DNA of 64,000 bases from NCBI RefSeq assembly GCF_001466665.1, contig NZ_KQ758903.1, positions 617,684-681,683 on the forward strand. Reading direction: 5' to 3'. This document shows, piece by piece, positions 1 through 64,000 of the stretch; position 1 is the first letter of the stretch, and each line of letters begins with the position of its first letter. Position numbers and translations under genes: made by a program. The notes under the pieces were generated by a model, which worked only from the letters and a program-made list of their open reading frames with translations, searched no databases and was not told where the DNA came from. Origin of the DNA: Dehalogenimonas alkenigignens (GTDB lineage: Bacteria > Chloroflexota > Dehalococcoidia > Dehalococcoidales > Dehalococcoidaceae).

Positions 1-1
1 T

Positions 2-616
2 CTTATTGAGGGGTATGTTGCTTCACCGCCCGTTGGAGTAACTGCCGTAGTTACTGGTCAAGGGATTCTAGGTATTGAGATCTTGAATTCACTCACGACC
101 GGGCGTACCGAAATGACCTTATTGGGAGTGGGGCTGGTGTTTATTGGCCTCTTCCTGCTTTTCAGATTCAACCTTCCGCGCGCCCTCATCGCCACTTTGC
201 CAATCGCCATGATTATCGGTTGGTCAAACATTGTGATGTTCCTCGGAAGCATTAAATACACCGCCCTCACCGCCACGCTAGGCTCCCTAATCATCGGTAT
301 TGGTGTTGAATTCACCATCTTAATGATGATGCGCTACAACGAGGAAAGGAACAAGGGTGAAGATCCAAAAACTGCGATGACTACTGCCATGACCAAGATT
401 GGTAGAGCGGTTATTACGTCCGGTCTCACGGTCATCGGCGGGTTTGGCGCTTTGCTCTTCGCACGTGATTTCCCCATTGTGACCGACTTCGGAGCGGTGA
501 CGATGATCAACGTGGGTTTTGCCCTGGTGTCCAGCCTTGTTGTACTGCCGACCGTGATCGTTGCCGTAGACACAAGAAAAGAACGGAAACTTTCCAAATT
601 GGGAGGATCTGGTTGA
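2..616 (+). CDS. MMPL/RND-family exporter, C-terminal part (5' end outside window)
   Basis: The frame is already open at base 2, so this is the 3' end of a larger gene; about 204 residues are visible. The stretch has at least four hydrophobic helices. The conserved region around LGSLIIGIGVEFTILMMMRY matches the permease half of MMPL/RND exporters (SecDF/HpnN-like), where a small Gly-rich helix is followed by a cytoplasmic loop rich in charged residues (NEERNKGEDPKTA). It ends in a basic tail after the last helix. Such proteins export lipids, hydrophobic compounds or peptides with proton-motive force; the substrate here cannot be told. It converges on the stress-protein gene downstream. Confidence 0.8.
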   Translation, partial: LIEGYVASPPVGVTAVVTGQGILGIEILNSLTTGRTEMTLLGVGLVFIGLFLLFRFNLPRALIATLPIAMIIGWSNIVMFLGSIKYTALTATLGSLIIGIGVEFTILMMMRYNEERNKGEDPKTAMTTAMTKIGRAVITSGLTVIGGFGALLFARDFPIVTDFGAVTMINVGFALVSSLVVLPTVIVAVDTRKERKLSKLGGSG

Positions 617-661
617 TCGACCGACCATAAGCAGGTCGTTTTCTATTAAAGGTTCCACGGA

Positions 662-1099
662 TTAAACTGCTTTAATAACGAGCACCGGTATCTCAGCGTG
701 GCTGATTACCCGGTCTGTGACACTCCCTAAGGCTAGTCTTGCAATTCCACTTCGCCCGTGGCTTGCCATCGCAATTAAATCAGCTTTCATTTCTCTAGCT
801 GTCTGGAGGATCATTACCGCGGGTTCTCCCTCTTCGACTATCGTGCGTACATTTTTATCCGGTAAGATTCTCGCGGCGATATCCCTGAGGTAATCGCTTG
901 CCTCTCCATGTGTTAGCGTCATTATTTCGCCTACCGTTGACAAGGCAAGGGTGCCGGTAACACTTGAACTAAGGGGTTGGATCACCTGTAAAAGAATAAA
1001 TTTGGCATCAGAAAAACATTTAGCCAACTCTACAACCTTTGGTAACACTTGTTCAGAAACCGGTGATCCGTCCAGAGGAACGATAACCGTCTTAAACAT
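662..1099 (-). CDS. Universal stress protein UspA family
   Basis: This is a 145-residue single-domain Usp. It starts MFKTVIVPLDGSPVSEQVLP, the usual first strand and nucleotide-binding loop, and carries MASHGRSGIARLALGSVTDRVI, the G-2x-G-9x-G-(S/T) ATP-binding motif of ATP-type UspA proteins, followed by PVLVIKAV. Length and motifs are typical, so it is probably intact. Its start overlaps the stop of a 62-codon upstream frame by eight bases, which suggests the two are translated together. The family binds ATP and is induced under stress; the specific role here is unknown. Confidence 0.9.
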   Translation of the reverse strand: MFKTVIVPLDGSPVSEQVLPKVVELAKCFSDAKFILLQVIQPLSSSVTGTLALSTVGEIMTLTHGEASDYLRDIAARILPDKNVRTIVEEGEPAVMILQTAREMKADLIAMASHGRSGIARLALGSVTDRVISHAEIPVLVIKAV

Positions 1100-1280
1100 G
1101 ATTCACCTCGCAATAAAAAGTCGTCTTTGGTTCCCCATGCATAAAAACAACATCAACAGACCAAGGCAAATATTTAACATTACGGGTCTCTCGATACTTA
1201 ATAGGACTTCCTTGCCTTACGAGTGGCCCCGTCCTAGGATCGAATCCCATATCAATTTTAGCATATTCTTTGGGAGGCAA
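1092..1280 (-). CDS. Small hypothetical protein upstream of the Usp gene
   Basis: A 62-codon frame with a TTG start (MPPKEYAKIDMGFDPRTG...) ends inside the first codons of the universal stress protein gene. The composition is protein-like (PIKYRETRNVKYLPWSVDVV) with no obvious membrane segment, and the overlapping stop/start fits translational coupling. I do not recognise a family. The start is uncertain and the frame could be the tail of a decayed longer gene, because the region upstream holds no convincing gene. Confidence 0.4.
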   Translation of the reverse strand: MPPKEYAKIDMGFDPRTGPLVRQGSPIKYRETRNVKYLPWSVDVVFMHGEPKTTFYCEVNHV

Positions 1281-1663
1281 ACCTTTTCAATATCTTCGGT
1301 TTCACTTCGTTCCCGTCAAAACTCTCTGCAAGACATTTCCAACCGGTTTCCGAGCCGGATGAAAATCAGCTTCACGCCAAAGCGATAAGCCAATCATCCA
1401 GTGCTCGGTGACCCAGCATCGGCCTCGTTTCCTTTTAGAACGGCGATAACCTCTCCCCCCTTGGTGTACTGCTTGGCTTTCAAGGTAAATCCTTGTTGCG
1501 CATCTTATCACGCTGGAGGACTCCAAGTCAGGGTTCATCTGTTTTCGTGGGGAAGGTCAATCACAGGTCACCCGAACGAGCAGGCTGGGTTGACACCTTA
1601 AAGAGAGGGGTGGTAGTATATTTTTGTTTCTTTGGATAATACGCTTCCTAGTGAGACATCATA
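1281..1663. other. Intergenic stretch without a supported gene
   Basis: About 380 bases separate two divergently oriented genes. Short frames exist on both strands, but none has a credible ribosome site, family motif or coding-like composition. A frame on the minus strand (1302-1538) is rich in Arg, Trp and Cys and looks like chance or a decayed gene. The plus-strand side must contain the promoter of the regulator at 1664; an A+T-rich stretch with GATAAT about 25 bases before its ATG is a possible -10 element. Confidence 0.5.
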
Positions 1664-2374
1664 ATGCAGCTTACTTTTCGGCAACAAACCTTTATTAAAA
1701 AGTTACTCGATGTTTATCGAGAGATGCAAGAACCTATACACTATAGTGTGATTGCTAAAAGGTTGGGAATAAGCGCCTCAACTGCTTACGACATGTTAAG
1801 ACTTCTGGAGAAGAAGGGGCTGGTAACCTCGAGATATGATACACCAAAAGAAAGCGGTGGCCCTGGGCGCTCAAACATACGCTTCGTTCCTACCGCCGAT
1901 GCCGCTGAGTTGTTCTCATATTTAACAGGCGATCTCCATGAAGGGGATAACTGGAATGACGTGAAAGTACATATTTTAGACAATTTGAGCCGCGGCAAGG
2001 CTGCCGAATGTGAAAACACTCTAAACGAGTTGCTAACTGCCGTCTCAGGAAAGCGCTCACCGCTTGTTCAATGCGCCGAAGTCATGGCGGCGCTGTTTCT
2101 GAAGCTCAAAGAAACCAGGCATGAATTGGTCGAACGTTACTTGATTGATAATTTACTGGAGGCGCCAGCCAGTAAACACCGCATGAGTATCCTCCCTGGC
2201 ATAGTTCTAGGATTAGCCCATACCGACCAAAAGACCCACAGGTTAATGCGTAAATATCAGGAGATCGCCGAGAAGTATGAGGCATCTCTACAGATTCTTT
2301 GCAGGGACAGTGTTATTAAACTTCATCATTTTATCAGGGACGCGTGGCATGTAATAAAAATACCCGTAAATTAA
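1664..2374 (+). CDS. Winged-helix DNA-binding regulator
   Basis: A 236-residue protein. Residues 1-85 form a winged helix: FRQQTFIKKLLDVYREMQ, then IHYSVIAKRLGISASTAYDM as helix-turn-helix, then LRLLEKKGLVTSRYDTP as the wing, similar to LexA-like and IclR/MarR-like N-termini. The remaining 150 residues are mostly helical with no motif I can name and may be a ligand or dimerisation domain. It stands alone between divergent and co-directional genes, so targets are unknown; autoregulation from the preceding intergenic region is plausible. Confidence 0.65.
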   Translation: MQLTFRQQTFIKKLLDVYREMQEPIHYSVIAKRLGISASTAYDMLRLLEKKGLVTSRYDTPKESGGPGRSNIRFVPTADAAELFSYLTGDLHEGDNWNDVKVHILDNLSRGKAAECENTLNELLTAVSGKRSPLVQCAEVMAALFLKLKETRHELVERYLIDNLLEAPASKHRMSILPGIVLGLAHTDQKTHRLMRKYQEIAEKYEASLQILCRDSVIKLHHFIRDAWHVIKIPVN

Positions 2375-2535
2375 AAATTTTAGATAATATTTTGGTTTCT
2401 TAAGGATAAATAGTTACGAAATGTGTTGGGATTCATATCATATTCACCGCCTCGCAGCATACCTCAAGACGGCTGTTCATTTCCCAGTGGTTCCGGTCGG
2501 GCCTCCTTCGCATAATGACCATGGATATTGGGTAA

Positions 2536-3177
2536 ATGAGTAATGAAATGCCTGTTTCGACTATAAAAATGGCCATGGCGCCGCGATACGCCCGGATGAT
2601 TTCTAACATTTTCCACCCCTGGGCGATGCTGGTACCGACGACGGCGATGACTGCGTGTCACGTCTACAAAGAACCTATTGAATGTACCAAGTGGACGGTA
2701 TTAGCGCTCCTTCCGGCGTTTGTCTTCCCTTTTTTTTACACCTTGTTAAGAGCTCGAGCGCAGTCTAATGGCGGAATCCACCAGAAGGTCTCCCGTTCTC
2801 TGGTTCGCGACGACCCAGGACAACTTCTAATTCTCACTCTTCTTTTTGGTGCCCCCGCTATACTGATTCTCCTTGTTCTGAATAGCGCACCTGATTTACC
2901 AATAATGTTCACTGGATTTACCGCCGTAATGTTGGCTACCGCGCTGGTTAACTTAAGATACCGGGCCAGTTTTCATATATCCATGATCACTTCCATGCAG
3001 GTGGCACTGTTATTTGTTTACGGACCGATCGGGCTTGTTTTTATCCCGCTGTTGCCAATTATCGGCCTGTCACGTTTCAAGTTGGGGGAACACACCCTAA
3101 AGCAGATATTAGCGGGGCTTACTATCGGGATCGTTGTGAGTGGCGTTGTCTTTTTAATTTTAGGCTTAGGCCAGTAG
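2536..3177 (+). CDS. PAP2-like integral membrane protein
   Basis: A 213-residue protein with about five to six membrane helices. The opening ISNIFHPWAMLVP, the central RYRASFHISMITSMQVALLF and the closing KLGEHTLKQILAGLTIGIVV resemble the membrane layout of PAP2-type phosphatases (an SxH motif, then an R/H-containing motif before the last helices). The classical KxxxxxxRP motif is not visible, so catalysis is doubtful. Start choice is uncertain: ATG at 2536 lacks a strong ribosome site and ATG at 2545 is an alternative. Confidence 0.5.
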   Translation: MSNEMPVSTIKMAMAPRYARMISNIFHPWAMLVPTTAMTACHVYKEPIECTKWTVLALLPAFVFPFFYTLLRARAQSNGGIHQKVSRSLVRDDPGQLLILTLLFGAPAILILLVLNSAPDLPIMFTGFTAVMLATALVNLRYRASFHISMITSMQVALLFVYGPIGLVFIPLLPIIGLSRFKLGEHTLKQILAGLTIGIVVSGVVFLILGLGQ

Positions 3178-3228
3178 AAAGGATTCTGAAGCTACAGGTA
3201 ATCACGGGTTCATTAGAAGGAGGGCAAG

Positions 3229-3360
3229 GTGAAAAATGGTTTACGATGGTTTTTCAATAAAATTGCCGACCTCATAGTGCTCCTATGGGATTGGAAGGTG
3301 AGAACCTGGCTTCGGATGGGTTGGTCACGGCCCTTGAAATTAAAAAGGGGGAACGATTAG
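3229..3360 (+). CDS. Short basic Trp-rich protein, 43 residues
   Basis: A GTG start lies a few bases after a strong AGGAGGG ribosome site and opens a 43-codon frame (MKNGLRWFFNKIADLIVLLW...). It contains one amphipathic or membrane-associated stretch (IADLIVLLWDW) followed by a very basic tail (RPLKLKRGN). It sits between the PAP2-like gene and the DegV gene in the same direction. No family is recognised; the strong ribosome site is the main support. Confidence 0.4.
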   Translation: MKNGLRWFFNKIADLIVLLWDWKVRTWLRMGWSRPLKLKRGND

Positions 3361-3396
3361 GCGTTTGACTGATAAATTAAAGGGAAAGGAGCAACA

Positions 3397-4230
3397 ATGA
3401 CGATTCGCATCGTGACTGATAACACCGCAGACATTCCTCCCCATCTGGTGGACGAACTTGGTATCACCGTGGTGCCGTCGTATGTGATTTTCGGCAGTGC
3501 GTCCTACCGCGGCGGTGTTGATTTGACCACTGAAGAGTTCTATAAGAGACTACAAGGCCCAGTTTTACCCACCACCTCTCAGCCAACTCCACAGGATTTC
3601 GTAGCTGCCTACAGCTGGCTTGCCAAGAGCGCGGATGGCATTTTGTCCATACACATATCTTCAAAGTTAAGCGGTACCCTGAATTCTGCCGAACAAGCCA
3701 AAAAGTCCGGGAATTTTGAATGTCCCATCGAGATTATCGATAGCAAGAACCTGACGATGGCTCTAGGCTTGATGGTGATTGCCGCAGCCAAGATGGCCAA
3801 TGCTGGCAAAGAGCTATCTGAAATCGCCACTGCCGTCCGTAATATGGTGGTTAACACGAGACTACTAATTTTATTCGACACCCTAGAATACCTGTACAAG
3901 GGAGGGCGCATCGGTAAAGCGAAATCCTTAATGGGCTCGATATTAAATGTCAAACCACTACTAACCGTCAAGGAAGGCGAGTTCGTGCCTGTAACCCAGG
4001 TTCACAGCCGCACCAAGGGTAAAGAGAAGCTGTTTGAATTCGTCCAGAATACGCCGGATGTAGAGGAAGTAGCCGTTGTGTACGCTACTCTTCCAGAGGA
4101 AGCTAACGATCTTGCAGCCCGTATTGCGGCTGGCCATAAAATAGGCGTCACCAATAGCCGCATAGGCCCAGTACTCGGCGTGCACAGCGGCCCAGGGGCG
4201 CTGGCTGTTGCCCTAAGAACGAGTGGTTGA
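3397..4230 (+). CDS. DegV family fatty-acid-binding protein (copy 1)
   Basis: A 277-residue full-length DegV protein. It begins MTIRIVTDNTADIPPHLVDE and has the family marks TTSQPTP, SIHISSKLSGT (a Ser/Thr-rich fatty-acid carboxylate-binding loop), a GGRIGKAK loop and GVHSGPGALAV near the C-terminus. DegV/FakB proteins bind a fatty acid for phosphorylation by a FakA-type kinase; no fakA is visible here. A ribosome site (AAAGGAG) precedes the ATG. A second homologue lies at 32917-33753 with the same motif order but considerable divergence, so they are old paralogues rather than a fresh duplication. Confidence 0.9.
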   Translation: MTIRIVTDNTADIPPHLVDELGITVVPSYVIFGSASYRGGVDLTTEEFYKRLQGPVLPTTSQPTPQDFVAAYSWLAKSADGILSIHISSKLSGTLNSAEQAKKSGNFECPIEIIDSKNLTMALGLMVIAAAKMANAGKELSEIATAVRNMVVNTRLLILFDTLEYLYKGGRIGKAKSLMGSILNVKPLLTVKEGEFVPVTQVHSRTKGKEKLFEFVQNTPDVEEVAVVYATLPEEANDLAARIAAGHKIGVTNSRIGPVLGVHSGPGALAVALRTSG

Positions 4231-4419
4231 TGTTTAAACGGAATAGGCACTAATCCAAGTGAACCTTACATTTAAGGTGGATTACCACCGCCTCGGTTCC
4301 TTCCCAGAGTCTAATGGGGCGTGAAATGACGGTGGGTCCATACATAACCAAGATTGTAGTTCATATGTTTTAAAGGTCGTTCCCACTTCCATATCTTTTC
4401 CAAGCTAGAGAAGCAGTTG

Positions 4420-5211
4420 ATGCATAAGAAGGTTGGTTTAGCCCTAAGTAGCGGCGCTGCTAGGGGTTTGGCTCATATCGGAGTTCTCGCAGGACTCAAA
4501 GACCACGACATCCACATCGATATGATTACGGGTACCAGCATGGGAGCGTTTATTGCTGCCATGTATGCTCGTGGAGAAGAGGTCGAAGGAATAAAACGTG
4601 TTGTAAGTGACTTGGGCCAGAAAAGGCTCTCGCTGCTCTTTGACCCCGTATTGCCACGGTCGAGTTTAATCCGTGGCCGAAAAATGGCTGAGGAGGTAAG
4701 ATCTGCCATTGGCGATATTCGTTTCTCTGAATTAAATATACCCTTTGCGTGCTCGGCCACAGACTTGGCTCAAGGAAGAACCGTAGTGATTGACGAAGGG
4801 CCAGTTTGGGAAGCCGTCATGGCCAGCATTTCTATCCCGATCCTGTTACCACCAGTCCGCCTGAAACGGCACTTATTAGTGGACGGAGGAATTACCAATC
4901 CGATCCCCGTCGCCACCTTGAAAGACATGGGCGCTGATGTGGTGATCGCGGTTGATACCGTTTCTAGGGAAAATGCGCTTGGGGATATGATCTTTGATGG
5001 AAATTCTAAACCGCCTAATATCTTCAATATTGCCTTTCAAACAATTAACCTTGTGGGTTGTCAGGCGTTAAAAAACAGCGTTGTCGATGCAGATATTGTA
5101 ATTAAACCTCGAGTCAATCAGATTGGATGGATTGACTTTAAAAGCATCGATGACTGCATTGCAGAGGGCAGATTGGCGTTGGAAAAATCAATAGACCGAA
5201 TTAATGGTTAA
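4420..5211 (+). CDS. Patatin-like phospholipase (RssA/NTE-type)
   Basis: A 263-residue single-domain protein with the complete patatin signature: the glycine-rich oxyanion loop SSGAARGLAHIGVL, the nucleophile elbow GTSMG and the catalytic DGG motif in LLVDGGITNPIPV. It lacks a signal peptide and is likely cytoplasmic or membrane-peripheral. I chose ATG at 4420; a TTG one codon earlier is possible. Members hydrolyse acyl esters of lipids; the substrate is unknown. Neighbouring DegV also handles fatty acids, so a lipid-recycling pair is a reasonable inference only. Confidence 0.88.
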   Translation: MHKKVGLALSSGAARGLAHIGVLAGLKDHDIHIDMITGTSMGAFIAAMYARGEEVEGIKRVVSDLGQKRLSLLFDPVLPRSSLIRGRKMAEEVRSAIGDIRFSELNIPFACSATDLAQGRTVVIDEGPVWEAVMASISIPILLPPVRLKRHLLVDGGITNPIPVATLKDMGADVVIAVDTVSRENALGDMIFDGNSKPPNIFNIAFQTINLVGCQALKNSVVDADIVIKPRVNQIGWIDFKSIDDCIAEGRLALEKSIDRING

Positions 5212-5281
5212 GTGACAGACTAACACTAACCCCCAGGCATTCGGCTGCCCACCAAGGATAGTCAGTTATATCTTATGAACA

Positions 5282-5308
5282 ATGAGAAATGCGCATATCC
5301 TTTCTCAT
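5282..5308. repeat. 8-bp inverted repeat left of the mobile element
   Basis: ATGAGAAA (5282-5289) and TTTCTCAT (5301-5308) form a perfect inverted repeat around an 11-base centre, about 70 bases after the patatin stop and about 120 bases before the first element-type gene remnant. It could be a weak terminator, an operator or part of a junction. No partner copy is found near the tRNA-Ala end, so an attachment role is unsupported. Confidence 0.35.
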
Positions 5309-5427
5309 CGGTTTGACAACTTTCTCTATCTTAAAAATCGCGATCTCAACGTCTGATAGTAAAATCTCTTTTGGTGTATGGTCACGTTGTCTGCGAATGT
5401 GCAGCCTCCCCAACCAAATGGTCGTGG

Positions 5428-5463
5428 GCGGTGGCCCCGTTTAGGCATTAACGGGGCCACCGC
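5428..5463. terminator. 14-bp stem hairpin closing the leftward operon
   Basis: GCGGTGGCCCCGTT (5428-5441) and its exact complement (5450-5463) enclose an eight-base loop. The stop codon of the decayed tyrosine recombinase lies at the loop edge. There is no T-tract on either side, so it may stop transcription only with Rho or may serve as a structured RNA 3' end. It marks the last clear element-type sequence on the left. Confidence 0.55.
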
Positions 5464-6134
5464 TCTCCCAGAGATCATCGTACCAACGCCGATGTTCCTC
5501 ACCAGCAACCTTGCGATACTGGGCTGTCGTGTTGAAGCTCTGGTGACCAAGATGCTCCTGAAGCATTCTCAGGCCGTCGCCGGTGTCATTGTGTTTAACT
5601 GCGTGCACCGCAAAAGCGTCCCCGAGCTTATGCGGTGAAACGTAATGAACCTTGCCTGATTCGTTGTTGATGATCCTCGGCAAGCCAGCTTTCTCGGCGA
5701 GAGTTTTAATAATTTGCCAGGCTCTATGCCTGTTGAAAAGGAGGCGTTTCCCGTTTCGACTGACCGGGCTTGGGAGATATATTCCCTAAATAGGGTGATA
5801 AGTGCGTCGTCCAACGGTAGCACATGCTGCCTGCGATGCTCTCTCAGCTCTTTGACCGCTGTCTCGACCTTGTCCCCACATTTCGGGCAGAAGACCGTTG
5901 CCAGACAGAGAGCTGTACCGCATTTAGGACATTTAGCTTGATGCGGGATTTCAAGTGCTTGATGTTGACAGTTCTGTTGTTTAGGTCAATGTCATCGGCA
6001 GTGACACCCAGCGCTTCCGAAACCCGGCAGCCAAGATGGAACAATGTGGTGGCCAGCAGCTTGTCGCGTAAATTGCCAGCGGCGCTAGTTAAGCAGCCGA
6101 TGTCTTGCGGTTCGAGATAACTTTTTGTGCTCAA
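5441..6134 (-). pseudogene. Decayed tyrosine recombinase with zinc-ribbon insert
   Basis: Aligned with the intact recombinase at 9890-10570, three frame segments reconstruct one gene: the YLEP...FHLGCRVSEAL start, a KCPKCG...CPKCG zinc ribbon in a second frame, and the catalytic C-terminus in a third. Frameshifts lie near 5935 and near 5755. The second catalytic arginine is also lost: HKLGDAF stands where the intact copy has HRLRDAF. HLGH and the nucleophile region (TTAQYRKV) remain. A TTG start overlaps the upstream stop (TTGA). Both frameshifts and the active-site loss indicate a dead paralogue. Confidence 0.85.
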
Positions 6135-6670
6135 TTGTTTTTCAGATGGTTCGGTCCGATTTCGGGATACAAAGTAAATAGTGGATTCGCCCAAGACCGG
6201 TCATCAGCAGAGATCCCTTCTTGGGTCAGCCGGTAATAAGTCCGCTTCGGGGCATCGGGGTAATTGTCCTGAATAGCAGACGGTTCTTGCCGCTCTGTCG
6301 CCTCCACCCAACCTAACCTCTTCAACACACCGAAATACATCAGGAACGAGTGGTAGCGCATGTGGGTAAACTTCCGTGACACCTTCCTGAGCTGGCTCTG
6401 GTAGATTTCCTCGGCATATTCCTCGGTGACATCCACACCGCGGACCACCTGCTTGCTGATGATCCTCTCCGCCCGCTCCCTGGCGGTCGCCCTGGCCAGC
6501 GCCTCTTTATATTCGTAGTTGATGTCCGCCTGCGGAGCGCCGCGCTCCGGGTCGATTCTTGGCGAATCCTCCGGTCCGTTCCCCAGCAGGTATTCCCGTA
6601 TAAACCAGCCGCAGCCGAAAGGCCGGAGGAAACCGCCCCTGCTCGGTCTCAGTTCCATCTCCGAAGGCAT
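6131..6670 (-). CDS. Hypothetical protein, possible winged-helix C-terminus
   Basis: A 179-residue soluble protein. The middle is helical and charged (EYKEALARATARERAERIISKQV). The C-terminal half has SFLMYFGVLKRLGWVEATE followed by KRTYYRLTQEGI, a helix-strand pattern resembling a winged helix reading a short linear DNA or protein target. No family is recognised. Four bases separate its start from the upstream ArdC-type gene, and its stop overlaps the start of the recombinase pseudogene, so it belongs to the late operon of the element. Confidence 0.6.
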   Translation of the reverse strand: MPSEMELRPSRGGFLRPFGCGWFIREYLLGNGPEDSPRIDPERGAPQADINYEYKEALARATARERAERIISKQVVRGVDVTEEYAEEIYQSQLRKVSRKFTHMRYHSFLMYFGVLKRLGWVEATERQEPSAIQDNYPDAPKRTYYRLTQEGISADDRSWANPLFTLYPEIGPNHLKNN

Positions 6671-6673
6671 ACG

Positions 6674-8149
6674 TTAGCACACTCCTGCCGGCTTTTTAGG
6701 GAGAGACTCCAGCCCTTCGATGATTCTGGTGGTCACCTGGCGGATCGAGGCCAGATTTCGCTCAAGGACCTTCTTGTCCTGCGCCCAGAGGGCGACATAA
6801 GGGAAAGACCTGGTTCCGGTGTCGAAGCCGAAGTGGGCGCCGACGGTGAAGGCAACGCTTTCGGCGATGGTTTCGGCATCACGCCGCGGGATGTGGAAGA
6901 CCCCTTCTGAATAGTAGTGAGCCACCTCGTGGATCAACGTCTTCAACTGCTGGGCTCGCGATTCCTCGGGCCTGACCCAGATTTCCTTGCCGGAGAAAAA
7001 GCCCTTGATGGCCGGATCCTGGTACGGCTTAGAGTCAAACCCGACATGCACGCCTTCACTGCGGACGAGGTGCGTAATGTCACCGAAAAGTTCCTCATTG
7101 GCTTCGCCGGTGAGCACCGGCACCTCGAATTCGGGCAGCGGTTTGCCCTCGGTCTGACTGAGGTCGAAGACATAGACCACCTTGAAGTAGATCGGCCGCA
7201 GAAATTCCTGTTTCTCCTCTTCCTCGTCATCTTTCTTGCCCTTGGGTTCGTCAACATGCTCGGCTTTCAAAGACGATTTCGGCGGCAGGCATGGCGCGAG
7301 GATGGCAATGCCCTTCTCGCCCTTCTTGACCCAGCGGCCGAGGTCCTTCCAGGTGTTAAAGCCAGCCACCCGGCTGGCGTTCGGGTTCTGTGACGCAATG
7401 AGAATGAGATTGCCGATAGAATAGTCGTGGAATTTCGACATCGTGAGAAGGAAGTTTCGGAAATGGCTGCTGGACTGGATGCCGTCGACGCCGTCCTTGA
7501 GCTTTTTCAGGACCTCATCGATGCGGCGCTCTTTAGCCTCGGGCTCGATGGAAAAGCTGTAATCCGGCACCGGAGCGCCGACCCAGCTCATCAAGTCGTA
7601 ACTTCGAGGGGTGACGATCTCGCATTTGGCATCAAAGTGCCTAGCCGCAGACTGCGGGACAGAACCGGATGAGCCGATAACTGAATTAGTGAGATGGCGG
7701 GACAAGCCAATCAGAAATATCCCGGCCGCCAAGGACCCGCCAAGTAAAGCAATCGTGCTTGACCAATCCGGCGCTGCCGGCGGCAATTCCTGGAGCGGAA
7801 GCCAGCTCACTGAGGCCTCGTCGCCAACCTCGATTCCCGCTAACTCGCCGGCATTCACCTCGATGAAGAATCGGGCTGGCGAAGTCGAACTGACCAGGTA
7901 GCCTGGCGAGACATCACGATAGAACTCTGTTATGGTGAAGTCCTCGGAGAGAAAGACGATGTCCAGCGGGAACAGCATCGGCGCCGTCGTAACTTCGATA
8001 GCCCGGGAAGACCCCAGGTCAAAAAACATTCCGGTCCCAACCGCAAGCCCGGGTGATCCGCCTAGTCCCTGGTTCAATTCCCAGGGGGCGGCCGCCACAG
8101 CGGCGATCCACTCCCTGTCTTTGATGGTTATCTTTACCTGGCCGCTCAC
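6674..8149 (-). CDS. DUF192 - membrane helix - ArdC-like zincin fusion
   Basis: A 491-residue protein with a GTG start overlapping the upstream stop (GTGA). Residues about 35-115 match DUF192 (FPLDIVFLSEDFTI, SARFFIEVNAGELAG-type strands). Residues about 131-150 form one membrane helix. Residues about 205-305 match the ArdC N-terminal domain (SIGNLILIASQNPNA, GFNTWKDLGRWVKKGEKGI). Residues 407-411 are HEVAH, a zinc-protease motif, with a downstream DAETIAES that could give the third ligand. ArdC proteins are plasmid antirestriction factors that bind DNA. The fusion to an apparently membrane-anchored DUF192 is unusual; the topology is inferred. Confidence 0.8.
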   Translation of the reverse strand: MSGQVKITIKDREWIAAVAAAPWELNQGLGGSPGLAVGTGMFFDLGSSRAIEVTTAPMLFPLDIVFLSEDFTITEFYRDVSPGYLVSSTSPARFFIEVNAGELAGIEVGDEASVSWLPLQELPPAAPDWSSTIALLGGSLAAGIFLIGLSRHLTNSVIGSSGSVPQSAARHFDAKCEIVTPRSYDLMSWVGAPVPDYSFSIEPEAKERRIDEVLKKLKDGVDGIQSSSHFRNFLLTMSKFHDYSIGNLILIASQNPNASRVAGFNTWKDLGRWVKKGEKGIAILAPCLPPKSSLKAEHVDEPKGKKDDEEEEKQEFLRPIYFKVVYVFDLSQTEGKPLPEFEVPVLTGEANEELFGDITHLVRSEGVHVGFDSKPYQDPAIKGFFSGKEIWVRPEESRAQQLKTLIHEVAHYYSEGVFHIPRRDAETIAESVAFTVGAHFGFDTGTRSFPYVALWAQDKKVLERNLASIRQVTTRIIEGLESLPKKPAGVC

Positions 8150-8454
8150 CCGCGCCTCCCGGGGATCCGCTTGATGCCGTTTCGCTTGCTCTCAAGACCC
8201 ATCTGCCGGCTCTCGAAGTCGGCATCTCCGATATCCGATCCGCCGAACATGGCCTGGTCGAAGTTTCGGTGCCACCGGGCCGAGGCCTTGAAGTCGGTCT
8301 TCTCCTCGAATTTCTCGCCGCGGCTCCTCTTAGGCCTCATGCCGGGCGGCGCGATCGCCGACATACCTTCGAGATAGACCTCGCTTGTCATGTCCTCGCG
8401 GTAGTTTACGGGAGCGTTCACCCCGAACTCTTCATGGTTGGCGTAACGTCCCAT
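8146..8454 (-). CDS. MGxYA-family small protein, long form
   Basis: A 102-residue hydrophilic protein starting MGRYANHEEFGVNAPVNYRE, with GMSAIAPPGMRPKR and a basic C-terminal half containing NFDQAMFGG. The protein at 17996-18208 of the same element shares the pattern (MGKYA, VPVAYQE, GMNGIAPSGLKVK, KRAMFE), so the two are paralogues; the protein at 20571-20801 shares only the AMFE tail. No family is recognised. A good AGGAGG ribosome site precedes the ATG, which lies inside the end of the upstream gene. Small, charged and repeated in the late module: a minor structural or scaffold role is possible but unproven. Confidence 0.6.
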   Translation of the reverse strand: MGRYANHEEFGVNAPVNYREDMTSEVYLEGMSAIAPPGMRPKRSRGEKFEEKTDFKASARWHRNFDQAMFGGSDIGDADFESRQMGLESKRNGIKRIPGRRG

Positions 8455-8755
8455 GATTTCCTCCTTTAATTAATCTGAAGCCGCAACTCTGGGGCACGCA
8501 GCCGAGCTCGAAGTCCCTGGCTGTCGGAAAATTCCAACAGCCCTCGGGACGGTCTCCCCAAATCCGGCAGGCTTTCTTTTCCAAGTCTAAATGAGGGCAC
8601 CAGCCTTTTCTCGGCGGCGCCTCCGCGCTACCGTTGGGAAGCTCGTATATCCAGCAAATGCAGCACTGATAACAACGGGTACAGCCTCCCGTAAGGAGCA
8701 TCGTCTCTTCCACGACTTCAGGTTTCAGCCTGGCAATTTTCCAAGCCATAGTCAT
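8432..8755 (-). CDS. YkgJ-like cysteine-cluster protein
   Basis: A 107-residue protein. I take ATG at 8755, whose ATGA overlaps the upstream stop. It carries a dense cysteine pattern: CTRCYQCCICW, then WCPHLDLEKKACRIW, DRPEGCWNFPT and GCVPQSCGF. This order matches the YkgJ/UPF0153 family, thought to bind zinc or an iron-sulfur cluster. Function in the family is not settled. It is embedded between virion-like small proteins, which is an unusual location for this family. Confidence 0.7.
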   Translation of the reverse strand: MTMAWKIARLKPEVVEETMLLTGGCTRCYQCCICWIYELPNGSAEAPPRKGWCPHLDLEKKACRIWGDRPEGCWNFPTARDFELGCVPQSCGFRLIKGGNHGTLRQP

Positions 8756-9054
8756 GAATAAGCCTGGTAAGCCCAAGTCCTTTGCGCCCCGTCGATGGCC
8801 GACGACGACCAATTGCTGATCCTGATCCTGAGAACGTCGTTAGCCGGAGAGTAAACGGCGATGCAGCTTAAGCCTGTTTCCAGGTCGGACTGGCACTGGG
8901 CAAAGACCGTGTGCCCGGGAGTTATCCCAGCGACGGCGACGTCGATGTTCAGCGTCGAGGCTTTGGCGATGCTCGGCGGGTTGACATCGACCGTCCCCTC
9001 AAGGACTGCGCCGCCGCCTGCATCGCCGTCGAGGAGCATTTTCTTCCAGCTCAC
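8752..9054 (-). CDS. Fibre-like small protein, SWKKMLLDG type
   Basis: A 100-residue protein with GTG start overlapping the upstream stop (CAGTGAG). It opens MSWKKMLLDGDAGG, nearly the same as MTWKKILLEGE at 9297-9689, and continues as beta-rich sequence (NIDVAVAGITPGHTVFAQC, DVLRIRISNWSS). This opening followed by a beta domain is common in phage-encoded fibre and appendage proteins, so a role at the particle surface is inferred. No membrane segment or signal peptide is present. Confidence 0.55.
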   Translation of the reverse strand: MSWKKMLLDGDAGGGAVLEGTVDVNPPSIAKASTLNIDVAVAGITPGHTVFAQCQSDLETGLSCIAVYSPANDVLRIRISNWSSSAIDGAQRTWAYQAYS

Positions 9055-9287
9055 TGCGGCGCACCGTCGCGCATTTCCCCCGGTTTCGCATCGGCAGCAA
9101 AGAGGCTGCGGTACCTTTCCTCTAAGAGTTCAAACCGGACCATGTCGAGGACATACAGCACCGTCTGGATTTCAGCCTTGTGCTCAGAGAGCAACCCGGC
9201 GATGGCATTGTGGAGGGCTTCCGCCTCTTTCAGCTTTTCGTCTCGGTAGGTTTTTTCGAACTGTTCCAGCAGGTCCTTGGTTTTCAT
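9051..9287 (-). CDS. Small coiled-coil hypothetical protein
   Basis: A 78-residue, almost wholly helical and charged protein (KTKDLLEQFEKTYRDEKLKE, FELLEERYRSLFAADAK) with a heptad-like pattern that suggests a coiled coil. A strong AGGAGG ribosome site precedes the ATG. It lies between two SWKK-type fibre-like genes and could be a chaperone or linker for them; I recognise no family. Confidence 0.55.
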   Translation of the reverse strand: MKTKDLLEQFEKTYRDEKLKEAEALHNAIAGLLSEHKAEIQTVLYVLDMVRFELLEERYRSLFAADAKPGEMRDGAPQ

Positions 9288-9296
9288 CTGTCCTCC

Positions 9297-9689
9297 TTAT
9301 GGCACCCAGATATAGGGGTGCTTATCTCCGGCTGTGGAGTTATAGTAGATCTGGCCCTCGACTTCAGTGCCGCTGTTAGGGGCAGCCGCCGCCACATGTA
9401 CCACCGGTCCGATGAGCTCTTTCTGGTTGCAGTTGAGACTTGCCTGAAGAGGCCCCAGGGGATGCCGGTGGTCGGCTCTAACGAACTTGTTGGCCACGCC
9501 AACTGCCGCTGCCTGGCCGTCAACCGCCGCGAGGTCGCCTACAAGGGCCTCCGGCACGTCATGCTTATGGTCCTGTCGCGATGCGGCCGCCGCCACGCCG
9601 GCCAGAGCGGCGGCGAAATCGGTGTCCACAGGCGCGGTGTCGGAGAGGACAGCGACTTCTCCCTCAAGCAGGATCTTCTTCCAGGTCAT
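9297..9689 (-). CDS. Tail-fibre-like protein with DHxH repeats
   Basis: A 130-residue protein whose ATG overlaps the upstream stop (ATGA). After MTWKKILLEGE it has two copies of a fibre-type repeat: AAAASRQDHKHDV and VANKFVRADHRHPLG, the A-R-x-DHxH pattern seen in phage tail fibres and collar proteins, where His residues often bind a metal along the fibre axis. The C-terminus (EGQIYYNSTAGDKHPYIWVP) resembles the ending of short fibre domains. Receptor binding or surface display is the best inference. Confidence 0.6.
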   Translation of the reverse strand: MTWKKILLEGEVAVLSDTAPVDTDFAAALAGVAAAASRQDHKHDVPEALVGDLAAVDGQAAAVGVANKFVRADHRHPLGPLQASLNCNQKELIGPVVHVAAAAPNSGTEVEGQIYYNSTAGDKHPYIWVP

Positions 9690-9886
9690 GATTTTTCCTC
9701 CTCCGGTACATAAACCCAGTAATTCCCGGTATCGGGGTCAAGATAGAGCCGGCCGGATAGCGGCGTTTCCGCCCTGGACGCTGAAAATGACTTTGAAAGC
9801 ACCGGCCAGAGAGCGAAAACGCAGCCCGACACGATAATCGCCTTCATCATGAAAGCCAGCATCTCGTCTTCGAATCCATCTTCCAC
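9686..9886 (-). CDS. Small single-helix membrane protein
   Basis: A 66-residue protein with GTG start just after the recombinase stop. Residues about 9-32 (MLAFMMKAIIVSGCVFALWP) form one membrane helix with several methionines; the C-terminal 30 residues are soluble (LYLDPDTGNYWVYVPEEEKS). The segment YLDPDTGNYWVYVP resembles the WYVDPVTGQRVFFDP segment of the protein at 11050-11652, suggesting a shared short surface motif. No family is recognised. Confidence 0.55.
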   Translation of the reverse strand: MEDGFEDEMLAFMMKAIIVSGCVFALWPVLSKSFSASRAETPLSGRLYLDPDTGNYWVYVPEEEKS

Positions 9887-9889
9887 ACG

Positions 9890-10570
9890 CTAACTCCAGA
9901 GCCTCTGATACCATTCTTTCTGTTCCTCGCCCGACACCTTCCGGTACTTCATGGTGGTGACGATGCTCCGATGCCCCAGGTGCTCCTGCAGCAGCCGGAG
10001 ACCGTCGCCCGAATCGTTCGCCTTGACCGCGTGAACGGCGAAGGCATCCCGCAGCCGGTGGGGAGAGACGTTGTGGGTCTTCCCGCTCTCGGCGTTCACC
10101 AGTCGGGGGAGACGGGCGCGCTCGGCGCACTCTTTCACGATCTGCCAGGCGCGGTTACGCCGCAGGTCGAAAAGGTGCGTTTCACCGTTCCTCTCTACAG
10201 CGCCGCCACGGCCGATGTATTCTTTGAGCAAAGACATTGTCATTTCGTCCACCGGAATCGTCCGGTAACGGTGATGCTCTTTCTCTTGGGCGACCGCCTT
10301 CTCGACATGTTGCCCGCACCCCGGACAAAATCTATGGCCTTTGCCCAGGCGCGCGCTGCAGCCGGGGCAGGACAACAGGATCCGAGACTTCAGGTGCTCG
10401 ATGGTCGCCGTGCCGCGTCTGATGTCGATATCCTTGAGCCGGAGGGCGAGGGCCTCGGAGACGCGGCAGCCGAGGTGAAACAAGAGCCGGATGAGCAGCC
10501 GGTCCCGGAGGTACTGCGCTGCGTCTTCGAGCTTGGCCACGTCGTCTGGTTCCAGGTAAGCCTTGCCCAC
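9890..10570 (-). CDS. Short tyrosine recombinase with inserted zinc ribbon
   Basis: A 226-residue catalytic-domain-only tyrosine recombinase. Catalytic residues are all visible: R36 (GCRVSEA), H171 and R174 (HRLRDAF), HLGH at 197-200 and the nucleophile Y209 (MKYRKV). Between the first strands lies a zinc ribbon, CPGC...CPGCG (68-85). The usual N-terminal core-binding domain is absent. It sits inside the late operon, not at an element end, so it may resolve multimers, invert or cut a specific site, or act with a partner. A decayed copy lies at 5441-6134. Confidence 0.88.
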   Translation of the reverse strand: MGKAYLEPDDVAKLEDAAQYLRDRLLIRLLFHLGCRVSEALALRLKDIDIRRGTATIEHLKSRILLSCPGCSARLGKGHRFCPGCGQHVEKAVAQEKEHHRYRTIPVDEMTMSLLKEYIGRGGAVERNGETHLFDLRRNRAWQIVKECAERARLPRLVNAESGKTHNVSPHRLRDAFAVHAVKANDSGDGLRLLQEHLGHRSIVTTMKYRKVSGEEQKEWYQRLWS

Positions 10571-11040
10571 TATCCCGACTCCTCACCCAGATTTTGTGTC
10601 ATAGACAAGATCATGCCCATCATAAGAAGCATCATCAGCATCGGCATCATCCCGGAGAGCATGTCGCCGCCCGAAGAATTGCCGGCGACGATAATGACGG
10701 CGTCCTGCTCGGCTACGGCGTTGGTGTCTTCGATCCAAACGCGAAGGCCGAAGGTGCCGTCGTCGATGCCGCCGCTTCTCTTGGGCACCAGCAGGAAGTC
10801 GACCGAGCCGGTCCCTCCTGCCGGGGTCGAGCTGGCCGGAAGGGAGAGGTCGGCTTGACCGACACAGGCATCCACCATGTGTTTCCCAAAAAGATTAGTC
10901 GAATAAGGACCGGCCAGGAGCTTCACCGTCTTCGTCACGCCTACGACGTACTTGAAGGACACCGTCACCCGGACAGTGTCCCCGGCATTGAAGGTAGTCG
11001 GCGAAAGCGCCATCGGCGCAAAGACGATATCGAGAACCAC
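10570..11040 (-). CDS. Beta-domain protein with Met-rich C-terminal membrane helix
   Basis: A 156-residue protein with GTG start. Residues 1-115 are beta-rich and Ig-like (FNAGDTVRVTVSFKYVVG, GTFGLRVWIEDTN). Residues about 126-147 (MLSGMMPMLMMLLMMGMI) form a membrane helix composed largely of methionine and leucine. This helix closely resembles those of the two short proteins at 17419-17613 and 17650-17853. The layout suggests a surface domain held by a C-terminal anchor. No signal peptide is visible, which is typical of tail-anchored or virion-membrane proteins. Confidence 0.65.
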   Translation of the reverse strand: MVLDIVFAPMALSPTTFNAGDTVRVTVSFKYVVGVTKTVKLLAGPYSTNLFGKHMVDACVGQADLSLPASSTPAGGTGSVDFLLVPKRSGGIDDGTFGLRVWIEDTNAVAEQDAVIIVAGNSSGGDMLSGMMPMLMMLLMMGMILSMTQNLGEESG

Positions 11041-11049
11041 GGCTCTCTC

Positions 11050-11652
11050 CTACACCTTGGCGAAGTCCGAGATCTTGAACTCCGAGATTGTCGGCTGGAT
11101 GCCGGCGACCAAAAGAGCATTTTCATAGCCGAAAAGGTAGTTCGTCGTCGCCTGGCCGCCGATGGACGGCGTGCCGCCGAAGATCTTCACATAGATGTCG
11201 TCCCAGTTGGTGTCGACGTTTGACGGGATGGTGAAGGTGAAAGAGTTGGTGACGTTGGGATACGACGGCGGAGAAGTCACCTGAGGGATGCTGAAGGTCG
11301 TCAGCTGCACCAGCTTTTCGTCAAAACCGAACATGCCGTTCGTCCCGATGCAGTAGTAGCCGGTGACGCCGGAGATTGCCGGTCCGGTGTACTTGAACGA
11401 GATCGAAACCATGAGCCGATCGCCAGGGGCGACAGCCACCTGCTTCGGCGCCGGGTTCATGTAGCCGAGGGGGATGTAGACGCCGCCCGCGACGGTGAAG
11501 AATTTGCCGGCCACCGGATCGAAAAAGACGCGCTGCCCGGTTACTGGATCGACATACCAGCCGGGCAATGCCGGATCTTCGGCGAGGGCAATTGCGCTTT
11601 CTCCCTGAGCGGTAAACGGTTTCAGTTCGAGTTCCAGTTTCTTGAGAGCCAT
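11050..11652 (-). CDS. Beta-rich structural-like protein with DFAK C-terminus
   Basis: A 200-residue protein. The N-terminal part has WYVDPVTGQRVFFDP and a bulky aromatic stretch; the rest is beta-rich (DRLMVSISFKYTGPAISG, NSFTFTIPSNVDTNWDDIYV). It ends ISEFKISDFAKV, almost identical to the end of the next protein, ISDFRIADFAKA (11662-12048). DRLMVSISFKYTG also resembles DTVRVTVSFKYVVG in the protein at 10570-11040. A strong AGGAGG site precedes the ATG. These repeats of a module across neighbours suggest a family of assembly subunits. Confidence 0.6.
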   Translation of the reverse strand: MALKKLELELKPFTAQGESAIALAEDPALPGWYVDPVTGQRVFFDPVAGKFFTVAGGVYIPLGYMNPAPKQVAVAPGDRLMVSISFKYTGPAISGVTGYYCIGTNGMFGFDEKLVQLTTFSIPQVTSPPSYPNVTNSFTFTIPSNVDTNWDDIYVKIFGGTPSIGGQATTNYLFGYENALLVAGIQPTISEFKISDFAKV

Positions 11653-11661
11653 GATAACCTC

Positions 11662-12048
11662 CTATGCTTTAGCGAAATCGGCGATGCGAAAGTCCGAAAT
11701 ATTCGGCGAACCGACCGAAGCGAGATTCACGGTCTTCGTCATCTCGTCATCGGCATACCACACTCCGTCGGCGCCGTACCAGAAGCTTTTAGCGCGAACG
11801 GTTAGCTTCTGTCCGGGCATGTAGAAATAGCCGGAAAACGGCCAGGTAGCCTGAGCATCGACGTTGACCCAGTCAACCGGGATAACGGCGCCCGGGTAGG
11901 GCGGAGCGTCATATTCCAGCGTCGCCGCGACCTTCATGCCGATCGGCGCTGAATAGGTGTTCTTCACCCGGATGGTGAGATCCACCCGGCTGCTGGAGGC
12001 GGCTTCGGACGGGGCATCGATGGAGATGATATCGGCGTACTGCGCCAT
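11662..12048 (-). CDS. Ig-like small structural protein with DFAK C-terminus
   Basis: A 128-residue protein with a single beta-sandwich pattern: SSRVDLTIRVKNTYSAPIGM, KVAATLEYDAPP, GQKLTVRAKSFWYGADGVW. It ends ISDFRIADFAKA, matching the end of its downstream neighbour. Its start immediately follows the upstream stop (TAAATG). There is no membrane helix. It resembles small Ig-fold decoration or fibre subunits by pattern only; no specific family is recognised. Confidence 0.6.
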   Translation of the reverse strand: MAQYADIISIDAPSEAASSSRVDLTIRVKNTYSAPIGMKVAATLEYDAPPYPGAVIPVDWVNVDAQATWPFSGYFYMPGQKLTVRAKSFWYGADGVWYADDEMTKTVNLASVGSPNISDFRIADFAKA

Positions 12049-12357
12049 TTAGCTCTCCTCGGAATCCTCCGGAGCTTCCCGAGCCAGCGGGAAACTGCCG
12101 TTGCCGAAGTTGCCGGAGAGCCTGTTGCCGATGACGTCGACCCCGGCGCCGCCCAGGAAAGCATACAAAAGCGCGGCGACGTCGACCGGACCGGCGAGGC
12201 TCGAACTAAGCGCCAGCACCATCCCGGCGATCAGCGACCGGAAGATAGAGCTGCCGAACTTCCGCAAGTCGAAGGCCTCTTTGCTTTCCAGCCAGCCGAG
12301 GGCCGCGGCGACAGCACCGCCGAGTAGGGCTGCCAGGGCGATATACAATCTTTCCAT
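12049..12357 (-). CDS. Holin-like small membrane protein
   Basis: A 102-residue protein; I take ATG at 12357 (MERLYIALAALLGGAVAAAL), just after the upstream stop. It has an N-terminal hydrophobic helix, a charged loop (LESKEAFDLRKFG), and a second hydrophobic region (SLIAGMVLALSSSLAG and VAALLYAFLGGAGVDV), then an acidic tail. Size and layout are like small phage holins or membrane scaffolds, but no lysis enzyme is adjacent, so holin function is only a possibility. Confidence 0.55.
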   Translation of the reverse strand: MERLYIALAALLGGAVAAALGWLESKEAFDLRKFGSSIFRSLIAGMVLALSSSLAGPVDVAALLYAFLGGAGVDVIGNRLSGNFGNGSFPLAREAPEDSEES

Positions 12358-12362
12358 CGGCG

Positions 12363-12554
12363 TCAGTCCTTCTTCCGGTTGATGCAGATGAACTTGCCCC
12401 AGATGACACCGCCCATGGCGATGAGGCAACTGCCGCTGGTGGTCACCACCAGGCCGAAATCGACGGAACTGGCCAGCTCGATGCCGATACCGACGCCGGT
12501 GGCGCCGATGCCCACGAGCTCGATGACGATAGCCGCAATCATTCCCTTGTTCAT
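12363..12554 (-). CDS. Small two-helix membrane protein
   Basis: A 63-residue, Gly- and Ile-rich protein with two membrane helices (MIAAIVIELVGIGATGVGIG and GLVVTTSGSCLIAMGGVIW) and a basic tail (KFICINRKKD) that should face the cytoplasm or particle interior. It directly follows the protease gene and precedes the holin-like gene. No family is recognised; the role is likely membrane-structural. Confidence 0.55.
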   Translation of the reverse strand: MNKGMIAAIVIELVGIGATGVGIGIELASSVDFGLVVTTSGSCLIAMGGVIWGKFICINRKKD

Positions 12555-13811
12555 CTATATCGCTCCCATTACACCGGCCATCATCATCATGGCGGTCATC
12601 ATTTGAACCATTTCCGCTGTCTGAGCGCTGGGTGAAGCATTACTCATCACCTGGCCGAGCATGGCGCCCATGGCCGGCAGGCCGTAGCCGTAGGCATTGT
12701 CCTTGCCGAGAGGCGCATCCTGCGGCTTGGTCGAAAAATACGGCGCCACTTCCCTGGCCGCCGTCCAGCGGTAGCCCCAGCCCTCGCCGTAGGCTCTGCG
12801 GCCGCTTTCCCAGAGAAGCCCAGTGAGACCTGAAAGCATCGGCGCCGCAAAGCTCGTTCCCGACTTCACCAGGAAGCCCTCGTCGTTTTTATCGGAGGCC
12901 ATTTCGAGGTTGGTGCCCCAGATGACGAAATCCGGCTTGGTCTCGCCCTGGACAGTCGGGCCGCGCGAGGATCTCTCCCAGACAAGAAGCTCGCCTAACG
13001 TCTCCACAGCGCCTACAGCGATGACCTCCGGCTCGCAGGCCGGCAGCATCACCGTCGTCATCTTGGGGCCGGTGTTACCTGCCGCGGCGATGACGTCCAG
13101 GCCGTATTCGACGCTTGCCATGCGGCAGGCCACCCGGACCGGATTATCGGGGTCACCGTCGTCCTCGCCACCGAGCGAGAGGTTGACGACATTGGGATAC
13201 ATTTCATCGGTCGGCAAAAGCCCGGATGTCCTTGCCTGCTCGGCAAGGTCGCACACCCGGTCGATGCCGAGCACGATGGCTTCGTCCGAGGCGATACCCT
13301 CGTCGCCGATGACCTTGATGTTCATGATGGAGGCGCCGGGTGAGACACCGGCATTCGCGCCCAGGGCGTGCATTCCGCCGGCCACGGTGAAGGCCACCTG
13401 GGTGCCGTGGCCGAAGACATCGGCAGCAGTCGGCGAATCGGTGAAGTTGGCCTCGTAGACCACCTTGTCCTGAAGCGACCGGTGGGTCTTACGGACGCCG
13501 CTATCTAAAACTGCCACGGTTAGGCCGGTGCCGGTGATCGGCGGAGCGAAATAGCTCCGCAGGAGATAGAAGACGTCCGAGATGCTTTCGGCCGGCGGCG
13601 CCTGGGCGGCCATCTGACTGGTGCCGTATTCCTTGAGGGGCTTAAGCACCAGACCCGGGACCGCGGCCAGTTTCTCGGCCTGGGATTGGTCCAATTCACA
13701 GAAGACCTGGCCGATGACCTCCGCCTTTTTCAGGTTCCGGGCGCCAGCCTTCCTGGCTTCTTCTTCGATCCGATCGATTGATAGTCCTTTGGAAACAAGA
13801 GCGTAGCGCAT
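12555..13811 (-). CDS. Subtilisin-like serine protease with Met-rich C-terminal helix
   Basis: A 418-residue S8 protease. The triad is D103 (VAVLDSGVRKTH), H135 (FGHGTQVA) and S320 (SGTSFAAP), with the oxyanion Asn at about 246 (AAAGNTGPK). Residues 1-65 look like a propeptide (SIDRIEEEARKAGARNLKKA...). No signal peptide is seen. The last 25 residues (EMVQMMTAMMMMAGVMGAI) form a Met-rich hydrophobic helix like those in neighbouring structural-like proteins, so it is probably anchored in the same membrane. Processing of element proteins or host entry/exit are the main hypotheses. Confidence 0.88.
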   Translation of the reverse strand: MRYALVSKGLSIDRIEEEARKAGARNLKKAEVIGQVFCELDQSQAEKLAAVPGLVLKPLKEYGTSQMAAQAPPAESISDVFYLLRSYFAPPITGTGLTVAVLDSGVRKTHRSLQDKVVYEANFTDSPTAADVFGHGTQVAFTVAGGMHALGANAGVSPGASIMNIKVIGDEGIASDEAIVLGIDRVCDLAEQARTSGLLPTDEMYPNVVNLSLGGEDDGDPDNPVRVACRMASVEYGLDVIAAAGNTGPKMTTVMLPACEPEVIAVGAVETLGELLVWERSSRGPTVQGETKPDFVIWGTNLEMASDKNDEGFLVKSGTSFAAPMLSGLTGLLWESGRRAYGEGWGYRWTAAREVAPYFSTKPQDAPLGKDNAYGYGLPAMGAMLGQVMSNASPSAQTAEMVQMMTAMMMMAGVMGAI

Positions 13812-13820
13812 GTCATCTCC

Positions 13821-14576
13821 TTACGCCGGATAGGCGAGCTGGATGGTGTAGGTCACCTTGAGCTGGCCGGTGCTAGGCACGTTTACCGTGGATGCCAGGA
13901 GGTCACGGGAGAACATGATAGTGCCGGTCCCGGCCGAGGCGAACTTGACCTTGCCGTACAGTCCGACCTCGTTCACATCGATGGCGGCGCCGGAGTTGTT
14001 ATTGATGTAACGGATCAGGGTATCGGTGAGGGTCTTGGTTGGCGCATCATAAGTAATCGAGTGGAGGTCCGACTGGGCATAGTCCATCTGCCCGGCCCCG
14101 GAGCCATTGGCGATCGGAGCCCCCAGGACGTATCCATCGAACGATTCGGGAAAGTTATTGGTGCCGACGATGATGCCTTTATCCGTTGCGCCGGCCGTGG
14201 CCAGAAACCCGGTATTGGTCGAGCGGTCATTAACATTAACGCCTTCATCCAAGCCAGCGACCTGGTTCAAGCCCCAGCCGGATCCATTGGGATAGACACT
14301 ACCGCTCGTCCACTTGAGGGATATCGCGCCGGCTTCGAACAGGTTGGTCCCAGTTAGGCCATAGGCGGCCATCTGGGAAAAGAGGAAGTTATAGGCGTTG
14401 CGGTTCCAGGAATGGCTCCGCTGCTTGTGGGCATGGATGGTTTTGCCGTCCCCGTCCCGGACCTCCATTTCGAGGAAGGTCTTGAAAACGGGCAGCTTGA
14501 GCTCGGTGCCCAGCTTTTCAAAGCGGCGGTACTTGGTTTCAAGTTTTGGGTCCTCAATGTAGAATCGTTCGTTCAT
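13821..14576 (-). CDS. Large structural-like protein of the late module
   Basis: A 251-residue soluble protein; I use ATG at 14576 behind an AGGAGA site rather than the upstream TTG. It begins ERFYIEDPKLETKYRRFEKL, similar in style to the FYVEDSKTK opening of the protein at 15094-15561. The middle has MEVRDGDGKTIHAHKQRSHS and Gly/Asn/Ser-rich turns, and the C-terminus is beta-rich (VGLYGKVKFASAG, GQLKVTYTIQLAYP). This resembles virion proteins from diverse phages by pattern. It is one of two or three candidates for a main particle protein. Confidence 0.55.
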   Translation of the reverse strand: MNERFYIEDPKLETKYRRFEKLGTELKLPVFKTFLEMEVRDGDGKTIHAHKQRSHSWNRNAYNFLFSQMAAYGLTGTNLFEAGAISLKWTSGSVYPNGSGWGLNQVAGLDEGVNVNDRSTNTGFLATAGATDKGIIVGTNNFPESFDGYVLGAPIANGSGAGQMDYAQSDLHSITYDAPTKTLTDTLIRYINNNSGAAIDVNEVGLYGKVKFASAGTGTIMFSRDLLASTVNVPSTGQLKVTYTIQLAYPA

Positions 14577-14589
14577 TTTCGTTTTTCTC

Positions 14590-15093
14590 CTAAACAAGTT
14601 GTGCTGTCACGCCGATGCTCGGCGCCGGGACAACGAGCGCCATGGCTCTGCTTTGAGCCAAATCGACATTGGCTTCGTGCGACACCGCGATACCTGGCGC
14701 CGCAATAGAAAGCGCCTTCCCGGCCGTAAAGGAGCCCCCGGAGTGGTCCTCGGCTGTTAATAGAGCCATTGACGGTCTCGGCATGACCAGGAGTGGCAGG
14801 GACGCGACACGGTTCACGGCGCCGGTCATGTAGATAATGAGCTCCTGGATGTCGAGCCAGCCCGGCCGTCCCGATCCGTGATTCAAGGCTTTAAGGACGT
14901 TGTAGCCGTTGCCGTACTCCAGGGGCAGTCTTTCGAATACGGCGTTACCCCGATAAATAATGTCGCCCGGTTGCATCGACGTGCCGATTCCGCCGAGGTT
15001 GCGGATGAGCTTGCCGCCCCAGTCCTTGTCGGTATCGATCTCGATCTCGGAAAGCCTGGATACTCCCGATTTCGCCCTTACGAAAAGGCTCAC
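14590..15093 (-). CDS. Fibre-like protein with GDIIYRG domain
   Basis: A 167-residue protein. It contains WGGKLIRNLGG, MQPGDIIYRGNAVFERLPLE and WLDIQELIIYMTGA, the order seen in short phage fibre domains (a GD-x-x-YRG turn followed by an RL-P-x segment). The C-terminal half is hydrophobic-Ala rich with alternating small residues. It lies between two structural-like genes with almost no spacing (its start abuts the upstream stop). A fibre or spike component is inferred. Confidence 0.55.
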   Translation of the reverse strand: MSLFVRAKSGVSRLSEIEIDTDKDWGGKLIRNLGGIGTSMQPGDIIYRGNAVFERLPLEYGNGYNVLKALNHGSGRPGWLDIQELIIYMTGAVNRVASLPLLVMPRPSMALLTAEDHSGGSFTAGKALSIAAPGIAVSHEANVDLAQSRAMALVVPAPSIGVTAQLV

Positions 15094-15561
15094 CTACATC
15101 GCCTCCAGCAGAAAGTCGTAGTCGACCGCCTTGCCGTTGTCGGCCGGGTCGTTGCTCTGGACGGTCACCCTTAGTGTGTCGTGGATCGCCCAACTTCCGT
15201 TCACTATCGGCAGTCCCGACCCGTCGGCGGCGGCATCGAAAGACTGCTCGTAAACTCTTCGCTCCACGCCGTTTATCTTCTTGTACAGCCGGACCGTTAC
15301 CTGGGTTCCGGTGAGGTTCTGGATGCCGAGCGAAAGGTCGTGCAGCTTGTATTTCGCGCCGGGCGCACCGACAACGATCAGGTTGCTTTCGGCGGCTTGC
15401 CAGTCGGCGACGGCGAAACCAACGTAAGGCACCTCGCCGGCAAGCTTGTCGGTCTGGTTTCTCACCACCTCCAGTTTCGCTTCCAGGCTGGCAACGGCCG
15501 CTTCTATGGCCTTCAGGGAGACCTTTGTTTTGCTGTCCTCGACGTAGAACTCGCCTGGCAT
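15094..15561 (-). CDS. Coiled-coil plus beta-sandwich structural-like protein
   Basis: A 155-residue protein. Residues about 12-45 form a coiled coil (LKAIEAAVASLEAKLEVVRN). The rest is a compact beta-sandwich: KYKLHDLSLGIQNLTGTQVT, RLYKKINGVERRVYEQ, then DTLRVTVQSNDPADNG and YDFLLEAM. Coiled-coil stalk plus terminal beta domain is a classic trimeric spike layout. Its start overlaps the stop of the upstream gene by one base. No signal peptide or membrane helix is present. Confidence 0.55.
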   Translation of the reverse strand: MPGEFYVEDSKTKVSLKAIEAAVASLEAKLEVVRNQTDKLAGEVPYVGFAVADWQAAESNLIVVGAPGAKYKLHDLSLGIQNLTGTQVTVRLYKKINGVERRVYEQSFDAAADGSGLPIVNGSWAIHDTLRVTVQSNDPADNGKAVDYDFLLEAM

Positions 15562-16127
15562 CAGCTTCCCCTCCCTGGCGGCAACTGTTTCACCGGCTCT
15601 CTTCCCGGCTCAAGGCGTTTGGTTTCATCCTTTTTGGGCTTCATCGCCGATGCAACCATGCCGAGCATCATAACCGGCAGCATGAAGCCAAGGAGCGAGG
15701 TCCAATCGAAGCCATTCGTGCCGGTGTTCACCGGCGCTCCCGGCCAGGCTGGCGGCAGAACTGAGCTGGCCGGAGATACCAGCATGGTGGCCACCGAGTC
15801 GATGACCTCGCCAGTGTCTTTCTCGTGTAGAAGCAGCGTCAGGACCGCGTTGGTCTCGGAAAAGCGCAAAGCGCCTTTAAGCCTGGCGACATCCCCCGGC
15901 TCGACTTTGAACCAGGTGTAACCGAAGACCGGCAGGGCTTCTTCGCTGATCTGGGTTGCATCCCGTGACAGCCGGGCTAAGAGGGCATACTCTTTGTCGA
16001 CGTCCGTGGGATTGGCCACATAGACGGAAAGGCCGAGGTCGTAGCCCGGGGTATAGTAAAGCCACGGCGGCAGGTCCCAGAAGACGTCGCCCAGCGCTCC
16101 ACCCATAACCGATGACGCTTGGCTCAT
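15561..16127 (-). CDS. Ig-like protein with C-terminal membrane helix
   Basis: A 188-residue protein. Residues 20-120 are beta-rich with aromatic strands (WLYYTPGYDLGLSVYVANPT, FGYTWFKVEPGD). Residues about 146-164 (LLGFMLPVMMLGMVASAM) form a Met-containing membrane helix, followed by a very basic tail (KPKKDETKRLEPGREPVKQL). The basic tail predicts C-terminus inside and beta domain outside. ATGA overlap with the upstream 53-residue gene indicates coupled translation. It matches the anchored-spike layout seen in several neighbours. Confidence 0.6.
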   Translation of the reverse strand: MSQASSVMGGALGDVFWDLPPWLYYTPGYDLGLSVYVANPTDVDKEYALLARLSRDATQISEEALPVFGYTWFKVEPGDVARLKGALRFSETNAVLTLLLHEKDTGEVIDSVATMLVSPASSVLPPAWPGAPVNTGTNGFDWTSLLGFMLPVMMLGMVASAMKPKKDETKRLEPGREPVKQLPPGRGS

Positions 16128-16285
16128 AGAGGGAACTCCACGTCCTCGCCCTTGAGGGCTTTTCTCACCGTGGACAGAGCCCAGGCACCCAGGGCGACCA
16201 TCATGGCGACGCCGATAACGGCCGAAAACGCCGATTGCCAGAACATCGGCTGATAGTTGTTGTACTCTGCGGGATAGCTGGTCAC
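16124..16285 (-). CDS. Small membrane protein, 53 residues, GTG start
   Basis: A GTG overlapping the upstream stop (GTGA) opens a 53-codon frame whose stop overlaps the next ATG (ATGA). The product starts MTSYPAEYNNYQPMFWQSAF and continues SAVIGVAMMVALGAWALSTV as one membrane helix, then a charged tail (RKALKGEDVEFPL). The overlapping stop/start signals on both sides and the Tyr/Gln-rich N-terminus, as in other short proteins of this module, make it convincing despite its size. Confidence 0.65.
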   Translation of the reverse strand: MTSYPAEYNNYQPMFWQSAFSAVIGVAMMVALGAWALSTVRKALKGEDVEFPL

Positions 16286-16782
16286 GATTTAGCCTCGGGC
16301 AGTTTCTTGGGTTTTGAAGGGGACGTTAGCGGCTTCATCACCTGCATCAGGATGAACATGACCAGAAGCATCATGCCCATGTTGATGAGCCTGCTGATGA
16401 GATTTTTCACGTCTTCCGGGATGAGCCACCAGATGACGGTGCCGACCAGCGGCGGCAGGGCGATGAAGCCGATGATGCCGGCGATAATTGGCAGCCAGGC
16501 CATACCCTTCTGCCAGGCGAGATAGACGGCAGGTTTATCGGGATCGGCATGGACGATATAGCTGTTGCCGGACCAGTGCTCGACGCCGGCATTGGTAAAA
16601 GCCTGCTCTATCTCTGCTAAAGTCTCGGCCGAAGGAAAATCCTCGAAATCGAGCCGGGCTAAGAAAAGAGCGCCTTCGTCTGAGCTCTCTTCGAGCGGGG
16701 CGAAGGCGCCCAGTCCTTCAATGCTGCCGGCAATTCCCAGAGGTATCGCCCGGTAGCCCGGCGGCACCATCGCATAGGGCAT
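16282..16782 (-). CDS. Membrane protein with soluble N-domain and Met-rich helix
   Basis: A 166-residue protein. Residues 1-90 are soluble and look like a small alpha/beta domain (FLARLDFEDFPSAETLAEIE, HWSGNSYIVHADP). Two hydrophobic regions follow: WLPIIAGIIGFIALPPLVGT and a Met-rich helix INMGMMLLVMFILMQVM, then a basic Pro/Lys tail (SKPKKLPEAKS). The overall scheme, soluble head plus Met-rich helix plus basic tail, repeats that of its downstream neighbours. No family is recognised. Confidence 0.6.
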   Translation of the reverse strand: MPYAMVPPGYRAIPLGIAGSIEGLGAFAPLEESSDEGALFLARLDFEDFPSAETLAEIEQAFTNAGVEHWSGNSYIVHADPDKPAVYLAWQKGMAWLPIIAGIIGFIALPPLVGTVIWWLIPEDVKNLISRLINMGMMLLVMFILMQVMKPLTSPSKPKKLPEAKS

Positions 16783-16799
16783 GGGAAGCCTCCCTACGC

Positions 16800-17396
16800 T
16801 TAGACCAGCCGCCTGGCCTTGCGGCCGTACGGACTGAGGGTCACCTTTCGAGCCGCGGTGGTACCGCCGGCGGCGGTCACCGTGGCGATCACCGTCAACT
16901 TGTCGCCGCCAACAAGCCGGAGATCGGCGCCGAGCTGCCCGGCCGCGGACAGGTCATAGTTGGTGTTACCGCCTGCCGCCTGGTCGGTGCCCAGGTACTT
17001 CTTGTCAATGGCGTCCGTCTTCGGGAACTTCGAGACGCGGATGTTGCCGGAGACCTCGGCCTCGGTGACGAGGTTGAGGCGGTTCAAGAACCACACCTCG
17101 CCAGCCGGCACTTCCAGCTCGACGGTCTTCACCGTGTCCTGGGCGGATGCGTCAGGTACTGTCACCTCGACCTTATCGCGCTCGTCGATCCTGTCCTCGG
17201 TATGGATGGCTTCAGCGTTAAGCAGGGCCTCGCGAAGGACCTGGAGCGGCAAGCCCATCCAGGCGCCGGACTCGTTGTCGTAAACGCCGATTAAGGCAAG
17301 CGACTGCCCCAGCGGGGGCACCCAGCCCTTGGGAGGCCGCGCCCCGGGATAACCCGGGTATTGCTGCGGGATATTCTCTTTCGTCATGAATTTCAT
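16800..17396 (-). CDS. Beta-sandwich structural-like protein, capsid/coat candidate
   Basis: A 198-residue soluble protein. After a Pro/Gly/Tyr-rich N-terminus (QQYPGYPGARPPKGW) comes a helical stretch, then a run of beta strands: TVKTVELEVPAGEVWFLNRL, SGNIRVSKFP, LRLVGGDKLTVIATVTAAGG. Such a single beta-sandwich with a PAGE-x-W-x-L turn is typical of small virion proteins. It lies directly after the two most Met-rich membrane peptides. I consider it a good coat-protein candidate, but this rests on pattern alone. Confidence 0.5.
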   Translation of the reverse strand: MKFMTKENIPQQYPGYPGARPPKGWVPPLGQSLALIGVYDNESGAWMGLPLQVLREALLNAEAIHTEDRIDERDKVEVTVPDASAQDTVKTVELEVPAGEVWFLNRLNLVTEAEVSGNIRVSKFPKTDAIDKKYLGTDQAAGGNTNYDLSAAGQLGADLRLVGGDKLTVIATVTAAGGTTAARKVTLSPYGRKARRLV

Positions 17397-17418
17397 TCCT
17401 CCTGTCTAACGGGCTCGC

Positions 17419-17613
17419 CTAGGACTTTGAAGTGATGCCCTTCATCATCGGCATCAGGATGGCCATCATCATCACCATCATGATCATCGGCATCATCGCC
17501 GAGAACATGCCGGTCATGTCGGTGGTCTGAAGGGGATAGTAGCCGCCGACGGTGCCGTACTGGTACTGCTGCGGGCGGATCTGCTGGGTATTGAACTGCT
17601 GCGCGGGATACAT
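17419..17613 (-). CDS. Met-rich membrane peptide A
   Basis: A 64-residue protein with a Gln/Tyr-rich N-terminus (MYPAQQFNTQQIRPQQYQYG) and a C-terminal helix, FSAMMPMIMMVMMMAIL then MPMMKG, in which about half of the residues are methionine. The protein at 17650-17853 has an almost identical C-terminal half, so these are tandem paralogues with diverged N-termini. Copy number and simplicity suggest an abundant membrane subunit of a particle or surface structure. Confidence 0.65.
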   Translation of the reverse strand: MYPAQQFNTQQIRPQQYQYGTVGGYYPLQTTDMTGMFSAMMPMIMMVMMMAILMPMMKGITSKS

Positions 17614-17649
17614 TTTCTAGCTACCTCCTACGTTAGCTTTCGTTTTGGT

Positions 17650-17853
17650 TCAGTCCTTGGACGTGACGCCCTTCATCATGGGCATGATGATAGCCATCAT
17701 CATCACCATCATGATCATCGGCATCATGGCGGAAAACATCCCCGAGAAGGGATCGGTGGTCTGGCTCGGGTAGTAGGCCGAAGGTCCGGCCACCTGCATC
17801 GGACCCGCCTGGCCCGGTGCGAACGGCCCGCTGATTTGCTGTGTCCTGTACAT
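17650..17853 (-). CDS. Met-rich membrane peptide B
   Basis: A 67-residue paralogue of the next gene downstream. The N-terminus differs (MYRTQQISGPFAPGQAGPMQ) while the helix FSAMMPMIMMVMMMAII and the end MPMMKGVTSKD are nearly the same. A ribosome site (AAGGAGAAAG) precedes the ATG. Conservation of the helix with variable N-terminus suggests that the helix packs in a shared membrane and the N-terminus makes specific contacts. Confidence 0.65.
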   Translation of the reverse strand: MYRTQQISGPFAPGQAGPMQVAGPSAYYPSQTTDPFSGMFSAMMPMIMMVMMMAIIMPMMKGVTSKD

Positions 17854-17894
17854 CGCTTTCTCCTTACTGCTTTCGGTTGATCTTCATGCGCTGG

Positions 17895-17984
17895 CCTGAT
17901 GCCGTCTCCCCCGGGCTACATCCCTCACCGCCGCCGCGACGGCGGTGAGGGATTCAAAACCAGCCTCCAGGGGAGGGCATCAGG
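17895..17984. repeat. Two-tier inverted repeat (cruciform-like)
   Basis: An outer stem pairs CCTGATGCC (17895-17903) with GGCATCAGG (17976-17984) and CTCCCC (17906-17911) with GGGGAG (17970-17975). An inner perfect 13-bp stem pairs TCCCTCACCGCCG (17921-17933) with 17940-17952 around a six-base loop. It lies between the MGxYA short gene and the Met-rich peptides. There is no T-tract, so a processing signal, packaging-type site or recombinase site is as likely as a terminator. Confidence 0.6.
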
Positions 17985-17995
17985 CGAAGGTGGCG

Positions 17996-18208
17996 CTACT
18001 CGAACATGGCGCGCTTGTAGCCGCTAACCATGACCGGACCCTTGCCGTCGACGCCGTCGCGATAATGGCTTACCCGGCCTTCCTTGACCTTGAGGCCGGA
18101 CGGCGCGATGCCGTTCATGCCGGTGCGGAAGGCTTCGGGGGTGGCTTTCTCCTGATAGGCGACGGGGACATTCTTTTCCAGGTCGTTCCAGCTGGCGTAC
18201 TTACCCAT
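17996..18208 (-). CDS. MGxYA-family small protein, short form
   Basis: A 70-residue hydrophilic protein (MGKYASWNDLEKNVPVAYQE...) with a strong AGGAGG ribosome site. It is a shorter paralogue of the protein at 8146-8454: both share MG(K/R)YA, a V-x-Y-(Q/R)-E element, a GM-x-x-IAP-x-G core and a C-terminal AMF. It is the first gene after the strong promoter and hairpin leader at 18.35-18.44 kb, so it should be highly expressed if the leader is read through. Function unknown. Confidence 0.6.
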   Translation of the reverse strand: MGKYASWNDLEKNVPVAYQEKATPEAFRTGMNGIAPSGLKVKEGRVSHYRDGVDGKGPVMVSGYKRAMFE

Positions 18209-18283
18209 ACGGGCACCTCCTATTTAGTCTCGGTCCGTTCGCGGCCGGGACAATTTTCGGGGTGCACCCTGGTCGGAAAGGCA

Positions 18284-18327
18284 AAGGGGTCAGCCTGAAC
18301 TTTACCGATCCAGAGTGCTGACCCCTT
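18284..18327. repeat. 11-bp inverted repeat in the late leader
   Basis: AAGGGGTCAGC (18284-18294) and its exact complement (18317-18327) flank a 22-base centre. On the leftward transcript it lies about 80 bases after the presumed start and about 75 bases before the first gene. It could be an antitermination or protein-binding site; no T-run follows it. Confidence 0.5.
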
Positions 18328-18350
18328 ATCGAAGCCTATGAGCTGCCGTG

Positions 18351-18400
18351 AAAAACAACGAGCCTCGTGAGCCGGGTTTTTCCGGCAAGCTCACGAGGCT
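18351..18400 (-). terminator. Hairpin with T-run directly after the late promoter
   Basis: A perfect 12-bp stem (AGCCTCGTGAGC at 18361-18372 with its complement at 18389-18400) has inner pairing of CCGG/CCGG across AAAAA. On the minus strand it is followed by CGTTGTTTTT, an intrinsic-terminator layout. The predicted transcription start is only about five bases upstream, so the promoter would mainly yield an RNA of roughly 55 bases unless termination is overridden. It would also end transcripts of the cargo gene. Confidence 0.65.
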
Positions 18401-18411
18401 TACGGTTTCAG

Positions 18412-18439
18412 ATTATACAGGCTGTAATTGGCCTGTCAA
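18412..18439 (-). promoter_or_regulatory. Near-consensus sigma-70-type promoter, leftward
   Basis: On the minus strand TTGACA (18439-18434) and TATAAT (18417-18412) are separated by 16 bases, both boxes being perfect matches to the housekeeping consensus. It is the best promoter I see in the window. It lies downstream of the GHKL/nuclease stop and drives leftward into a hairpin leader and then the late module. Confidence 0.75.
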
Positions 18440-18516
18440 TAGGGTGAGGGTATTTTAGCTTTAATTGCTAGTCACCCGATAAAGGCCAACTAATTTCTTG
18501 TATTGTTATGGAGTGG

Positions 18517-20574
18517 TTAGGCTTTGGGGATGCAAACCACGGGTGGTTGTACAGATGAACTTCTTTTTTGTCTCTTAACGATGGCATTGGCCTCATCATT
18601 GTTTGTAACGAGTTTGTCTCTTTCGAGTTCGAGCTTCTCACTAATAAATCTATGGTGAAGATCGAATTCGGTAAATATTTCACTCCACTTTTTCACATAG
18701 ATTCTGTACCGGTTATTTTTGAATACGAGAGATTTTTCGCCATGTGATTGAGCATTCTCGAATTGTCTCTCAATGTGACCTGAGCCATCAAAACAGTTAC
18801 CGATCAGATAGAATTCCCAATGCATATTTGATCCATTAAACATCGGTTCGTTAATAATTACGTTCAAGTACGTATCGACTTGATCCAATTCCTTCTTACC
18901 TAACTTTATAGAAGGATGTTTCAATTCTACAACAATGTTGTTAATAATATCGTGCTGATAGTCCTGACGCACTGCAAATATATCCATCTCCCTGTTCTTA
19001 TCTACGTGATCAATTTGAACAGGTTTCTTTTCACCTCGTAAATAATAAATATACCGTCTCAAAGCCTCTTCGAATTTTGTCTCTGCCGCAGCAACTAAGT
19101 GGTATTGCTCACCAAAAAGCCAATAATGCTTTTCAACTACCGCTTGTATGTGATCTTTTTCATTGGCGTGAAGTGCGGGATTAAAAACAAGTTGCTTTAA
19201 GTCTTCAATGGTCCTATAACGATCCTCGATTAGCCGGATAGTGGAAATAATACTTGAGAGCCGAGTCGCTTTTAGGAGATCCGCGAAATCCTTCCTTTCA
19301 TCAGAATCAAGGCTTACTATTCCTTCGAGAATCTGAAACAACTTGTCTTTTTCATCCGCATCGATAATCAGGTCCAGAAGACCGAACATTGTCTTTTTTT
19401 GTTCTTGATTAAGATTAGAAAATATTTTGGGTTCAATCTGAAATATGCCTTTAACCACATTTTTGAGCTCATCTCTTCGGGCTCTCTCCCAAAGATTGTC
19501 GGAGTTGCATTTTGGGAACACCTGCTCAGATTCTAGGTCAATAACAAGCTTGTCAGCATATTCTGATAGAAATGGTTTTCGTTTCTTTCTAAGAAGCTTG
19601 TCAATTTCTGTCTTTATATATTTGTATTCGTCATCCTTCTTTGAATGCCCAAAGAGCTGGTTTTGGGGTATTGTCTCATCTGTATTAATAATAAAATTGT
19701 CGAATAATTCACTTTTAACAAACACACTGTGATAGTAATGATCGGATTTGTTATTCAGCGTTGTCGTTTCTTTGAAAACTTCATTTTCCTTGGAATCGAT
19801 AAAGTAGTATCTGGAAAATTCGTCATTGATACGGGTATTCCATTGAATATACTTGATTTCAAAGACCAAGCCGGTGGATTGATATGTTTGGCAAAACACA
19901 CCTTTATCGCCGATAATCGAGCTGTAGTCTAAAGCCTTTCCATTAATACTTAAGCAATAACATTTGGATTGATTTAATTCTAAGAACCACCCAAATTCTC
20001 TTTTTAAAAATTCCTTAATATCGGTCTCAAAATTATAGGCGGTTATATTTTTGATACCATCAAACGTAACTGTCGTTCCTGGCAAATCCTCTACTTCTTT
20101 AGGGGGCGTCGAATCATAATGGTTTAACTTATTCGCGTTCGTCTCTATCCGGTATTGATAATTATGACCTTCCGATTGGTAGACTGTATCCCATGTGGCT
20201 TTGAAGGCAAAATGAAAAAATGTAAGCCGGCCAACGCCGTTTTTCCCATGCACAGCTGACGTAAGCTGCGCCTGCATCGTCGAGGCAAGTTTTTCTGATT
20301 CATAAAACGGAACGAATTTCGATGGCAAACGATCATAGGGAATTCCATATCCATTGTCTTTTATCGAAAGAGAAGCAATGTTCCCAATTTCGTTACAAAC
20401 AAAAGACAAATCTACAGAAGTGGCTTTGGCATCAAAGCCATTCCAAATGAACTCTGCTAACGCTTTACAGTAATTGTAATCGCTCAGGGCTTTTTTAATG
20501 CCCGGTACTGTAATCTCAATTTTTGCCATAGCTAAGTCAGTTTTCGGTACATCATGAAACGTAAATGCGGTCAT
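18517..20574 (-). CDS. GHKL ATPase fused to Shedu-like nuclease, defence candidate
   Basis: A 685-residue protein. The N-terminus is a complete Bergerat ATP-binding fold: E41/N45/D48 (EFIWNGFDAKAT), DNGYG at 73-77 and HGKNGVGR at 109-116, as in MORC/Hsp90/MutL-type ATPases. The C-terminal 200 residues begin HYWLFGEQYHL (about 485) and have MDIFAVRQ, then VELKHPS (about 550) and LDQVDTYL, a PD-(D/E)xK nuclease order typical of Shedu SduA/DUF4263. ATGA overlap couples it to the upstream gene. It is visibly richer in A+T than all neighbours, indicating separate acquisition. Antiphage cargo is the inferred role. Confidence 0.8.
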   Translation of the reverse strand: MTAFTFHDVPKTDLAMAKIEITVPGIKKALSDYNYCKALAEFIWNGFDAKATSVDLSFVCNEIGNIASLSIKDNGYGIPYDRLPSKFVPFYESEKLASTMQAQLTSAVHGKNGVGRLTFFHFAFKATWDTVYQSEGHNYQYRIETNANKLNHYDSTPPKEVEDLPGTTVTFDGIKNITAYNFETDIKEFLKREFGWFLELNQSKCYCLSINGKALDYSSIIGDKGVFCQTYQSTGLVFEIKYIQWNTRINDEFSRYYFIDSKENEVFKETTTLNNKSDHYYHSVFVKSELFDNFIINTDETIPQNQLFGHSKKDDEYKYIKTEIDKLLRKKRKPFLSEYADKLVIDLESEQVFPKCNSDNLWERARRDELKNVVKGIFQIEPKIFSNLNQEQKKTMFGLLDLIIDADEKDKLFQILEGIVSLDSDERKDFADLLKATRLSSIISTIRLIEDRYRTIEDLKQLVFNPALHANEKDHIQAVVEKHYWLFGEQYHLVAAAETKFEEALRRYIYYLRGEKKPVQIDHVDKNREMDIFAVRQDYQHDIINNIVVELKHPSIKLGKKELDQVDTYLNVIINEPMFNGSNMHWEFYLIGNCFDGSGHIERQFENAQSHGEKSLVFKNNRYRIYVKKWSEIFTEFDLHHRFISEKLELERDKLVTNNDEANAIVKRQKRSSSVQPPVVCIPKA

Positions 20575-20801
20575 TTTACCTCAAACATGGCTTGATTCCA
20601 ATTACGCCACTTCTTTTCTTGAGCTTCGGCGTAACGCCTCACCGCCTTTGCCGCCCAATCCCTCCATTTAGCTGCCAGCATGTCTTCACTTCGAGATTGA
20701 GCAGCCGCCGGAGGAGACGCCTCCTCCGGCGGTCTTCGCATCTCGTAATCAGCCCTCAGGAGCGCAGCGATAGCGAGCAAGGTAATGTAGTTATTCCACA
20801 T
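20571..20801 (-). CDS. Small protein with AMFE tail
   Basis: A 76-residue protein; its ATG overlaps the upstream stop. Residues 1-16 (MWNNYITLLAIAALLR) are hydrophobic, followed by a Pro/Ala-rich linker and a basic helix (KWRDWAAKAVRRYAEAQEKK). It ends NWNQAMFEVK, like the AMF endings of the two MGxYA proteins. It is translationally coupled to the downstream ATPase/nuclease gene (ATGA). It may be a native element gene next to which the cargo inserted; no family is recognised. Confidence 0.5.
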   Translation of the reverse strand: MWNNYITLLAIAALLRADYEMRRPPEEASPPAAAQSRSEDMLAAKWRDWAAKAVRRYAEAQEKKWRNWNQAMFEVK

Positions 20802-21038
20802 TGATGATCTTGCCTTTGATGCCGAACATCGTGGAAAAGCCCCAGGCCAATTGCTCGCAGAGTTTATCCACCGGCTCGCCAAGGTCGAGTTTCTCATTCG
20901 GGTCCAGGAGATAGAACCTGACCTCGAGCCGGCCTTCCTTCCGGCGCTTGGTGATCTCCATGCCCATATGGCGCCCGACCTCCTGGGCCTGTTCCATTTG
21001 CTGCCGGCTGATGCCGGCCATTCCCGGATTAAACATTA
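20791..21038 (-). CDS. Small hypothetical protein, single-domain
   Basis: An 82-residue protein starting MFNPGMAGISRQQMEQAQEV, with the start overlapping the upstream stop (TAATG). A helical N-terminus is followed by a short alpha/beta region (GRLEVRFYLLDPNEKLDLGE, FGIKGKIINVE). It is soluble, with no recognised family. Its place next to the zinc-finger protein and before the cargo gene suggests it ends the early replication-type module. Confidence 0.55.
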
Positions 21039-21821
21039 CATGCCTCCTTTCTGTTGTTCTGTCTCCCAGCCTTCCGGTACGCCACCGCCACCCCGGCCCG
21101 GGAACATCTGCTGCTCCATCATGCCCCACACCATGTCCATCACCTTGTCGATCCTTTTGGCGTAGGCCTCATCGACCGTCTTCGGCGGCGGTCCCTTGGG
21201 CAACTTCTCCTCGATGTAGCCCAAGACACCGCCGACCGCCTCCTGGGCCGCTTCCCTGGCCATTTCCGAACTGGCGCCCCGGGCCCTGGCCGCCGCGGCA
21301 TCGAGTTCCTCACGAGAGGCGTTCAGCATCCGAAGAAGCGGCTCGAAGCGTTTGGCTTCGGCTTCAGCCTGCGTCTTTTGGATCTGGGCCAGCTCCATCA
21401 CAAGAAGCATTGACGACCGGAGCTTCATCATGCCCCGGAGCTCGCATTCCTCTTCGTAGCTGTCGCCCATGTATCGGCGCAGGACCGCCTCCGGGGAGAT
21501 GACCTCGCTCTGCTTGTACGTCGCCGGCAGGGCGCTTGATTGGGCGTCGGCTGCCGGGATCATCTTGGCCAGTTCCTGGCGGACCGTTCTTTCTTTGAAA
21601 TGAAGGTCTTTGGTGAGTTGCTCGAAGCTGTAACCCTGGCCCAGGTACTCCCGGATCTCGGCGGCGATGCTTTCTTCATCGACCTTTACTTCCACCTGTT
21701 CGGGGGCCTGGTTTTCGCTCATGGGCTGTTCATCCTTATTCACCGGATGGGCGCCCGACGTATGACCGCCGAGGGCCTTAATCGATTTAAACTTCCTGTT
21801 GCAGATCTTGCATGTGTACAC
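21036..21821 (-). CDS. C2H2 zinc-finger protein with long helical C-terminus
   Basis: A 261-residue protein with a GTG start behind AGGAGG. The N-terminus is a single C2H2 finger: C4, C7, H20, H25, with KALGGH at the helix (15-20), strikingly like the QALGGH helix known from plant C2H2 proteins. Residues about 50-85 look like a helix-turn-helix (EIREYLGQGYSFEQL, KERTVRQELAKMI). The rest is helical (ELAQIQKTQAEAEAKRFEPL) and ends in a Gly/Met/Gln-rich tail. A DNA-binding regulator or nucleoid/packaging protein of the element is inferred. Confidence 0.65.
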   Translation of the reverse strand: MYTCKICNRKFKSIKALGGHTSGAHPVNKDEQPMSENQAPEQVEVKVDEESIAAEIREYLGQGYSFEQLTKDLHFKERTVRQELAKMIPAADAQSSALPATYKQSEVISPEAVLRRYMGDSYEEECELRGMMKLRSSMLLVMELAQIQKTQAEAEAKRFEPLLRMLNASREELDAAAARARGASSEMAREAAQEAVGGVLGYIEEKLPKGPPPKTVDEAYAKRIDKVMDMVWGMMEQQMFPGRGGGGVPEGWETEQQKGGM

Positions 21822-21860
21822 TTCCTGCCTCCTGTGACCGGCGCCGCGCCGGGTAAAAAG

Positions 21861-22019
21861 TCAACGAACCATCCTGTGGAACGTACAGGCCGTGACTACA
21901 GTGTAAATACCCGCTGTAAATACCCGCCTGTGAATACCCGAAATTGACTTCATATCCCGGATTCTTCTCCCCAGGGGGTCACCCCCTCCCCATCGTCCGG
22001 CGAGTCGCCCAGAACTCAT
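21861..22019 (-). CDS. Possible 52-residue protein over the 13-bp repeats
   Basis: An ATG overlapping the ATPase stop (ATGA) opens a 52-codon basic frame (MSSGRLAGRWGGGDPLGRRI...). The overlap is like other junctions of the operon, but the C-terminal half is encoded by tandem 13-bp DNA repeats and composition is not convincing. It may be a chance frame over a regulatory repeat region. Confidence 0.25.
   Translation of the reverse strand: MSSGRLAGRWGGGDPLGRRIRDMKSISGIHRRVFTAGIYTVVTACTFHRMVR
21902..21941. repeat. Three tandem 13-bp repeats (TGTAAATACCCGC)
   Basis: Two exact copies of TGTAAATACCCGC (21902-21914 and 21915-21927) are followed by a third with one change (TGTGAATACCCG, 21929-21940). 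They lie in the gap between the ATPase gene and the zinc-finger gene. Short tandem direct repeats of this kind are typical iterons or operators; the adjacent zinc-finger protein is an obvious candidate reader. Confidence 0.65.
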
Positions 22020-22930
22020 TTTGTTCCTCCTTCCAAAAGTAATTTGATTGCCTTTTCTACGCCGAGTTGAGGGGCGAGGCGCGCTACCCTTATGGCATCT
22101 CGGACGTTCTGGGTGAGGCCGTCTAGGCGGCCGGCGATCTCTACGGCAAGCTCGGCACTTAAGCCTTCGCATCGCACCAGCACGCCCTGTACCACAGTGA
22201 GATATTCCGCCCGGCCGTAAGGAAAGAGCTGCCGGATGGCAAACCGCGACCTCAGCTCCGGCGACAGTTTTTCGCTTCTGTTGGATGCGGCAATCACTCG
22301 AATGGGATTACTCAGGTTGAGCTCACGGCCTCTTTTGGCTCGCACCAATCGCCCGCCTTCCATCATAGTGAGAAGCGCCGCGGTGTCGGCGGAGTTCATC
22401 TTGTCGATCTCATCAATAAGAAGAATCCCCGGCTCCCGCTCGGCCACCAGGTCCCATAGCCCGGCCTTCGAAGTGGCTGATCCCACTAGCCAGATGGCTT
22501 TCTCGCCGCCCGCCCTTTCGATGTCCCACAGAAACAGCGTCTTGGCCAGCGCCGGCGGACCGGTGAGGAGCACGTGCACCGGCTTTTCGGCAAGGAGCGA
22601 GGCCCTCAGAAGCTCTTTTACGCCGTCATGGCCGATGATGTCCCCGAAAAGAGAGTCGGTCTCGGCTGGTTTTGGCTCCTGGCGCGTCTGGGGCGGTGCG
22701 TTTTCGGCTGAAAGAAGGCTTCTGCCCATTTCGCTCAACCGGTAACCGGTATGGGAGTTGGAGCGGAAGACGTTTTCGAGGTAGCCGTCCTTGAAAAGCC
22801 GGGAGAGCGTCGCTGGCCAGATGCGGACCTGCCGCCAGCCCCAGCCGATGCGGTAGTCCTTGTCCATGTCGACCGAGTCTTCAAACCGTGCGATCTCCGA
22901 AAGCAACTCCAGGGTGTTGTCGTCCTTCAT
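22016..22930 (-). CDS. MoxR-like AAA+ ATPase with N-terminal winged helix
   Basis: A 304-residue protein; ATG at 22930 follows a GGAGGTGG site. Residues 1-75 look like a winged helix (WPATLSRLFKDGYLENV, TGYRLSEMGRSLLS). The AAA+ core has Walker A GPPALAKT (124-131), Walker B LLIDEID (170-176), sensor 1 AASNRSEK and an arginine-rich SPELRSRF. This resembles MoxR/McrB-like ATPases that remodel protein complexes. A J-domain protein is encoded two bases upstream, so a remodelling/assembly or packaging machine is inferred. It is the only ATPase in the element besides the helicase and the GHKL protein. Confidence 0.82.
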   Translation of the reverse strand: MKDDNTLELLSEIARFEDSVDMDKDYRIGWGWRQVRIWPATLSRLFKDGYLENVFRSNSHTGYRLSEMGRSLLSAENAPPQTRQEPKPAETDSLFGDIIGHDGVKELLRASLLAEKPVHVLLTGPPALAKTLFLWDIERAGGEKAIWLVGSATSKAGLWDLVAEREPGILLIDEIDKMNSADTAALLTMMEGGRLVRAKRGRELNLSNPIRVIAASNRSEKLSPELRSRFAIRQLFPYGRAEYLTVVQGVLVRCEGLSAELAVEIAGRLDGLTQNVRDAIRVARLAPQLGVEKAIKLLLEGGTK

Positions 22931-22932
22931 CG

Positions 22933-23292
22933 CTACCACCTCCTTTCGGCGGAGATTTTCTTGAAGGCCTCCGTTACCATTTGCGTCAGATACTCGGTAC
23001 CCTTGATGCCGGCGGTGTCTGGATGGAGCTTCCGCAGAAGATCGAGATAACGCCGCCTCACCTGCTCTTGCGGCATAGACCGGTCGCAACCGAGAATGCG
23101 GTAGGGGTCGAAAGCCGGCTGAGGGGGCGGCACAACTCTTTCAGCCGCCGAAATGTCCATCCCGAGCCTCTGGGCGAAACCGATGATGACGGCCGGGTCC
23201 GCGGCATTGGTAAAGAGGTCAGCCATGAAAGCCTGAAGCTCGTACGCCAGGTTCTGCTGCATCCGTTTGATACGGTTGAAACGCTCTTCCAT
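22933..23292 (-). CDS. J-domain (DnaJ-like) cochaperone
   Basis: A 119-residue protein; ATG at 23292 lies two bases after the upstream stop. Residues about 60-117 form a J-domain: DPYRILGCD, a positively charged helix II (EQVRRRYLDLLRKL), HPD at 90-92 and helix III (LTQMVTEAFKKISAER). The N-terminal 55 residues are helical. J-domains stimulate DnaK-type Hsp70; pairing with a MoxR-like ATPase in an element operon suggests host Hsp70 recruitment for assembly or replication. Confidence 0.82.
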   Translation of the reverse strand: MEERFNRIKRMQQNLAYELQAFMADLFTNAADPAVIIGFAQRLGMDISAAERVVPPPQPAFDPYRILGCDRSMPQEQVRRRYLDLLRKLHPDTAGIKGTEYLTQMVTEAFKKISAERRW

Positions 23293-23294
23293 GA

Positions 23295-23516
23295 TTACCA
23301 CCAGAAATGACCGCATAAGATGCCCAGGAAGAAGCCGAAGAGGATCTGCCACCAGTATTTGCCACCGAACTTAAAAAGCATCATCCCCAAGCCGAGGAAG
23401 ATGATCATGAAGACGAGAGGCGATTTCTTCTGGTCGTCCCGGATAATCTCAGTCCACGGCCGGCCGCCCACCCGGCGCCACAGGCTTTCATAGAGCCTTC
23501 CCAGAAAATCGATCAC
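23295..23516 (-). CDS. Small two-helix membrane protein
   Basis: A 73-residue protein with a charged N-terminal half (RLYESLWRRVGGRPWTEIIR) and two membrane helices (SPLVFMIIFLGLGMMLFKFG and YWWQILFGFFLGILCGHFWW). It overlaps the upstream zinc-protein gene by four bases. It is the only clear membrane protein of the early module. No family is recognised. Confidence 0.55.
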   Translation of the reverse strand: MIDFLGRLYESLWRRVGGRPWTEIIRDDQKKSPLVFMIIFLGLGMMLFKFGGKYWWQILFGFFLGILCGHFWW

Positions 23517-23758
23517 TTCTTGCCTCCTTTCGGTTTCAGCCAGCCGCGGTCTTCCTGGGAAATGGTTGGGGTCAGCTTGTCGCAGTCAGGGCAGGCCTGG
23601 CAGATGTCGAGCACCAGGGGTTCGCCGCGGGCGAGGCGTTTTAAGTCCAGGCTGCCGGTTCCCGCCTTGAATGACAGCGGGTAGCCCCTGCGGCAATAAA
23701 TGCGCTGCCCCAGCACCCGGGCATGGTTGCAGTCGTAGAGCGATCTCCTTTTTCTCAT
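23513..23758 (-). CDS. Small cysteine-rich, probably zinc-binding protein
   Basis: An 81-residue basic protein with cysteines at C10, C22, C53, C56 and C59 (DCNHARVLGQRIYCRRG... then ICQACPDCDK). The clustered CxxCxxC suggests zinc binding. Its ATG overlaps the replication-protein stop (ATGA). Such small zinc proteins often accompany replication genes in mobile elements; a DNA- or RNA-binding accessory role is possible. No named family is recognised. Confidence 0.55.
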   Translation of the reverse strand: MRKRRSLYDCNHARVLGQRIYCRRGYPLSFKAGTGSLDLKRLARGEPLVLDICQACPDCDKLTPTISQEDRGWLKPKGGKK

Positions 23759-26058
23759 TTCACCCTCATCGAAGACTCTTCTTGTCCATCATCAATATCG
23801 ATGCCCCTCTTATACCCGCCCAAACCGTCCGAACCGTCCGCACTGTCCGCCTCACGATTGAGCTTAGCTTTGGAGCTTGGCGGACGGTTTGTAGGGCTCT
23901 CGGCCAAACCGTCCGCCAAATCAGGGGATTTAGCTTCAGCCGGCGGACGGTTTGAAAAACCGTCTTCAAAACCGTCCGCCGAATTTGTATCTGAAGCGGA
24001 CGGTTCGGACGGAGCGGACGGTTTTTCAGGGGATACGGGGATATCCTGTTTCATGCCGTACATCGAGGCGATCCTTTGAGCCCGCTCAGGCTCCCAGCGG
24101 ATCAGCCTCTGGCGGCCTTTACCGACCCGATCCTTGGCAAAGCCGAGTCTCTTGGTCAGATGACCCACCCGCTCCGCCGTCAGCTCGGACGCCTCTTCAT
24201 CGAGCCGGTTAGCCCGCGTGGCGATGCTCCTCGATGTTAGCTCGCCGCCCTCTCCAACGAGCTCGATCATGGCCGAAAGCACCCGTCCGGCATCGCTCTC
24301 CCGGCGCCTGGCATAGAGTGATTCCTGCAGCCGGTGAACGAAGCTGCCCAGCGCCTCGGCCATGGCGTGATCGCCGTTAAGCATGGCCTTCATGGGAATG
24401 AGTATCTCCTGAAGGCGCGGTTGAAGATTCGGTTCGAGCAGTTCGTTGCCGAAGGTCTTGCCCCTGAGGCGGCAAAGATTGTGAAGACGAAAGGTCAAGA
24501 GCTTTGAGCGCAGGATCCCGACCTCTTTGTCGAAAGATGCCGGAAGCACCCGGGGAATGTCGTCGCGGGAAAGCGGCATCATCTCGGAGGTGAGGCAGCG
24601 GCTCTCCAGAGCTTCGTCGGCAAAAGGAAATCTTGTCGACAAAAGTTTCGGGCCGAATACCTGGTAGCCCCGGGGAAACCATTTGCCGTTTTCCTTGTCG
24701 GCCCGTAAGACCGGCATGCCCGGCCGATAGCCGTTGTTTAGAAGTTTGACCATCTCCGCCCAGGCGGTCGAATCTTTGAAATCGGCCTCATCCAGGACAA
24801 GCGTCCCCCGGAACTGCTCCAGGATGCGAAAGATCGGCGACGGCGTGGTGGCCCCGGAGGCGAACATCGGCCGGAAACAAATGCTGCCGACCACCTGCAG
24901 AAAGCGCGTCTTGCCGGTGCCCCAGTCGCCGATCACCCGAAGATACGGAATCGACGGGGCGAACTCGTACACCCAGCTTAATAGGACATACAGAGAGGCA
25001 ATCTCCTCGAAGTCGGATGGGAGCTCCAGGTAGTAATGAATGAACCTTTGGATTTCGCTGAAAAGTCGAGCCTGCGAATCGTATGGCGCGGCCGTTGGGG
25101 CAAAATGCACCACGTGGCCGACCAGCATGTCCTGGGTCGGCAGGTAAGTCACCTTCGGCGTCTCGTGTTGGTAAGCCTTTCTGACGGCGCCGTTCACCGA
25201 AACCATGAAGTATCGCTCATCCTCATCGACCACCATCTCGCCGACCGTGCCGTCGCGGAGGACGAAGCCGGAGACATAGTGCTCCTTGTCTTCTTCTTCC
25301 AGCTTAAACTCCCCGACGAGCTTTTCGGCATCGGCGAGGGAATGCTTGAGCAGGTAGTCGTCGATCCCAGTTTTTTGCTGGCCTTCCAGTTGGGGCAACT
25401 GGACGATGTGAAGGCTCGCATCCTTGCGCCGGAGGTGTTCGGCGATGTGCGACAATGCCTTTTTCACCGGCTCCTTTGTCGCGATGTCGGAATCGAAGGC
25501 CAGATATACCTGCCGGTCCTTCAGGGCGATGTGATCCCAGTCAGCCAGGAGCGTGACGCCGCCGAACTCGTTCTTGCCCTTGAAGCCCCAGACGCCGGTG
25601 ACCGATATGGCGCAGGCACCGCGGCCAGCGAGGGCATCGGCTTTCTTTGAGCCTTCGGTGATCCAGAGGGGGACCTTGGGGTTGCCGAGGGCCTTCTGGC
25701 AGCGCGGCGGGCAGTCGAGCCGGTTTGACGAACCGGCCGGCAGTTCGTACTTCACCGCTTTGCCCTGATTATTGGTGCGAGGGTTATCGGACCTGAACTG
25801 GTAGCCGGCCGGCTGCCCATCGACGCCCCATAAGGGAATCAAAAGACCTGGCACGCGCTGCTGAGCCGGTGCAAAGCCGAACCTCCCCAGCTCGGCTTTG
25901 CACACGATGCTCCGGTATTTCCGCTCCCGGATGATGTCGAGGTCGAGGCCGGTTTCTTCCAGAAGATGCTTCAGGTGACTTTCCAGAAGCTCCGGCACGG
26001 CCTCGGAGAACACGCCTCCGCTAGCGGTCTTTTCGCCGCTCATGTCTTTCATGGCCAT
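23755..26058 (-). CDS. Replication protein: DUF3854 TOPRIM-like plus helicase ATPase
   Basis: A 767-residue protein. Residues about 60-250 match the TOPRIM-like DUF3854 domain (VPLWITEGSKKADALAGRG, QVYLAFDSDIATKEP, GIDDYLLKH). Residues about 340-560 are an SF3/D5-type helicase ATPase: Walker A GDWGTGKT (about 375), Walker B FRGTLVLDEADF. Residues about 580-680 are helical and may bind DNA. The Ser/Pro/Asp-rich C-terminus is encoded across an array of CGGACGGTT-type DNA repeats, probably a binding site for initiation or control. It is the only replication candidate in the element. ATG at 26052 is an alternative start. Confidence 0.8.
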   Translation of the reverse strand: MAMKDMSGEKTASGGVFSEAVPELLESHLKHLLEETGLDLDIIRERKYRSIVCKAELGRFGFAPAQQRVPGLLIPLWGVDGQPAGYQFRSDNPRTNNQGKAVKYELPAGSSNRLDCPPRCQKALGNPKVPLWITEGSKKADALAGRGACAISVTGVWGFKGKNEFGGVTLLADWDHIALKDRQVYLAFDSDIATKEPVKKALSHIAEHLRRKDASLHIVQLPQLEGQQKTGIDDYLLKHSLADAEKLVGEFKLEEEDKEHYVSGFVLRDGTVGEMVVDEDERYFMVSVNGAVRKAYQHETPKVTYLPTQDMLVGHVVHFAPTAAPYDSQARLFSEIQRFIHYYLELPSDFEEIASLYVLLSWVYEFAPSIPYLRVIGDWGTGKTRFLQVVGSICFRPMFASGATTPSPIFRILEQFRGTLVLDEADFKDSTAWAEMVKLLNNGYRPGMPVLRADKENGKWFPRGYQVFGPKLLSTRFPFADEALESRCLTSEMMPLSRDDIPRVLPASFDKEVGILRSKLLTFRLHNLCRLRGKTFGNELLEPNLQPRLQEILIPMKAMLNGDHAMAEALGSFVHRLQESLYARRRESDAGRVLSAMIELVGEGGELTSRSIATRANRLDEEASELTAERVGHLTKRLGFAKDRVGKGRQRLIRWEPERAQRIASMYGMKQDIPVSPEKPSAPSEPSASDTNSADGFEDGFSNRPPAEAKSPDLADGLAESPTNRPPSSKAKLNREADSADGSDGLGGYKRGIDIDDGQEESSMRVK
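23824..24022. repeat. Array of about 11 ACCGTCC/GGACGGT repeats
   Basis: Copies of the 7-mer ACCGTCC or its complement occur at 23824, 23833, 23842 (one change), 23882, 23908, 23945, 23959 (one change), 23971, 23998, 24007 (one change) and 24016. Two of them form a perfect 15-bp inverted repeat (23877-23891 with 23905-23919). The motif is read in three different reading-frame phases inside the replication gene (as PSA/PSE, ADGF and NRPP), so it is kept as DNA rather than as protein. An origin or iteron function is inferred. Confidence 0.7.
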
Positions 26059-26064
26059 GATTGA

Positions 26065-27048
26065 TTAGCAAGCGGCGTCGCGGTCGACAGCTTTCAGGAA
26101 TCGGTTGAGGGCTTCGGCGCTGAATTTTGCCGGCGGGAGCGGCCAGTTGAAGTCCCGTATCTCGACATCGATGTTGCAGTGCTTGCTAAACCACTGCCTG
26201 AGCTGGTGTTCCCGGATGTCGAGCTGCCACACCTTGCTCTTGGCTTTGTCCCAGAGCCTGATGAGGTCGCGCTCGGTAACGCCGTCTTCGAGCCTGACGT
26301 TCTCTTTATTGATGTTGATCGTCTCTTCGGGAAAAAGATCGTCCGGCGCCGCGCTGTCGGGCGGCGGCAGGAGCAGCACCTCGCTCGGCGGTAGTTGAGC
26401 GAGCTTCTGGATCTCGGAGAGGGTAGAATGCGAGGTCAATAGCAGTACACGGACCGTTTTCTTCCTTCCCTCGACGTCGACCTCTTTCTCGATGAGCCTT
26501 AAAGAAAGAGGGATCATCGACAACCGGCCGCAGGCGCTCTTTATAAGGTCGAGGCTGTTGTTGACGTTGAGGATGGAATGATACGAGCCGGTGTCGAGTT
26601 GATAGACGCCGATGCCCGGGCAGTCGGGGATGAGGAACTGGAGGTTCATCACCCGCTTGCAGCGGCCGGTCTCGTAGTGGTGGCATGACTTCGGGCTGCA
26701 GGCGATTTCCCTTAGTTCGGTCTCGGCATCCTCGTGGGTGGCGATCTGGCCGGTTTTCAAGTTCACCCTGGCCACCGCCGTCTCGCCGTCGCCGCGGCAG
26801 ATGAGGCCGCGATAGGCTGAGTAGCACCTGAGGTACTGACTCGCCCATTGGTTGGGGTTTTCGGTCGGCAGCATGACCGAAAGCTCGGTCGGGCATTGCC
26901 CAAAGACCTTCTTCACCTCGTCCGGGCAGACGAAGTAGTCGGTCGGGACTGGATAGGAGAAGCCTTCGCTAGACTCCTTCGTCAGCCCTAGCCTGATTTT
27001 GCCCAGCCTCGGCAACCTGATGACCCCGGTGATTCCCTTGATCGGCAT
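26065..27048 (-). CDS. Gp3-like recombination directionality factor candidate
   Basis: A 327-residue protein beginning PIKGITGVIRLPRLGKIRLG, with PTDYFVCPDEVKKVFGQCP, WASQYLRCYSAYRGLICRGD, a cysteine cluster (CSPKSCHHYETGRCKRVMN), then LQFLIPDCPGIGVYQLDTGS and CGRLSMIPLSLRL. This order matches the phage phiC31 Gp3-like family (recombination directionality factor-like, also labelled hydrolase or metal-binding). Known members switch a large serine integrase to excision. The element encodes such an integrase at 28889-30547, which fits well. The family assignment is from memory of motifs. Confidence 0.65.
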   Translation of the reverse strand: MPIKGITGVIRLPRLGKIRLGLTKESSEGFSYPVPTDYFVCPDEVKKVFGQCPTELSVMLPTENPNQWASQYLRCYSAYRGLICRGDGETAVARVNLKTGQIATHEDAETELREIACSPKSCHHYETGRCKRVMNLQFLIPDCPGIGVYQLDTGSYHSILNVNNSLDLIKSACGRLSMIPLSLRLIEKEVDVEGRKKTVRVLLLTSHSTLSEIQKLAQLPPSEVLLLPPPDSAAPDDLFPEETININKENVRLEDGVTERDLIRLWDKAKSKVWQLDIREHQLRQWFSKHCNIDVEIRDFNWPLPPAKFSAEALNRFLKAVDRDAAC

Positions 27049-27172
27049 TTCCTTCTCCCTCCGTGTTGATTTCTCTCGTTCTGGCTAAATCCCTCAGGTG
27101 AGCCCTTGCGATCATGCGGGCCCAGATGCGCAGGCCGTTCTCAAAGTCTTCCCTATCGGTTTCAATCGTCAT
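26969..27172 (-). CDS. Short hypothetical protein overlapping two genes
   Basis: A 67-residue frame whose ATG overlaps the stop of the XRE regulator gene and whose end overlaps the next gene by 80 bases. The first 38 residues (TIETDREDFENGLRIWARMI, AHLRDLARTREI) are helical and coding-like; the rest, in the overlap, is low-complexity. It may be a real small protein or a translational relay that brings ribosomes to the next start. No family is recognised. Confidence 0.4.
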   Translation of the reverse strand: MTIETDREDFENGLRIWARMIARAHLRDLARTREINTEGEGNADQGNHRGHQVAEAGQNQARADEGV

Positions 27173-27398
27173 CGCCAGCCCCGTTTTCCTGGATGGTGAA
27201 CAGGTCGTCGAACGAGCTGCCTTTGAAGTAGTCGAGCAGTTGCTGGCGTACCGCGGCTGTCGGGGCCTGCTTGCCGCTCAGAATTCGGCATAGGTAACTC
27301 GACGTAATCCCGATCTTCTTGGCCAGGAGCTTGCGCGAGAGGTTGTGACGCAACATCGCTTTTTCCATGTAGGGCTTGTTCAGCACCACCTTGAACAT
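27162..27398 (-). CDS. XRE-type helix-turn-helix regulator, first leftward gene
   Basis: A 78-residue protein. ATG at 27398 (MFKVVLNKPYMEKAMLRHNL) follows CAGGAG; an ATG-like start further upstream would lie before the predicted transcription start. Residues 14-60 are an HTH_3 domain (LSRKLLAKKIGITSSYLCRI then LSGKQAPTAAVRQQLL). The Cro-like size, and its position as first gene of the leftward operon divergent from a repressor gene, match the lytic-side Cro gene of a phage switch. Confidence 0.78.
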   Translation of the reverse strand: MFKVVLNKPYMEKAMLRHNLSRKLLAKKIGITSSYLCRILSGKQAPTAAVRQQLLDYFKGSSFDDLFTIQENGAGDDD

Positions 27399-27428
27399 GT
27401 GGTACTCCTGAAAGAATTTATGAGCACA

Positions 27429-27457
27429 ATAGTAAAACATCAGCCAGGTCAGGTCAA
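27429..27457 (-). promoter_or_regulatory. Leftward promoter of the main operon
   Basis: On the minus strand TTGACC (27457-27452) and TACTAT (27434-27429) are separated by 17 bases. The start would fall about 20 bases before the XRE gene. It lies back to back with the rightward promoter at 27513-27541. The A+T-rich stretch between them has two AAATGT repeats that may be repressor sites. Confidence 0.65.
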
Positions 27458-27512
27458 GGGCTGGATGTCACTTTCATCTCAAAACAAATGTAAAATAAAT
27501 GTCAGAAACATG

Positions 27513-27541
27513 TTGCAACTGTTACCGGAATGTGCTAAGAT
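27513..27541 (+). promoter_or_regulatory. Rightward promoter of the repressor operon
   Basis: TTGCAA (27513-27518) and TAAGAT (27536-27541) have the ideal 17-base spacing. The ribosome site AAGGAGG and ATG of the repressor gene follow within 20 bases. Together with the leftward promoter it forms a compact divergent switch region of about 160 bases. Confidence 0.65.
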
Positions 27542-27559
27542 TGTGAACAAGGAGGGTCT

Positions 27560-27958
27560 ATGCCAGATTTCGGCGGATATATCAGACAGTTGCGCCAGAA
27601 GCAGCGGTTATCACTTCGGGACGTCGCCCAGAAGACCGGCATCTCTTACTCGTACCTCGCCCAGATCGAGCAAGGCCGGAGAAACCCGCCCGGGCCTGAT
27701 TTCATGAAGCGCCTGGCGCCGGTCTACCAGGTGACCCTGAGAGACCTTCTCAAGGCCGCCGGTTATCTTGAAGAGGCCGACGCCAGTCTCAGCGACGAAC
27801 AGGAAGTGGAGATGGCCTTTAACTATGTCATGAACGACCCGCGATACCAGTCCGGCACCCGCATGACCGGGGAGTTGACGACGGACGTAAAGCGTTTCAT
27901 CGTCGAAATGTACGAGAAGGCCACCGGGAAGAAACTGCTGCCAGGGCGCAGCGCGTGA
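27560..27958 (+). CDS. XRE-family repressor (ImmR/DdrO-like)
   Basis: A 132-residue protein. Residues 1-60 are a canonical HTH_3 domain (YIRQLRQKQRLSLRDVAQKT then GISYSYLAQIEQGRRNPPGP). Residues 65-130 are helical and may dimerise. It is followed with GTGA overlap by an IrrE/ImmA-like gene. In ICEBs1 and in Deinococcus, a repressor of this type (ImmR or DdrO) is cleaved by its partner metalloprotease to induce the element or the DNA-damage response. A like switch is inferred here. Confidence 0.8.
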   Translation: MPDFGGYIRQLRQKQRLSLRDVAQKTGISYSYLAQIEQGRRNPPGPDFMKRLAPVYQVTLRDLLKAAGYLEEADASLSDEQEVEMAFNYVMNDPRYQSGTRMTGELTTDVKRFIVEMYEKATGKKLLPGRSA

Positions 27959-28899
27959 GAAGCCTCAATGACCTTGAAGGTTTCTGCGACTACCTGGTCA
28001 AGATGTATGGTAGTCCCAGGGCGTCGACCGAGGAACAAAAGGCGGCGGAGTTCAGGAAACTCTATTTAAAAGATCTACCGACGAATGTGAGGGCGCTGAG
28101 AGCGGTTGCAGGATGTTTCGGTATCTGTCTCAAAGAATTGGAAAAAATGCCGCGCAATGTGAGGGGCTATCACGAAATATGCGACGGCCGGAAATACATC
28201 TATTATCGCGCAAAGGATTCGGCCAGCGGCATCGAGAATACCATCCTTCATGAGCTCAGAGAGATGATGGAGACAGTATTTGGGCAGATCCAACCGGGAT
28301 ATGAGGCGCTGCGGACAAGTGCCCGCCACATCGCTGCGAACCGGTTTGCCTCGGCGGTCTTGTTGCCTGAGGACGAATTTCGAGAGAGAGTCTATCAGAC
28401 CGGGTTCGATGTCATCAGCCTCTCAAGGATTTATTCTAAGAGCTATTCCCAGATATTGCTTCGCATGGGCGAAGTGTTCGAGGGCCGGGTCTTCTTCTAC
28501 GGCGCGCTGTATGAATCGGACGACGCCGAAGGCGAAGAATGGGCAGTCACGTACTGGTCGGGCTCCCGGAACGGAGAAACGAACCCAAACATCTTCGATA
28601 TCGACGGACCCTTCCCCAAAAAGGGCGGGCGGGCGTTACCCGGCTCTCTCGTTGACAGGGCCGTGAAAACCAAAAAGCCTCATCTGTCAAACAAAATTAC
28701 TCTGAATCGCGCCTGGCGTCTTGAAGGAGGGCTGATCGCTCTGGCTCAACCCATGGTCGATAGCGCCGAGATCGAAAAGGTAGCCATGGTAGTAATGAAG
28801 GCTAGCGACGGCCACCTTCTCAAACCTCAAATAGACGTACTAAAACCAGTCACAATGGAAGTCATTCCAGCATCTTTAGGAGGGAAAGATGGACACTGA
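27955..28899 (+). CDS. IrrE/ImmA-like protein with variant active site and sensor-like C-domain
   Basis: A 314-residue protein, GTG start overlapping the repressor stop. Residues about 60-150 resemble the ImmA/IrrE (DUF955) fold: ENTILHELREMMETVF, then ARHIAANRFASAVLLPEDEF. The expected HExxH appears as HELRE, and the usual Glu before AN-x-FA is Ala, so zinc binding may be altered or lost. Residues about 200-305 (GSLVDRAVKTKKPHL, GGLIALAQPMVDSAEIEKV) look like a GAF-type sensor domain, the IrrE arrangement. It probably controls the adjacent repressor. Confidence 0.72.
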   Translation: MRSLNDLEGFCDYLVKMYGSPRASTEEQKAAEFRKLYLKDLPTNVRALRAVAGCFGICLKELEKMPRNVRGYHEICDGRKYIYYRAKDSASGIENTILHELREMMETVFGQIQPGYEALRTSARHIAANRFASAVLLPEDEFRERVYQTGFDVISLSRIYSKSYSQILLRMGEVFEGRVFFYGALYESDDAEGEEWAVTYWSGSRNGETNPNIFDIDGPFPKKGGRALPGSLVDRAVKTKKPHLSNKITLNRAWRLEGGLIALAQPMVDSAEIEKVAMVVMKASDGHLLKPQIDVLKPVTMEVIPASLGGKDGH

Positions 28900-30547
28900 A
28901 ATTAAAAACGTCGCCCTTTATGCCCGGGTTTCGTCAGACAAGCAGGACACCGACCTCTCGATTTCGGCCCAGATTCGTTCGATTAGGGAGTACGCCGCAA
29001 AAACCAATTCCCGGATCGTGCGCGAATTCATCGACGAAGCCGAAAGCGGGCGCACCGCCTCGCGGCCGGCGTTTAAGGAGATGGTCGCCCTTGCTAGGGC
29101 CAAGAACCCGCCTTTCTCGGCCATCCTGGTTTGGAAGCTTAACCGCTTTGCCCGGAGCCGTGCCGACTCGATCACCTACAAGACGCTACTCCGCAATAAA
29201 GGCATCGAGGTTATCTCGATCAACGAGCCGGTTGATGACAGCCCGACCGGGAGGCTTCTCGAAGGCGTCATCGAATCAATTGATGAGTTTTATAGCGCCA
29301 ACCTCGGCCAGGACATCCGGCGAGGCATGCGCGAAAACGCTTCACGAGGTTTCTTCAATGGCAGCAAGCCTGCCTATGGCTTTCACGTCGTCCACGTAAA
29401 AGACGGCGATCGGACCAGGAATAAACTTGAACCCGATCCCGAAGACTCGGGCAGCGCCCAGACAGTCCGCCGTATCTTTGATATGGCCATGAAAGACATC
29501 GGCTGTAAAGAGATCGCCAAGACTCTAAATGGTGAAGGGCTGCGCACGGAACGGGGCCAACGGTGGGGCAGGACCACAATCTATAAGATACTATCGAACG
29601 AGGCTTATACTGGGACACTGGTTTGGGGAGATCGCCCGGATTGCATGGTACGCCGCTGCGGCGAGAAACCGGTCAGAGTGGAAAATGCATGGCCGGGTTT
29701 GATCGACCAGAAAGTGTTCAAATCGGTTCAGCACAAGATGACGATGAAAAAACCGGAGGTTACCCACCCCAGGACGGTTCCGAGCTTCTACCTGCTCAGT
29801 GGATTGTTCCATTGCCGCTGCGGCGGGGCGATGATCGGCCACAGCGCCAAATCGGGCCGACATTTTTACTATCTGTGCTCCAAGGGCGCCAAGCAAGGCA
29901 AGGATGCCTGCGACGTGCGGATGCTGCCCAAGGAAAAACTGGAACGGCAAGTCGTCCATGAGCTCCGGACACGGGTGCTGACCGATGAGAACATGGAGAA
30001 AATGGCTCTTCTTACTAATGAGGAGCTCCGGTCGACTTCGAGCGCCCTTACAGAACAGCTCGATGTTATCGACGCTGAACTTGCCGACACCAAGGCTAGG
30101 CTGGTGAGGTTGTACGATGCACTCGAGACCGGGAGGATCGGGCTCGATGACCTGGCGCCGCGGATCGGCGAGCTACGAAGCCGGCAGGCGGACCTTGAAA
30201 AAAGCCGTCTCAAGGTCGAAAAGGAAATCGATAAAGACGGGGTTGAGTTGATTGATGTCGACTCGGTCAAGAGGCGAGCCCGAGACCTGCGCCAACTACT
30301 AGTCGATTCGAGCTTGACCGAAAGAAAGTCTTTCCTCAGGTCGTTTGTCCGGGAGATCAATACCGACGGACAATCTATGAGGGTTAGATACAAACTCCCC
30401 ATCGTGGTTGGACCCGATGGAGGAGGTTATGACGCGGTTCTACCTATTGATAAGCTTGGTGGAGCCGGAGGGGATCGAACCCTCTACCTTTTGACTGCCA
30501 GTCAAACGTTCTCCCAAGTGAACTACGGCCCCACGGGACAGATTTGA
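28889..30547 (+). CDS. Large serine recombinase (integrase) reading into tRNA-Ala
   Basis: A 552-residue large serine integrase. Catalytic S15 lies in ALYARVSSDKQ; the resolvase domain runs to about 150, the recombinase domain contains CKEIAKTLNGEGLRTERGQR and KILSNEAYTGTLVW, the zinc ribbon has FHCRCGG...CSKG...CDVR, and a coiled coil follows (DVIDAELADTKARLVRLYDA). The last 28 or so codons run antisense through the whole tRNA-Ala gene, so the C-terminus GGAGGDRTLYLL... is supplied by the integration site. AGGAGGGAAAG precedes the ATG. Its directionality factor is probably encoded at 26065-27048. Confidence 0.92.
   Translation: MDTEIKNVALYARVSSDKQDTDLSISAQIRSIREYAAKTNSRIVREFIDEAESGRTASRPAFKEMVALARAKNPPFSAILVWKLNRFARSRADSITYKTLLRNKGIEVISINEPVDDSPTGRLLEGVIESIDEFYSANLGQDIRRGMRENASRGFFNGSKPAYGFHVVHVKDGDRTRNKLEPDPEDSGSAQTVRRIFDMAMKDIGCKEIAKTLNGEGLRTERGQRWGRTTIYKILSNEAYTGTLVWGDRPDCMVRRCGEKPVRVENAWPGLIDQKVFKSVQHKMTMKKPEVTHPRTVPSFYLLSGLFHCRCGGAMIGHSAKSGRHFYYLCSKGAKQGKDACDVRMLPKEKLERQVVHELRTRVLTDENMEKMALLTNEELRSTSSALTEQLDVIDAELADTKARLVRLYDALETGRIGLDDLAPRIGELRSRQADLEKSRLKVEKEIDKDGVELIDVDSVKRRARDLRQLLVDSSLTERKSFLRSFVREINTDGQSMRVRYKLPIVVGPDGGGYDAVLPIDKLGGAGGDRTLYLLTASQTFSQVNYGPTGQI
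30457..30532 (-). tRNA. tRNA-Ala (anticodon GGC), CCA encoded; integration site
   Basis: Read on the minus strand: acceptor GGGGCCG pairs with CGGCTCC, including the G3:U70 wobble that identifies alanine tRNAs. The anticodon arm is TTTGA-CTGGCAG-TCAAA (anticodon GGC), the T arm is GAGGG-TTCGATC-CCCTC, and ACCA is encoded at the end. Length is 76 bases. The gene is intact, and the element lies at its 3' side, as is usual for tRNA-targeting integrases. Confidence 0.95.
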
Positions 30548-30580
30548 AATATAGCATAATGCTCAAGATTGATGCAAGGT

Positions 30581-31924
30581 TCATCCCGGGTTGGTCGGCC
30601 ACCAGTTGGTAAACGGTGAAAGGGCCAGAAAAAAAGCCAGGTGTACGGTGATCAAGATTCCCATTCCGATAAAAAATAACCTCCGGCGGCGGACCGTTGT
30701 CCACCACTTCGGCTTTGAGGTCAAAACAGGATGGGCTCCCTCGGTTTCACTTTCAGAATTCGTGGTGATATCGTTTTCGTCGCAGCTGACAGTTATTGGC
30801 TCCAGGTTTGCAGTATCGGCACCGGCAGGGATTGATTTTTGGACTCCAGGTGCTGCTTCCGTGGTCCAAGCCCAGGCTTTATCAAAGAAAAGAGCAAATG
30901 CTAAAAGAACGCCGCCGACAATCGGGACAAAATAGAAGATGTAAGTTATGCGGTCGGTGATTGCCCCCAGGATGATCCATACGATTAGTGTGGCGAAAAT
31001 CCAAGCAGCGGCGAAGAATGCGGTTTCATCCCGGCGGCGCCAGGCTAGCCAGGAGGTCCACACAAACCCCGGCAGAGTCATCGCCCAGACTGTCGGCGTA
31101 ACCGCCGACAAGTATTGAGGAGACCACCAGAACGGCATGATGTAATACCCCAGGACCCATTGCCAGGGATGGAGGGCGGAAGGGTGGCTGGAATTTTCAA
31201 AGGTGATGGTACCCGGCACGGTAAACAGATGGTTGATGCGGCTAAAGGGGTTGCTCCAATCGTCGGTGAGAAGATATTCCAGCCCAGGTACCGCCAGGAT
31301 GGCACCGGCGTAAGCCGCCAGACCGGAGATCGCCAGGACCAGGACCTTGTCTCTCCGGAAAACTAGCCAGTGGGAAGCGATGGCGATTACCGGAAATAGA
31401 CCTGTCAGTTTGCATAAGGCTGACAGGAGCAGGAACAGCACCGCCAGCGGGTATTTACGGGCGAGGTAAGCCCAAAAGCCGGCCAGCATAAAAGTGACGT
31501 TGAAAATATCCAGCATGGCAACGCTGGCCATTAAAAAGGTGGCGTTTTCAAAGGCGAATAGTCCAACCGCGATATTCACCGCGGCGTTGGACAGCGGGAA
31601 TTGCCGGAGAATGAGATAGAAGAAAAAAATGGCACCCGTGCCGAATACGGCTGGGAAAAAACGCCAGCCGAATGGATTGTCACCGAATACTTGCATGCCC
31701 GCGGTAATCACCAGCTTGGCCAGGGGAGGGTGCTCCGGCTGGTGGAGATCGCCCTGAACGAGATAGTCACGGGCGGCAACGACATAATATTGCTCGTCCA
31801 GCACCAGTTCGTCGGGGTGCCACAGCAGACCCAGATGGAGGATCATCGAACCGATCAAAACCGCGGCCAGCCACGCATACTTCCAGGCGGTGAATCGTTT
31901 GATTATGTTGAAGAATTTTGTCAT
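30581..31924 (-). CDS. Membrane glycosyltransferase, PMT/GT39-like
   Basis: A 447-residue polytopic membrane protein; I take ATG at 31924 (MTKFFNIIKRFTAWKYAW). It has about ten or more helices and the acidic first loop typical of GT-C mannosyltransferases (LDEQYYVVAARDY), then PEHPPLAKLVITAGMQVFGD and WRFFPAVFGTGAIFF. Such enzymes move a sugar from a polyprenyl-phosphate donor to protein or lipid on the outer face. A large acidic, soluble loop before the last helix is unusual. First host gene beyond the tRNA-Ala. Confidence 0.8.
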   Translation of the reverse strand: MTKFFNIIKRFTAWKYAWLAAVLIGSMILHLGLLWHPDELVLDEQYYVVAARDYLVQGDLHQPEHPPLAKLVITAGMQVFGDNPFGWRFFPAVFGTGAIFFFYLILRQFPLSNAAVNIAVGLFAFENATFLMASVAMLDIFNVTFMLAGFWAYLARKYPLAVLFLLLSALCKLTGLFPVIAIASHWLVFRRDKVLVLAISGLAAYAGAILAVPGLEYLLTDDWSNPFSRINHLFTVPGTITFENSSHPSALHPWQWVLGYYIMPFWWSPQYLSAVTPTVWAMTLPGFVWTSWLAWRRRDETAFFAAAWIFATLIVWIILGAITDRITYIFYFVPIVGGVLLAFALFFDKAWAWTTEAAPGVQKSIPAGADTANLEPITVSCDENDITTNSESETEGAHPVLTSKPKWWTTVRRRRLFFIGMGILITVHLAFFLALSPFTNWWPTNPG

Positions 31925-32074
31925 AAATGCACGTATTATTAGACATAACGACGGCCGACGTAAATAGATAGCCGGTCGGTTCTTCCCTGTGTCTTGTAGG
32001 AAGCCGGTCAATCAGGGCAGGGAATGGTAAATTATAACCGGCTGAACTATGGATAACAAAAGCCCCGGCTTTAT

Positions 32075-32779
32075 TTACGGATGGGTCACCGGGCGGTCAA
32101 GCAGCAGGCGGCTCCAGAAAATTTTCCAGCGGGATGTTCCGGAGGCAAGGTCCTGAAACAGCCCGGCGGTGAGGCGCCGCAGCATGATCAAGCCGAACAG
32201 TGCGGCAAACCCGTTGACGATTTCCGGGGATTCCCCGAGCGCTTCGGCAATCAGAGGCAGGGCCAGGAAAGCCAGGGCGACGCCTAATGGCAGAGCCGCG
32301 CTTTGGCCGGCGCCGGTTTTGAGGCGCTCGCTGGGAGGGACATCTTTTAGCCGAAAAGCTTTGGCTGCTTTTAAGCCGATCGCCATAAACACCGGGATGA
32401 GGGATACAAGCGCCGGGACAATTGACAGAGCGACCGCGGCGCCGAAACCGGTGGTATTCCCTTTTTCTCCATCGAACCTCTTAAAAACCGGCCACATCTG
32501 GCCGCAGGTGACAGCCAATGCCGCGATGACAACGGTCCCGGTGTCGAAGCCAAAAAGGCGGGCGATGACGATAGTGATAATGCCCTTTAAAACATCGACA
32601 GCGGTAGCAAATAGACCCCATCCCGGCCCGGCTTTCTGCCAAAGGGAGATATGAAGATCGCCTTCGGTACTTAGCCGGTGCAACCGGGCGAGAATCAGCA
32701 GATGTGGGAAAGCCCCGATAAAATAGGCAGCGGTGACAACGGCGATCTGTCCGGCGATAGTTGATACTCCTGCCATCAT
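32075..32779 (-). CDS. plsY: PlsY-like glycerol-3-phosphate acyltransferase
   Basis: A 234-residue membrane protein with about five helices. It contains YFIGAFPHLLILARL, a GDLH...GPGWG loop, VDVLKGIITIVIARL and GQMWPVFKRFDGEKGNTTGF, which correspond to the three conserved PlsY motifs that bind glycerol phosphate and acyl phosphate. The sequence deviates at some motif positions (GEKGNTTG where GGKGVAT is common), so the substrate may differ. The family makes lysophosphatidic acid from acyl phosphate. Confidence 0.75.
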   Translation of the reverse strand: MMAGVSTIAGQIAVVTAAYFIGAFPHLLILARLHRLSTEGDLHISLWQKAGPGWGLFATAVDVLKGIITIVIARLFGFDTGTVVIAALAVTCGQMWPVFKRFDGEKGNTTGFGAAVALSIVPALVSLIPVFMAIGLKAAKAFRLKDVPPSERLKTGAGQSAALPLGVALAFLALPLIAEALGESPEIVNGFAALFGLIMLRRLTAGLFQDLASGTSRWKIFWSRLLLDRPVTHP

Positions 32780-32916
32780 CGAGAGTCACACGTATTATAA
32801 GACTATTGGAGAATATTTTTACAGCAGGGTTATGAAAGTCTTTACTTTGAACGATAATTCAAGTTATCATATCTGCGGTCGCCGCCGTTTCGGAAAATCT
32901 TGAGGAGGGTCGTCTG

Positions 32917-33753
32917 ATGACAGTCAAAGTTGTGACCGATACCACCGCCGATTTGCCGCCAGCCATCGCTTCGGAATTGGGTATCAAGATCGTGCCGATG
33001 TATGTGCGCTTCGGCGAAGATGTCTTCAAAGACCGGGTCGAGATCACCGAAGACCAGTTTTACACACGCCTCCAGAGCGACCCGGTGCATCCCAGCACTT
33101 CCCAACCGTCGCCAAAGGATTTTTTGGACGTTTATAAGGAAATAATGCCTGCTAAGGATGGGATTTTCTCGCTTCACATTTCAAAAAAATTGTCCGGAAC
33201 TTATGATTCGGCGCTACAGGCAAAGCAGATGCTCGGCGGCAGTCAGGTACTTGAGGTGATGGACACCCTTTCGGTATCAATGGGTCTGGGTCTGCTGGCC
33301 ATACTGGCTGGGCGCCTGGCTAAAGGCGGCGCCAGCATCGAGGAGATTTCAACCGCCGTCAACGATGCCATTCCACAGGTCAGGCTGCTGGGCATTTTCG
33401 ATACTTTAAAGTACCTTGCCGCGGGCGGGCGCATCGGAAAAGCCAAAGCACTGGTCGGTTCTATCCTGTCAGTCAAACCAGTGCTCACGGTCAAAGACGG
33501 CGAGATGCATCCGGCCGGGCAGGTGCGCAGCCGGGCGAAAGGCATTGAACGCTTGGTTGAATGGGCAGGTAGCCTGGGCAAACTCGAGGACCTAGCGGTG
33601 GTCCACACGACCACCCCTGAAGAAGCAAGCAACCTGGCAGATCGCCTTGGGGCATTATTCCCCCGGGAAAAGATTATCATTTCCCGGCTGGGGGCGGCGC
33701 TGGGCGCTCATGCCGGCCCCGGCACTCTGTTTGTCGTCGCTAGAGTCGCTTGA
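32917..33753 (+). CDS. DegV family fatty-acid-binding protein (copy 2)
   Basis: A 278-residue DegV protein: MTVKVVTDTTADLPPAIASE, STSQPSPKDF, SLHISKKLSGTYDSA, AAGGRIGKAK and GAHAGPGTLFV. All fatty-acid-binding motifs are present. It is a diverged homologue of the protein at 3397-4230 on the other side of the mobile element. GAGGAGGG ribosome sequence precedes the ATG. It should present a fatty acid to a FakA-type kinase; no kinase gene is visible nearby. Confidence 0.9.
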   Translation: MTVKVVTDTTADLPPAIASELGIKIVPMYVRFGEDVFKDRVEITEDQFYTRLQSDPVHPSTSQPSPKDFLDVYKEIMPAKDGIFSLHISKKLSGTYDSALQAKQMLGGSQVLEVMDTLSVSMGLGLLAILAGRLAKGGASIEEISTAVNDAIPQVRLLGIFDTLKYLAAGGRIGKAKALVGSILSVKPVLTVKDGEMHPAGQVRSRAKGIERLVEWAGSLGKLEDLAVVHTTTPEEASNLADRLGALFPREKIIISRLGAALGAHAGPGTLFVVARVA

Positions 33754-33835
33754 TCCGGGCGGAGACGGTTGCCGTTTCAACGTTCGAAGGATCTCGGAAT
33801 CCAGGTGTCATGATTCGAATGAATCCTAGACACGG

Positions 33836-34531
33836 ATGCCGATACCGGTGAGTATAGCAGGCGCTGGGTCAAGCGGTTATCTGTTGATTCGTTCCAACCG
33901 GCGGACGATGGCGGTTGAAATTAAAGCCGATGGGGCAGTTGTGGTTCGCGCCCCGAGACGCATACTGTCGGCGCTGATTGCTGATTTTGTTAAGCGCCAT
34001 GCAGATTGGATCGCCCTCAAACAGGCGGAGATAGCTAAAAGGCCGCGGGCGGAACCAAAAAGCTGTGTCGAGGGCGAAGAATTTCTTTTCTTGGGGCAAA
34101 CCTGCCGCCTTCATTTCGTTGACGCGGGTATCTCGAAAATTGACTTTGATGGCCGCATTCAGCTGCCAAGAACGAAGGAATCCCAAGCAAGAGAGCTAAT
34201 AGAAGACTGGTATCGGGTTCAGGCCTGGAAAGTAATTACAAAGAACATCGAACGACGTGTCTCAGAGATGGGCTGCCGGCCCAGCGGTCTGCGCATTACC
34301 GGCGCGCGGCAGCGGTGGGGTTCCTGCGGTATCAGAGGAGCATTAAATTTCAACTGGCGACTTGTCATGGCACCGCCGGATATTATCGACTATATCGTTG
34401 TTCATGAGATGGCGCATTTGAAGTTTCGGGGGCACGGCCGTGATTTCTGGCATTTTCTCGGGCAGTTTGTGCCCCGTTACAAAGAAATGCGGCAGTGGCT
34501 CCGCGACAATTCTGCCAGAATGGCAATTTAG
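33836..34531 (+). CDS. YgjP-like zinc metallopeptidase (DUF45)
   Basis: A 231-residue protein. The N-terminal half is a beta-rich domain (MAVEIKADGAVVVRAPRRI), and the C-terminal half carries QRWGSCGIRGALNFNWRLVM and VVHEMAHLKFRGHGRDFW, the HExxH...GH zinc site of the YgjP/SprT-like family. The layout and length are typical. Physiological substrate is unknown; family members are linked to protein or DNA-protein-crosslink processing. The start may be the GTG a few codons later. Confidence 0.85.
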   Translation: MPIPVSIAGAGSSGYLLIRSNRRTMAVEIKADGAVVVRAPRRILSALIADFVKRHADWIALKQAEIAKRPRAEPKSCVEGEEFLFLGQTCRLHFVDAGISKIDFDGRIQLPRTKESQARELIEDWYRVQAWKVITKNIERRVSEMGCRPSGLRITGARQRWGSCGIRGALNFNWRLVMAPPDIIDYIVVHEMAHLKFRGHGRDFWHFLGQFVPRYKEMRQWLRDNSARMAI

Positions 34532-34602
34532 CTGTACATTTCCGGCAAACGGTCGCCCGAGACTGGACGAAGTGCTACAATGGTTGCCGGAAATGGGGGC
34601 GG

Positions 34603-34998
34603 GTGAGCTTGAACTCCAACGATCAACCAGCCATCAGGATTCTGGTGGTAGACGATGACGAAGCAATACTGCAGTATGTCTGCGCCGGGCTCGAAATTGC
34701 CGGATTCAGGGCAAAGGGGACCTCCGACGGCGAGGAAGCCCTTGCGGCGGTCCGCGACGGGCATTCGGATTTAGTTCTGCTGGATTTGTTTATGACTCCG
34801 GTCACTGGATTCGACATTCTGACAAAGCTGCGTGATTTTTCCGATATTCCGGTGGTCGTTTTCACCGCTAGGGATGATATCGGAGGATTTGCTCTTGAAA
34901 CCGGCGCCGACGGCTATTTGGGAAAGCCCTTCAAAACCAAAACGCTCATTGAGAAGATAGAAGAAGTCATAGCTAAGCGGGGGGAAAACCCAAAGTAG
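34603..34998 (+). CDS. Single-domain response regulator (CheY-like)
   Basis: A 131-residue receiver domain. I use GTG at 34603, because an ATG further upstream would add an unlikely Cys/Trp-rich extension. DDDE near the N-terminus, phosphoacceptor D in LVLLDLFMTPVTGFD, the Thr in VVFTARDD and K in GKPFKTK form a complete receiver site. No output domain is present, so it works by protein contact. No kinase gene is adjacent. Confidence 0.85.
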   Translation: MSLNSNDQPAIRILVVDDDEAILQYVCAGLEIAGFRAKGTSDGEEALAAVRDGHSDLVLLDLFMTPVTGFDILTKLRDFSDIPVVVFTARDDIGGFALETGADGYLGKPFKTKTLIEKIEEVIAKRGENPK

Positions 34999-35034
34999 GA
35001 GGAAAGCCTCCAAGAGACTCTTTTCGAGGATGAA

Positions 35035-35910
35035 ATGAGGAAATCAAAATTCCTGGATACTCTCCTGGTTATATATGTGGTTCTGTCGGCGGCAGCCTGC
35101 GGCGGAGACGGCGGGGCAGGAACTGCGAACCCTGATCAACCAGACCTGAGTGCCAGCGTGTCTGCGCCAAATCAGACGGTTCCTCAAACTACTCCCCCAC
35201 CGGTAACCCCGACTCCGGAAACTATTCTTAAATCAATCACTGCCACTTCATCGTCGTTAACCAGCTATGAGGGCAAGCTGACGACAGTGATGAACATGTC
35301 TTTGGCCGGGATGGTGATGGACTTTGACATCACGGCTTCAATGGCAGTCGATATCGCCAGCAAAAAAGTGTTCGTTGACATGAACACCGCTGGCGTCACC
35401 ACCCAGATGTATATTATCAACGATACAGAATACATCAAGGTAAACGTCCCGGACGGTCAACTCCAAGCCAACGTATGGTACAAGGTTGTCCTGCCTTCAT
35501 CCGACTTCCAGGACATGTGGCTTTCTCAGGACCTCGGAAAGCAATATCAAATATTGCTTAACCAGGCATCTTTGACGATAGTCGGGACGGAAGAGGTCGG
35601 CGGCAAAACCTGCTTCAAGGTTAAGATAACGCCCGACCTGGTTAATTTCATGGCATATCTAGATGCTTCAGGCAGCAACCTGGCCGACATGGGCATTGCT
35701 GACCCAGCCCATGCTTTCAAGCAGCTTGAGGTTACTTTCTGGGTCGATACAACGACCTATGTGACTGTTAAAACCGATATGGTCATCGAGATTGATGTCC
35801 AGGGAATGAAAATGAAGATGACCATGATCATGGTACTGGATAGAGTCAATCAACCGATTGTAATCGCGCTGCCGTTTGAAGCGCAATCGGCCGTAATCCT
35901 TGATTATTAA
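35035..35910 (+). CDS. Lipoprotein with LolA/LppX-like fold
   Basis: A 291-residue exported lipoprotein: the signal peptide LLVIYVVLSAAAC ends in a lipobox cysteine, followed by a Gly-rich and Pro/Thr-rich linker (TTPPPVTPTPET). The mature domain has long beta strands (MDFDITASMAVDIASKKVFV, NVWYKVVLPSSDFQDMW, FKQLEVTFWVDTTTYVTVKT) of the kind found in LolA/LppX or DUF6612 lipid-carrying proteins. The protein is very Met-rich at its end (MKMKMTMIMVL). Location outside the membrane is certain; lipid handling is inferred. Confidence 0.75.
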   Translation: MRKSKFLDTLLVIYVVLSAAACGGDGGAGTANPDQPDLSASVSAPNQTVPQTTPPPVTPTPETILKSITATSSSLTSYEGKLTTVMNMSLAGMVMDFDITASMAVDIASKKVFVDMNTAGVTTQMYIINDTEYIKVNVPDGQLQANVWYKVVLPSSDFQDMWLSQDLGKQYQILLNQASLTIVGTEEVGGKTCFKVKITPDLVNFMAYLDASGSNLADMGIADPAHAFKQLEVTFWVDTTTYVTVKTDMVIEIDVQGMKMKMTMIMVLDRVNQPIVIALPFEAQSAVILDY

Positions 35911-36021
35911 AACGGTAGATTGAGTTGATCTGGTTAGCACTCCCGAGCGACGAGAGTTTCGGAAAATACGGCTGCGGTACCACCCTTTGAGGGATCGCCA
36001 GTCGCAGGTGACAACAGGTCC

Positions 36022-36939
36022 ATGTCGAATAAAATAAAAACCACCGTTGGCAGCCATCGTATAGAACTCACTAATCTTGAAAAAGCGCTGTTCCCGGGCA
36101 TCAGCAAAGGGGAGTTGATCCGGTACTACTTAAAAATTGCTCCGGTGATGCTGCCCCATATCAAGGATCGCCCGTTATCGTTTCAGCGTTTTCCCGACGG
36201 CATCAACGCCGAAGGTTTTTATCAAAAACAGGCCCCCTCCGCGTACCCGGAATGGATTAAAAGGATACCGCTCGGGGTCAAGGATATTGTCGACTATGCT
36301 TCGGCAGACTCGGCGGCGGACTTGGTCTACTTTGCCCAGCAGGCCGTGATTGTCATTCATACTTCGCTGGCCCGCGCCGATAAACCCCACAATCCCGATT
36401 TGCTGGTTTTTGACCTGGACCCTCCGGCCGATGATTTCGGGATGGTTAAGAAGACGGCGCTTCAAATGCGGGCGCTGCTAGAGGGGCTTGATTTGAAGTG
36501 TTACGTCAAACTCACCGGCAGCCGCGGGGTGCACCTCGCCGTACCGTTGGACCGGAGCTGGGACTTTGGCCTGGTTAACAGCTTCGCTGACCGCGTGGCC
36601 GGGTTATACCAGCGGAAGCACCCGGATGAAACCACAGTCGAGATATCCAAAGCTAAAAGAGGAAATCGTATTTTTATCGATACCAACCGCAATCATTTCG
36701 CTCAAACTGCGGTGGCGCCTTATTCAGTGCGTGCAAGGGAAGGCGCCCCGGTAGCTGCGCCAATCACCTGGGGAGAATTATCCAACGCCGACATCAAACC
36801 AGCACAATTCAATATCGAGAATATTTTCGACCTTTTAGCAAATCGCGCGGACCCGTGGGCTGATATTTACAGACACGGTTTGCCGCTGAAGAGGGCTGAA
36901 GGTTTATTGCAGAGCCTGGAAAATTCAGAAAAGAGCTGA
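36022..36939 (+). CDS. LigD-type polymerase domain protein (AEP primase)
   Basis: A 305-residue stand-alone polymerase of the non-homologous end-joining type. It contains RPLSFQRFPDGINAEGFYQK, catalytic DLDPP (about 133), the TGSRGVHLAVPL nucleotide-binding motif and GNRIFIDTNRNH with the third acid. These match LigD_pol/PrimPol of the archaeo-eukaryotic primase superfamily. No ligase or Ku gene is next to it, so partners must be elsewhere. Length fits a complete domain. Confidence 0.88.
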   Translation: MSNKIKTTVGSHRIELTNLEKALFPGISKGELIRYYLKIAPVMLPHIKDRPLSFQRFPDGINAEGFYQKQAPSAYPEWIKRIPLGVKDIVDYASADSAADLVYFAQQAVIVIHTSLARADKPHNPDLLVFDLDPPADDFGMVKKTALQMRALLEGLDLKCYVKLTGSRGVHLAVPLDRSWDFGLVNSFADRVAGLYQRKHPDETTVEISKAKRGNRIFIDTNRNHFAQTAVAPYSVRAREGAPVAAPITWGELSNADIKPAQFNIENIFDLLANRADPWADIYRHGLPLKRAEGLLQSLENSEKS

Positions 36940-37004
36940 AGAGAAGTCCCGGATTGGGTGTTCGTTAGTTCCGGATTGGAATTGGTGGCACTACCGGCAT
37001 GTTT

Positions 37005-37391
37005 TTATACTGCCGGGCCGGTTTTCTCTGCAGGTTTGAGATGACGGACCACGGCCTGCCGAAGTTGTTCGGCGGTGAAAGGTTTGGTGACGTACCCGTC
37101 GGCTCCCAGATTGTTGGCAAACCGCCGATTAAGGTCATGGTCGATGATAGTCAATACGAGTACCGGAATCTCTGCAGTAGCTGGATCCGCTTTAATCTGA
37201 CTGCAGGCGGTCAAACCGTCCATCCCTGGCATCAGGATATCCATAATCACCAGATCCGGCTGCGATTCCCGGACGACTCTTAACGCCTCCTCGCCGGAAG
37301 AGGCCTGGAGAACCAGATATTCCGAAAGCATGCTTTTTACTAGGTTGCGGATCTGGGGCTGGTCATCGGCAATAAGAATTTTTACAGGCAT
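37005..37391 (-). CDS. Single-domain response regulator
   Basis: A 128-residue receiver: MPVKILIADDQPQIRNLVKS, phosphoacceptor D in LVIMDILMPGMDG, switch Thr in LVLTIIDHD and K in TKPFTAEQL. No output domain is present. It converges with the LigD-type gene, and a short GC-rich inverted repeat with a T-run (36994-37016) between them can terminate transcription. Confidence 0.88.
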   Translation of the reverse strand: MPVKILIADDQPQIRNLVKSMLSEYLVLQASSGEEALRVVRESQPDLVIMDILMPGMDGLTACSQIKADPATAEIPVLVLTIIDHDLNRRFANNLGADGYVTKPFTAEQLRQAVVRHLKPAEKTGPAV

Positions 37392-37446
37392 ATTAGGAAG
37401 AGTATAGACTCAGGCGACAATAATGGCAAGGATTATTTCTGGTATT

Positions 37447-38016
37447 TTAAAGCCGCAGACGGCTTCGGTTTACCAGCCCGGCGGCGATGCCTGTCACCAA
37501 GCCGCCGAGGTGAGATTCCCAGGCAACATTGGCCGCCAATGAGATCAACAGTCCACCGCCGATAACCGCGACCCAGAGGGGCAGGGGGATGGGTATCGGA
37601 AAAATGATGACCTTTGTCATTGGGCGCAGCACCGCCAAAGCGCCTCCCAGGGCGAAGATTGCCCCGGAAGCGCCGACCGCCAGGCCGTTTGATGGCCCCA
37701 GGATCCAAAAAAACAAACTTCCGACGATACCACCGACGAAATAAATTGCCAGCATTTGCCGTTCTCCGACAATCTGGGAGAGGTAATTGCCGAAAAAGTA
37801 CAGTGCCAGCATGTTGAACAGTAGATGGGAAAGGCCGGCATGGACGAACATACTGGTGACCGCCGTCCATGGCTCGGATAAGAAGGTAGCCGGGCTTATA
37901 GCTAAACGAACAAGGAGAGCGTCGGAACCGGTCGTCAATAAGAAAAATACGACATTCAAGCCGATGAGGACAAACAGGGGGTCCTGGTAGAACGGTCTCT
38001 GGTATCGGCGGTACAT
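37447..38016 (-). CDS. Rhomboid family intramembrane serine protease
   Basis: A 189-residue protein with six membrane helices. GASGAIFALGGAL contains the catalytic serine and ESHLGGLVTGIAAGL the histidine, with the loop-1 WTAVTSMFVHAGLSHLLFNM also typical of the family. The length is that of a minimal bacterial rhomboid. It cleaves membrane proteins within or near the bilayer; substrates are unknown. It is divergent from phoB. Confidence 0.9.
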   Translation of the reverse strand: MYRRYQRPFYQDPLFVLIGLNVVFFLLTTGSDALLVRLAISPATFLSEPWTAVTSMFVHAGLSHLLFNMLALYFFGNYLSQIVGERQMLAIYFVGGIVGSLFFWILGPSNGLAVGASGAIFALGGALAVLRPMTKVIIFPIPIPLPLWVAVIGGGLLISLAANVAWESHLGGLVTGIAAGLVNRSRLRL

Positions 38017-38068
38017 GGGGCAATGATACGTGTTTCAGAGCCTTATTGGCAAGTTCACGGGAGGGTAG

Positions 38069-38097
38069 TTGTTGCCTTTGAGCAGAATTCGTATACT
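38069..38097 (+). promoter_or_regulatory. phoB promoter, predicted leaderless transcript
   Basis: TTGTTG (38069-38074) and TATACT (38092-38097) have a 17-base spacer. The predicted start falls at or next to the phoB ATG at 38104, and no ribosome site is visible, so phoB mRNA is probably leaderless. Confidence 0.6.
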
Positions 38098-38103
38098 GAT
38101 TAT

Positions 38104-38799
38104 ATGTCTACAATCATCGTCATCGAGGACGACCGAACCCTCGCCGAATTGGTGAAATACAACCTGATCCGAGAGGGGTTTGCTGTTTTCACCGCCGCCG
38201 ACGGCGTTGCCGGACTGGAGTTAATCCGCCGCGAAAAGCCCGACGCCGTGATTATGGACGTCATGTTGCCGGGTATGGACGGTTTCGAACTGACCCGGCT
38301 GTTGAGGCGGGAGTTCTCGACTCCGGTTCTGATTCTGACTGCCCGCAGTGAAGAGATTGACAAGGTTCTTGGACTGGAATTGGGCGCCGACGACTATCTC
38401 ACCAAGCCATTCTCTATGCGTGAGCTTTTAGCCCGAGTCAAAGCGATGCTGCGTCGTGGCGATCTGGCCCGCCTGGACGCGGTATCGCAGCCTGAGGGTT
38501 TGGTGCTCAAGGCGGGCGGCATCGAAATTGACCAGGCGCGCCATCGGTTGTCTGTCGGCGGCCAAGCGGTTGATGTCACTCCCCGGGAGTTCGACCTTTT
38601 AAGTTTCTTCATGACCAACCGTGGGCTGGCCTTCTCTCGCGACACTCTGCTTGACCGCGTCTGGGGTCCGGATTATCCCGGCGACTCCCGTACTGTCGAT
38701 GTCCACGTACGCTGGCTGCGGCAAAAAATCGAAGTCGAACCGTCCCGGCCGAAGCACCTGGTGACGGTACGCGGTCTGGGCTACAAATTCGAGGGCTGA
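38104..38799 (+). CDS. phoB: Phosphate regulon response regulator PhoB/PhoP
   Basis: A 231-residue OmpR-type regulator. The receiver has EDDRTLAELV, phosphoacceptor D in VIMDVMLPGMDGF, Thr in LILTARSEE and K in YLTKPFSM. The winged-helix output domain contains TPREFDLLSFFMTN, SRDTLLDRVWGPDYPGDSRT and VDVHVRWLRQKIE. The downstream kinase overlaps its stop, and a Pho-box-like array lies ahead of the pst genes about 1.5 kb downstream, so assignment to the phosphate regulon is well supported by context. ATG at 38104 is used, not the frame start upstream. Confidence 0.9.
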   Translation: MSTIIVIEDDRTLAELVKYNLIREGFAVFTAADGVAGLELIRREKPDAVIMDVMLPGMDGFELTRLLRREFSTPVLILTARSEEIDKVLGLELGADDYLTKPFSMRELLARVKAMLRRGDLARLDAVSQPEGLVLKAGGIEIDQARHRLSVGGQAVDVTPREFDLLSFFMTNRGLAFSRDTLLDRVWGPDYPGDSRTVDVHVRWLRQKIEVEPSRPKHLVTVRGLGYKFEG

Positions 38800-40130
38800 T
38801 GACAGACCAATCCGTCCGCCGCCTGATCATCTCCGCCGCGCTCACCCTGGCTGCCGTCTTCCTGGCGGTTGGCGCGGTGAGAGGCTACGACCTGACGTTG
38901 CTCATTGCCGGTACCATTGCGGCATTGGGGGTGTCGGTGGTTATTTACCTCCAGGTACCCTCGATGAGCGACGACGAGGTTGAACTTGAGGTGGCAATGA
39001 AGAAGCTGGGCGGCGGGGAATCGCCGGACAAGGTGCGCCTGGTAGCCATTGGTGAACTGGCTGATGTCAAGCACGCCTTCAACGAAATGGCCAAGCGCGT
39101 CGGCGACCGGATGCGGCAGGCCACTGCCGAACTCTCCCACCTGGAGCTGATGCTTCAAAGCGTAGCCGATGCCATCATTATGGTTGACCGACACGGCGAG
39201 ATCGTCCACCTCAACCAGGCAGCCGAGAGGATGTTCCATCTTAAAGAGAAGGCTGTCGGACGCACCTTTATCGAGGCGGTACGCGATCACGAATTCGACT
39301 CCCTGCTCAAAAAATGCCTCTCGAGCGGCAGCCGGCAAGAGGGCACCATTGAAGTTCGGCCAGGCCGCCGCGTTTACGACGTAACCGTGTCTCCGCTGCC
39401 CGGCGAGCCCGGGGCGGCTATGGTCATCCGCGACCTGACCGAGATCAAACGCCTGGAACGGGTGCGCCGTGACTTTGTGGCTAACATCTCGCACGAGCTG
39501 CGTACCCCGCTGGCATCTTTGAAATTGCTAGCCGAAACCTTGAAAGCCGGCGCCTGCGATGACCCGGCAGTTGCCGCCGACTTCCTCGGCCGCATCGAGG
39601 TGGAGACCGATAAACTAACCCAGATGGTACGGGAGTTAGGCGAGCTTTCGCGTATCGAAAGCGGCGAATCCCCCCTGGTGAAAAAGTCTCTGGATATCGT
39701 CCCGTTTATCGAGAAGGTTGTCAAGCGGTTGCGGCCCCAAGCCGACCGGGCTGAACTCGCCCTTTCCGTCGAGACGGTGCCGGGCTTGAAACCGGTGCCC
39801 GCCGACGCCGACCGTATCGAGCAGGTGCTGGTCAATCTAATACACAACGCCATCAAGTTCACCCTGCCCGGCGGGAAAATCACCGTGACTGCCGCGACCA
39901 CACCCGTTGGTGTCGAGATTTCGGTCAAAGACACCGGCGTCGGTATCTCGCCAGACGACCTCCCGCGCATCTTCGAGCGTTTCTACAAAGCGGACAAGGC
40001 TCGTTCTGGCGGCGGTACCGGCCTCGGTTTGGCTATTGCCAAGCATATCATCCAGGCCCACGGCGGCGATATCCGCGCTGAGAGTTATCCGGGGAAAGGC
40101 GCAAAGTTCACGTTCACCCTGCCTGGATAG
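38799..40130 (+). CDS. phoR: Phosphate regulon sensor kinase PhoR
   Basis: A 443-residue membrane kinase. Two N-terminal helices (LIISAALTLAAVFLAVGAVR and LLIAGTIAALGVSVVIYLQV) are separated by a very short loop, so it has no large external sensor. A linker and PAS domain (DAIIMVDRHGEIVHLNQAAE) follow. The H box is FVANISHELRTPLASLKLL, then NLIHNAIKFT, DTGVGISPDD and GGTGLGLAIAKHI for ATP binding. The short outside loop matches PhoR types that sense through the Pst transporter and PhoU, both encoded downstream. Its start overlaps the phoB stop. Confidence 0.9.
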   Translation: MTDQSVRRLIISAALTLAAVFLAVGAVRGYDLTLLIAGTIAALGVSVVIYLQVPSMSDDEVELEVAMKKLGGGESPDKVRLVAIGELADVKHAFNEMAKRVGDRMRQATAELSHLELMLQSVADAIIMVDRHGEIVHLNQAAERMFHLKEKAVGRTFIEAVRDHEFDSLLKKCLSSGSRQEGTIEVRPGRRVYDVTVSPLPGEPGAAMVIRDLTEIKRLERVRRDFVANISHELRTPLASLKLLAETLKAGACDDPAVAADFLGRIEVETDKLTQMVRELGELSRIESGESPLVKKSLDIVPFIEKVVKRLRPQADRAELALSVETVPGLKPVPADADRIEQVLVNLIHNAIKFTLPGGKITVTAATTPVGVEISVKDTGVGISPDDLPRIFERFYKADKARSGGGTGLGLAIAKHIIQAHGGDIRAESYPGKGAKFTFTLPG

Positions 40131-40318
40131 CCGTTCCGTCAATCCGTTAATAGCCGTGATGTGGGCTTTTAGCTCCCACCTGGTTTCGTTAACCACACGC
40201 TTTCCCATGGCATTTATCGGTTATCCAGACCGCTCTGGTGACTCTGTTTATTCACACAGGTAATTAGCTCGTTCTCCTTCTGTTCGGCGAACTGCCATGC
40301 GCTACTAATTACCAAAAT

Positions 40319-40374
40319 CTTTAACAAATCTTTAATCTTGCCTTAAAGGCGCTTTAAAGTACAGGGTCTATACT
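40319..40374 (+). promoter_or_regulatory. Pho-box-like array and promoter of the pst operon
   Basis: Four direct repeats of an 11-bp unit with core (C)CTTTAA run without gaps: 40319, 40330, 40341 (CCTTAAAGGCG) and 40352. A TATACT -10 box (40369-40374) follows six bases later with no -35 box, as in activator-dependent promoters. Spacing of one helical turn per repeat is the hallmark of OmpR/PhoB-type tandem binding sites. PhoB, encoded just upstream, is the natural reader. Confidence 0.75.
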
Positions 40375-40422
40375 GTGACCATATGATGAAGAGAAGTATG
40401 AACACAGACGAAGGAGGTGAAT

Positions 40423-40866
40423 ATGGCACCTAACATCACACTGGCTCTGATTGCCCACGACAACAAGAAAGAAGAGATGCTGTCCCTGGTTAAGGACCAT
40501 CGGGATGAGCTTTCCCGACTGTCCCTTGTGGCTACCCGCTCCACTGGCCTCTTGATCCAGGCCCGCACCGATCTGGCTGTCACTCTGATGCAATCAGGCC
40601 CCATGGGCGGCGACCAGCAGATTGGCTCTCTGGTCGCTTCTGGCGTGGTCAAGGCGGTCATCTTCCTGCGGGACCCGCTGACCGTTCAGCCCCACGAACC
40701 CGACGTCACTGCCCTCTTACGAGTTTGTGACGTCCACAACGTGCCGCTGGCTACCAACCTGACCACCGCCGAGGCGGTGCTCCACCTGATATTCGAACAT
40801 CCCGAGATCATCGGGGAACTATCCGTAAGATCGCGTTTCTTAACCGGGGTCGTCTCGGCCCTGTAA
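40423..40866 (+). CDS. mgsA: Methylglyoxal synthase
   Basis: A 147-residue protein with the full family signature: LALIAHDNKKEEML, STGLL, GPMGGDQQIGSLVASG, FLRDPLTVQPHEPDVTALLR and CDVHNVPLATN with the catalytic Asp/His residues. It converts dihydroxyacetone phosphate to methylglyoxal and phosphate. The enzyme of other bacteria is inhibited by phosphate and works when phosphate is scarce. As first gene behind the Pho-box-like array, it appears to be a Pho-regulon member. ATG at 40423 follows AGGAGGTG. Confidence 0.92.
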   Translation: MAPNITLALIAHDNKKEEMLSLVKDHRDELSRLSLVATRSTGLLIQARTDLAVTLMQSGPMGGDQQIGSLVASGVVKAVIFLRDPLTVQPHEPDVTALLRVCDVHNVPLATNLTTAEAVLHLIFEHPEIIGELSVRSRFLTGVVSAL

Positions 40867-40889
40867 AAATAAAAAAATAGGAGAATGAA

Positions 40890-41819
40890 TTGAAAACAAC
40901 TGGTTTCAAGAAATGGTTGGTCCTACCGCTGGTAGCGGTGTTGGCTCTGACCGCAGGCCTAGCCGGCTGCGGCGAGAGCAACGGAGGTGCCCAAACCACC
41001 TCCCCCACCGGCACTGTGGACACGTTATCCGGGACTCTGGACATCATCGGATCGAATACCGTTACCCCGGTTAGCACCCGCTGGGCCGAGGAGTTCATGA
41101 AACTCCACAAAAACGTCAACATCACGGTTGCCGGTCCCGGTTCTTCGGCAGGCATCGCCGCCCTGATCAATAAGACTACTACCTTTGCCCAGTCCTCACG
41201 GCCCATCAAGCAGTCCGAGATCGATCAGGCTAAAGCTAATGGCGTAACCGTGGTGGAAACAAAGGTAGCCCTTGATGCCCTTTCCGTCGTCGTCCATCCC
41301 TCAAACCCGGTTAATACCCTCACCATCGAACAACTTTCCGATATCTATACCGGCAAGGTCACTAACTGGAGCCAGGTCGGTGGCAACAAAGCCCCCATTG
41401 TGATCCTGTCCCGTGACACCAACTCAGGCACCTATGCCTACTTCCTGGAGGAGGTTGTCCAGAAACTGATTGCTGGCAAGCAGGACAAGACCCTGCAGTA
41501 TTCCACCAGCGCCCAATTGCTGCCTTCAACCGAGGTCGGCATCACTCAGGTAGCTCAGAATGCCAACGCCATCTTCTACTCAGGTCTGGGATATGTCACC
41601 AGCGCTGTTAAGACACTGACTATCAAGAAGACCGCCGAGTCCCCCGCCGTAGCTCCGACATTGGCCACCGCCAAGGACGGTAGCTACCCTATCTCCCGAT
41701 ACCTTTACTACTACACCGCCGGTGAACCTACGGGTTTGACTAAGGCCTTCATCGACTACGCCCTTTCGACAGCTGGCCAGAAAATTGTCGAAGAAGAAGG
41801 CTTCGTCGCGCTGAAGTAA
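40890..41819 (+). CDS. pstS: Phosphate ABC transporter binding lipoprotein PstS
   Basis: A 309-residue exported binding protein, TTG start behind AGGAG. The signal peptide ends LAGCG (lipobox). The mature part has IIGSNTVTPVSTRWAEEFMK, VAGPGSSAGIAALI, ARSSRPIK-like phosphate loop (AQSSRPIKQSE), DALSVVVHP and ILSRDTNSGTYAYFLE, matching PstS. It delivers phosphate to the PstCA permease encoded downstream. A strong hairpin follows the gene, which would raise its expression over the permease genes. Confidence 0.92.
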   Translation: MKTTGFKKWLVLPLVAVLALTAGLAGCGESNGGAQTTSPTGTVDTLSGTLDIIGSNTVTPVSTRWAEEFMKLHKNVNITVAGPGSSAGIAALINKTTTFAQSSRPIKQSEIDQAKANGVTVVETKVALDALSVVVHPSNPVNTLTIEQLSDIYTGKVTNWSQVGGNKAPIVILSRDTNSGTYAYFLEEVVQKLIAGKQDKTLQYSTSAQLLPSTEVGITQVAQNANAIFYSGLGYVTSAVKTLTIKKTAESPAVAPTLATAKDGSYPISRYLYYYTAGEPTGLTKAFIDYALSTAGQKIVEEEGFVALK

Positions 41820-41835
41820 GAGCCATCCGATCTTT

Positions 41836-41867
41836 GCGGGCTGCCGCTTCCCCTAGCGGCAGCCCGC
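41836..41867 (+). terminator. Hairpin between pstS and the thioesterase gene
   Basis: GCGGGCTGCCGCT (41836-41848) and its complement (41855-41867) form a perfect 13-bp stem with a six-base loop, 16 bases after the pstS stop. No clear T-run follows, so it probably acts as a partial terminator or an RNA 3'-end stabiliser. Confidence 0.6.
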
Positions 41868-41897
41868 GCATTTGCCGGTGAAAGCATCGGCGCCGGG

Positions 41898-41906
41898 TGT
41901 TATAAT
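41898..41906 (+). promoter_or_regulatory. Extended -10 promoter before the thioesterase gene
   Basis: TGTTATAAT matches an extended -10 element (TG-n-TATAAT) about 35 bases before the GTG at 41941. No good -35 box is seen, as is common for extended -10 promoters. It would give the thioesterase-pstCAB-phoU genes a second, Pho-independent promoter. Confidence 0.55.
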
Positions 41907-41940
41907 TGGCTGGTTTCAATTTTAGATCTTCCGAGGGCGA

Positions 41941-42336
41941 GTGGATCACTATAAACTTATTTTGCCGGAGCACCTGAATCACGACGGCTTCCTATTCGGC
42001 GGCAATATGCTGAAATGGATTGACGAGTTCGCATACATCACCGCCAACCAAGAGTTCCCTGGCAACCGCCTGGTCACTATCGCCTTGGACAACGTGGCTT
42101 TCCACCACCCGGTAGCCGGCGGTGAGATTATCCGCTTTGATATCGAACGTGCCCGCCTGGGTAACACGTCAGTGCAGTACAAGGTCAAGGTTTTCGGCAC
42201 CCGGCGCCATGCCTGCCCGGAGACCATCCTGTTCGAAACTCGTATCACCTTCGTCAGTGTCGATCGCGATGGTAAAAAACAGCCGATATCCGGGCTGGCC
42301 GACGATTTCCCGGCTGCGACAACGGGGTCCGCCTAG
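41941..42336 (+). CDS. Acyl-CoA thioesterase, YciA/hotdog family
   Basis: A 131-residue hotdog-fold protein, GTG start behind GAGGG. LPEHLNHDGFLFGGNMLKWI contains the N/H-x-x-G-x-(L/M)-x-x-(G)-x-x-(D) region, and LVTIALDNVAFHHPVAGGEI follows, typical of YciA/BACH acyl-CoA thioesterases. It hydrolyses acyl-CoA esters. Its place between pstS and pstC is unusual and probably reflects operon shuffling rather than a phosphate-transport role. Confidence 0.82.
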   Translation: MDHYKLILPEHLNHDGFLFGGNMLKWIDEFAYITANQEFPGNRLVTIALDNVAFHHPVAGGEIIRFDIERARLGNTSVQYKVKVFGTRRHACPETILFETRITFVSVDRDGKKQPISGLADDFPAATTGSA

Positions 42337-42337
42337 A

Positions 42338-43273
42338 GTGGCTATTACTCCAGTCGACTTATATGCCGGCACCGCCGCCAGTTTGCGCAAACGCCGTCGC
42401 CCTTTAGAGCAGGTGACTGAGTTGGCCATACGCTTCACCGGCCTCCTGGCCATCGTTGTTCTTGTGGGCGTCTTTGCAATCCTGCTGCAGCAGGGTTTAC
42501 CGGCCTTGTTCCAGACCTCACCCTGGGAATTTCTCACAGGGGACCGCTGGCTGCCCTTTTCCGAACCGCCGGTGCTGGGTATCCGCCAGTTTTTTGTGGC
42601 TACACTGTGGGTTACCGGCGTGTCCACCGTCCTGGCCGTGCCCATAGGGGTCGGCTGTGCAATCTACCTGGCAGAAGTGGCGCCGCGCAGGGTCTCAGAT
42701 CTGGTCAAACCGCTGGTCGAGCTGCTCTCCGGCTTCCCGTCGGTGGTCATGGGCTTTATCGGGCTGTTACTCCTTTCGCCTTGGGTGCAGAACACCCTCG
42801 GCCTCAATACCGGATTGACCGGCTTTACCGCTGGCATCATGCTGGCCATGATGAGCCTGCCAGTCATCGTCTCGGTGTCTGAAGACGCCTTGCGGGCGGT
42901 GCCGGACGAGTACCGTCAGGCGTCTTATGGCTTGGGAGCCACCAAGTGGGAGACCATCTGGCACGTCTGTCTGCCCTCGGCTTTGTCCGGCGTCTCGGCG
43001 GCAATCATGCTCGGCGTAGGCCGAGCCATCGGCGAAACGATGACGGTGCTGATGGTGGCCGGCGGCGCGCTGGCAGTGCCGAACAATCCCTTCACACCGA
43101 TGATGCCGATGACTGCTGCCGTGGCTTCCGGCATCGGCAATGCGGTGGTCGGCGGTCCGGTGTACAAAGCCCTGTTCGCTATCGGCCTGGTGCTGTTCAT
43201 GCTAACCCTATTGGTCAATTTCATTGCCGCTCACGTCCTCAATGCCCAGAAGCGCAAGTTCGCCAGGAATTAG
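42338..43273 (+). CDS. pstC: Phosphate ABC transporter permease PstC
   Basis: A 311-residue permease; GTG at 42338 lies one base after the thioesterase stop. It has six helices, with GIRQFFVATLWVTGVSTVLA, the SGFPSVVMGFIGLLLLSPW segment and the EAA loop DALRAVPDEYRQASYGLGAT. Strong match to PstC. It forms a channel with PstA for phosphate import driven by PstB. A long frame from 42122 in the same phase is an extension without a start signal. Confidence 0.92.
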   Translation: MAITPVDLYAGTAASLRKRRRPLEQVTELAIRFTGLLAIVVLVGVFAILLQQGLPALFQTSPWEFLTGDRWLPFSEPPVLGIRQFFVATLWVTGVSTVLAVPIGVGCAIYLAEVAPRRVSDLVKPLVELLSGFPSVVMGFIGLLLLSPWVQNTLGLNTGLTGFTAGIMLAMMSLPVIVSVSEDALRAVPDEYRQASYGLGATKWETIWHVCLPSALSGVSAAIMLGVGRAIGETMTVLMVAGGALAVPNNPFTPMMPMTAAVASGIGNAVVGGPVYKALFAIGLVLFMLTLLVNFIAAHVLNAQKRKFARN

Positions 43274-43294
43274 AATGTTGACGACGACACGACG

Positions 43295-44146
43295 ATGACA
43301 TCAAACCTGCGATCAAGGCAACTTACCCAGAAAACGGCGATGAGCCTGTTGTTTGGGGCCATGCTGGCCGTCGTCGTGCCGATCATCCTCATCATCATTT
43401 ACATGGTGGCTTCCGGCTACAGCGTCATCTCCTGGGAATTCATCAGCCAGGCGCCGTCACAGGCCGGCAGGGCTGGCGGCATCCTGCCGGCTATCGTGGG
43501 CACAGCCTACCTGATGCTGGGAACCATCCTCATCGCCCTGCCTATCGGCGTTATGGCCGGCATCTACCTTTCCGAATATGCGCGGGACAACTGGCTGACC
43601 CGGCTGATCAACCTGGCCATTATCAATCTGGCCGGCGTGCCGTCGATCGTCTTCGGCCTGTTCGGCTTGGCCGTCTTTGTATTGGCTCTCGATATGGGCC
43701 TTTCGCTCATCGCCGCTTCTTTGACCCTGGCAGCACAGGCACTGGCCATGACCATTACAACCTCCAGAGAGGCTATCATCGCCGTGCCAAAGGAATATCG
43801 AGACGGGTCTCTGGCCATCGGTGTCTCCAGGTGGCAGACCATCCGCCATGCCGTACTTCCGGAAGCCTCGCCTGGTATTCTGACCGGCGCCATTCTAGCC
43901 ATGAGTCGGGCCGCCGGAGAGACAGCGCCGATACTTGTTGTCGGTGCTGCCTTTCTGGTGCCCAACCTGCCGACCTCGCCCTTTGACCGTTTCATGGCCC
44001 TGCCCTACCACCTCTATACTGTCTCGGCCCATGTCCCAGGCATGCCGCGGGAGGTGATGTGGGGGGTAGCCCTTGTGCTGGTGGCTATGGTGTTATTGTT
44101 CAATATATTGGTCGCCGTTATACGTATAAAGACCCGCAAGAGGTAA
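43295..44146 (+). CDS. pstA: Phosphate ABC transporter permease PstA
   Basis: A 283-residue permease with six helices. [40 protein letters not shown] and the EAA loop [20 protein letters not shown] are typical PstA segments, as is [18 protein letters not shown] near the end. It follows pstC at 21 bases and precedes pstB at 4 bases in one operon. Confidence 0.92.
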
Positions 44147-44150
44147 TCAT

Positions 44151-44981
44151 ATGGACGTGAGGCCTTCGATAACCACCGAAAAAGAACCTATCGCCTGCGG
44201 TTGCGCCCCCGGAACCGGCAAACTGCGAGCCGAAAAAGTCAACCTTTATTACGGTCACTTCCGGGCGCTCAAGGATGTGACTCTAGACATCCCGGCCTGC
44301 GGCATTACCGCCATCATCGGCCCTTCGGGCTGCGGCAAGTCGTCGCTGCTGCGGCAGTTCAACCGCATGAACGATCTCATCCCATCTGCCCGCACCGAGG
44401 GCTTGATGGAATTCGACGGCGTGGACATCTTCCGCAGGGACGTCGACGTAGTGGAACTCAGGAAGCGCGTCGGCATGGTTTTCCAAAAGCCCAATCCTTT
44501 TCCCATGTCCATCTTCGACAATGTTGCCTACGGGCCACGGCGACACGGTATTCGCAAGAAGCACGTGCTGGAAGAGATCGTCGAGAAAAGTCTGCGTCAA
44601 GCGGCCATCTGGGATGAGGTCAAGGATAAACTGGGGCAGTCCGGTCTGTCCATTTCCGGCGGCCAGCAGCAGCGCGTCTGCATCGCCCGGGTACTGGCTG
44701 TGGAGCCGGAGGTCATCCTCATGGACGAGCCCTGCTCAGCCCTGGATCCGATCGCCACACTTAAGATCGAGGATTTGATGCGCACCCTGGCCTGCACATA
44801 TACTATCGTCATCGTCACGCACAATATGCAGCAGGCGGCCCGCGTCTCCGACATGACAGCCTTCATGATGGTCGACGACGATCGTTCTGGGACGTTGGTT
44901 GAATACGGGCCAACCACCGAGCTGTTCACTAATCCCCGTGACAAGCGTACCGAGGACTATATCACCGGCCGCTTCGGTTAA
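44151..44981 (+). CDS. pstB: Phosphate ABC transporter ATPase PstB
   Basis: A 276-residue ATPase: Walker [11 protein letters not shown] loop [20 protein letters not shown], signature [10 protein letters not shown], Walker [14 protein letters not shown] and switch His VTHN. The PNPFP segment after the Q loop is a PstB hallmark. A 25-residue N-terminal extension with Cys residues (IACGCAPG) is unusual. Energises PstCA. Confidence 0.93.
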
Positions 44982-44992
44982 GGAGAAGACCC

Positions 44993-45652
44993 ATGAGAGT
45001 GGATTACGAGCGCAACTTAAAACAGCTGCAGGATAAGGTACTGGCCCTGGGCAGCATGGTGGAGAAAGCCATCGGCCTGTCAATGGAAGCTATGAAAAAC
45101 CGTGACATCGAGCTGGCTAGGAAACTGGTGGAAGATGACGAGCTTATTAATGTCAAGCGTTACGAGATTGAAGAAGATTGCATCCACCTGATCGCCACCC
45201 AGGCGCCGATGGCTCGGGATTTACGCGTCATCGTGGCCGTCTTGAACATCATCATCGATCTGGAACGCATTGGAGATCACGCCGCCGGCAACGCCAAAAT
45301 CGCCATCATGCTGGGCGAAGAGCCGCCTCTTAAGCCGCTGATCGACCTGCCGCGGATGTCTGATAAAACAGCCGACATGCTGCATCGGGCGCTAGACGCC
45401 TTCATCAAGCGCGATGCTACGGCAGCTCGGGCGGTCACCATGGATGACGACGAGGTCGACGCCCTCTACGACCAGATCTTTCGCGAACTGCTCTTCTTTA
45501 TGGCCGAAGATCCCAAGACGGTCAGCCGGGCTACCCGGCTCATCTGGGCGGCCCATAATCTGGAGCGCTCCGCCGACCGGGTGACCAACATTTGCGAGCG
45601 TGTGGTCTTCGTCGTCACAGGCAAACAGGAAGAGATCGCCGGAAAATATTAA
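44993..45652 (+). CDS. phoU: Phosphate signalling regulator PhoU
   Basis: A 219-residue all-helical protein with the two PhoU repeats, including EDDELINVKRYEIEEDCIHL, ATQAPMARDLRVIVAVLNII and LERIGDHAAGNAKI in the first, and DDDEVDALYDQIFRELLFFM with LERSADRVTNICERVVF in the second. The E/D-rich metal-cluster motifs are intact. PhoU links Pst activity to PhoR signalling. Last gene of the pst operon. Confidence 0.93.
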   Translation: MRVDYERNLKQLQDKVLALGSMVEKAIGLSMEAMKNRDIELARKLVEDDELINVKRYEIEEDCIHLIATQAPMARDLRVIVAVLNIIIDLERIGDHAAGNAKIAIMLGEEPPLKPLIDLPRMSDKTADMLHRALDAFIKRDATAARAVTMDDDEVDALYDQIFRELLFFMAEDPKTVSRATRLIWAAHNLERSADRVTNICERVVFVVTGKQEEIAGKY

Positions 45653-45760
45653 TTAGCGCAGTCACGAAGTGGCTCCGGACTGGTCATTCCTCTCAAACAG
45701 GTTCGCAGCGCGGGATCCGATGGATCCGGGACCCAAGTTCGGATTAAAGAGGTGTGTCCG

Positions 45761-46165
45761 ATGAGAAGGCTCCTGTTTATCTGCGTCCACAACTCTGGGC
45801 GGTCTAAGATGGCTGAAGCCTTCTTCAACCGTTATGCCGGTGGCCAAGCCATAGCCGAGTCTGCCGGCACTGAGCCGGGGGAAGCGGTCAATCCAGTGGT
45901 CGTCGAGGCGATGAAAGAATTGGATTTCGACCTCGCCAATAACCTGCCGCGGGCTCTGACTTTCGAGATGACTCAGGGTGTTGAAAAGGCTGTCACCATG
46001 GGCTGCATGCAAGGCGCCTGTCCGGTGGTGAACGCCCCGCATGAGGACTGGGCGCTTCCTGACCCCAAGGATAAGGATATTTCCGAGGTCAGGCGGATCC
46101 GGGACGAGATCAAAAAGCGCGTCGTAGCCCTCTTGGAGGGTATGGGCATCACTCCGAGGTTATGA
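45761..46165 (+). CDS. Arsenate reductase-like low-molecular-weight phosphatase
   Basis: A 134-residue protein with the phosphate-binding loop ICVHNSGRSKMAE: C-x5-R-S is expected, and CVHNSGRS fits with the catalytic Cys near residue 9. TMGCMQGACP contains the additional cysteines of thioredoxin-coupled ArsC, and WALPDPKDKD matches the DP acid loop. It probably reduces arsenate or removes phosphate from Tyr. Location after the phosphate operon is common, since arsenate enters by Pst. ATG 45761 follows GAGGTG. Confidence 0.85.
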   Translation: MRRLLFICVHNSGRSKMAEAFFNRYAGGQAIAESAGTEPGEAVNPVVVEAMKELDFDLANNLPRALTFEMTQGVEKAVTMGCMQGACPVVNAPHEDWALPDPKDKDISEVRRIRDEIKKRVVALLEGMGITPRL

Positions 46166-47101
46166 ACCGTCAGTTTTATTTCTTAGCGAGCGCTGAAACA
46201 GGTTGATAACGCGGTTGCGGATAAGAGGATAAAACAACCAGGCGGTGGCATGCCCGGTGGGCAGCCATAATTGTTCCGGACAACCGGCAGCCTTTCCGAA
46301 TTCCCTGGCGGCTTCCCTGGGAAAATATTCGTCCCACAATGCATTCACGAATAGTGTGGGCTTGTTCCGGATTGCGGCAGCGAAGGTATACGGGTCGAAA
46401 GGGTACCCAGGGTGAGGCGGCGGTATCCACTCAAATCCTCGATTTGAAACTAAATCAACATACTTGAAATATTCGACTTGCTGCTCATTGAAAACCTCTT
46501 CGGTAACATCCCATTTGCCGAAGCGACGGCTAGACCGGCTCCAGGCAAGTTTCCCCAGGTTCCCTGCCGAGAGTAAAATTGCGCCAGCTTTGAGCCTGGA
46601 GTCAAGACCCAGCGCTATGGCAGCAATATAGCCGCCGAAACTAACACCGGAAATCCCTATTCGTTCAGGGTCTAACTCCGGCCTCCCAACTGCCCAATCT
46701 AAAGCCTGGCGAATGTTTATCACCGATACCCGGTATAATTCAAACCACTCCTCCCGAGTCAGTTTGTAGAACCTCTTTTTAAATTCCGGATTGAGTCTTC
46801 GCGAATGGATTGGCAGATGCAAAACCAGTCCGGCGATTCCCGTCCGGGCTAGTGCTTTCGCAAGCAGGTGACACGGTATGGCGCTGGTGTCGCCAACTCC
46901 ATGGGCTAGAATCACCAACGGCCGGTTTTGTTGAGCCGGGGGTAGGTAGCAGACGGCGGTAGCGGGGGAGACAGGCAGCGCTATGTCCGGGGGATTCTTG
47001 AAGCCGACAGCGAGCCGTCGTAAACCGTTTGCGGATGCGAGGGGTAACGTGACAGCCCGCGAAACCGGGTATTCGTATGGATTACGAAAGCCACTTGTCA
47101 T
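46160..47101 (-). CDS. Alpha/beta hydrolase family protein
   Basis: A 313-residue hydrolase. VILAHGVGD-type oxyanion region (LVILAHGVGDTSAIPCHLLA), nucleophile elbow GISGVSFGGYIAAIAL and a C-terminal GHATAW with the candidate histidine form a plausible triad. No signal peptide is visible. Substrate is unknown. It overlaps the arsC-like gene tail-to-tail by six bases. Confidence 0.75.
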   Translation of the reverse strand: MTSGFRNPYEYPVSRAVTLPLASANGLRRLAVGFKNPPDIALPVSPATAVCYLPPAQQNRPLVILAHGVGDTSAIPCHLLAKALARTGIAGLVLHLPIHSRRLNPEFKKRFYKLTREEWFELYRVSVINIRQALDWAVGRPELDPERIGISGVSFGGYIAAIALGLDSRLKAGAILLSAGNLGKLAWSRSSRRFGKWDVTEEVFNEQQVEYFKYVDLVSNRGFEWIPPPHPGYPFDPYTFAAAIRNKPTLFVNALWDEYFPREAAREFGKAAGCPEQLWLPTGHATAWLFYPLIRNRVINLFQRSLRNKTDGS

Positions 47102-47138
47102 GGCAACCCACGACCTGAAGAAATCGACCTATGAAAGA

Positions 47139-47771
47139 CTAGGGGTGAGTCAGGACGATGATGATTTCCCCCGCACCCACTAAGCTGTGTTCGCTGGCCA
47201 TCGTGTCATCGGGTCCCATGGCAAATAGAAATGGGTTGCTTCCATGTTGAAATGCAACGTCCCTAGAATCAAGTGTATTAATTTTACGTTTGAATTCGAT
47301 GGTCGTCACACCGCCTGACTCGCTGCCCCTGATGTCATACAGGTCATCGGTTCCGCCGCTCGAAGCATCGCGGGGGTGACCGCCGGAATACCCTGGGCTG
47401 TAGGAATCAATCAATGTCACCTGACCGCCCGTTACCGCGCCGATTATCAGGTCGGCTCCGCCTTTACTCAATGTCGGCGACAAGGCGATGGCAATCCACC
47501 CTCCCGTTTTACCCTTGATGCCAATCGAGATGGTATCGTCCGTGTTAGTCCAGCTTATTCTGAAATTATCACCAGCCAACAGTCTGGTGTTAGCATAACT
47601 TCCAGATGGAAAATCCATGATGCCACCGGTTGGGGTTGTGGACGTCGGTGTTGGATTGGAAGTCGTTGGATTCGGAGAGCCGCCGCCGCAAGCGGAGGCG
47701 AAAACACCTAAAAGCAGTATCAATGTGACGGCAAATTTCGCTCTGGTTTTATCGATCCGTATACGATTCAT
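47139..47771 (-). CDS. DOMON-domain lipoprotein
   Basis: A 210-residue exported lipoprotein. Signal peptide LILLLGVFASACGG ends in a lipobox Cys; a Thr/Pro/Ser linker follows. The mature domain (GDNFRISWTNTDDTISIGIK, GWIAIALSPTLSKGGADLII, TIEFKRKINTLDSRDVAFQH) matches DOMON, a heme- or sugar-binding beta-sandwich that often serves as a cytochrome-type electron carrier or ligand sensor. The binding residues cannot be decided by eye. Confidence 0.78.
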   Translation of the reverse strand: MNRIRIDKTRAKFAVTLILLLGVFASACGGGSPNPTTSNPTPTSTTPTGGIMDFPSGSYANTRLLAGDNFRISWTNTDDTISIGIKGKTGGWIAIALSPTLSKGGADLIIGAVTGGQVTLIDSYSPGYSGGHPRDASSGGTDDLYDIRGSESGGVTTIEFKRKINTLDSRDVAFQHGSNPFLFAMGPDDTMASEHSLVGAGEIIIVLTHP

Positions 47772-47948
47772 TCCGACACCTTTGAGTTATTTTTCACCCA
47801 TCACTAAGCCAAAACGCCAGGATACTCCCAGCAGGCATTCTAAAGGCACATTCTAGCACTTTATGAATAAATTACAAGTTGATAATCATTTCCGCAGACT
47901 GGATGGCTCATTCACCTTCCAAACTTCCCGTTGCTGAAACAAGTTGTT

Positions 47949-48755
47949 TCAACGTGTGTTCTCAAATTCAGGTTTGGTTGCCATTCGAAAAGATTTAACT
48001 TCTAGATATGAGACTCCGCCGGCTGTAACCTTTTCACTCTCAGTGATCTCCAGGCGGGATCTAAAGATCGGTCCGTCAAGGACGAAAGTATGGTAGTAGA
48101 TACGTTCCTGCTCTTTCGACCGCTCATACCGCGCCTTGAGGTCGTCGAGAATGGTATGGTCAAGCACTTTGCCCAGCAACTCCGGCAGGCGGTTGTCGGC
48201 GACGATAACCAGCGGCTTAAAGCCCAAGTCGATGAATTCCCTGATCATCGTTTCACGGTCCTGGTCCCACAGAGGTCGATAAGCCTTCATCCCGACAGGG
48301 CGAGTGAAATCCTCCACCCGATCCCAGTGGGCTTGAGCAAAAGGGTTGCCCCGGGAGACGTCGCCGAATACGCCTCCGGTAATACCCAGAGACTTGAGCT
48401 TTTCCAGCATCTCCATGTACTTCCGGTCGTAATCAACGAAGCGGACGTGTTGGGTGACATTTTCCGGCACTTCCAGCCACTGTTCGAAGAGAGGTATGCC
48501 GATAGCCGCCGCCTGTGCCTGCAGCACTTGTGCGGTGACGTAGTGCGGGAAAAGCCGGCCTGTGTTCCTGGTCAGCATCGAGGCCAGGTAACGGACATCC
48601 AGCCCAGCCTGAAGCGCTTTGTAACAGGCAAAGCAGGAGTCTTTGCCGCCGCTCCAGGAGACGAAGACCTTTTCACCGATGGTGGATGGTTCAGGCGAAT
48701 GTTTCGTCAACCGCTCGATATCCTGATCAAGTTCGATACAAAGTGAATGAGGCAT
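47949..48755 (-). CDS. Dph6/MJ0570-type ATP-dependent ligase
   Basis: A 268-residue N-type ATP pyrophosphatase. The PP-loop SWSGGKDSCFACYKAL, then GGVFGDVSRGNPFAQAHWDR and YRPLWDQDRETMIREFIDLG are typical of the diphthine-ammonia ligase-like family (DUF71). In bacteria the substrate is not diphthamide and is generally unknown. Its ATG overlaps the end of the interrupted nrdJ, so it is in the same operon. Confidence 0.82.
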   Translation of the reverse strand: MPHSLCIELDQDIERLTKHSPEPSTIGEKVFVSWSGGKDSCFACYKALQAGLDVRYLASMLTRNTGRLFPHYVTAQVLQAQAAAIGIPLFEQWLEVPENVTQHVRFVDYDRKYMEMLEKLKSLGITGGVFGDVSRGNPFAQAHWDRVEDFTRPVGMKAYRPLWDQDRETMIREFIDLGFKPLVIVADNRLPELLGKVLDHTILDDLKARYERSKEQERIYYHTFVLDGPIFRSRLEITESEKVTAGGVSYLEVKSFRMATKPEFENTR

Positions 48756-50572
48756 TATATCGCCTTTGCAACGCTGCCGTCACCGCCGGACCGGGGTCCG
48801 CGGCTGAAATACTCATCGACCAGTTCTAAGCCCAGTTCCCCGGTGCACTGCGGCTGCTCGTCGCGGCTACCGTCGCGGTAGACGGTGATGCCCTTAAGGC
48901 CGGACCGGTGGGCCAGCAGAAAAACGCGCGCGATGTCCTCGCGAGTGGCCGAATGGGGGAAGTTCACCGTCTTCGAAACCGCAGCGTCGACGTTTTCTTG
49001 GAAGGACGACTGGATCTTAACGTGCCACTCCGGGGCAATATCATGGGCGGTGACGAACACTTTCTTAATCGGTTCGGGTACGTCTGCCTGCTTCTGCAGA
49101 TGATTGCAGCTCACCAATCGCCGCGCCAGATCGGGCGTCCAAACACCAGCCCTCCGTGCCGCCGCCTCGAAGTGCGGGTTGATGTCCAGGAGTTTCTCGC
49201 CGTCAAGCATATGGCGGACAAAGGCGACGGAGAACAACGGTTCAATGCCGCAGGAGCACCCGGCGATGATGGACAGGGTACCTGTGGGCGCCACCGTGGT
49301 GCAAGCGGCGTTTCTGACCGGTCCGCCTCCGGGGACTTCATAGATGGAACCTGTGAAGGCGGGGAAAGAACCGCGTTCGATGCCCAGCTTTCGCGACGCC
49401 CGGTGCGCCCGCTCCTGGATGAAGCCCATGACTTCAGTGGCGACCTTCGCCGCTCTATCAGAGTTATAGGGCACGCCCATCTGAAAGAGCATGTCGGCGA
49501 AACCCATAACCCCCAATCCGATGCGGCGAGTATTTTTAGTGGCTCGTTCGATGAGGTCCACCGGATAGGCCGAGGCGTCGATGACATCGTCCAGGAAGCG
49601 CACGCCAAGGTCTACCAGCCGGCCGAGTTCATTATAATCGACAACCGTGTCTCCATTGCTTTTCAGCATCTGCGCCAGGTTGATCGAGCCCAGCGGGCAA
49701 GATTCTTATGGCAGCATCGCCTGTTCGCCGCAGCCGGTGATCATGTCGATGCTCCCAAGGTGTGGCGTGGGGTTGTCGCGGTTGATCCTGTCCAGGAAAA
49801 TTAGCCCTGGATCGCCGGTGTGCCACGCCTGGTCGACGATACGGTCGAAAACCTGCCTCGCGTTCAGGAAGGTCACCGTTTCGCCGCTGCGTGGATTAAC
49901 CAAAGGGTACTCTGCCCCGGAATTCACCATTGACATAAAACCTTCGGTGACCGCTACTGAAATGTAGAAATTGGTCAATGATTCGGGGTCGCTCTTGGCT
50001 CTGATGAATTCGAGGATGTCCGGGTGGTCCACATTCAAGACCACCGAGTTACAGCCTCGCCGCACCCCGCCCTGCCGGATGTAGTCGGCGGCGGTGGCGA
50101 TGACATCGATGAGCCCTACCGGCCCGGCGGCTACGCCGTGCCGGCCTCCAGCGCGGTCCAGCCTCGGGCGCACCCTGGAGAAGTTGAAACCGGTACCGCC
50201 GCCGTTCTTGTGGATGATGGCAGTGTGTTTCACCGCCTCGAAAGTGGACTCCACCGAGTCCCCTACCGGCAAGACGAAACAGGATGCCAGCTGCCCGTGG
50301 TCGGCTCCGGCATTCAATAACGTCGGCGAGTTGGGTAGGAATTGCAGACAGACCATTGCCTGGAAGAAGTCCTCGGCGATGGCTTGAACGTCGGCGGCCG
50401 GGTCGTAAGTCCTCTCGACGGCGGCGACGGCCCAGGCTACGCGCCGGAACATCTCCTCCGGCGTCTCGGCAACATCCCCGTCGTCATTACGCCGTAGGTA
50501 GCGCTTTTCGAGGACGCGAAAGGCGTTTGGTGTTAGCTTAACCCCAACATCAGGTGTGGACTGGGCAGCCAT
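48755..50572 (-). pseudogene. nrdJ: Class II (B12-dependent) ribonucleotide reductase, in-frame stop
   Basis: The frame is open from 50572 to 48755 except for one TAA at 49706-49708. The two parts join as CGEQAMLP-stop-ESCPLGSINLAQM, where family members have a Tyr at the stop. N-terminal part: FLPNSPTLLNAG, NGGGTGFNFSRVRP; C-terminal part: TVAPTGTLSIIAGCSCGIEP. The C-terminus (RSGGDGSVAKAI) lacks the usual terminal Cys pair. Either it is a pseudogene, or the stop is a sequencing error, or it is read through. It lies two bases after the radical SAM gene in the same operon. Confidence 0.85.
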
Positions 50573-50574
50573 CT

Positions 50575-52047
50575 CTATTTCCTGGCCTCGGACTGGGTTT
50601 CGGCCAGTTTCTTGGTTCGGATGTCCTCCACCTTGATCTCCGGCGCCTCGCTCGTGTTCTTGTTGAACATCACTGGCAGGGTGTTCTTGATCAGTTCCTT
50701 AACCGCGCCGAAGAACTGCAGCGGGTTCTTGACCATAGAGAGGAAAAAGCGCTTATTGTAACGCCACATGAAGCGCACCCGCCGCGGCCCGTATGTCCGG
50801 GCATATTCAGCGAAGGCTTCCGTCACCACCTCTGTCGGCACTTCGGACAAGTTGCCCCTAGTCGCCAGGTTGAAAGAGAAGTGCGGCCAGTCGGCCAGCT
50901 TCTCCGGAGGTTTGATCAGCCCTTTTTCGATACAATAGTAGTAGATCGGCGTCCCTGGGTATGGCACGAAGCGCATATAGAAATAGGGTGTATCACCCAT
51001 TTTATGCAGCAGGTCGCGAGTCGCCTGGTAGTCCGCCAGCGTTTCCGTCGGCACCGCCTCCATGATGTAGATACGCGGCATAATGCGGTGCCGCACAATG
51101 TTCCAGAAACTCTTTTGCATGACATCTAGATCGATATCTTTTTTCAGGAACTCCAACAGCCTCTTAGAGCCGGTCTCCACCCCGATGCCGACACTGACGC
51201 AGCCGGCCCGAGCCATCAGATCCACGTCCTTCTCGGACAGGTCGGCCCGAGCCTCGCAGTCCCATTTGAGCTTGATCTTCTTTTCGATGACCAGCTCGCA
51301 GAAGCGGTGCAGTCGTTTGCGGTTGAAGGTGAAATTGTCCTCGAAGAAGCGGATGAATTTCACCCCGTACCTCTGCTGCAAGTGCTCCACCTGGGCGACG
51401 ATGCGTTCCGCGGAGAAATCACCGCGGTAGCCGGAGTGGAAGGCGGAATTGTAGCAGAAGGTGCAGCGGAACGGGCAGCCGCGGGATGTATTCAGGGACA
51501 CCTGCCAGTACTTCGGCACGTCGATTAAGTGCCAGGCTGGGTCCGGCAGTTCATCCAGGTTCTTGAGTTCGGATGCCCGCTCATTCATTTTGAGCTGGCC
51601 GTTTTCGCGGTAGACCAACCCGGCGATTGCCGCCGGCTGCGTAGAACCTTTTTCGATATAATCGATGAGTTGCAGCAGCGCTGTCTCGCCGGCACCGACG
51701 ATGACGTAGTCGATATACTCTTCGGCCATCGTCTGCTCCGGGGTGCAGGAGGGATGGACGTTGCCCCAGACGATCCTGGCCTCAGGATAGAGAGCCTTGA
51801 ACTCCTTCGACTGGAGGATGGCCTGGGTGATGTCCGGGCCGGTCAGCACTGAGTAGCCGATGAGTTGGGGGTCGAAGTCTTTGAAATCAACTGGCTTGCG
51901 GCGGTCAACAACGTTGTCATAGACTTTGACCTCGTGCCCGGCGCGCTCCAGCACCGCCGCTAAAAATAAAAGCCCGTTCGGGAAAACGGCGTAGGTGTTG
52001 AATCGGGGGTTGACCTCGGAGCCCGGATTGACCAGCAATACTCTCAT
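50575..52047 (-). CDS. B12-binding radical SAM protein
   Basis: A 490-residue protein. Residues 1-140 form a cobalamin-binding-type Rossmann domain (RVLLVNPGSEVNPRF, FLAAVLERAGHEVKVYDNVV, YVIVGAGETALLQLIDYIE). The radical SAM core begins TSRGCPFRCTFCYNS with CxxxCxxC for the 4Fe-4S cluster, then IRFFEDNFTFN and GVSVGIGVETGSKR-like strands (CVSVGIGVETGSKRL). The C-terminal 150 residues are helical. Such enzymes often catalyse methylation or ring rearrangements; the substrate is unknown. Nine bases separate it from the upstream radical SAM gene. Confidence 0.85.
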   Translation of the reverse strand: MRVLLVNPGSEVNPRFNTYAVFPNGLLFLAAVLERAGHEVKVYDNVVDRRKPVDFKDFDPQLIGYSVLTGPDITQAILQSKEFKALYPEARIVWGNVHPSCTPEQTMAEEYIDYVIVGAGETALLQLIDYIEKGSTQPAAIAGLVYRENGQLKMNERASELKNLDELPDPAWHLIDVPKYWQVSLNTSRGCPFRCTFCYNSAFHSGYRGDFSAERIVAQVEHLQQRYGVKFIRFFEDNFTFNRKRLHRFCELVIEKKIKLKWDCEARADLSEKDVDLMARAGCVSVGIGVETGSKRLLEFLKKDIDLDVMQKSFWNIVRHRIMPRIYIMEAVPTETLADYQATRDLLHKMGDTPYFYMRFVPYPGTPIYYYCIEKGLIKPPEKLADWPHFSFNLATRGNLSEVPTEVVTEAFAEYARTYGPRRVRFMWRYNKRFFLSMVKNPLQFFGAVKELIKNTLPVMFNKNTSEAPEIKVEDIRTKKLAETQSEARK

Positions 52048-52056
52048 AAAAACCTT

Positions 52057-52860
52057 CTAAAATAGTCTGACCGGCGGTTCGCCTACCCGCGGCATGTCGC
52101 CCGAAAGGTAGTTCACCGTCTTAAGATGCTCCATTGCCAATCGCGCTGCGGTTTCGACCTCTTCTCCGGTCGGCGCCCGGAACTCCATACCGGAGAGTTT
52201 GATAAATCCGGTAATCCTTAACGGGATGTCCTTGTTGATCGAGGAGATGAACTTCGCAGCCTCTTCAATCTCAGCGGCGTCGATAACACCTGGAATGAGA
52301 GTGATCTCTGCCTGAAGCTTTTTGCCTGAATCATAGATACGGCGGAAGTTTTCCAGCGTCTTGCGGTTTTCGCCCTCAGTGTACTGGTGGTAGAGCTCCG
52401 GCGTTACGGCTTTGAGGCTGACGATGATTTCATCGATGTCGGAGATGTCCGGCAGGCTCACAGCGTTGGTGAACAAAATGTTGTAGCTGCCGTACCTCGA
52501 CTTGAGTTCATGCGCCAGCCGAGGCAACCCAGGATCGAGCGTCGGCTCTACCCCGATAAAAATAGCTCGATCAATCGCCAACCCTTCTATTAATTTCAGG
52601 GTTTCGCTGAGAGAGAGCAACACCTCCGGGGGAGATTCAGGGGGGTTGGTCGAAAGGCGCACCTGCCAGTCCGGCAGCAGCGAAAAGTCTATCTTCTCCC
52701 GCCGGCAGTAGCAGCCGCGGCACTTCAGGTTGCATTCGGTCCAGTGGTGGAAGATTATCGACTTGAAGGTCGGTTCGTACACCACGTGGTAAACACAGAG
52801 TGAATTTTCTGGCTTTTTGGCTGTTACGGAGATTGATGGCTTATTTGAGACTGTTGTCAT
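52057..52860 (-). CDS. Radical SAM protein (PflA-like)
   Basis: A 267-residue protein with IIFHHWTECNLKCRGCYCRR: CxxxCxxC for the cluster. IDRAIFIGVEPTLDPGLPRL follows as the GEPTL-like SAM-binding strand, and ITLIPGVIDAAEIEEAAKFI near the end. It is a small activase-like radical SAM enzyme of unknown substrate, coupled to the B12-binding radical SAM gene downstream. A purpose together with the neighbouring reductase genes is not shown. Confidence 0.8.
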   Translation of the reverse strand: MTTVSNKPSISVTAKKPENSLCVYHVVYEPTFKSIIFHHWTECNLKCRGCYCRREKIDFSLLPDWQVRLSTNPPESPPEVLLSLSETLKLIEGLAIDRAIFIGVEPTLDPGLPRLAHELKSRYGSYNILFTNAVSLPDISDIDEIIVSLKAVTPELYHQYTEGENRKTLENFRRIYDSGKKLQAEITLIPGVIDAAEIEEAAKFISSINKDIPLRITGFIKLSGMEFRAPTGEEVETAARLAMEHLKTVNYLSGDMPRVGEPPVRLF

Positions 52861-52934
52861 AAGGTTCTGAAGCTAAAAACACGGCTTAACTCGCCCATTA
52901 TACAGCCATCATAGGCTAACTGCCGGGCATTTGT

Positions 52935-52966
52935 CGAAAGGGGGAGGGTTTCCCCTCCCCCTTTCG
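52935..52966. terminator. 14-bp hairpin after rdhA copy 1
   Basis: CGAAAGGGGGAGGG (52935-52948) and its complement (52953-52966) form a perfect 14-bp stem with a four-base loop, ten bases after the rdhA stop. No strong T-run is present. It probably insulates the rdhA gene from the radical SAM operon. Confidence 0.65.
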
Positions 52967-52975
52967 GTTTGATTT

Positions 52976-54373
52976 CTACCAGTTGAACTTACCGGCGCCG
53001 TGGGTAACGTCGCCTTTCCAGGTGTTAAGGTCGCGCGTCCACCAGGCTTCGAGATCTTCAGGGCTCTTGGGTTCGCCGTAAGCAAAGATGCGATCCATGT
53101 CAGCAAAAAACTTGTTGAACATGGAGGTGGTGCTGGCTACGGTGCGGACCACCGGGTGGATAATACCCTCGGACGGGTGGTTGAACGGGCATAGAGTATG
53201 GCAGACGCCGCAGCGGGAGGGCGCGCCCACCTCGATACACTTCAGCCAGTCAACCCGCCAGCCGCGATAGCCGGGGCGGTTGCCCGGGCCGGCGTCCCAG
53301 GTCGGTTCGGTTTGTTTGCCAAGGGCGTCGGAGGGGCATTTCTCGGCGCAGCGCATGCAGGTCTCACAGAACTTGGTGCCGCCGAAATCAATCGGATTTG
53401 TCGGCGCTACTGGCAGGTCAGTGATGATGTAGTTGGTGATGCGGGTCATTAAGCCGGATCGCGGTGTCATCATGTAAGTTGCGCGGCCTTGTTCGCCAAG
53501 GCCTGAGAAGATGCCCAGGGCAACGTTGGCGGTCACGCCCGCTTTATAGGCGCCGTAGCCCAGGTTCTTGATAAAGCGCATCGCCTGCCACTCGGTGTAG
53601 CGGCCATCGCCGTAGGCGCGGTGGATAGCCGGGCGGCCCAGCGGCATCGGCATAGCCAGCTTGTCTGGATAAGCCGGATCTTCCCTGAGCTGGTACAGGC
53701 TTTGCAGGTAGTTCTGCTGCACCGAGTAGGTGATCAGGTACTTGCTTTTGTCCGGGATATGATAGACCTTCTTGGCGTCCTGGGTACCCTTGTCGATATT
53801 CTCAAATACGACGGCGCCTTTGTCGAAGATCTGAAGCATGTGATCGTTGATCGGCATTGCACCGGTCAGAGCGGCGCCAGCCAGATGGAAAGCGGCCGTC
53901 ACCATCTGCAGATTATCCTCCGGCGAGCCTTCCCAGCGGGAAGCTCCCTTTTCCTGGGGTGTAGTGATGCCGGTAGGGCCATCCCATGGCGCCGCAGTCT
54001 GCAAGCCAGTGACCATATCCGCCAGGGCGGCGCAACGGACGTTGCGGCCGGGAATCTTCTGGGTCATACCCTCCAGGTCGAACTTCGCGTCTCGGTCGGC
54101 GCGCCAGGCGATATTCTCTGCACTGGCAGTCGGCATTCCGGTGGTGGTCTTGTCCAGCATTTTGAAGGCCGTCCAGTCAACGTCGGAAGTGATGTGCTCC
54201 AATTCATTTTCTTTAACGAACCAGGGGTGCCGTGCCGATGGCGCGGAAGCCGCCAACTCATCAAGGTCATTGAAGCTGGGGGCTACGGCGCCGGCGATGC
54301 CGACACTCGCTCCGGCCAGCCCTAAACCTTTCATGAAGTCGCGGCGTGAAAGTGTTCCGTGGTACTTGGTCAT
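52976..54373 (-). CDS. rdhA: Reductive dehalogenase catalytic subunit (copy 1)
   Basis: A 465-residue Tat-exported enzyme: SRRDFMKGLGLAGASVGIAG is the twin-arginine signal. The C-terminal part carries two 4Fe-4S motifs: CETCMRCAEKCP, then RCGVCHTLCPFNHP (with an earlier Cys in KCIEVGAP). The corrinoid-binding region precedes them. It would remove halogen from organic compounds at the outer face of the membrane as terminal electron acceptor step. No membrane-anchor gene (rdhB) is next to it. An operator-like palindrome at 54502-54521 overlaps its predicted -35 region. Confidence 0.93.
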   Translation of the reverse strand: MTKYHGTLSRRDFMKGLGLAGASVGIAGAVAPSFNDLDELAASAPSARHPWFVKENELEHITSDVDWTAFKMLDKTTTGMPTASAENIAWRADRDAKFDLEGMTQKIPGRNVRCAALADMVTGLQTAAPWDGPTGITTPQEKGASRWEGSPEDNLQMVTAAFHLAGAALTGAMPINDHMLQIFDKGAVVFENIDKGTQDAKKVYHIPDKSKYLITYSVQQNYLQSLYQLREDPAYPDKLAMPMPLGRPAIHRAYGDGRYTEWQAMRFIKNLGYGAYKAGVTANVALGIFSGLGEQGRATYMMTPRSGLMTRITNYIITDLPVAPTNPIDFGGTKFCETCMRCAEKCPSDALGKQTEPTWDAGPGNRPGYRGWRVDWLKCIEVGAPSRCGVCHTLCPFNHPSEGIIHPVVRTVASTTSMFNKFFADMDRIFAYGEPKSPEDLEAWWTRDLNTWKGDVTHGAGKFNW

Positions 54374-54476
54374 TCCATTTCTCCTTTTTTAGTAACCGGT
54401 AGGTGCCCGGTTTGTTCGGTGGTTTTTATTCCGATTATTACCGTAATCGGGTTAATCATCATCGACCGCGTAACAT

Positions 54477-54521
54477 ATTATAATATCCTATACGATCTGT
54501 AAATACGCATTTATGCGTATT
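54477..54521 (-). promoter_or_regulatory. rdhA copy 1 promoter with operator palindrome
   Basis: On the minus strand TATAAT lies at 54482-54477. A 9-2-9 inverted repeat, AATACGCAT-TT-ATGCGTATT (54502-54521), ends where the -35 box should be, the usual place of a repressor site. Its core GCATTTATGC resembles GCATATATGC (56118-56127) between the second rdhA and the MarR gene. Confidence 0.65.
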
Positions 54522-54563
54522 ATTAATAAGTAATCGATAACGTCGACTCGTCGGGCACCCGTG

Positions 54564-54593
54564 AAGAAGGAGCAGTGTACACTGCTCCTTCTT
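54564..54593. terminator. 30-bp perfect palindrome after rdhA copy 2
   Basis: AAGAAGGAGCAGTGT (54564-54578) is followed directly by its complement (54579-54593). It lies about 30 bases after the rdhA stop and can form a long stem on the leftward transcript. No T-run follows; it may stop transcription with help or protect the mRNA end. Confidence 0.6.
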
Positions 54594-54621
54594 AAGATCC
54601 TGATTCGGTGTTGCGGTTGAA

Positions 54622-56019
54622 TTACCAGATATTCTTGCCCGAACCCAGGGTAGTATCAGCCTGCCATTTGTCCAGATCCCGCGACCACCAGTCGGTCAAC
54701 TCCTTATCACTCTTGGCTTTAGCGTAGTCAAATGCCCGGTCCATGGTGGCAAAGAAGCTATTGAAGACAGGTGTGGTCGCCGCGGCGGCGCGGACAATTG
54801 GGTGGATCACGCCGTCTGAAGCATGATTGAATGGGCAGGTTGCCTGACAGTTGCCGCAGGCGCCGGGCGAACCGAAGTCGATGCAGGATTGCCAGTTCAT
54901 GAAAAAGCCTTTGAAACCGGGGCGGTTGCCGGTACTGGCTGTATCCCATGTCGTGTCATTATCCTGGGAGATAGATTCCGAAGGACAGCGCTCGCCGCAG
55001 CGGACGCAAGTTTTACAGAAGGTTATCAGTCCCGCATCCATCGGTGGGGTGGGAGCCAACGGCAGATCAGTGAAGAAGTAGTTGGTATAACGCACCATAA
55101 GGCCATATCGGGGTGTTAACAAGGAGGTGGCTCTACCCTGTTCTCCCAGCCCCGAGAAAATGCCCAGAGGCACATTAGCGCGGACACCGGTCTTGAGGGC
55201 TTGGTAGCCTAATGTTTTAACCATACGCATTGCGGCATAGCCGGTTTGGGAGGAGTTGGAATAGGCGTGACCGATTGCTTGATTGCCCAGTGCCAATTTT
55301 GTGCCATACCCGCCGGGCATACTGTCATCCAACCGCAGCTGATACAGGCTTTGAATGTAGTTCTGCTTAACGGCGAAAGTCAGCATGTATTTACACTTTT
55401 CAGGAATGTGGTAGACCTTCTTCTCATCCTGATACCCCTTATCGCTCGAATCGAAGACAAAACCCGATGCGTCGAAGATTTTTTTAGTCTTGTCATTGAC
55501 TTCAAGGGCGCCGGTCAATACTGCGCCGTAAGTGTGCAGGGCGGCACGCATCATCTGAAGGTTGTTTTCAGGGGTGTCCTCCCATCTTTTACCCTCGGCA
55601 TTGGCTGGCAGGCTAGCTGACGGGCCGTCCCAGGGTGCGTCCGGGCCGATGAAACTTGAGCCTTGGCCGAAAGCGTAATCCCGGAGCGAATCGCCCGGAG
55701 CCTTGGATGCGAAGGCCGCCTTTTGAATGTTGTTGTCACGGATAGTATTGGCGTCTTTCGCTGCCTGATTGATCGTGGGCATGGCATTTATTTTATTGTC
55801 GTAAGGTTTGAACGTGTTCCAGTCGATCTCATTTGTTGGATCATTGAATTCTCGATCCTTCACCCACCAGGGATGCGACTGGTTGGTTGACGTAGCCGCC
55901 AAGTCATCAAGATCTTTGAAACCTGGAGCCATGGCGGCTGCGGCGCCGACGCCAGCACCGGCCAGACCGACAGCCTTCATGAAGTCGCGGCGGGATAGGG
56001 TTGCGTGGTATTTACTCAC
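54622..56019 (-). CDS. rdhA: Reductive dehalogenase catalytic subunit (copy 2)
   Basis: A 465-residue paralogue of copy 1, the same length. I use GTG at 56019, which sits at proper distance from AGGAGG, rather than the upstream ATG without a site. SRRDFMKAVGLAGAGVGAAA is the Tat signal. Iron-sulfur motifs are CKTCVRCGERCP and ACGNCQATCPFNHA, with C before (SCIDFGSPG). No rdhB lies downstream. Divergent MarR gene and palindromes upstream suggest repression control. Confidence 0.93.
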   Translation of the reverse strand: MSKYHATLSRRDFMKAVGLAGAGVGAAAAMAPGFKDLDDLAATSTNQSHPWWVKDREFNDPTNEIDWNTFKPYDNKINAMPTINQAAKDANTIRDNNIQKAAFASKAPGDSLRDYAFGQGSSFIGPDAPWDGPSASLPANAEGKRWEDTPENNLQMMRAALHTYGAVLTGALEVNDKTKKIFDASGFVFDSSDKGYQDEKKVYHIPEKCKYMLTFAVKQNYIQSLYQLRLDDSMPGGYGTKLALGNQAIGHAYSNSSQTGYAAMRMVKTLGYQALKTGVRANVPLGIFSGLGEQGRATSLLTPRYGLMVRYTNYFFTDLPLAPTPPMDAGLITFCKTCVRCGERCPSESISQDNDTTWDTASTGNRPGFKGFFMNWQSCIDFGSPGACGNCQATCPFNHASDGVIHPIVRAAAATTPVFNSFFATMDRAFDYAKAKSDKELTDWWSRDLDKWQADTTLGSGKNIW

Positions 56020-56103
56020 AGTGATGCCTCCTAAAGTTACATTTTGCAATATGTCGTATTCGATATTATAACAAACGTTAGTAAAATTACATCGTACGTA
56101 AGG

Positions 56104-56127
56104 ACTAGTACTAGTAAGCATATATGC
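56104..56127. promoter_or_regulatory. Palindromes between rdhA copy 2 and the MarR gene
   Basis: A 12-bp palindrome ACTAGTACTAGT (56104-56115) is followed two bases later by GCATATATGC (56118-56127). The second resembles the core of the palindrome at the other rdhA promoter. A TATAAT -10 for the rdhA gene lies at 56070-56065 on the minus strand. MarR dimers bind such palindromes, so this is a candidate operator shared by both genes. Confidence 0.55.
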
Positions 56128-56217
56128 CTATTTTTAGTTAAGAAAAGGTTAAGTTGATTGTGATAGGCTGGGGGAACTGTGTTAAAATGCGGCGTGTGAA
56201 CTGGAGGAACCTCAAAC

Positions 56218-56679
56218 ATGACTTCAGGGGCAAGTGAAGCGTTTATTTCTGATGCTGATCTGATATTCATCCTGTTCCGGGCGAGGCAAAGCATCTACCG
56301 CCTGAGCGAAAAGGAAGTCGCAAAACATGGTGTCACCCTGGAACAGGCTACGGTGATGAGGCTGTTAAAAGCAAAAAACGATATCTCGATCGATGAAATC
56401 TGCCGCATAATGATTCGGGAACACCATACAATCTCCAGTCTGATCAGGCGGATGTCCAGGAAAAACCTGGTAACGATTAAAAAAGGCGAACGAGGAAGAA
56501 TCGAGCTTGCTTTAAGCGACAAAGGCGCCGAGATATTAGAGCGAATCGAAGCTTCAAGGTACCGTGAGGGATTTATATCAATGCTGAATGCAAAAGAAAA
56601 GCAGCAGCTTGCGGGTTACCTAAAAAGAATAACCGATACCGCACTTCAAAAGGCCGGTAAGGCTGAGGTTCGGGGTTAA
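56218..56679 (+). CDS. MarR-family regulator, likely of the rdhA genes
   Basis: A 153-residue MarR protein: helices SDADLIFILFRARQSIYRLS, then the winged helix ISIDEICRIMIREHHTISSL and RRMSRKNLVTIKKGERGRIE, then ALSDKGAEILERIE. It is transcribed away from rdhA copy 2, with palindromes in between. MarR-type regulators next to rdhA genes are known in Dehalococcoides to repress them. GGAGGAACC precedes the ATG, and TAAAAT at 56183-56188 is a possible -10. Confidence 0.88.
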   Translation: MTSGASEAFISDADLIFILFRARQSIYRLSEKEVAKHGVTLEQATVMRLLKAKNDISIDEICRIMIREHHTISSLIRRMSRKNLVTIKKGERGRIELALSDKGAEILERIEASRYREGFISMLNAKEKQQLAGYLKRITDTALQKAGKAEVRG

Positions 56680-56686
56680 AGCCCGA

Positions 56687-58399
56687 TCAGCCCGCGGACG
56701 GCATCTCCCTCTCAATGACCGCTTTCACTTCTGCCACGGCATTTTCGACAGTGACGATGACGAACGCTTTCTCATTGCGTTTTTTAAGTTCCATCCCGCC
56801 CTTGTCCAGGGAACGCGGGCTGATGGTAATGCGAATGGGCATCCCCAGTAAATCGGCATCATTGAACTTGACGCCGGGCGAATCGATCCGGTCATCGTAC
56901 AAGACCTCAACGCCCGCCGCTCTCAGATCTTCATACAATTTCTCGGCTGCCGCCCTAACCCTTTCGTTATCCAGCGACAGGGCGCATAGCTGCACCTGGT
57001 ACGGGGCGATGGGCATCGGCCAGATAATGCCTTTGTCGTCGTGGTTCTGCTCGATGGCCGCCGCCAGCAGCCTGCCCACGCCGATGCCGTAGCAGCCCAT
57101 AATGCACGGCCGCTGGTTACCCTCGGCATCGGCGTAGGTGGCGCCGAAAGTTTCAGCCAGGAAGGTGCCCAGCTTGAAGACATGGCCGACCTCGATGCCT
57201 CGGGTGGATTCAAGGGTTCCACCGCAGCGGGAGCACTTCGCTCCGACGCTGGCCGAGGCGATATCGGAGGTCTTGTAGGGATTAAAGTCGCGCCCCAGGA
57301 CGATGTTTTTCATGTGGCGGCCGGCGACGTTGGCGCCGCCGACGTAGTTAACCGATGAGACGATAGAATCATCGGTGATGACCATGGCTCTATGCCCCAC
57401 CGGAGAAGCGGAACCGGCGATGATGCCCTGCCCAGTCACTTCCTCGGCGGTGGCCAGCCGCAGGTCGGTAGCTTTGAGCAGATTCTTGAGCTTGACCTCG
57501 TTAATCTCCAGGTCGCCGCGGATGACGGCGATGATAAATTCCTTATCCGCCACGTAAAAGACGCACTTGAGCATCTGGCTCGGCGCCAGGCTGAGGAAAG
57601 CGGCCACGTCTTCGATGGACTCCTTGCCTGGAGTGGCAACTTCCTCGATCGGCAGCGGCAATTGGGCGGCGGCGGCGCCTTTGTCGAATTTGGCCTTCTC
57701 GACGTTGGCGGCGTAGCCGCAGCCGGAGCAGAAGATGACCTCGTCTTCGCCAGACTCGGCCAGCACCATGAATTCGTGGCTCGCCTTGCCGCCGATAGCC
57801 CCGGAGTCCGCCTCGATGGCTATAGCCCGCAACCCGCATCTTTTATAGATGTTCTTGTAGGCCTGCACCATCTTCTGGTAAGAGACTTCCAATCCGGCCT
57901 CATCGGCGTCGAAGGAATACATGTCCTTCATTATGAACTCGCGGACGCGGATCAGCCCGCCGCGGGGCCGAGGCTCGTCGCGGAGTTTGGTCTGTATCTG
58001 GTACAGCCGCTGCGGCAAATCCCGATACGATTGGATGTACTGCGCGGCCAATGAGGTGACTACCTCTTCGTGAGTCGGGCCGAGGGCGAGGGTCCGCTCC
58101 TTGCGGTCCTGCAGCTTGAACAGGTTGGCCCCAAAGGCTGCGCCGCGGCCGGATTTCTCCCACAGATCAACGGGCTGCAGCACCGGCATGGTGATCTCCT
58201 GGCAGCCGGCGGCGTCCATCTCCTCGCGGATGATGTCCATAATTTTGCGCGCAGTGCGCCATGCTAGCGGCATCATCGAATAAACGCCGGCGGTAAGCTG
58301 GTTGATCATGCCCGCCCGCAGCAGTAGTTGGTGAGATATCGTCTCCGCCTCGCCGGGGATCTCGCGCTGCGTTTTACCGAAAAGCTGGGATACTCTCAT
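56687..58399 (-). CDS. proS: Prolyl-tRNA synthetase
   Basis: A 570-residue class II synthetase with the bacterial editing insertion. Motif 2/3 regions are visible (ALGPTHEEVVTSL, LRDEPRPRGGLIRVREFIMK, CYGIGVGRLLAAAIEQNHDD), and the YbaK-like editing part includes LKCVFYVADKEFIIAVIRGD. It loads proline onto tRNA. Length is normal for the type with the editing domain. Converges with the MarR gene. Confidence 0.95.
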   Translation of the reverse strand: MRVSQLFGKTQREIPGEAETISHQLLLRAGMINQLTAGVYSMMPLAWRTARKIMDIIREEMDAAGCQEITMPVLQPVDLWEKSGRGAAFGANLFKLQDRKERTLALGPTHEEVVTSLAAQYIQSYRDLPQRLYQIQTKLRDEPRPRGGLIRVREFIMKDMYSFDADEAGLEVSYQKMVQAYKNIYKRCGLRAIAIEADSGAIGGKASHEFMVLAESGEDEVIFCSGCGYAANVEKAKFDKGAAAAQLPLPIEEVATPGKESIEDVAAFLSLAPSQMLKCVFYVADKEFIIAVIRGDLEINEVKLKNLLKATDLRLATAEEVTGQGIIAGSASPVGHRAMVITDDSIVSSVNYVGGANVAGRHMKNIVLGRDFNPYKTSDIASASVGAKCSRCGGTLESTRGIEVGHVFKLGTFLAETFGATYADAEGNQRPCIMGCYGIGVGRLLAAAIEQNHDDKGIIWPMPIAPYQVQLCALSLDNERVRAAAEKLYEDLRAAGVEVLYDDRIDSPGVKFNDADLLGMPIRITISPRSLDKGGMELKKRNEKAFVIVTVENAVAEVKAVIEREMPSAG

Positions 58400-58467
58400 T
58401 AATAACCTCGCCTCAAATACCGATAGGAAAGCATATCTAAAACGGTGGCGTTAAGCAAAGGGCTGGA

Positions 58468-59163
58468 TTACTCCGCTACTGCTCGCCGCACGGCTGCCTC
58501 CGCATGTATCTTTACCGTGTCAAAGATCGGCACCTTCGAATCGCTCTGCTTGATCAAGAGCGGTAATTCGGTGCAGCCCAGAACGATACCCTCGGCGCTT
58601 CTTTTTACTAGATTCTCGATTATTAACCGACAAGCCGGGTTCGAGGTGGGCAGGACGCAACCGCGGCACAACTCTTCGTAAATGATGGAGTTAACCATCC
58701 GCTGCTCGTCTTCTCGCGGCACCACCACCTCGATGTCGAATTTTTCCTCCAGCCGCCTGCGGTAGAACTCCTCACTCATGGTGAAGCGGGTTCCCAGCAA
58801 TCCGATCTTTTTCAGTCCGGCTTTGGTGATGGCCTCACCCGTGGCATCGGCGATGTGCAGGACCGGCAACCGGGAAATTGCCTCAACCTGGTCGACGACC
58901 TTGTGCATCGTATTGGCGCAAATGACCAGAAAATCTGCACCGGCGTCTCGAAGCGCCCTGCCCCGCTCCCCCAGCAACGCCCCCAGTTCGTGCCACTCCC
59001 CGGCGCTCTGCCGCTTCTCGATCTCCTCGAAGTCGAATGAATACAAGAGCACCTTGGCGGAATGCAGCCCGCCAAGCGCCTTGGCCACTCCCTCGTTGAT
59101 CAAACGATAGTACGTCGCCGTGGAATTCCAGCTTATGCCGCCAACCAGTCCGATAGTTTTCAT
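58468..59163 (-). CDS. Aspartate/glutamate racemase family protein
   Basis: A 231-residue protein with MKTIGLVGGISWNSTATYYR, the first catalytic Cys in FLVICANTMHKV and the second in GIVLGCTELPLL. The order matches the aspartate/glutamate racemase family (YgeA-like). It interconverts L- and D-amino acids, perhaps for peptidoglycan-free envelopes or other uses; substrate is not certain. Its start overlaps the mutM stop. Confidence 0.88.
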   Translation of the reverse strand: MKTIGLVGGISWNSTATYYRLINEGVAKALGGLHSAKVLLYSFDFEEIEKRQSAGEWHELGALLGERGRALRDAGADFLVICANTMHKVVDQVEAISRLPVLHIADATGEAITKAGLKKIGLLGTRFTMSEEFYRRRLEEKFDIEVVVPREDEQRMVNSIIYEELCRGCVLPTSNPACRLIIENLVKRSAEGIVLGCTELPLLIKQSDSKVPIFDTVKIHAEAAVRRAVAE

Positions 59164-60038
59164 CGCTTTGAATCTTGGGACTTTAAATTTGTTTCGGATT
59201 TGGTGTTTTCGGCTTCAGAGTCAACGTTCAAGACCTGGCATTTTGGACAAAAATATGTACCTCTTCCTCGCACCACAATCCTCTCCAGTGCCTCGCCGCA
59301 CCGGGAACAGTTTTCACCGCGGCGGTGGGCAACCTTAAAGGCAAAATGGGCGTGACCCAGCTCCCCGCCCGGCCGGACGTAGTTGGCGATGCTGGCGCCC
59401 TTGGCTTTGATGGCGGTGGCGAGGATGTGCTGGATCGCCGTGTGCAGCGTGCGGTACTCAGCCGGTGACAGGCTGTCCGCCGCCCGCAGCGGGTGGATTT
59501 TGGCCTCGTACAGCGCCTCGTCGGCGTACATGTTGCCTATGCCGGCGATGAGTGTTTGGTCTAACAGCGTTGGCTTGATGAGCCCTTTGCGTTTCTTCAA
59601 AATCGATTCGAGGACCTCGGCGGTGAACTCCGGCTCTAGCGGTTCCGGGCCGAGTTCGTCGAGCGCCGCGTCACCTTCGACCACTCGCATCCGGCCGAAC
59701 TTTCGCGGGTCGCGGAAGTAGATTTTCATTCCATCCTCAAGAGTGATCTCCACCCGGTTGTATGGCGGCGGCTCGATGCCTGCCTCTTGGGCGATCAAGG
59801 CGCCGGTCATCTTGAGGTGGGTCAGCAGCCTTTTTCCGTTCGACAGTTCCCAGACGATGAACTTCCCCCGGCGGCGAACATCGACAACCGTTTGCCCTTT
59901 GAGACCGGATATGAACTCTTCGGCGCTGTTGCCCTTGACCGTCCCCGGCCAGGTTACCTTCACGTCCTCAATGCAGCGCCCCAGGACGTAAGGCCGAATC
60001 TCGTTGGTGACAGTTTCAACTTCAGGTAATTCAGGCAT
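59160..60038 (-). CDS. mutM: Formamidopyrimidine-DNA glycosylase
   Basis: A 292-residue enzyme beginning PELPEVETVTNEIRPYVLGR with the catalytic Pro2/Glu2-3, then IYFRDPRKFGRMRV, the H2TH region (GLIKPTLLDQTLIAGIGNMY) and a C-terminal zinc finger (CSRCGEALERIVVRGRGTYF then CPKC). All family elements are present. It removes oxidised purines from DNA. A short extra tail after the zinc finger is likely unstructured. Confidence 0.94.
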   Translation of the reverse strand: MPELPEVETVTNEIRPYVLGRCIEDVKVTWPGTVKGNSAEEFISGLKGQTVVDVRRRGKFIVWELSNGKRLLTHLKMTGALIAQEAGIEPPPYNRVEITLEDGMKIYFRDPRKFGRMRVVEGDAALDELGPEPLEPEFTAEVLESILKKRKGLIKPTLLDQTLIAGIGNMYADEALYEAKIHPLRAADSLSPAEYRTLHTAIQHILATAIKAKGASIANYVRPGGELGHAHFAFKVAHRRGENCSRCGEALERIVVRGRGTYFCPKCQVLNVDSEAENTKSETNLKSQDSKR

Positions 60039-60184
60039 CTATCCCTCTCGTCATTCTGAGTCCCTCGGCGGAAGGACGAAGATTCCGTCCTATTTTTTTT
60101 CATTCCGCAAAAGCGGGGAATCCATAGAATCCGTTTGTAGTGAGCTTGCCGAACCATGAGTGGACTTCCGGGTGATAATCTCGA

Positions 60185-60787
60185 TTATGTCTCAGCACTC
60201 CTCTGATTATCAACCGCCCGCAAAACCGGCGCCAGCAGCAGTATCCCCAGTAAAAAGCCGCCGAGTACATCCGTCGGCCAGTGCGCTCCAAGGTACACCC
60301 GGGAAAAACCGGTCAGGACAACAAGAGCCACCAGTCCGATGCGCCAGCCGATCAACCATCTTCGATTACCAACCACTTTCTGGAGGGTGAAAAACAGGTA
60401 GCCGGCAAAAACCGTGAAGTACGAAGTGTGTCCGGAGACGAACGCCAGCCCGCCGCCGTCGGGCCTTGTTCGGTCGAAAATGTTCTTGACACCGCTAGTG
60501 GTTGCGGCGACTGCCGCCAGGACGATGACGAACCCCAATGCCTCCCGGCGGTTCCCTTTGACCCACAACCAGATGGCGAACGGGGCCGCAACCAGGATCG
60601 ATGGCGCTGTTTCGCCCAGGAAAGACACCACTCGCATCGGCGTGTCGAGGAACGATGGATTTAGCCCGTGGATGGCGTTGAAAACAGCCGTATCAAAAGG
60701 CAGTGCCGGGCTGTTCCCAGCCAGCACGGCCAGCAGGGTAAAAGCAAGGAGCGTGAATAAGTACGAGGTCGTCGGGAACAGGCGCAA
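60185..60787 (-). CDS. PAP2-family membrane phosphatase
   Basis: A 200-residue protein with about six helices and all three PAP2 motifs: KNIFDRTRP, SGHTSYFTVF and SRVYLGAHWPTDVLGG. It dephosphorylates lipid phosphates such as phosphatidic acid or undecaprenyl pyrophosphate at the outer membrane face. It starts two bases after polA ends and is probably transcribed with it. Confidence 0.9.
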   Translation of the reverse strand: MRLFPTTSYLFTLLAFTLLAVLAGNSPALPFDTAVFNAIHGLNPSFLDTPMRVVSFLGETAPSILVAAPFAIWLWVKGNRREALGFVIVLAAVAATTSGVKNIFDRTRPDGGGLAFVSGHTSYFTVFAGYLFFTLQKVVGNRRWLIGWRIGLVALVVLTGFSRVYLGAHWPTDVLGGFLLGILLLAPVLRAVDNQRSAET

Positions 60788-60789
60788 TG

Positions 60790-63546
60790 CTATTCCATCT
60801 CGCCCCAGTTGGCGCCGTATTTGAGGTCCACCTTCAGAGGTACGTCGAGCTTGATTGCCGCCGCCATCAGCCGCGGCGCTAACTCCGACATGTGGATGAG
60901 TTCATGCTGCGGCACTTCGAAAATGAGTTCATCATGCACCTGCAACAGCAACCGGCTGTGGAGCTTGCGCTGGTTCATTTCCCGACAGACGTCAAGCATG
61001 GCAACCTTGATGATGTCCGCCGATGTCCCCTGCACCGGCATATTGATGGCCATGCGCTCCGCCGCTTCCCGCACCTGGCGGTTTGAGGCATTAATGTCCG
61101 GTATATAGCGGCGGCGGCCAAGAATGGTCTCGACATACCCCTGTGACCGAGCCTTCTCCTTGGTCGCCCCTAGGTAGGCAGCCACGCCGGGGTAGCGCTC
61201 GAAATAGGTGGCGATGAACTTCTGGGATTCCTGGCGCGACATTTCGGTCGCCTGCTCCAGGCCGTAGTCGCTCATGCCGTAGATAACGCCGAAATTGACC
61301 GTCTTGGCAAAGCGGCGCATGTCCTTAGTGACGTCCTCTCTGGGTACGCCGTACAGCCGTACTGCGGTAGCGGTATGAATGTCCTCGTCAGCTTTGAAAG
61401 CGGCAATCAGGTCCGGATCGCCGGACAGGTGGGCTAGCGCTCTTAGGTCGATCTGGGAATAGTCGGCCGCCAGCAGCACGTGACCGGCAGGGGCGATGAA
61501 AGCTTTCCGGATTTCCCTGGCCAAATTTCCCTTGATCGGGATGTTCTGCAGGTTGGGATCGGACGATGACAGGCGACCGGTGGCGGTACGCGCCTGGTTG
61601 AAGCTGGTGTGCAGCCGCCCGTCGCACGGCGACACCATTGTCGGCAGAGCGTCGACATAGGTGGACTTCAGCTTGGCCAGGGTACGGTATTCGAGAATCT
61701 TACCGACAATGGCATGCTCGTCCTTCAGTTGGTCAAGGACCGCGGCGTCGGTGCAGAAACCGGTCTTGGTCTTCCGCCCGGCTGGCAGGTGCAGTTCGCC
61801 GAAAAGAACATCGCCGAGTTGCTTCGGCGAGGCGATATTAAACTCGTGCCCGGCTATGGAATAGACGTCGTTCTCAATTGCCTTGAGGGCTTCTCCGATT
61901 TCGATTGACATTTTTCCTAAGCGCTTAATGTCAAGGGTGATGCCTGAGCGCTCCATATCCATAATTAATGGCACCAGCGGCATCTCCACCTCGGTAAAGA
62001 GTTTCCATTGGTTCTGCTCCTTGAGTTGTGGCTCCAGGTGCTCGGCCAGGCGGATGGTCATGTCCGCGTCGGCGCAGGCGTACTCCGCTGTCTGCCGCAG
62101 CCCGCAGCGGGAGATGCATATTTGGCTCTTGCCCTCGCCGATGAGCTCGGTGATCGGCGTCATCTCTACGCCGAGGTGGGTTGATGCAAGGTTCTTAAGT
62201 CCCGGCGCCTTCTCGCCAAGGAGATGTGCCGCTAGCATGGTGTCGAATTCCAGGCCGGAGACGGTAAAGCCCGATGTCCGCAGTATCTGCAGGTCGAACT
62301 TGGCGTTGTGGGCTATCTTGGCGATCTTCCTGTCTGCGAACACCGGTCCGATGACTTTCTTCACCTCGGACAGTTCGAGTTGCACTCCTTCAACGCCAAC
62401 GTGCCCAACCGGCAGGTAGAAGGCATTGCCCGGCGACAGGGCGATCGACAAGCCCACCAGTTCCGAAGTCAGGGTGTCGAGGCCTGTCGTTTCCGTGTCC
62501 AGGGCAAATCTCGTTGATTTCGCCAGCTTGTTGGCCAGGTCGGCCAGCTTCTCCGGCGTGTCTATCAGAGTATAGCGGCATTCGACGGACGAAATATTCG
62601 GGGCCAAAGGTGTTCGCGATCCAGTGGATCGACCGTCTGCGGCGGCGGAAGATACGGTACTAACCCTGGGTAGCCGGTTGATCAGGCTGGTGAATTCCAA
62701 TTCGCGTAAAAGCGGGATGACCTTGGTGCTTTCGAAGCGGGCAATCCGGCACGCCTCGATGTCGAATTCTATCGGTAAATCGGTGACTATCGTTGCTAGC
62801 TTCAGGCTCCGCCGCGCCGCCGCTTCCTCACGTCGCAATAGTTCTCGGGTCTTCTCGGGTTTCACCAGTTCGATGTTTTGATAGATCTCTTCGATGCCGT
62901 CGAACTCGGAAAGCAGCTTTACCGCCGTCTTGGTCCCGATGCCCGGCACTCCGGCGATGTTGTCGGAAGGGTCGCCGACCAGGGCTTTGTAATCGGCGAC
63001 TCGATGGGGCGGCACGCCGAATTTTTCCATAACATCTGCGGCGCCGTATAACTTTGTATCGGAGAAAGTGCCGCCGGGCTTTGGGTACAGGACTTTCACC
63101 TCGTCGTCAACGAGTTGCATGGCATCGGCGTCGCCGGTGACGATGACCACCTCTGCGCCGGCTTTTGCCGCCCGCCGTGCCAGGGTGCCCAGTAAATCGT
63201 CGGCTTCAAAACCCTGCTGCTCGAAGACCGGCATGTCGAAGGCGTCCACCAACTGCCGGACGCGGCCCATCTGGGCGATAAGCTCTGGAGGTGTCGGCGG
63301 GCGGTGAGCCTTGTACTCCTCGGCCATTTCGTGCCGGAAGGTCGGTCCCTTCCTGTCGAAGGCGATGGCGTAGCAGTCTGGCTTCAAGTCGGACAGCACT
63401 TTCAAGAGGATGTTGGCGAAGCCGAAGACCGCCGAGGTCACTTCTCCCGTTTTCGATACCATTAGCTGCCGCCCGTGGGCGAAAGCGTGGAACGCCCGGT
63501 GCACCAGCGCCGAGGCATCAAAAAGCACTAAACGAGGTTTGCTCAT
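60790..63546 (-). CDS. polA: DNA polymerase I
   Basis: A 918-residue enzyme. The N-terminal 5' nuclease has LVLFDASALVHRAFHAF and YKALVGDPSDNIAGVPGIGT. The 3'-5' exonuclease domain is intact (FALDTETTGLD, KIAHNAKFDLQIL). The polymerase has RTATGRLSSSDPNLQNIP, DYSQIDLRALAHLSGD and MPVQGTSADIIKVAM with LLQVHDELIFEVP. Complete three-domain layout. It serves repair and lagging-strand maturation. Confidence 0.96.
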   Translation of the reverse strand: MSKPRLVLFDASALVHRAFHAFAHGRQLMVSKTGEVTSAVFGFANILLKVLSDLKPDCYAIAFDRKGPTFRHEMAEEYKAHRPPTPPELIAQMGRVRQLVDAFDMPVFEQQGFEADDLLGTLARRAAKAGAEVVIVTGDADAMQLVDDEVKVLYPKPGGTFSDTKLYGAADVMEKFGVPPHRVADYKALVGDPSDNIAGVPGIGTKTAVKLLSEFDGIEEIYQNIELVKPEKTRELLRREEAAARRSLKLATIVTDLPIEFDIEACRIARFESTKVIPLLRELEFTSLINRLPRVSTVSSAAADGRSTGSRTPLAPNISSVECRYTLIDTPEKLADLANKLAKSTRFALDTETTGLDTLTSELVGLSIALSPGNAFYLPVGHVGVEGVQLELSEVKKVIGPVFADRKIAKIAHNAKFDLQILRTSGFTVSGLEFDTMLAAHLLGEKAPGLKNLASTHLGVEMTPITELIGEGKSQICISRCGLRQTAEYACADADMTIRLAEHLEPQLKEQNQWKLFTEVEMPLVPLIMDMERSGITLDIKRLGKMSIEIGEALKAIENDVYSIAGHEFNIASPKQLGDVLFGELHLPAGRKTKTGFCTDAAVLDQLKDEHAIVGKILEYRTLAKLKSTYVDALPTMVSPCDGRLHTSFNQARTATGRLSSSDPNLQNIPIKGNLAREIRKAFIAPAGHVLLAADYSQIDLRALAHLSGDPDLIAAFKADEDIHTATAVRLYGVPREDVTKDMRRFAKTVNFGVIYGMSDYGLEQATEMSRQESQKFIATYFERYPGVAAYLGATKEKARSQGYVETILGRRRYIPDINASNRQVREAAERMAINMPVQGTSADIIKVAMLDVCREMNQRKLHSRLLLQVHDELIFEVPQHELIHMSELAPRLMAAAIKLDVPLKVDLKYGANWGEME

Positions 63547-63680
63547 GGCGGAATTATAACAGAAATGGAGTCTGAATTAGGGGGGACGCGTTGCCTTGTT
63601 ATTCATTCCTTATAGGCGGGGGACCATCGATCGGTTGTTGGGAGCATGGGCAGACCGGGCGGTCCGGAGTCGCTCTTGAA

Positions 63681-63998
63681 TCAGACAGGCGCAAACCGGC
63701 TTAGTTCGCCCTGACTGGAAAAAATACCGCCGGGGCAGGCCTGGCGGGTTACGATAGAAATGGATAGTATTGGAATACCCATTTCAATCTGATTGTTATA
63801 TGAAACGACCAGGTTGTGGTAGTGGCAGAAGTATTGATGGGAGTCTTTTTCGAAACGGATATTATTCCGCCCGACCACGGCGTCGATCAGCCGGGCAAAA
63901 CGGAGGTTGCCGTAAACGATCGCTCCGGCTTTGCCCCATATTCCTTCGAAGAACAGGTGACCGTGGAAATTCTCCAGACGGTTGCGGTTGAAGGTCAC
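63681..63998 (-). CDS. Hypothetical protein, possibly cut by window edge
   Basis: A frame of at least 105 codons runs from the right window edge. The first possible start is a GTG at 63998, but the frame stays open to the edge, so the gene may begin outside. The sequence (NFHGHLFFEGIWGKAGAIVY, FCHYHNLVVSYNNQIEMGIP) is aromatic- and His-rich, with mixed alpha/beta pattern. No family is recognised. Confidence 0.45.
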   Translation of the reverse strand: MTFNRNRLENFHGHLFFEGIWGKAGAIVYGNLRFARLIDAVVGRNNIRFEKDSHQYFCHYHNLVVSYNNQIEMGIPILSISIVTRQACPGGIFSSQGELSRFAPV

Positions 63999-64000
63999 GT

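Follow-up and report, generated by a model that had tools for sequence, protein, structure and literature searches.

A GHKL ATPase-Shedu nuclease fusion, most likely an anti-phage gene, carried as swappable cargo by an integrative element of Dehalogenimonas alkenigignens

The DNA analyzed here is a 64,000-nucleotide stretch of the Dehalogenimonas alkenigignens genome (the window), and its features are listed in Table 1. On the minus strand, 685 codons were found to be open without interruption at the gene under study. Its ATG shares bases with the stop codon of the backbone gene before it (ATGA), and an SD-like GAGGT precedes the start. The protein may be shorter, with a start near Met16, because residues 1-17 were modelled poorly and many relatives begin near that residue. 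The gene had been described, from the letters alone, as much richer in A+T than its neighbors. This was borne out, as its GC content is 37.9% (GC3 0.39) compared to 56-64% (GC3 0.67-0.83) in six neighboring backbone genes.

Table 1. Features of the window (positions are those of the whole stretch; domain assignments are predictions)
Feature	Position	Strand	Basis
Integrative element, about 25 kb	5390..30460 (approximate; left end inexact)		Copy comparison
Leader hairpin 1, AAGGGGTCAGC/GCTGACCCCTT, backbone	18284..18327	-	Folding, copy comparison
Leader hairpin 2, AGCCTCGTGAGC/GCTCACGAGGCT, backbone	18361..18400	-	Folding, copy comparison
Perfect TTGACA-16-TATAAT promoter-like site (sigma-70 consensus), downstream of cargo	18412..18439	-	12/12; copy comparison
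Variable cargo slot	18463..20571 (right end about)		Backbone conserved as far as about 18462 and from about 20571 onward
GHKL ATPase-Shedu nuclease fusion (paraMORC3/VcSduA-type), 685 aa	18517..20574	-	ORF, domain search, relatives' alignment, structure model
PD-(D/E)xK nuclease domain, about residues 465-650	18625..19182	-	Model, fold comparison, profile comparison
E550-L551-K552, nuclease active site; third acidic residue D531	18919..18927	-	Alignment
WLFGEQY element, residues 485-491; corresponds to W[IL]FG in Shedu proteins	19102..19122	-	Alignments, HHalign
Helical linker, residues 346-464, with invariant R452 inside	19183..19539	-	Model, alignment
S5-like transducer, about residues 173-345	19540..20058	-	Model secondary structure; Hsp90 and MORC2 alignments reach residue 340
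GHKL (Bergerat) ATPase domain, about residues 23-172	20059..20508	-	HATPase_c_3; Hsp90/MORC2/MLH1 folds
GKNGVGR ATP-lid motif, residues 110-116	20227..20247	-	G110, G113, G115 and R116 invariant
E41, predicted general base for ATP hydrolysis	20452..20454	-	In 95/96 relatives; one gap
Small upstream backbone gene, stop overlaps cargo start codon	20571..20897	-	ORFs, copy comparison
Primase-like DUF3854 protein	23755..26058	-	
Gp3-like recombination directionality factor	26065..27048	-	
Large serine recombinase, phrog_95, 3' end overlaps tRNA-Ala(GGC)	28889..30547	+	

The 685-aa protein matched Pfam HATPase_c_3 at residues 33-160 (E 5e-17), and a sub-threshold match to HSDR_N_2 (E 8e-4, whole protein against Pfam) lay in its C-terminal part. 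Phage cluster phrog_6203 (PHROGs v4) covers residues 24-650 (E 4e-68), showing that the full architecture had already been clustered from phage genomes, as a cluster only and with no function assigned. Neither SduA_C (PF14082) nor the PADLOC SduA models matched the protein directly at cut-off. Weak matches to PF14082 were found in 5 of 74 relatives and to PADLOC SduA in 2 of 74, and the missing curated match speaks to the coverage of the models and not to homology.

Conservation was examined in an alignment of 96 diverse relatives. W44, N45, D48, D73, G75, G77, K95, G110, G113, G115 and R116 are invariant in all of them, as are, further along, W245, R452, E472, W485, K552, Q565, Y569 and W630, and E41, D531 and E550 are each present in 95. 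The GHKL motifs (E, DxGxG and the glycine-rich lid) are intact, with their residues kept in 95-96 of the 96 relatives. The E-D-ExK set of the paraMORC3 type is present as the conserved E472, D531, E550 and K552. The sequence-only reading had located E41, the GKNGVGR loop, WLFGEQY and the ELK nuclease site correctly, and all are conserved in 95-96 of the relatives.

Next, the structure was predicted with AlphaFold2 on the alignment of relatives (685 aa, mean pLDDT 91.2, pTM 0.72). In the model, residues 1-340 match the fold of TRAP1/Hsp90 and MORC2 across their GHKL and middle domains (Z 16-18), an alignment that predicts an S5 domain after the GHKL domain, and MLH1/MutL were among the Foldseek matches. 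Structure prediction had been proposed as a check on the C-terminal part, and this part, modelled in isolation, did show a PD-(D/E)xK fold (pLDDT 90). The HATPase_c_3 match and the modelled nuclease fold together uphold the earlier claim that a Bergerat ATPase and a C-terminal nuclease are joined in one protein. Foldseek alone returned no Shedu chain in the top 50 for the nuclease domain, the best match being MspJI (E 0.012), and Shedu structures surfaced only once the PDB matches were re-ranked. B. cereus Shedu (8ti9) then headed the list with Z 9.1 over 140 residues, and E. coli SduA (8ps4) gave Z 8.7 with 147 residues aligned, a Shedu lead over the EndoMS, BspD6I and FokI folds that lies within the tie margin of the method. 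A phmmer search with the protein and a search with the nuclease-domain profile found no credible relative among PDB sequences.

Kinship with Shedu was also judged from profiles. An independent Shedu profile was made from eight Shedu proteins that PF14082 had retrieved from the same phylum, and HHalign of the window family against it gave 91.9% (E 7e-7). With subsets of the Shedu profile, one gave 92.7% over 159 columns and the other two gave 23.5% and 2.8%. The controls gave 68% for HSDR_N_2, 1.5% for Mrr and 0.1% for the reversed profile. At the level of profiles, this favors a Shedu core over the two other nuclease families. HHalign aligns W[IL]FG, D and ExK, so that likening WLFGEQY to an element of SduA was correct.

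The architecture is already known, so the novelty attached to it at first did not hold: it was published in 2008 as paraMORC3 and functionally tested in 2025 as VcSduA. ParaMORC3 proteins combine GHKL and S5 domains with a C-terminal RE-fold domain that carries E-D-ExK (Iyer, Abhiman and Aravind 2008; PMC2292703). The window protein has the same order of domains and the same nuclease residues, and the two are alike in being sporadic and laterally mobile, with some paraMORC3 genes also standing alone. However, the paraMORC3 genes of 2008 were mostly in restriction-modification (R-M) operons, whereas the copy here has no R-M neighbors. VcSduA (V. cholerae A1552 VC_00276) is a GHKL-DUF4263 protein that its authors, with reference to Gu et al. 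2025, placed in type I-D Shedu, and it protects against Drexlerviridae and vibriophage X29, with defence shown in both V. cholerae and E. coli (Nature Microbiology 2025; PMC12137116). E27A and K557A each abolish protection, so that ATPase and nuclease are both needed; cultures were protected at all MOIs tested with host viability preserved (PMC12137116). Its authors modelled an entwined dimer with a clamp-like middle domain, and control of the nuclease by the ATPase is their published hypothesis (PMC12137116). The gating by ATP-driven clamp closure that the sequence-only reading proposed is in essence this hypothesis.

VcSduA and the window protein share an N-terminal GHKL domain with motifs I-IV, a C-terminal PD-(D/E)xK domain of the DUF4263 type, a single-gene layout and a place on a mobile island, and E27 and K557 correspond to E41 and K552 here. 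They differ in host, element and phage targets. The spacing of the catalytic residues is 511 here and 497-521 across relatives, compared to 530 in VcSduA (E27-K557; compared by spacing alone), and no relative in the alignment has the VcSduA spacing. With SduA of B. cereus and E. coli (PDB 8ti8/8ti9 and 8ps4/8ps5) the protein shares the nuclease core fold, the W[IL]FG helix element, D...ExK and a Q-containing helix after the active site. In contrast, those two proteins lack a GHKL ATPase, carry different sensor or clamp domains at the N-terminus, and form tetramers or octamers. The window protein is a distant, laterally acquired member of the type I-D Shedu/paraMORC3 group.

The relatives are widespread and patchy. 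A search for the architecture in genomes had been suggested, and with one short conserved pattern from the alignment it yielded 405 confirmed loci among 84,980 species genomes. Two patterns from the alignment found relatives in 63 viral contigs, where a close-relative scan with the single protein had found nothing, so that the alignment was needed. With the 685-aa protein, tblastn matched 45 plasmid records and two Pasteurella phages. The best matches were from a WWE3 bacterium (48%), Bacteroidota (46%) and a Deinococcus plasmid (43%), and a Paenibacillus plasmid matched at 46.5% over 75%. In a tree of 101 rows the window protein pairs with WWE3, and their clade is a mixture of Fibrobacterota, Bacteroidota, a Deinococcus plasmid and viral contigs. 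The GHKL-nuclease from the congeneric G006 is distant and on a very long branch. These relationships show that the gene has spread laterally and was acquired in this way. Some plasmid-borne relatives adjoin defence genes, namely Drt2 with an R-M pair, a type ISP R-M enzyme and an Abi-family protein, and one relative lies in a Pasteurella phage between tail genes. Separately, six Pedobacter loci (L038, L042, L043, L044, L050 and L053) encode relatives of about 427 aa that have the GHKL-S5 part and lack the nuclease domain; in the two examined, no obvious nuclease gene adjoins.

Conservation as a housekeeping gene would have spoken against the sequence-only reading, and the distribution shows nothing of the kind. 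None of the seven other genomes of the genus has a close homologue. Among 294 genomes of the class, full-length matches were found in the genome itself and in two others (G006 and G620), plus one partial match. Most of the remaining class-level matches are short, confined to the ATPase region and probably mainly MutL. The genus also holds two more GHKL-PD-(D/E)xK fusions, both highly divergent (L003 in G006 and L005 in G004).

The gene lies inside an integrative element that, in addition to the recombination and primase genes of Table 1, codes for proteins of the AAA and DnaJ kinds and, in one block, for small and mostly unrecognized proteins along with a subtilase. Many small membrane proteins were seen as well. 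The host genome is one 1.85-Mb contig, and the block at 12000-18500 occurs at three sites in it: the window, a copy at 90% identity and a copy at 88% that is split by a contig end. The same block was found again at 77-89% identity in G001, G003, G004 and G007, and the element family is present across the genus, with as many as three copies in one genome. A literature search found no paper on this family. No direct repeat of at least 13 bases was found as an attachment site near tRNA-Ala. The absence of a long att repeat is common with large serine recombinases. No capsid, portal or terminase family was recognized in the element and two backbone proteins have relatives in IMG/VR; the element could be an unusual virus or another type of element. 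Elsewhere in it, 8467-9895 is absent from the four other copies compared, in which the backbone joins 8466 to about 9895, and is a possible second insertion. At 6674-8149 (minus strand), a single protein joins DUF192 to an anti-restriction N-terminal domain of the ArdC type.

The window was then compared with nine other element copies with a readable slot (slot equivalents L185, L191/L192, L193, L195-L199 and L201). In all nine, the slot has sharp bounds: the backbone can be followed as far as about 18462 and is picked up again at about 20571 or slightly beyond, and the DNA in between differs. In place of the GHKL-Shedu gene, single copies hold an XRE/M78 protein that matches RosmerTA RmrA (E 3e-63) and has a partner of 216 aa, a protein of 277 aa together with an 8xMP membrane protein, a 233/263-aa pair, an HD-domain protein, and a UvrD helicase best matched by GajB models, a weak label since these models match UvrD helicases broadly. 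Two copies hold a peptidase-MA-like membrane protein with a 119-aa partner, and two (G000 and G004) a 613-aa protein with a weak NERD match. This makes eight cargo types in ten copies, counting the window gene. The main cargo genes have a GC content of 0.37-0.44 compared to 0.53-0.64 for the backbone genes of the window. Cargo was found in either orientation and is, therefore, not simply a member of an operon. The GHKL-Shedu gene is swappable cargo of the element, in agreement with the earlier description of a cargo gene between modules. Several of the other cargos look like defence genes, a role suggested by family matches of which some are weak. The translations of the two 613-aa NERD-like cargos are identical in element copies of two species (G000:C1:1848k, L201, and G004:C1:1860k, L196), suggesting very recent transfer.

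The replication-side genes end on one side of the cargo, and on its other side lies the promoter of the structural-like genes. This promoter-like site reads into the structural-like module, and both of its hexamers are largely conserved among copies. With such a promoter lying just past it, the slot has the classic moron position. The gene had been called a phage moron, and the copy comparison, not position alone, supports the position and composition behind this name: an extra gene between conserved modules, replaced in sister copies and of different composition. A phage as the carrier was not supported, as no capsid, portal or terminase was recognized. The hairpins that had been noted beside the gene are real and strong (z about -4), and together with the promoter they are largely conserved in the ten copies. 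Their proposed regulatory link to the cargo was rejected, as they are parts of the backbone, downstream of a promoter that starts beyond the cargo. Hairpin 2 has a constant stem and two alternative loops among copies (ccgggtttttccggc and ccaacttcagtcggc).

By analogy, the window protein is most likely a single-gene anti-phage nuclease, as the sequence-only reading had proposed, and this is supported by VcSduA, in which the same architecture defends experimentally (PMC12137116). We are fairly confident that it is a stand-alone restriction protein of the paraMORC3/type I-D Shedu kind that acts against phages (or elements), laterally acquired and carried as swappable cargo of the element. GHKL proteins usually dimerize. 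Most likely, the protein would form a dimer, and on binding ATP its GHKL lids and S5/linker clamp would close on foreign DNA or on a phage structure bound to DNA. Closure of the clamp would then position or de-repress the two C-terminal PD-(D/E)xK domains, leading to DNA cutting, and hydrolysis with E41 as the base would reset the clamp. We infer the dimer, the clamp gating, the DNA substrate and activity in the protein's own host.

The same mechanism could be aimed at another target if the protein serves the element by keeping out rival copies or elements related to it (superinfection or plasmid exclusion). Up to three family copies per genome make competition between elements plausible, and the gene is element cargo. 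Against this, the sole tested relative defends against tailed phages (PMC12137116), and the cargos of other copies are not related by sequence, as an immunity function belonging to the backbone would be; we regard exclusion as unlikely. Another possible explanation, which we rate slightly lower still, is that the protein acts like a toxin, as a guardian that kills infected cells (abortive infection) instead of restricting phage DNA directly. A nuclease with an ATP-dependent switch would suit such a role and toxicity of heterologous Shedu expression has been reported (PMC12904381), but VcSduA cultures were protected at every MOI tested and the hosts stayed viable (PMC12137116).

The ATPase profile is nearest in sequence to MLH1/PMS1/MutL, and non-R-M functions were suggested for some stand-alone paraMORC3 proteins (Iyer et al. 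2008; PMC2292703). These points would fit a MutL-like factor that serves the element in DNA repair or recombination, acting in nick-directed processing and not in defence. However, the distribution is patchy, the same slot holds different genes in sister copies, relatives on plasmids have defence neighbors and VcSduA has a defence phenotype, all of which make a repair role very improbable.

With this protein, type I-D Shedu now reaches an anaerobic lineage of the Chloroflexota, and the 405 genome loci, 63 viral contigs and 45 plasmid records indicate how widely the architecture moves. PADLOC and Pfam models miss it and, thus, Shedu is under-counted. The slot, a candidate defence locus, is a more unusual result than the protein itself. 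We lean, if only slightly, toward a previously undescribed multi-copy element family whose dedicated slot, between the replication module and the structural-like promoter, is a revolving door for single- and two-gene defence systems, with at least eight cargo types including GHKL-Shedu and most of the others being uncharacterized defence systems. With its conserved flanks and up to three elements per genome, the slot would provide a natural, unbiased list of candidate defence genes in organohalide-respiring bacteria, and it offers a ready explanation for how such genes enter the genus.
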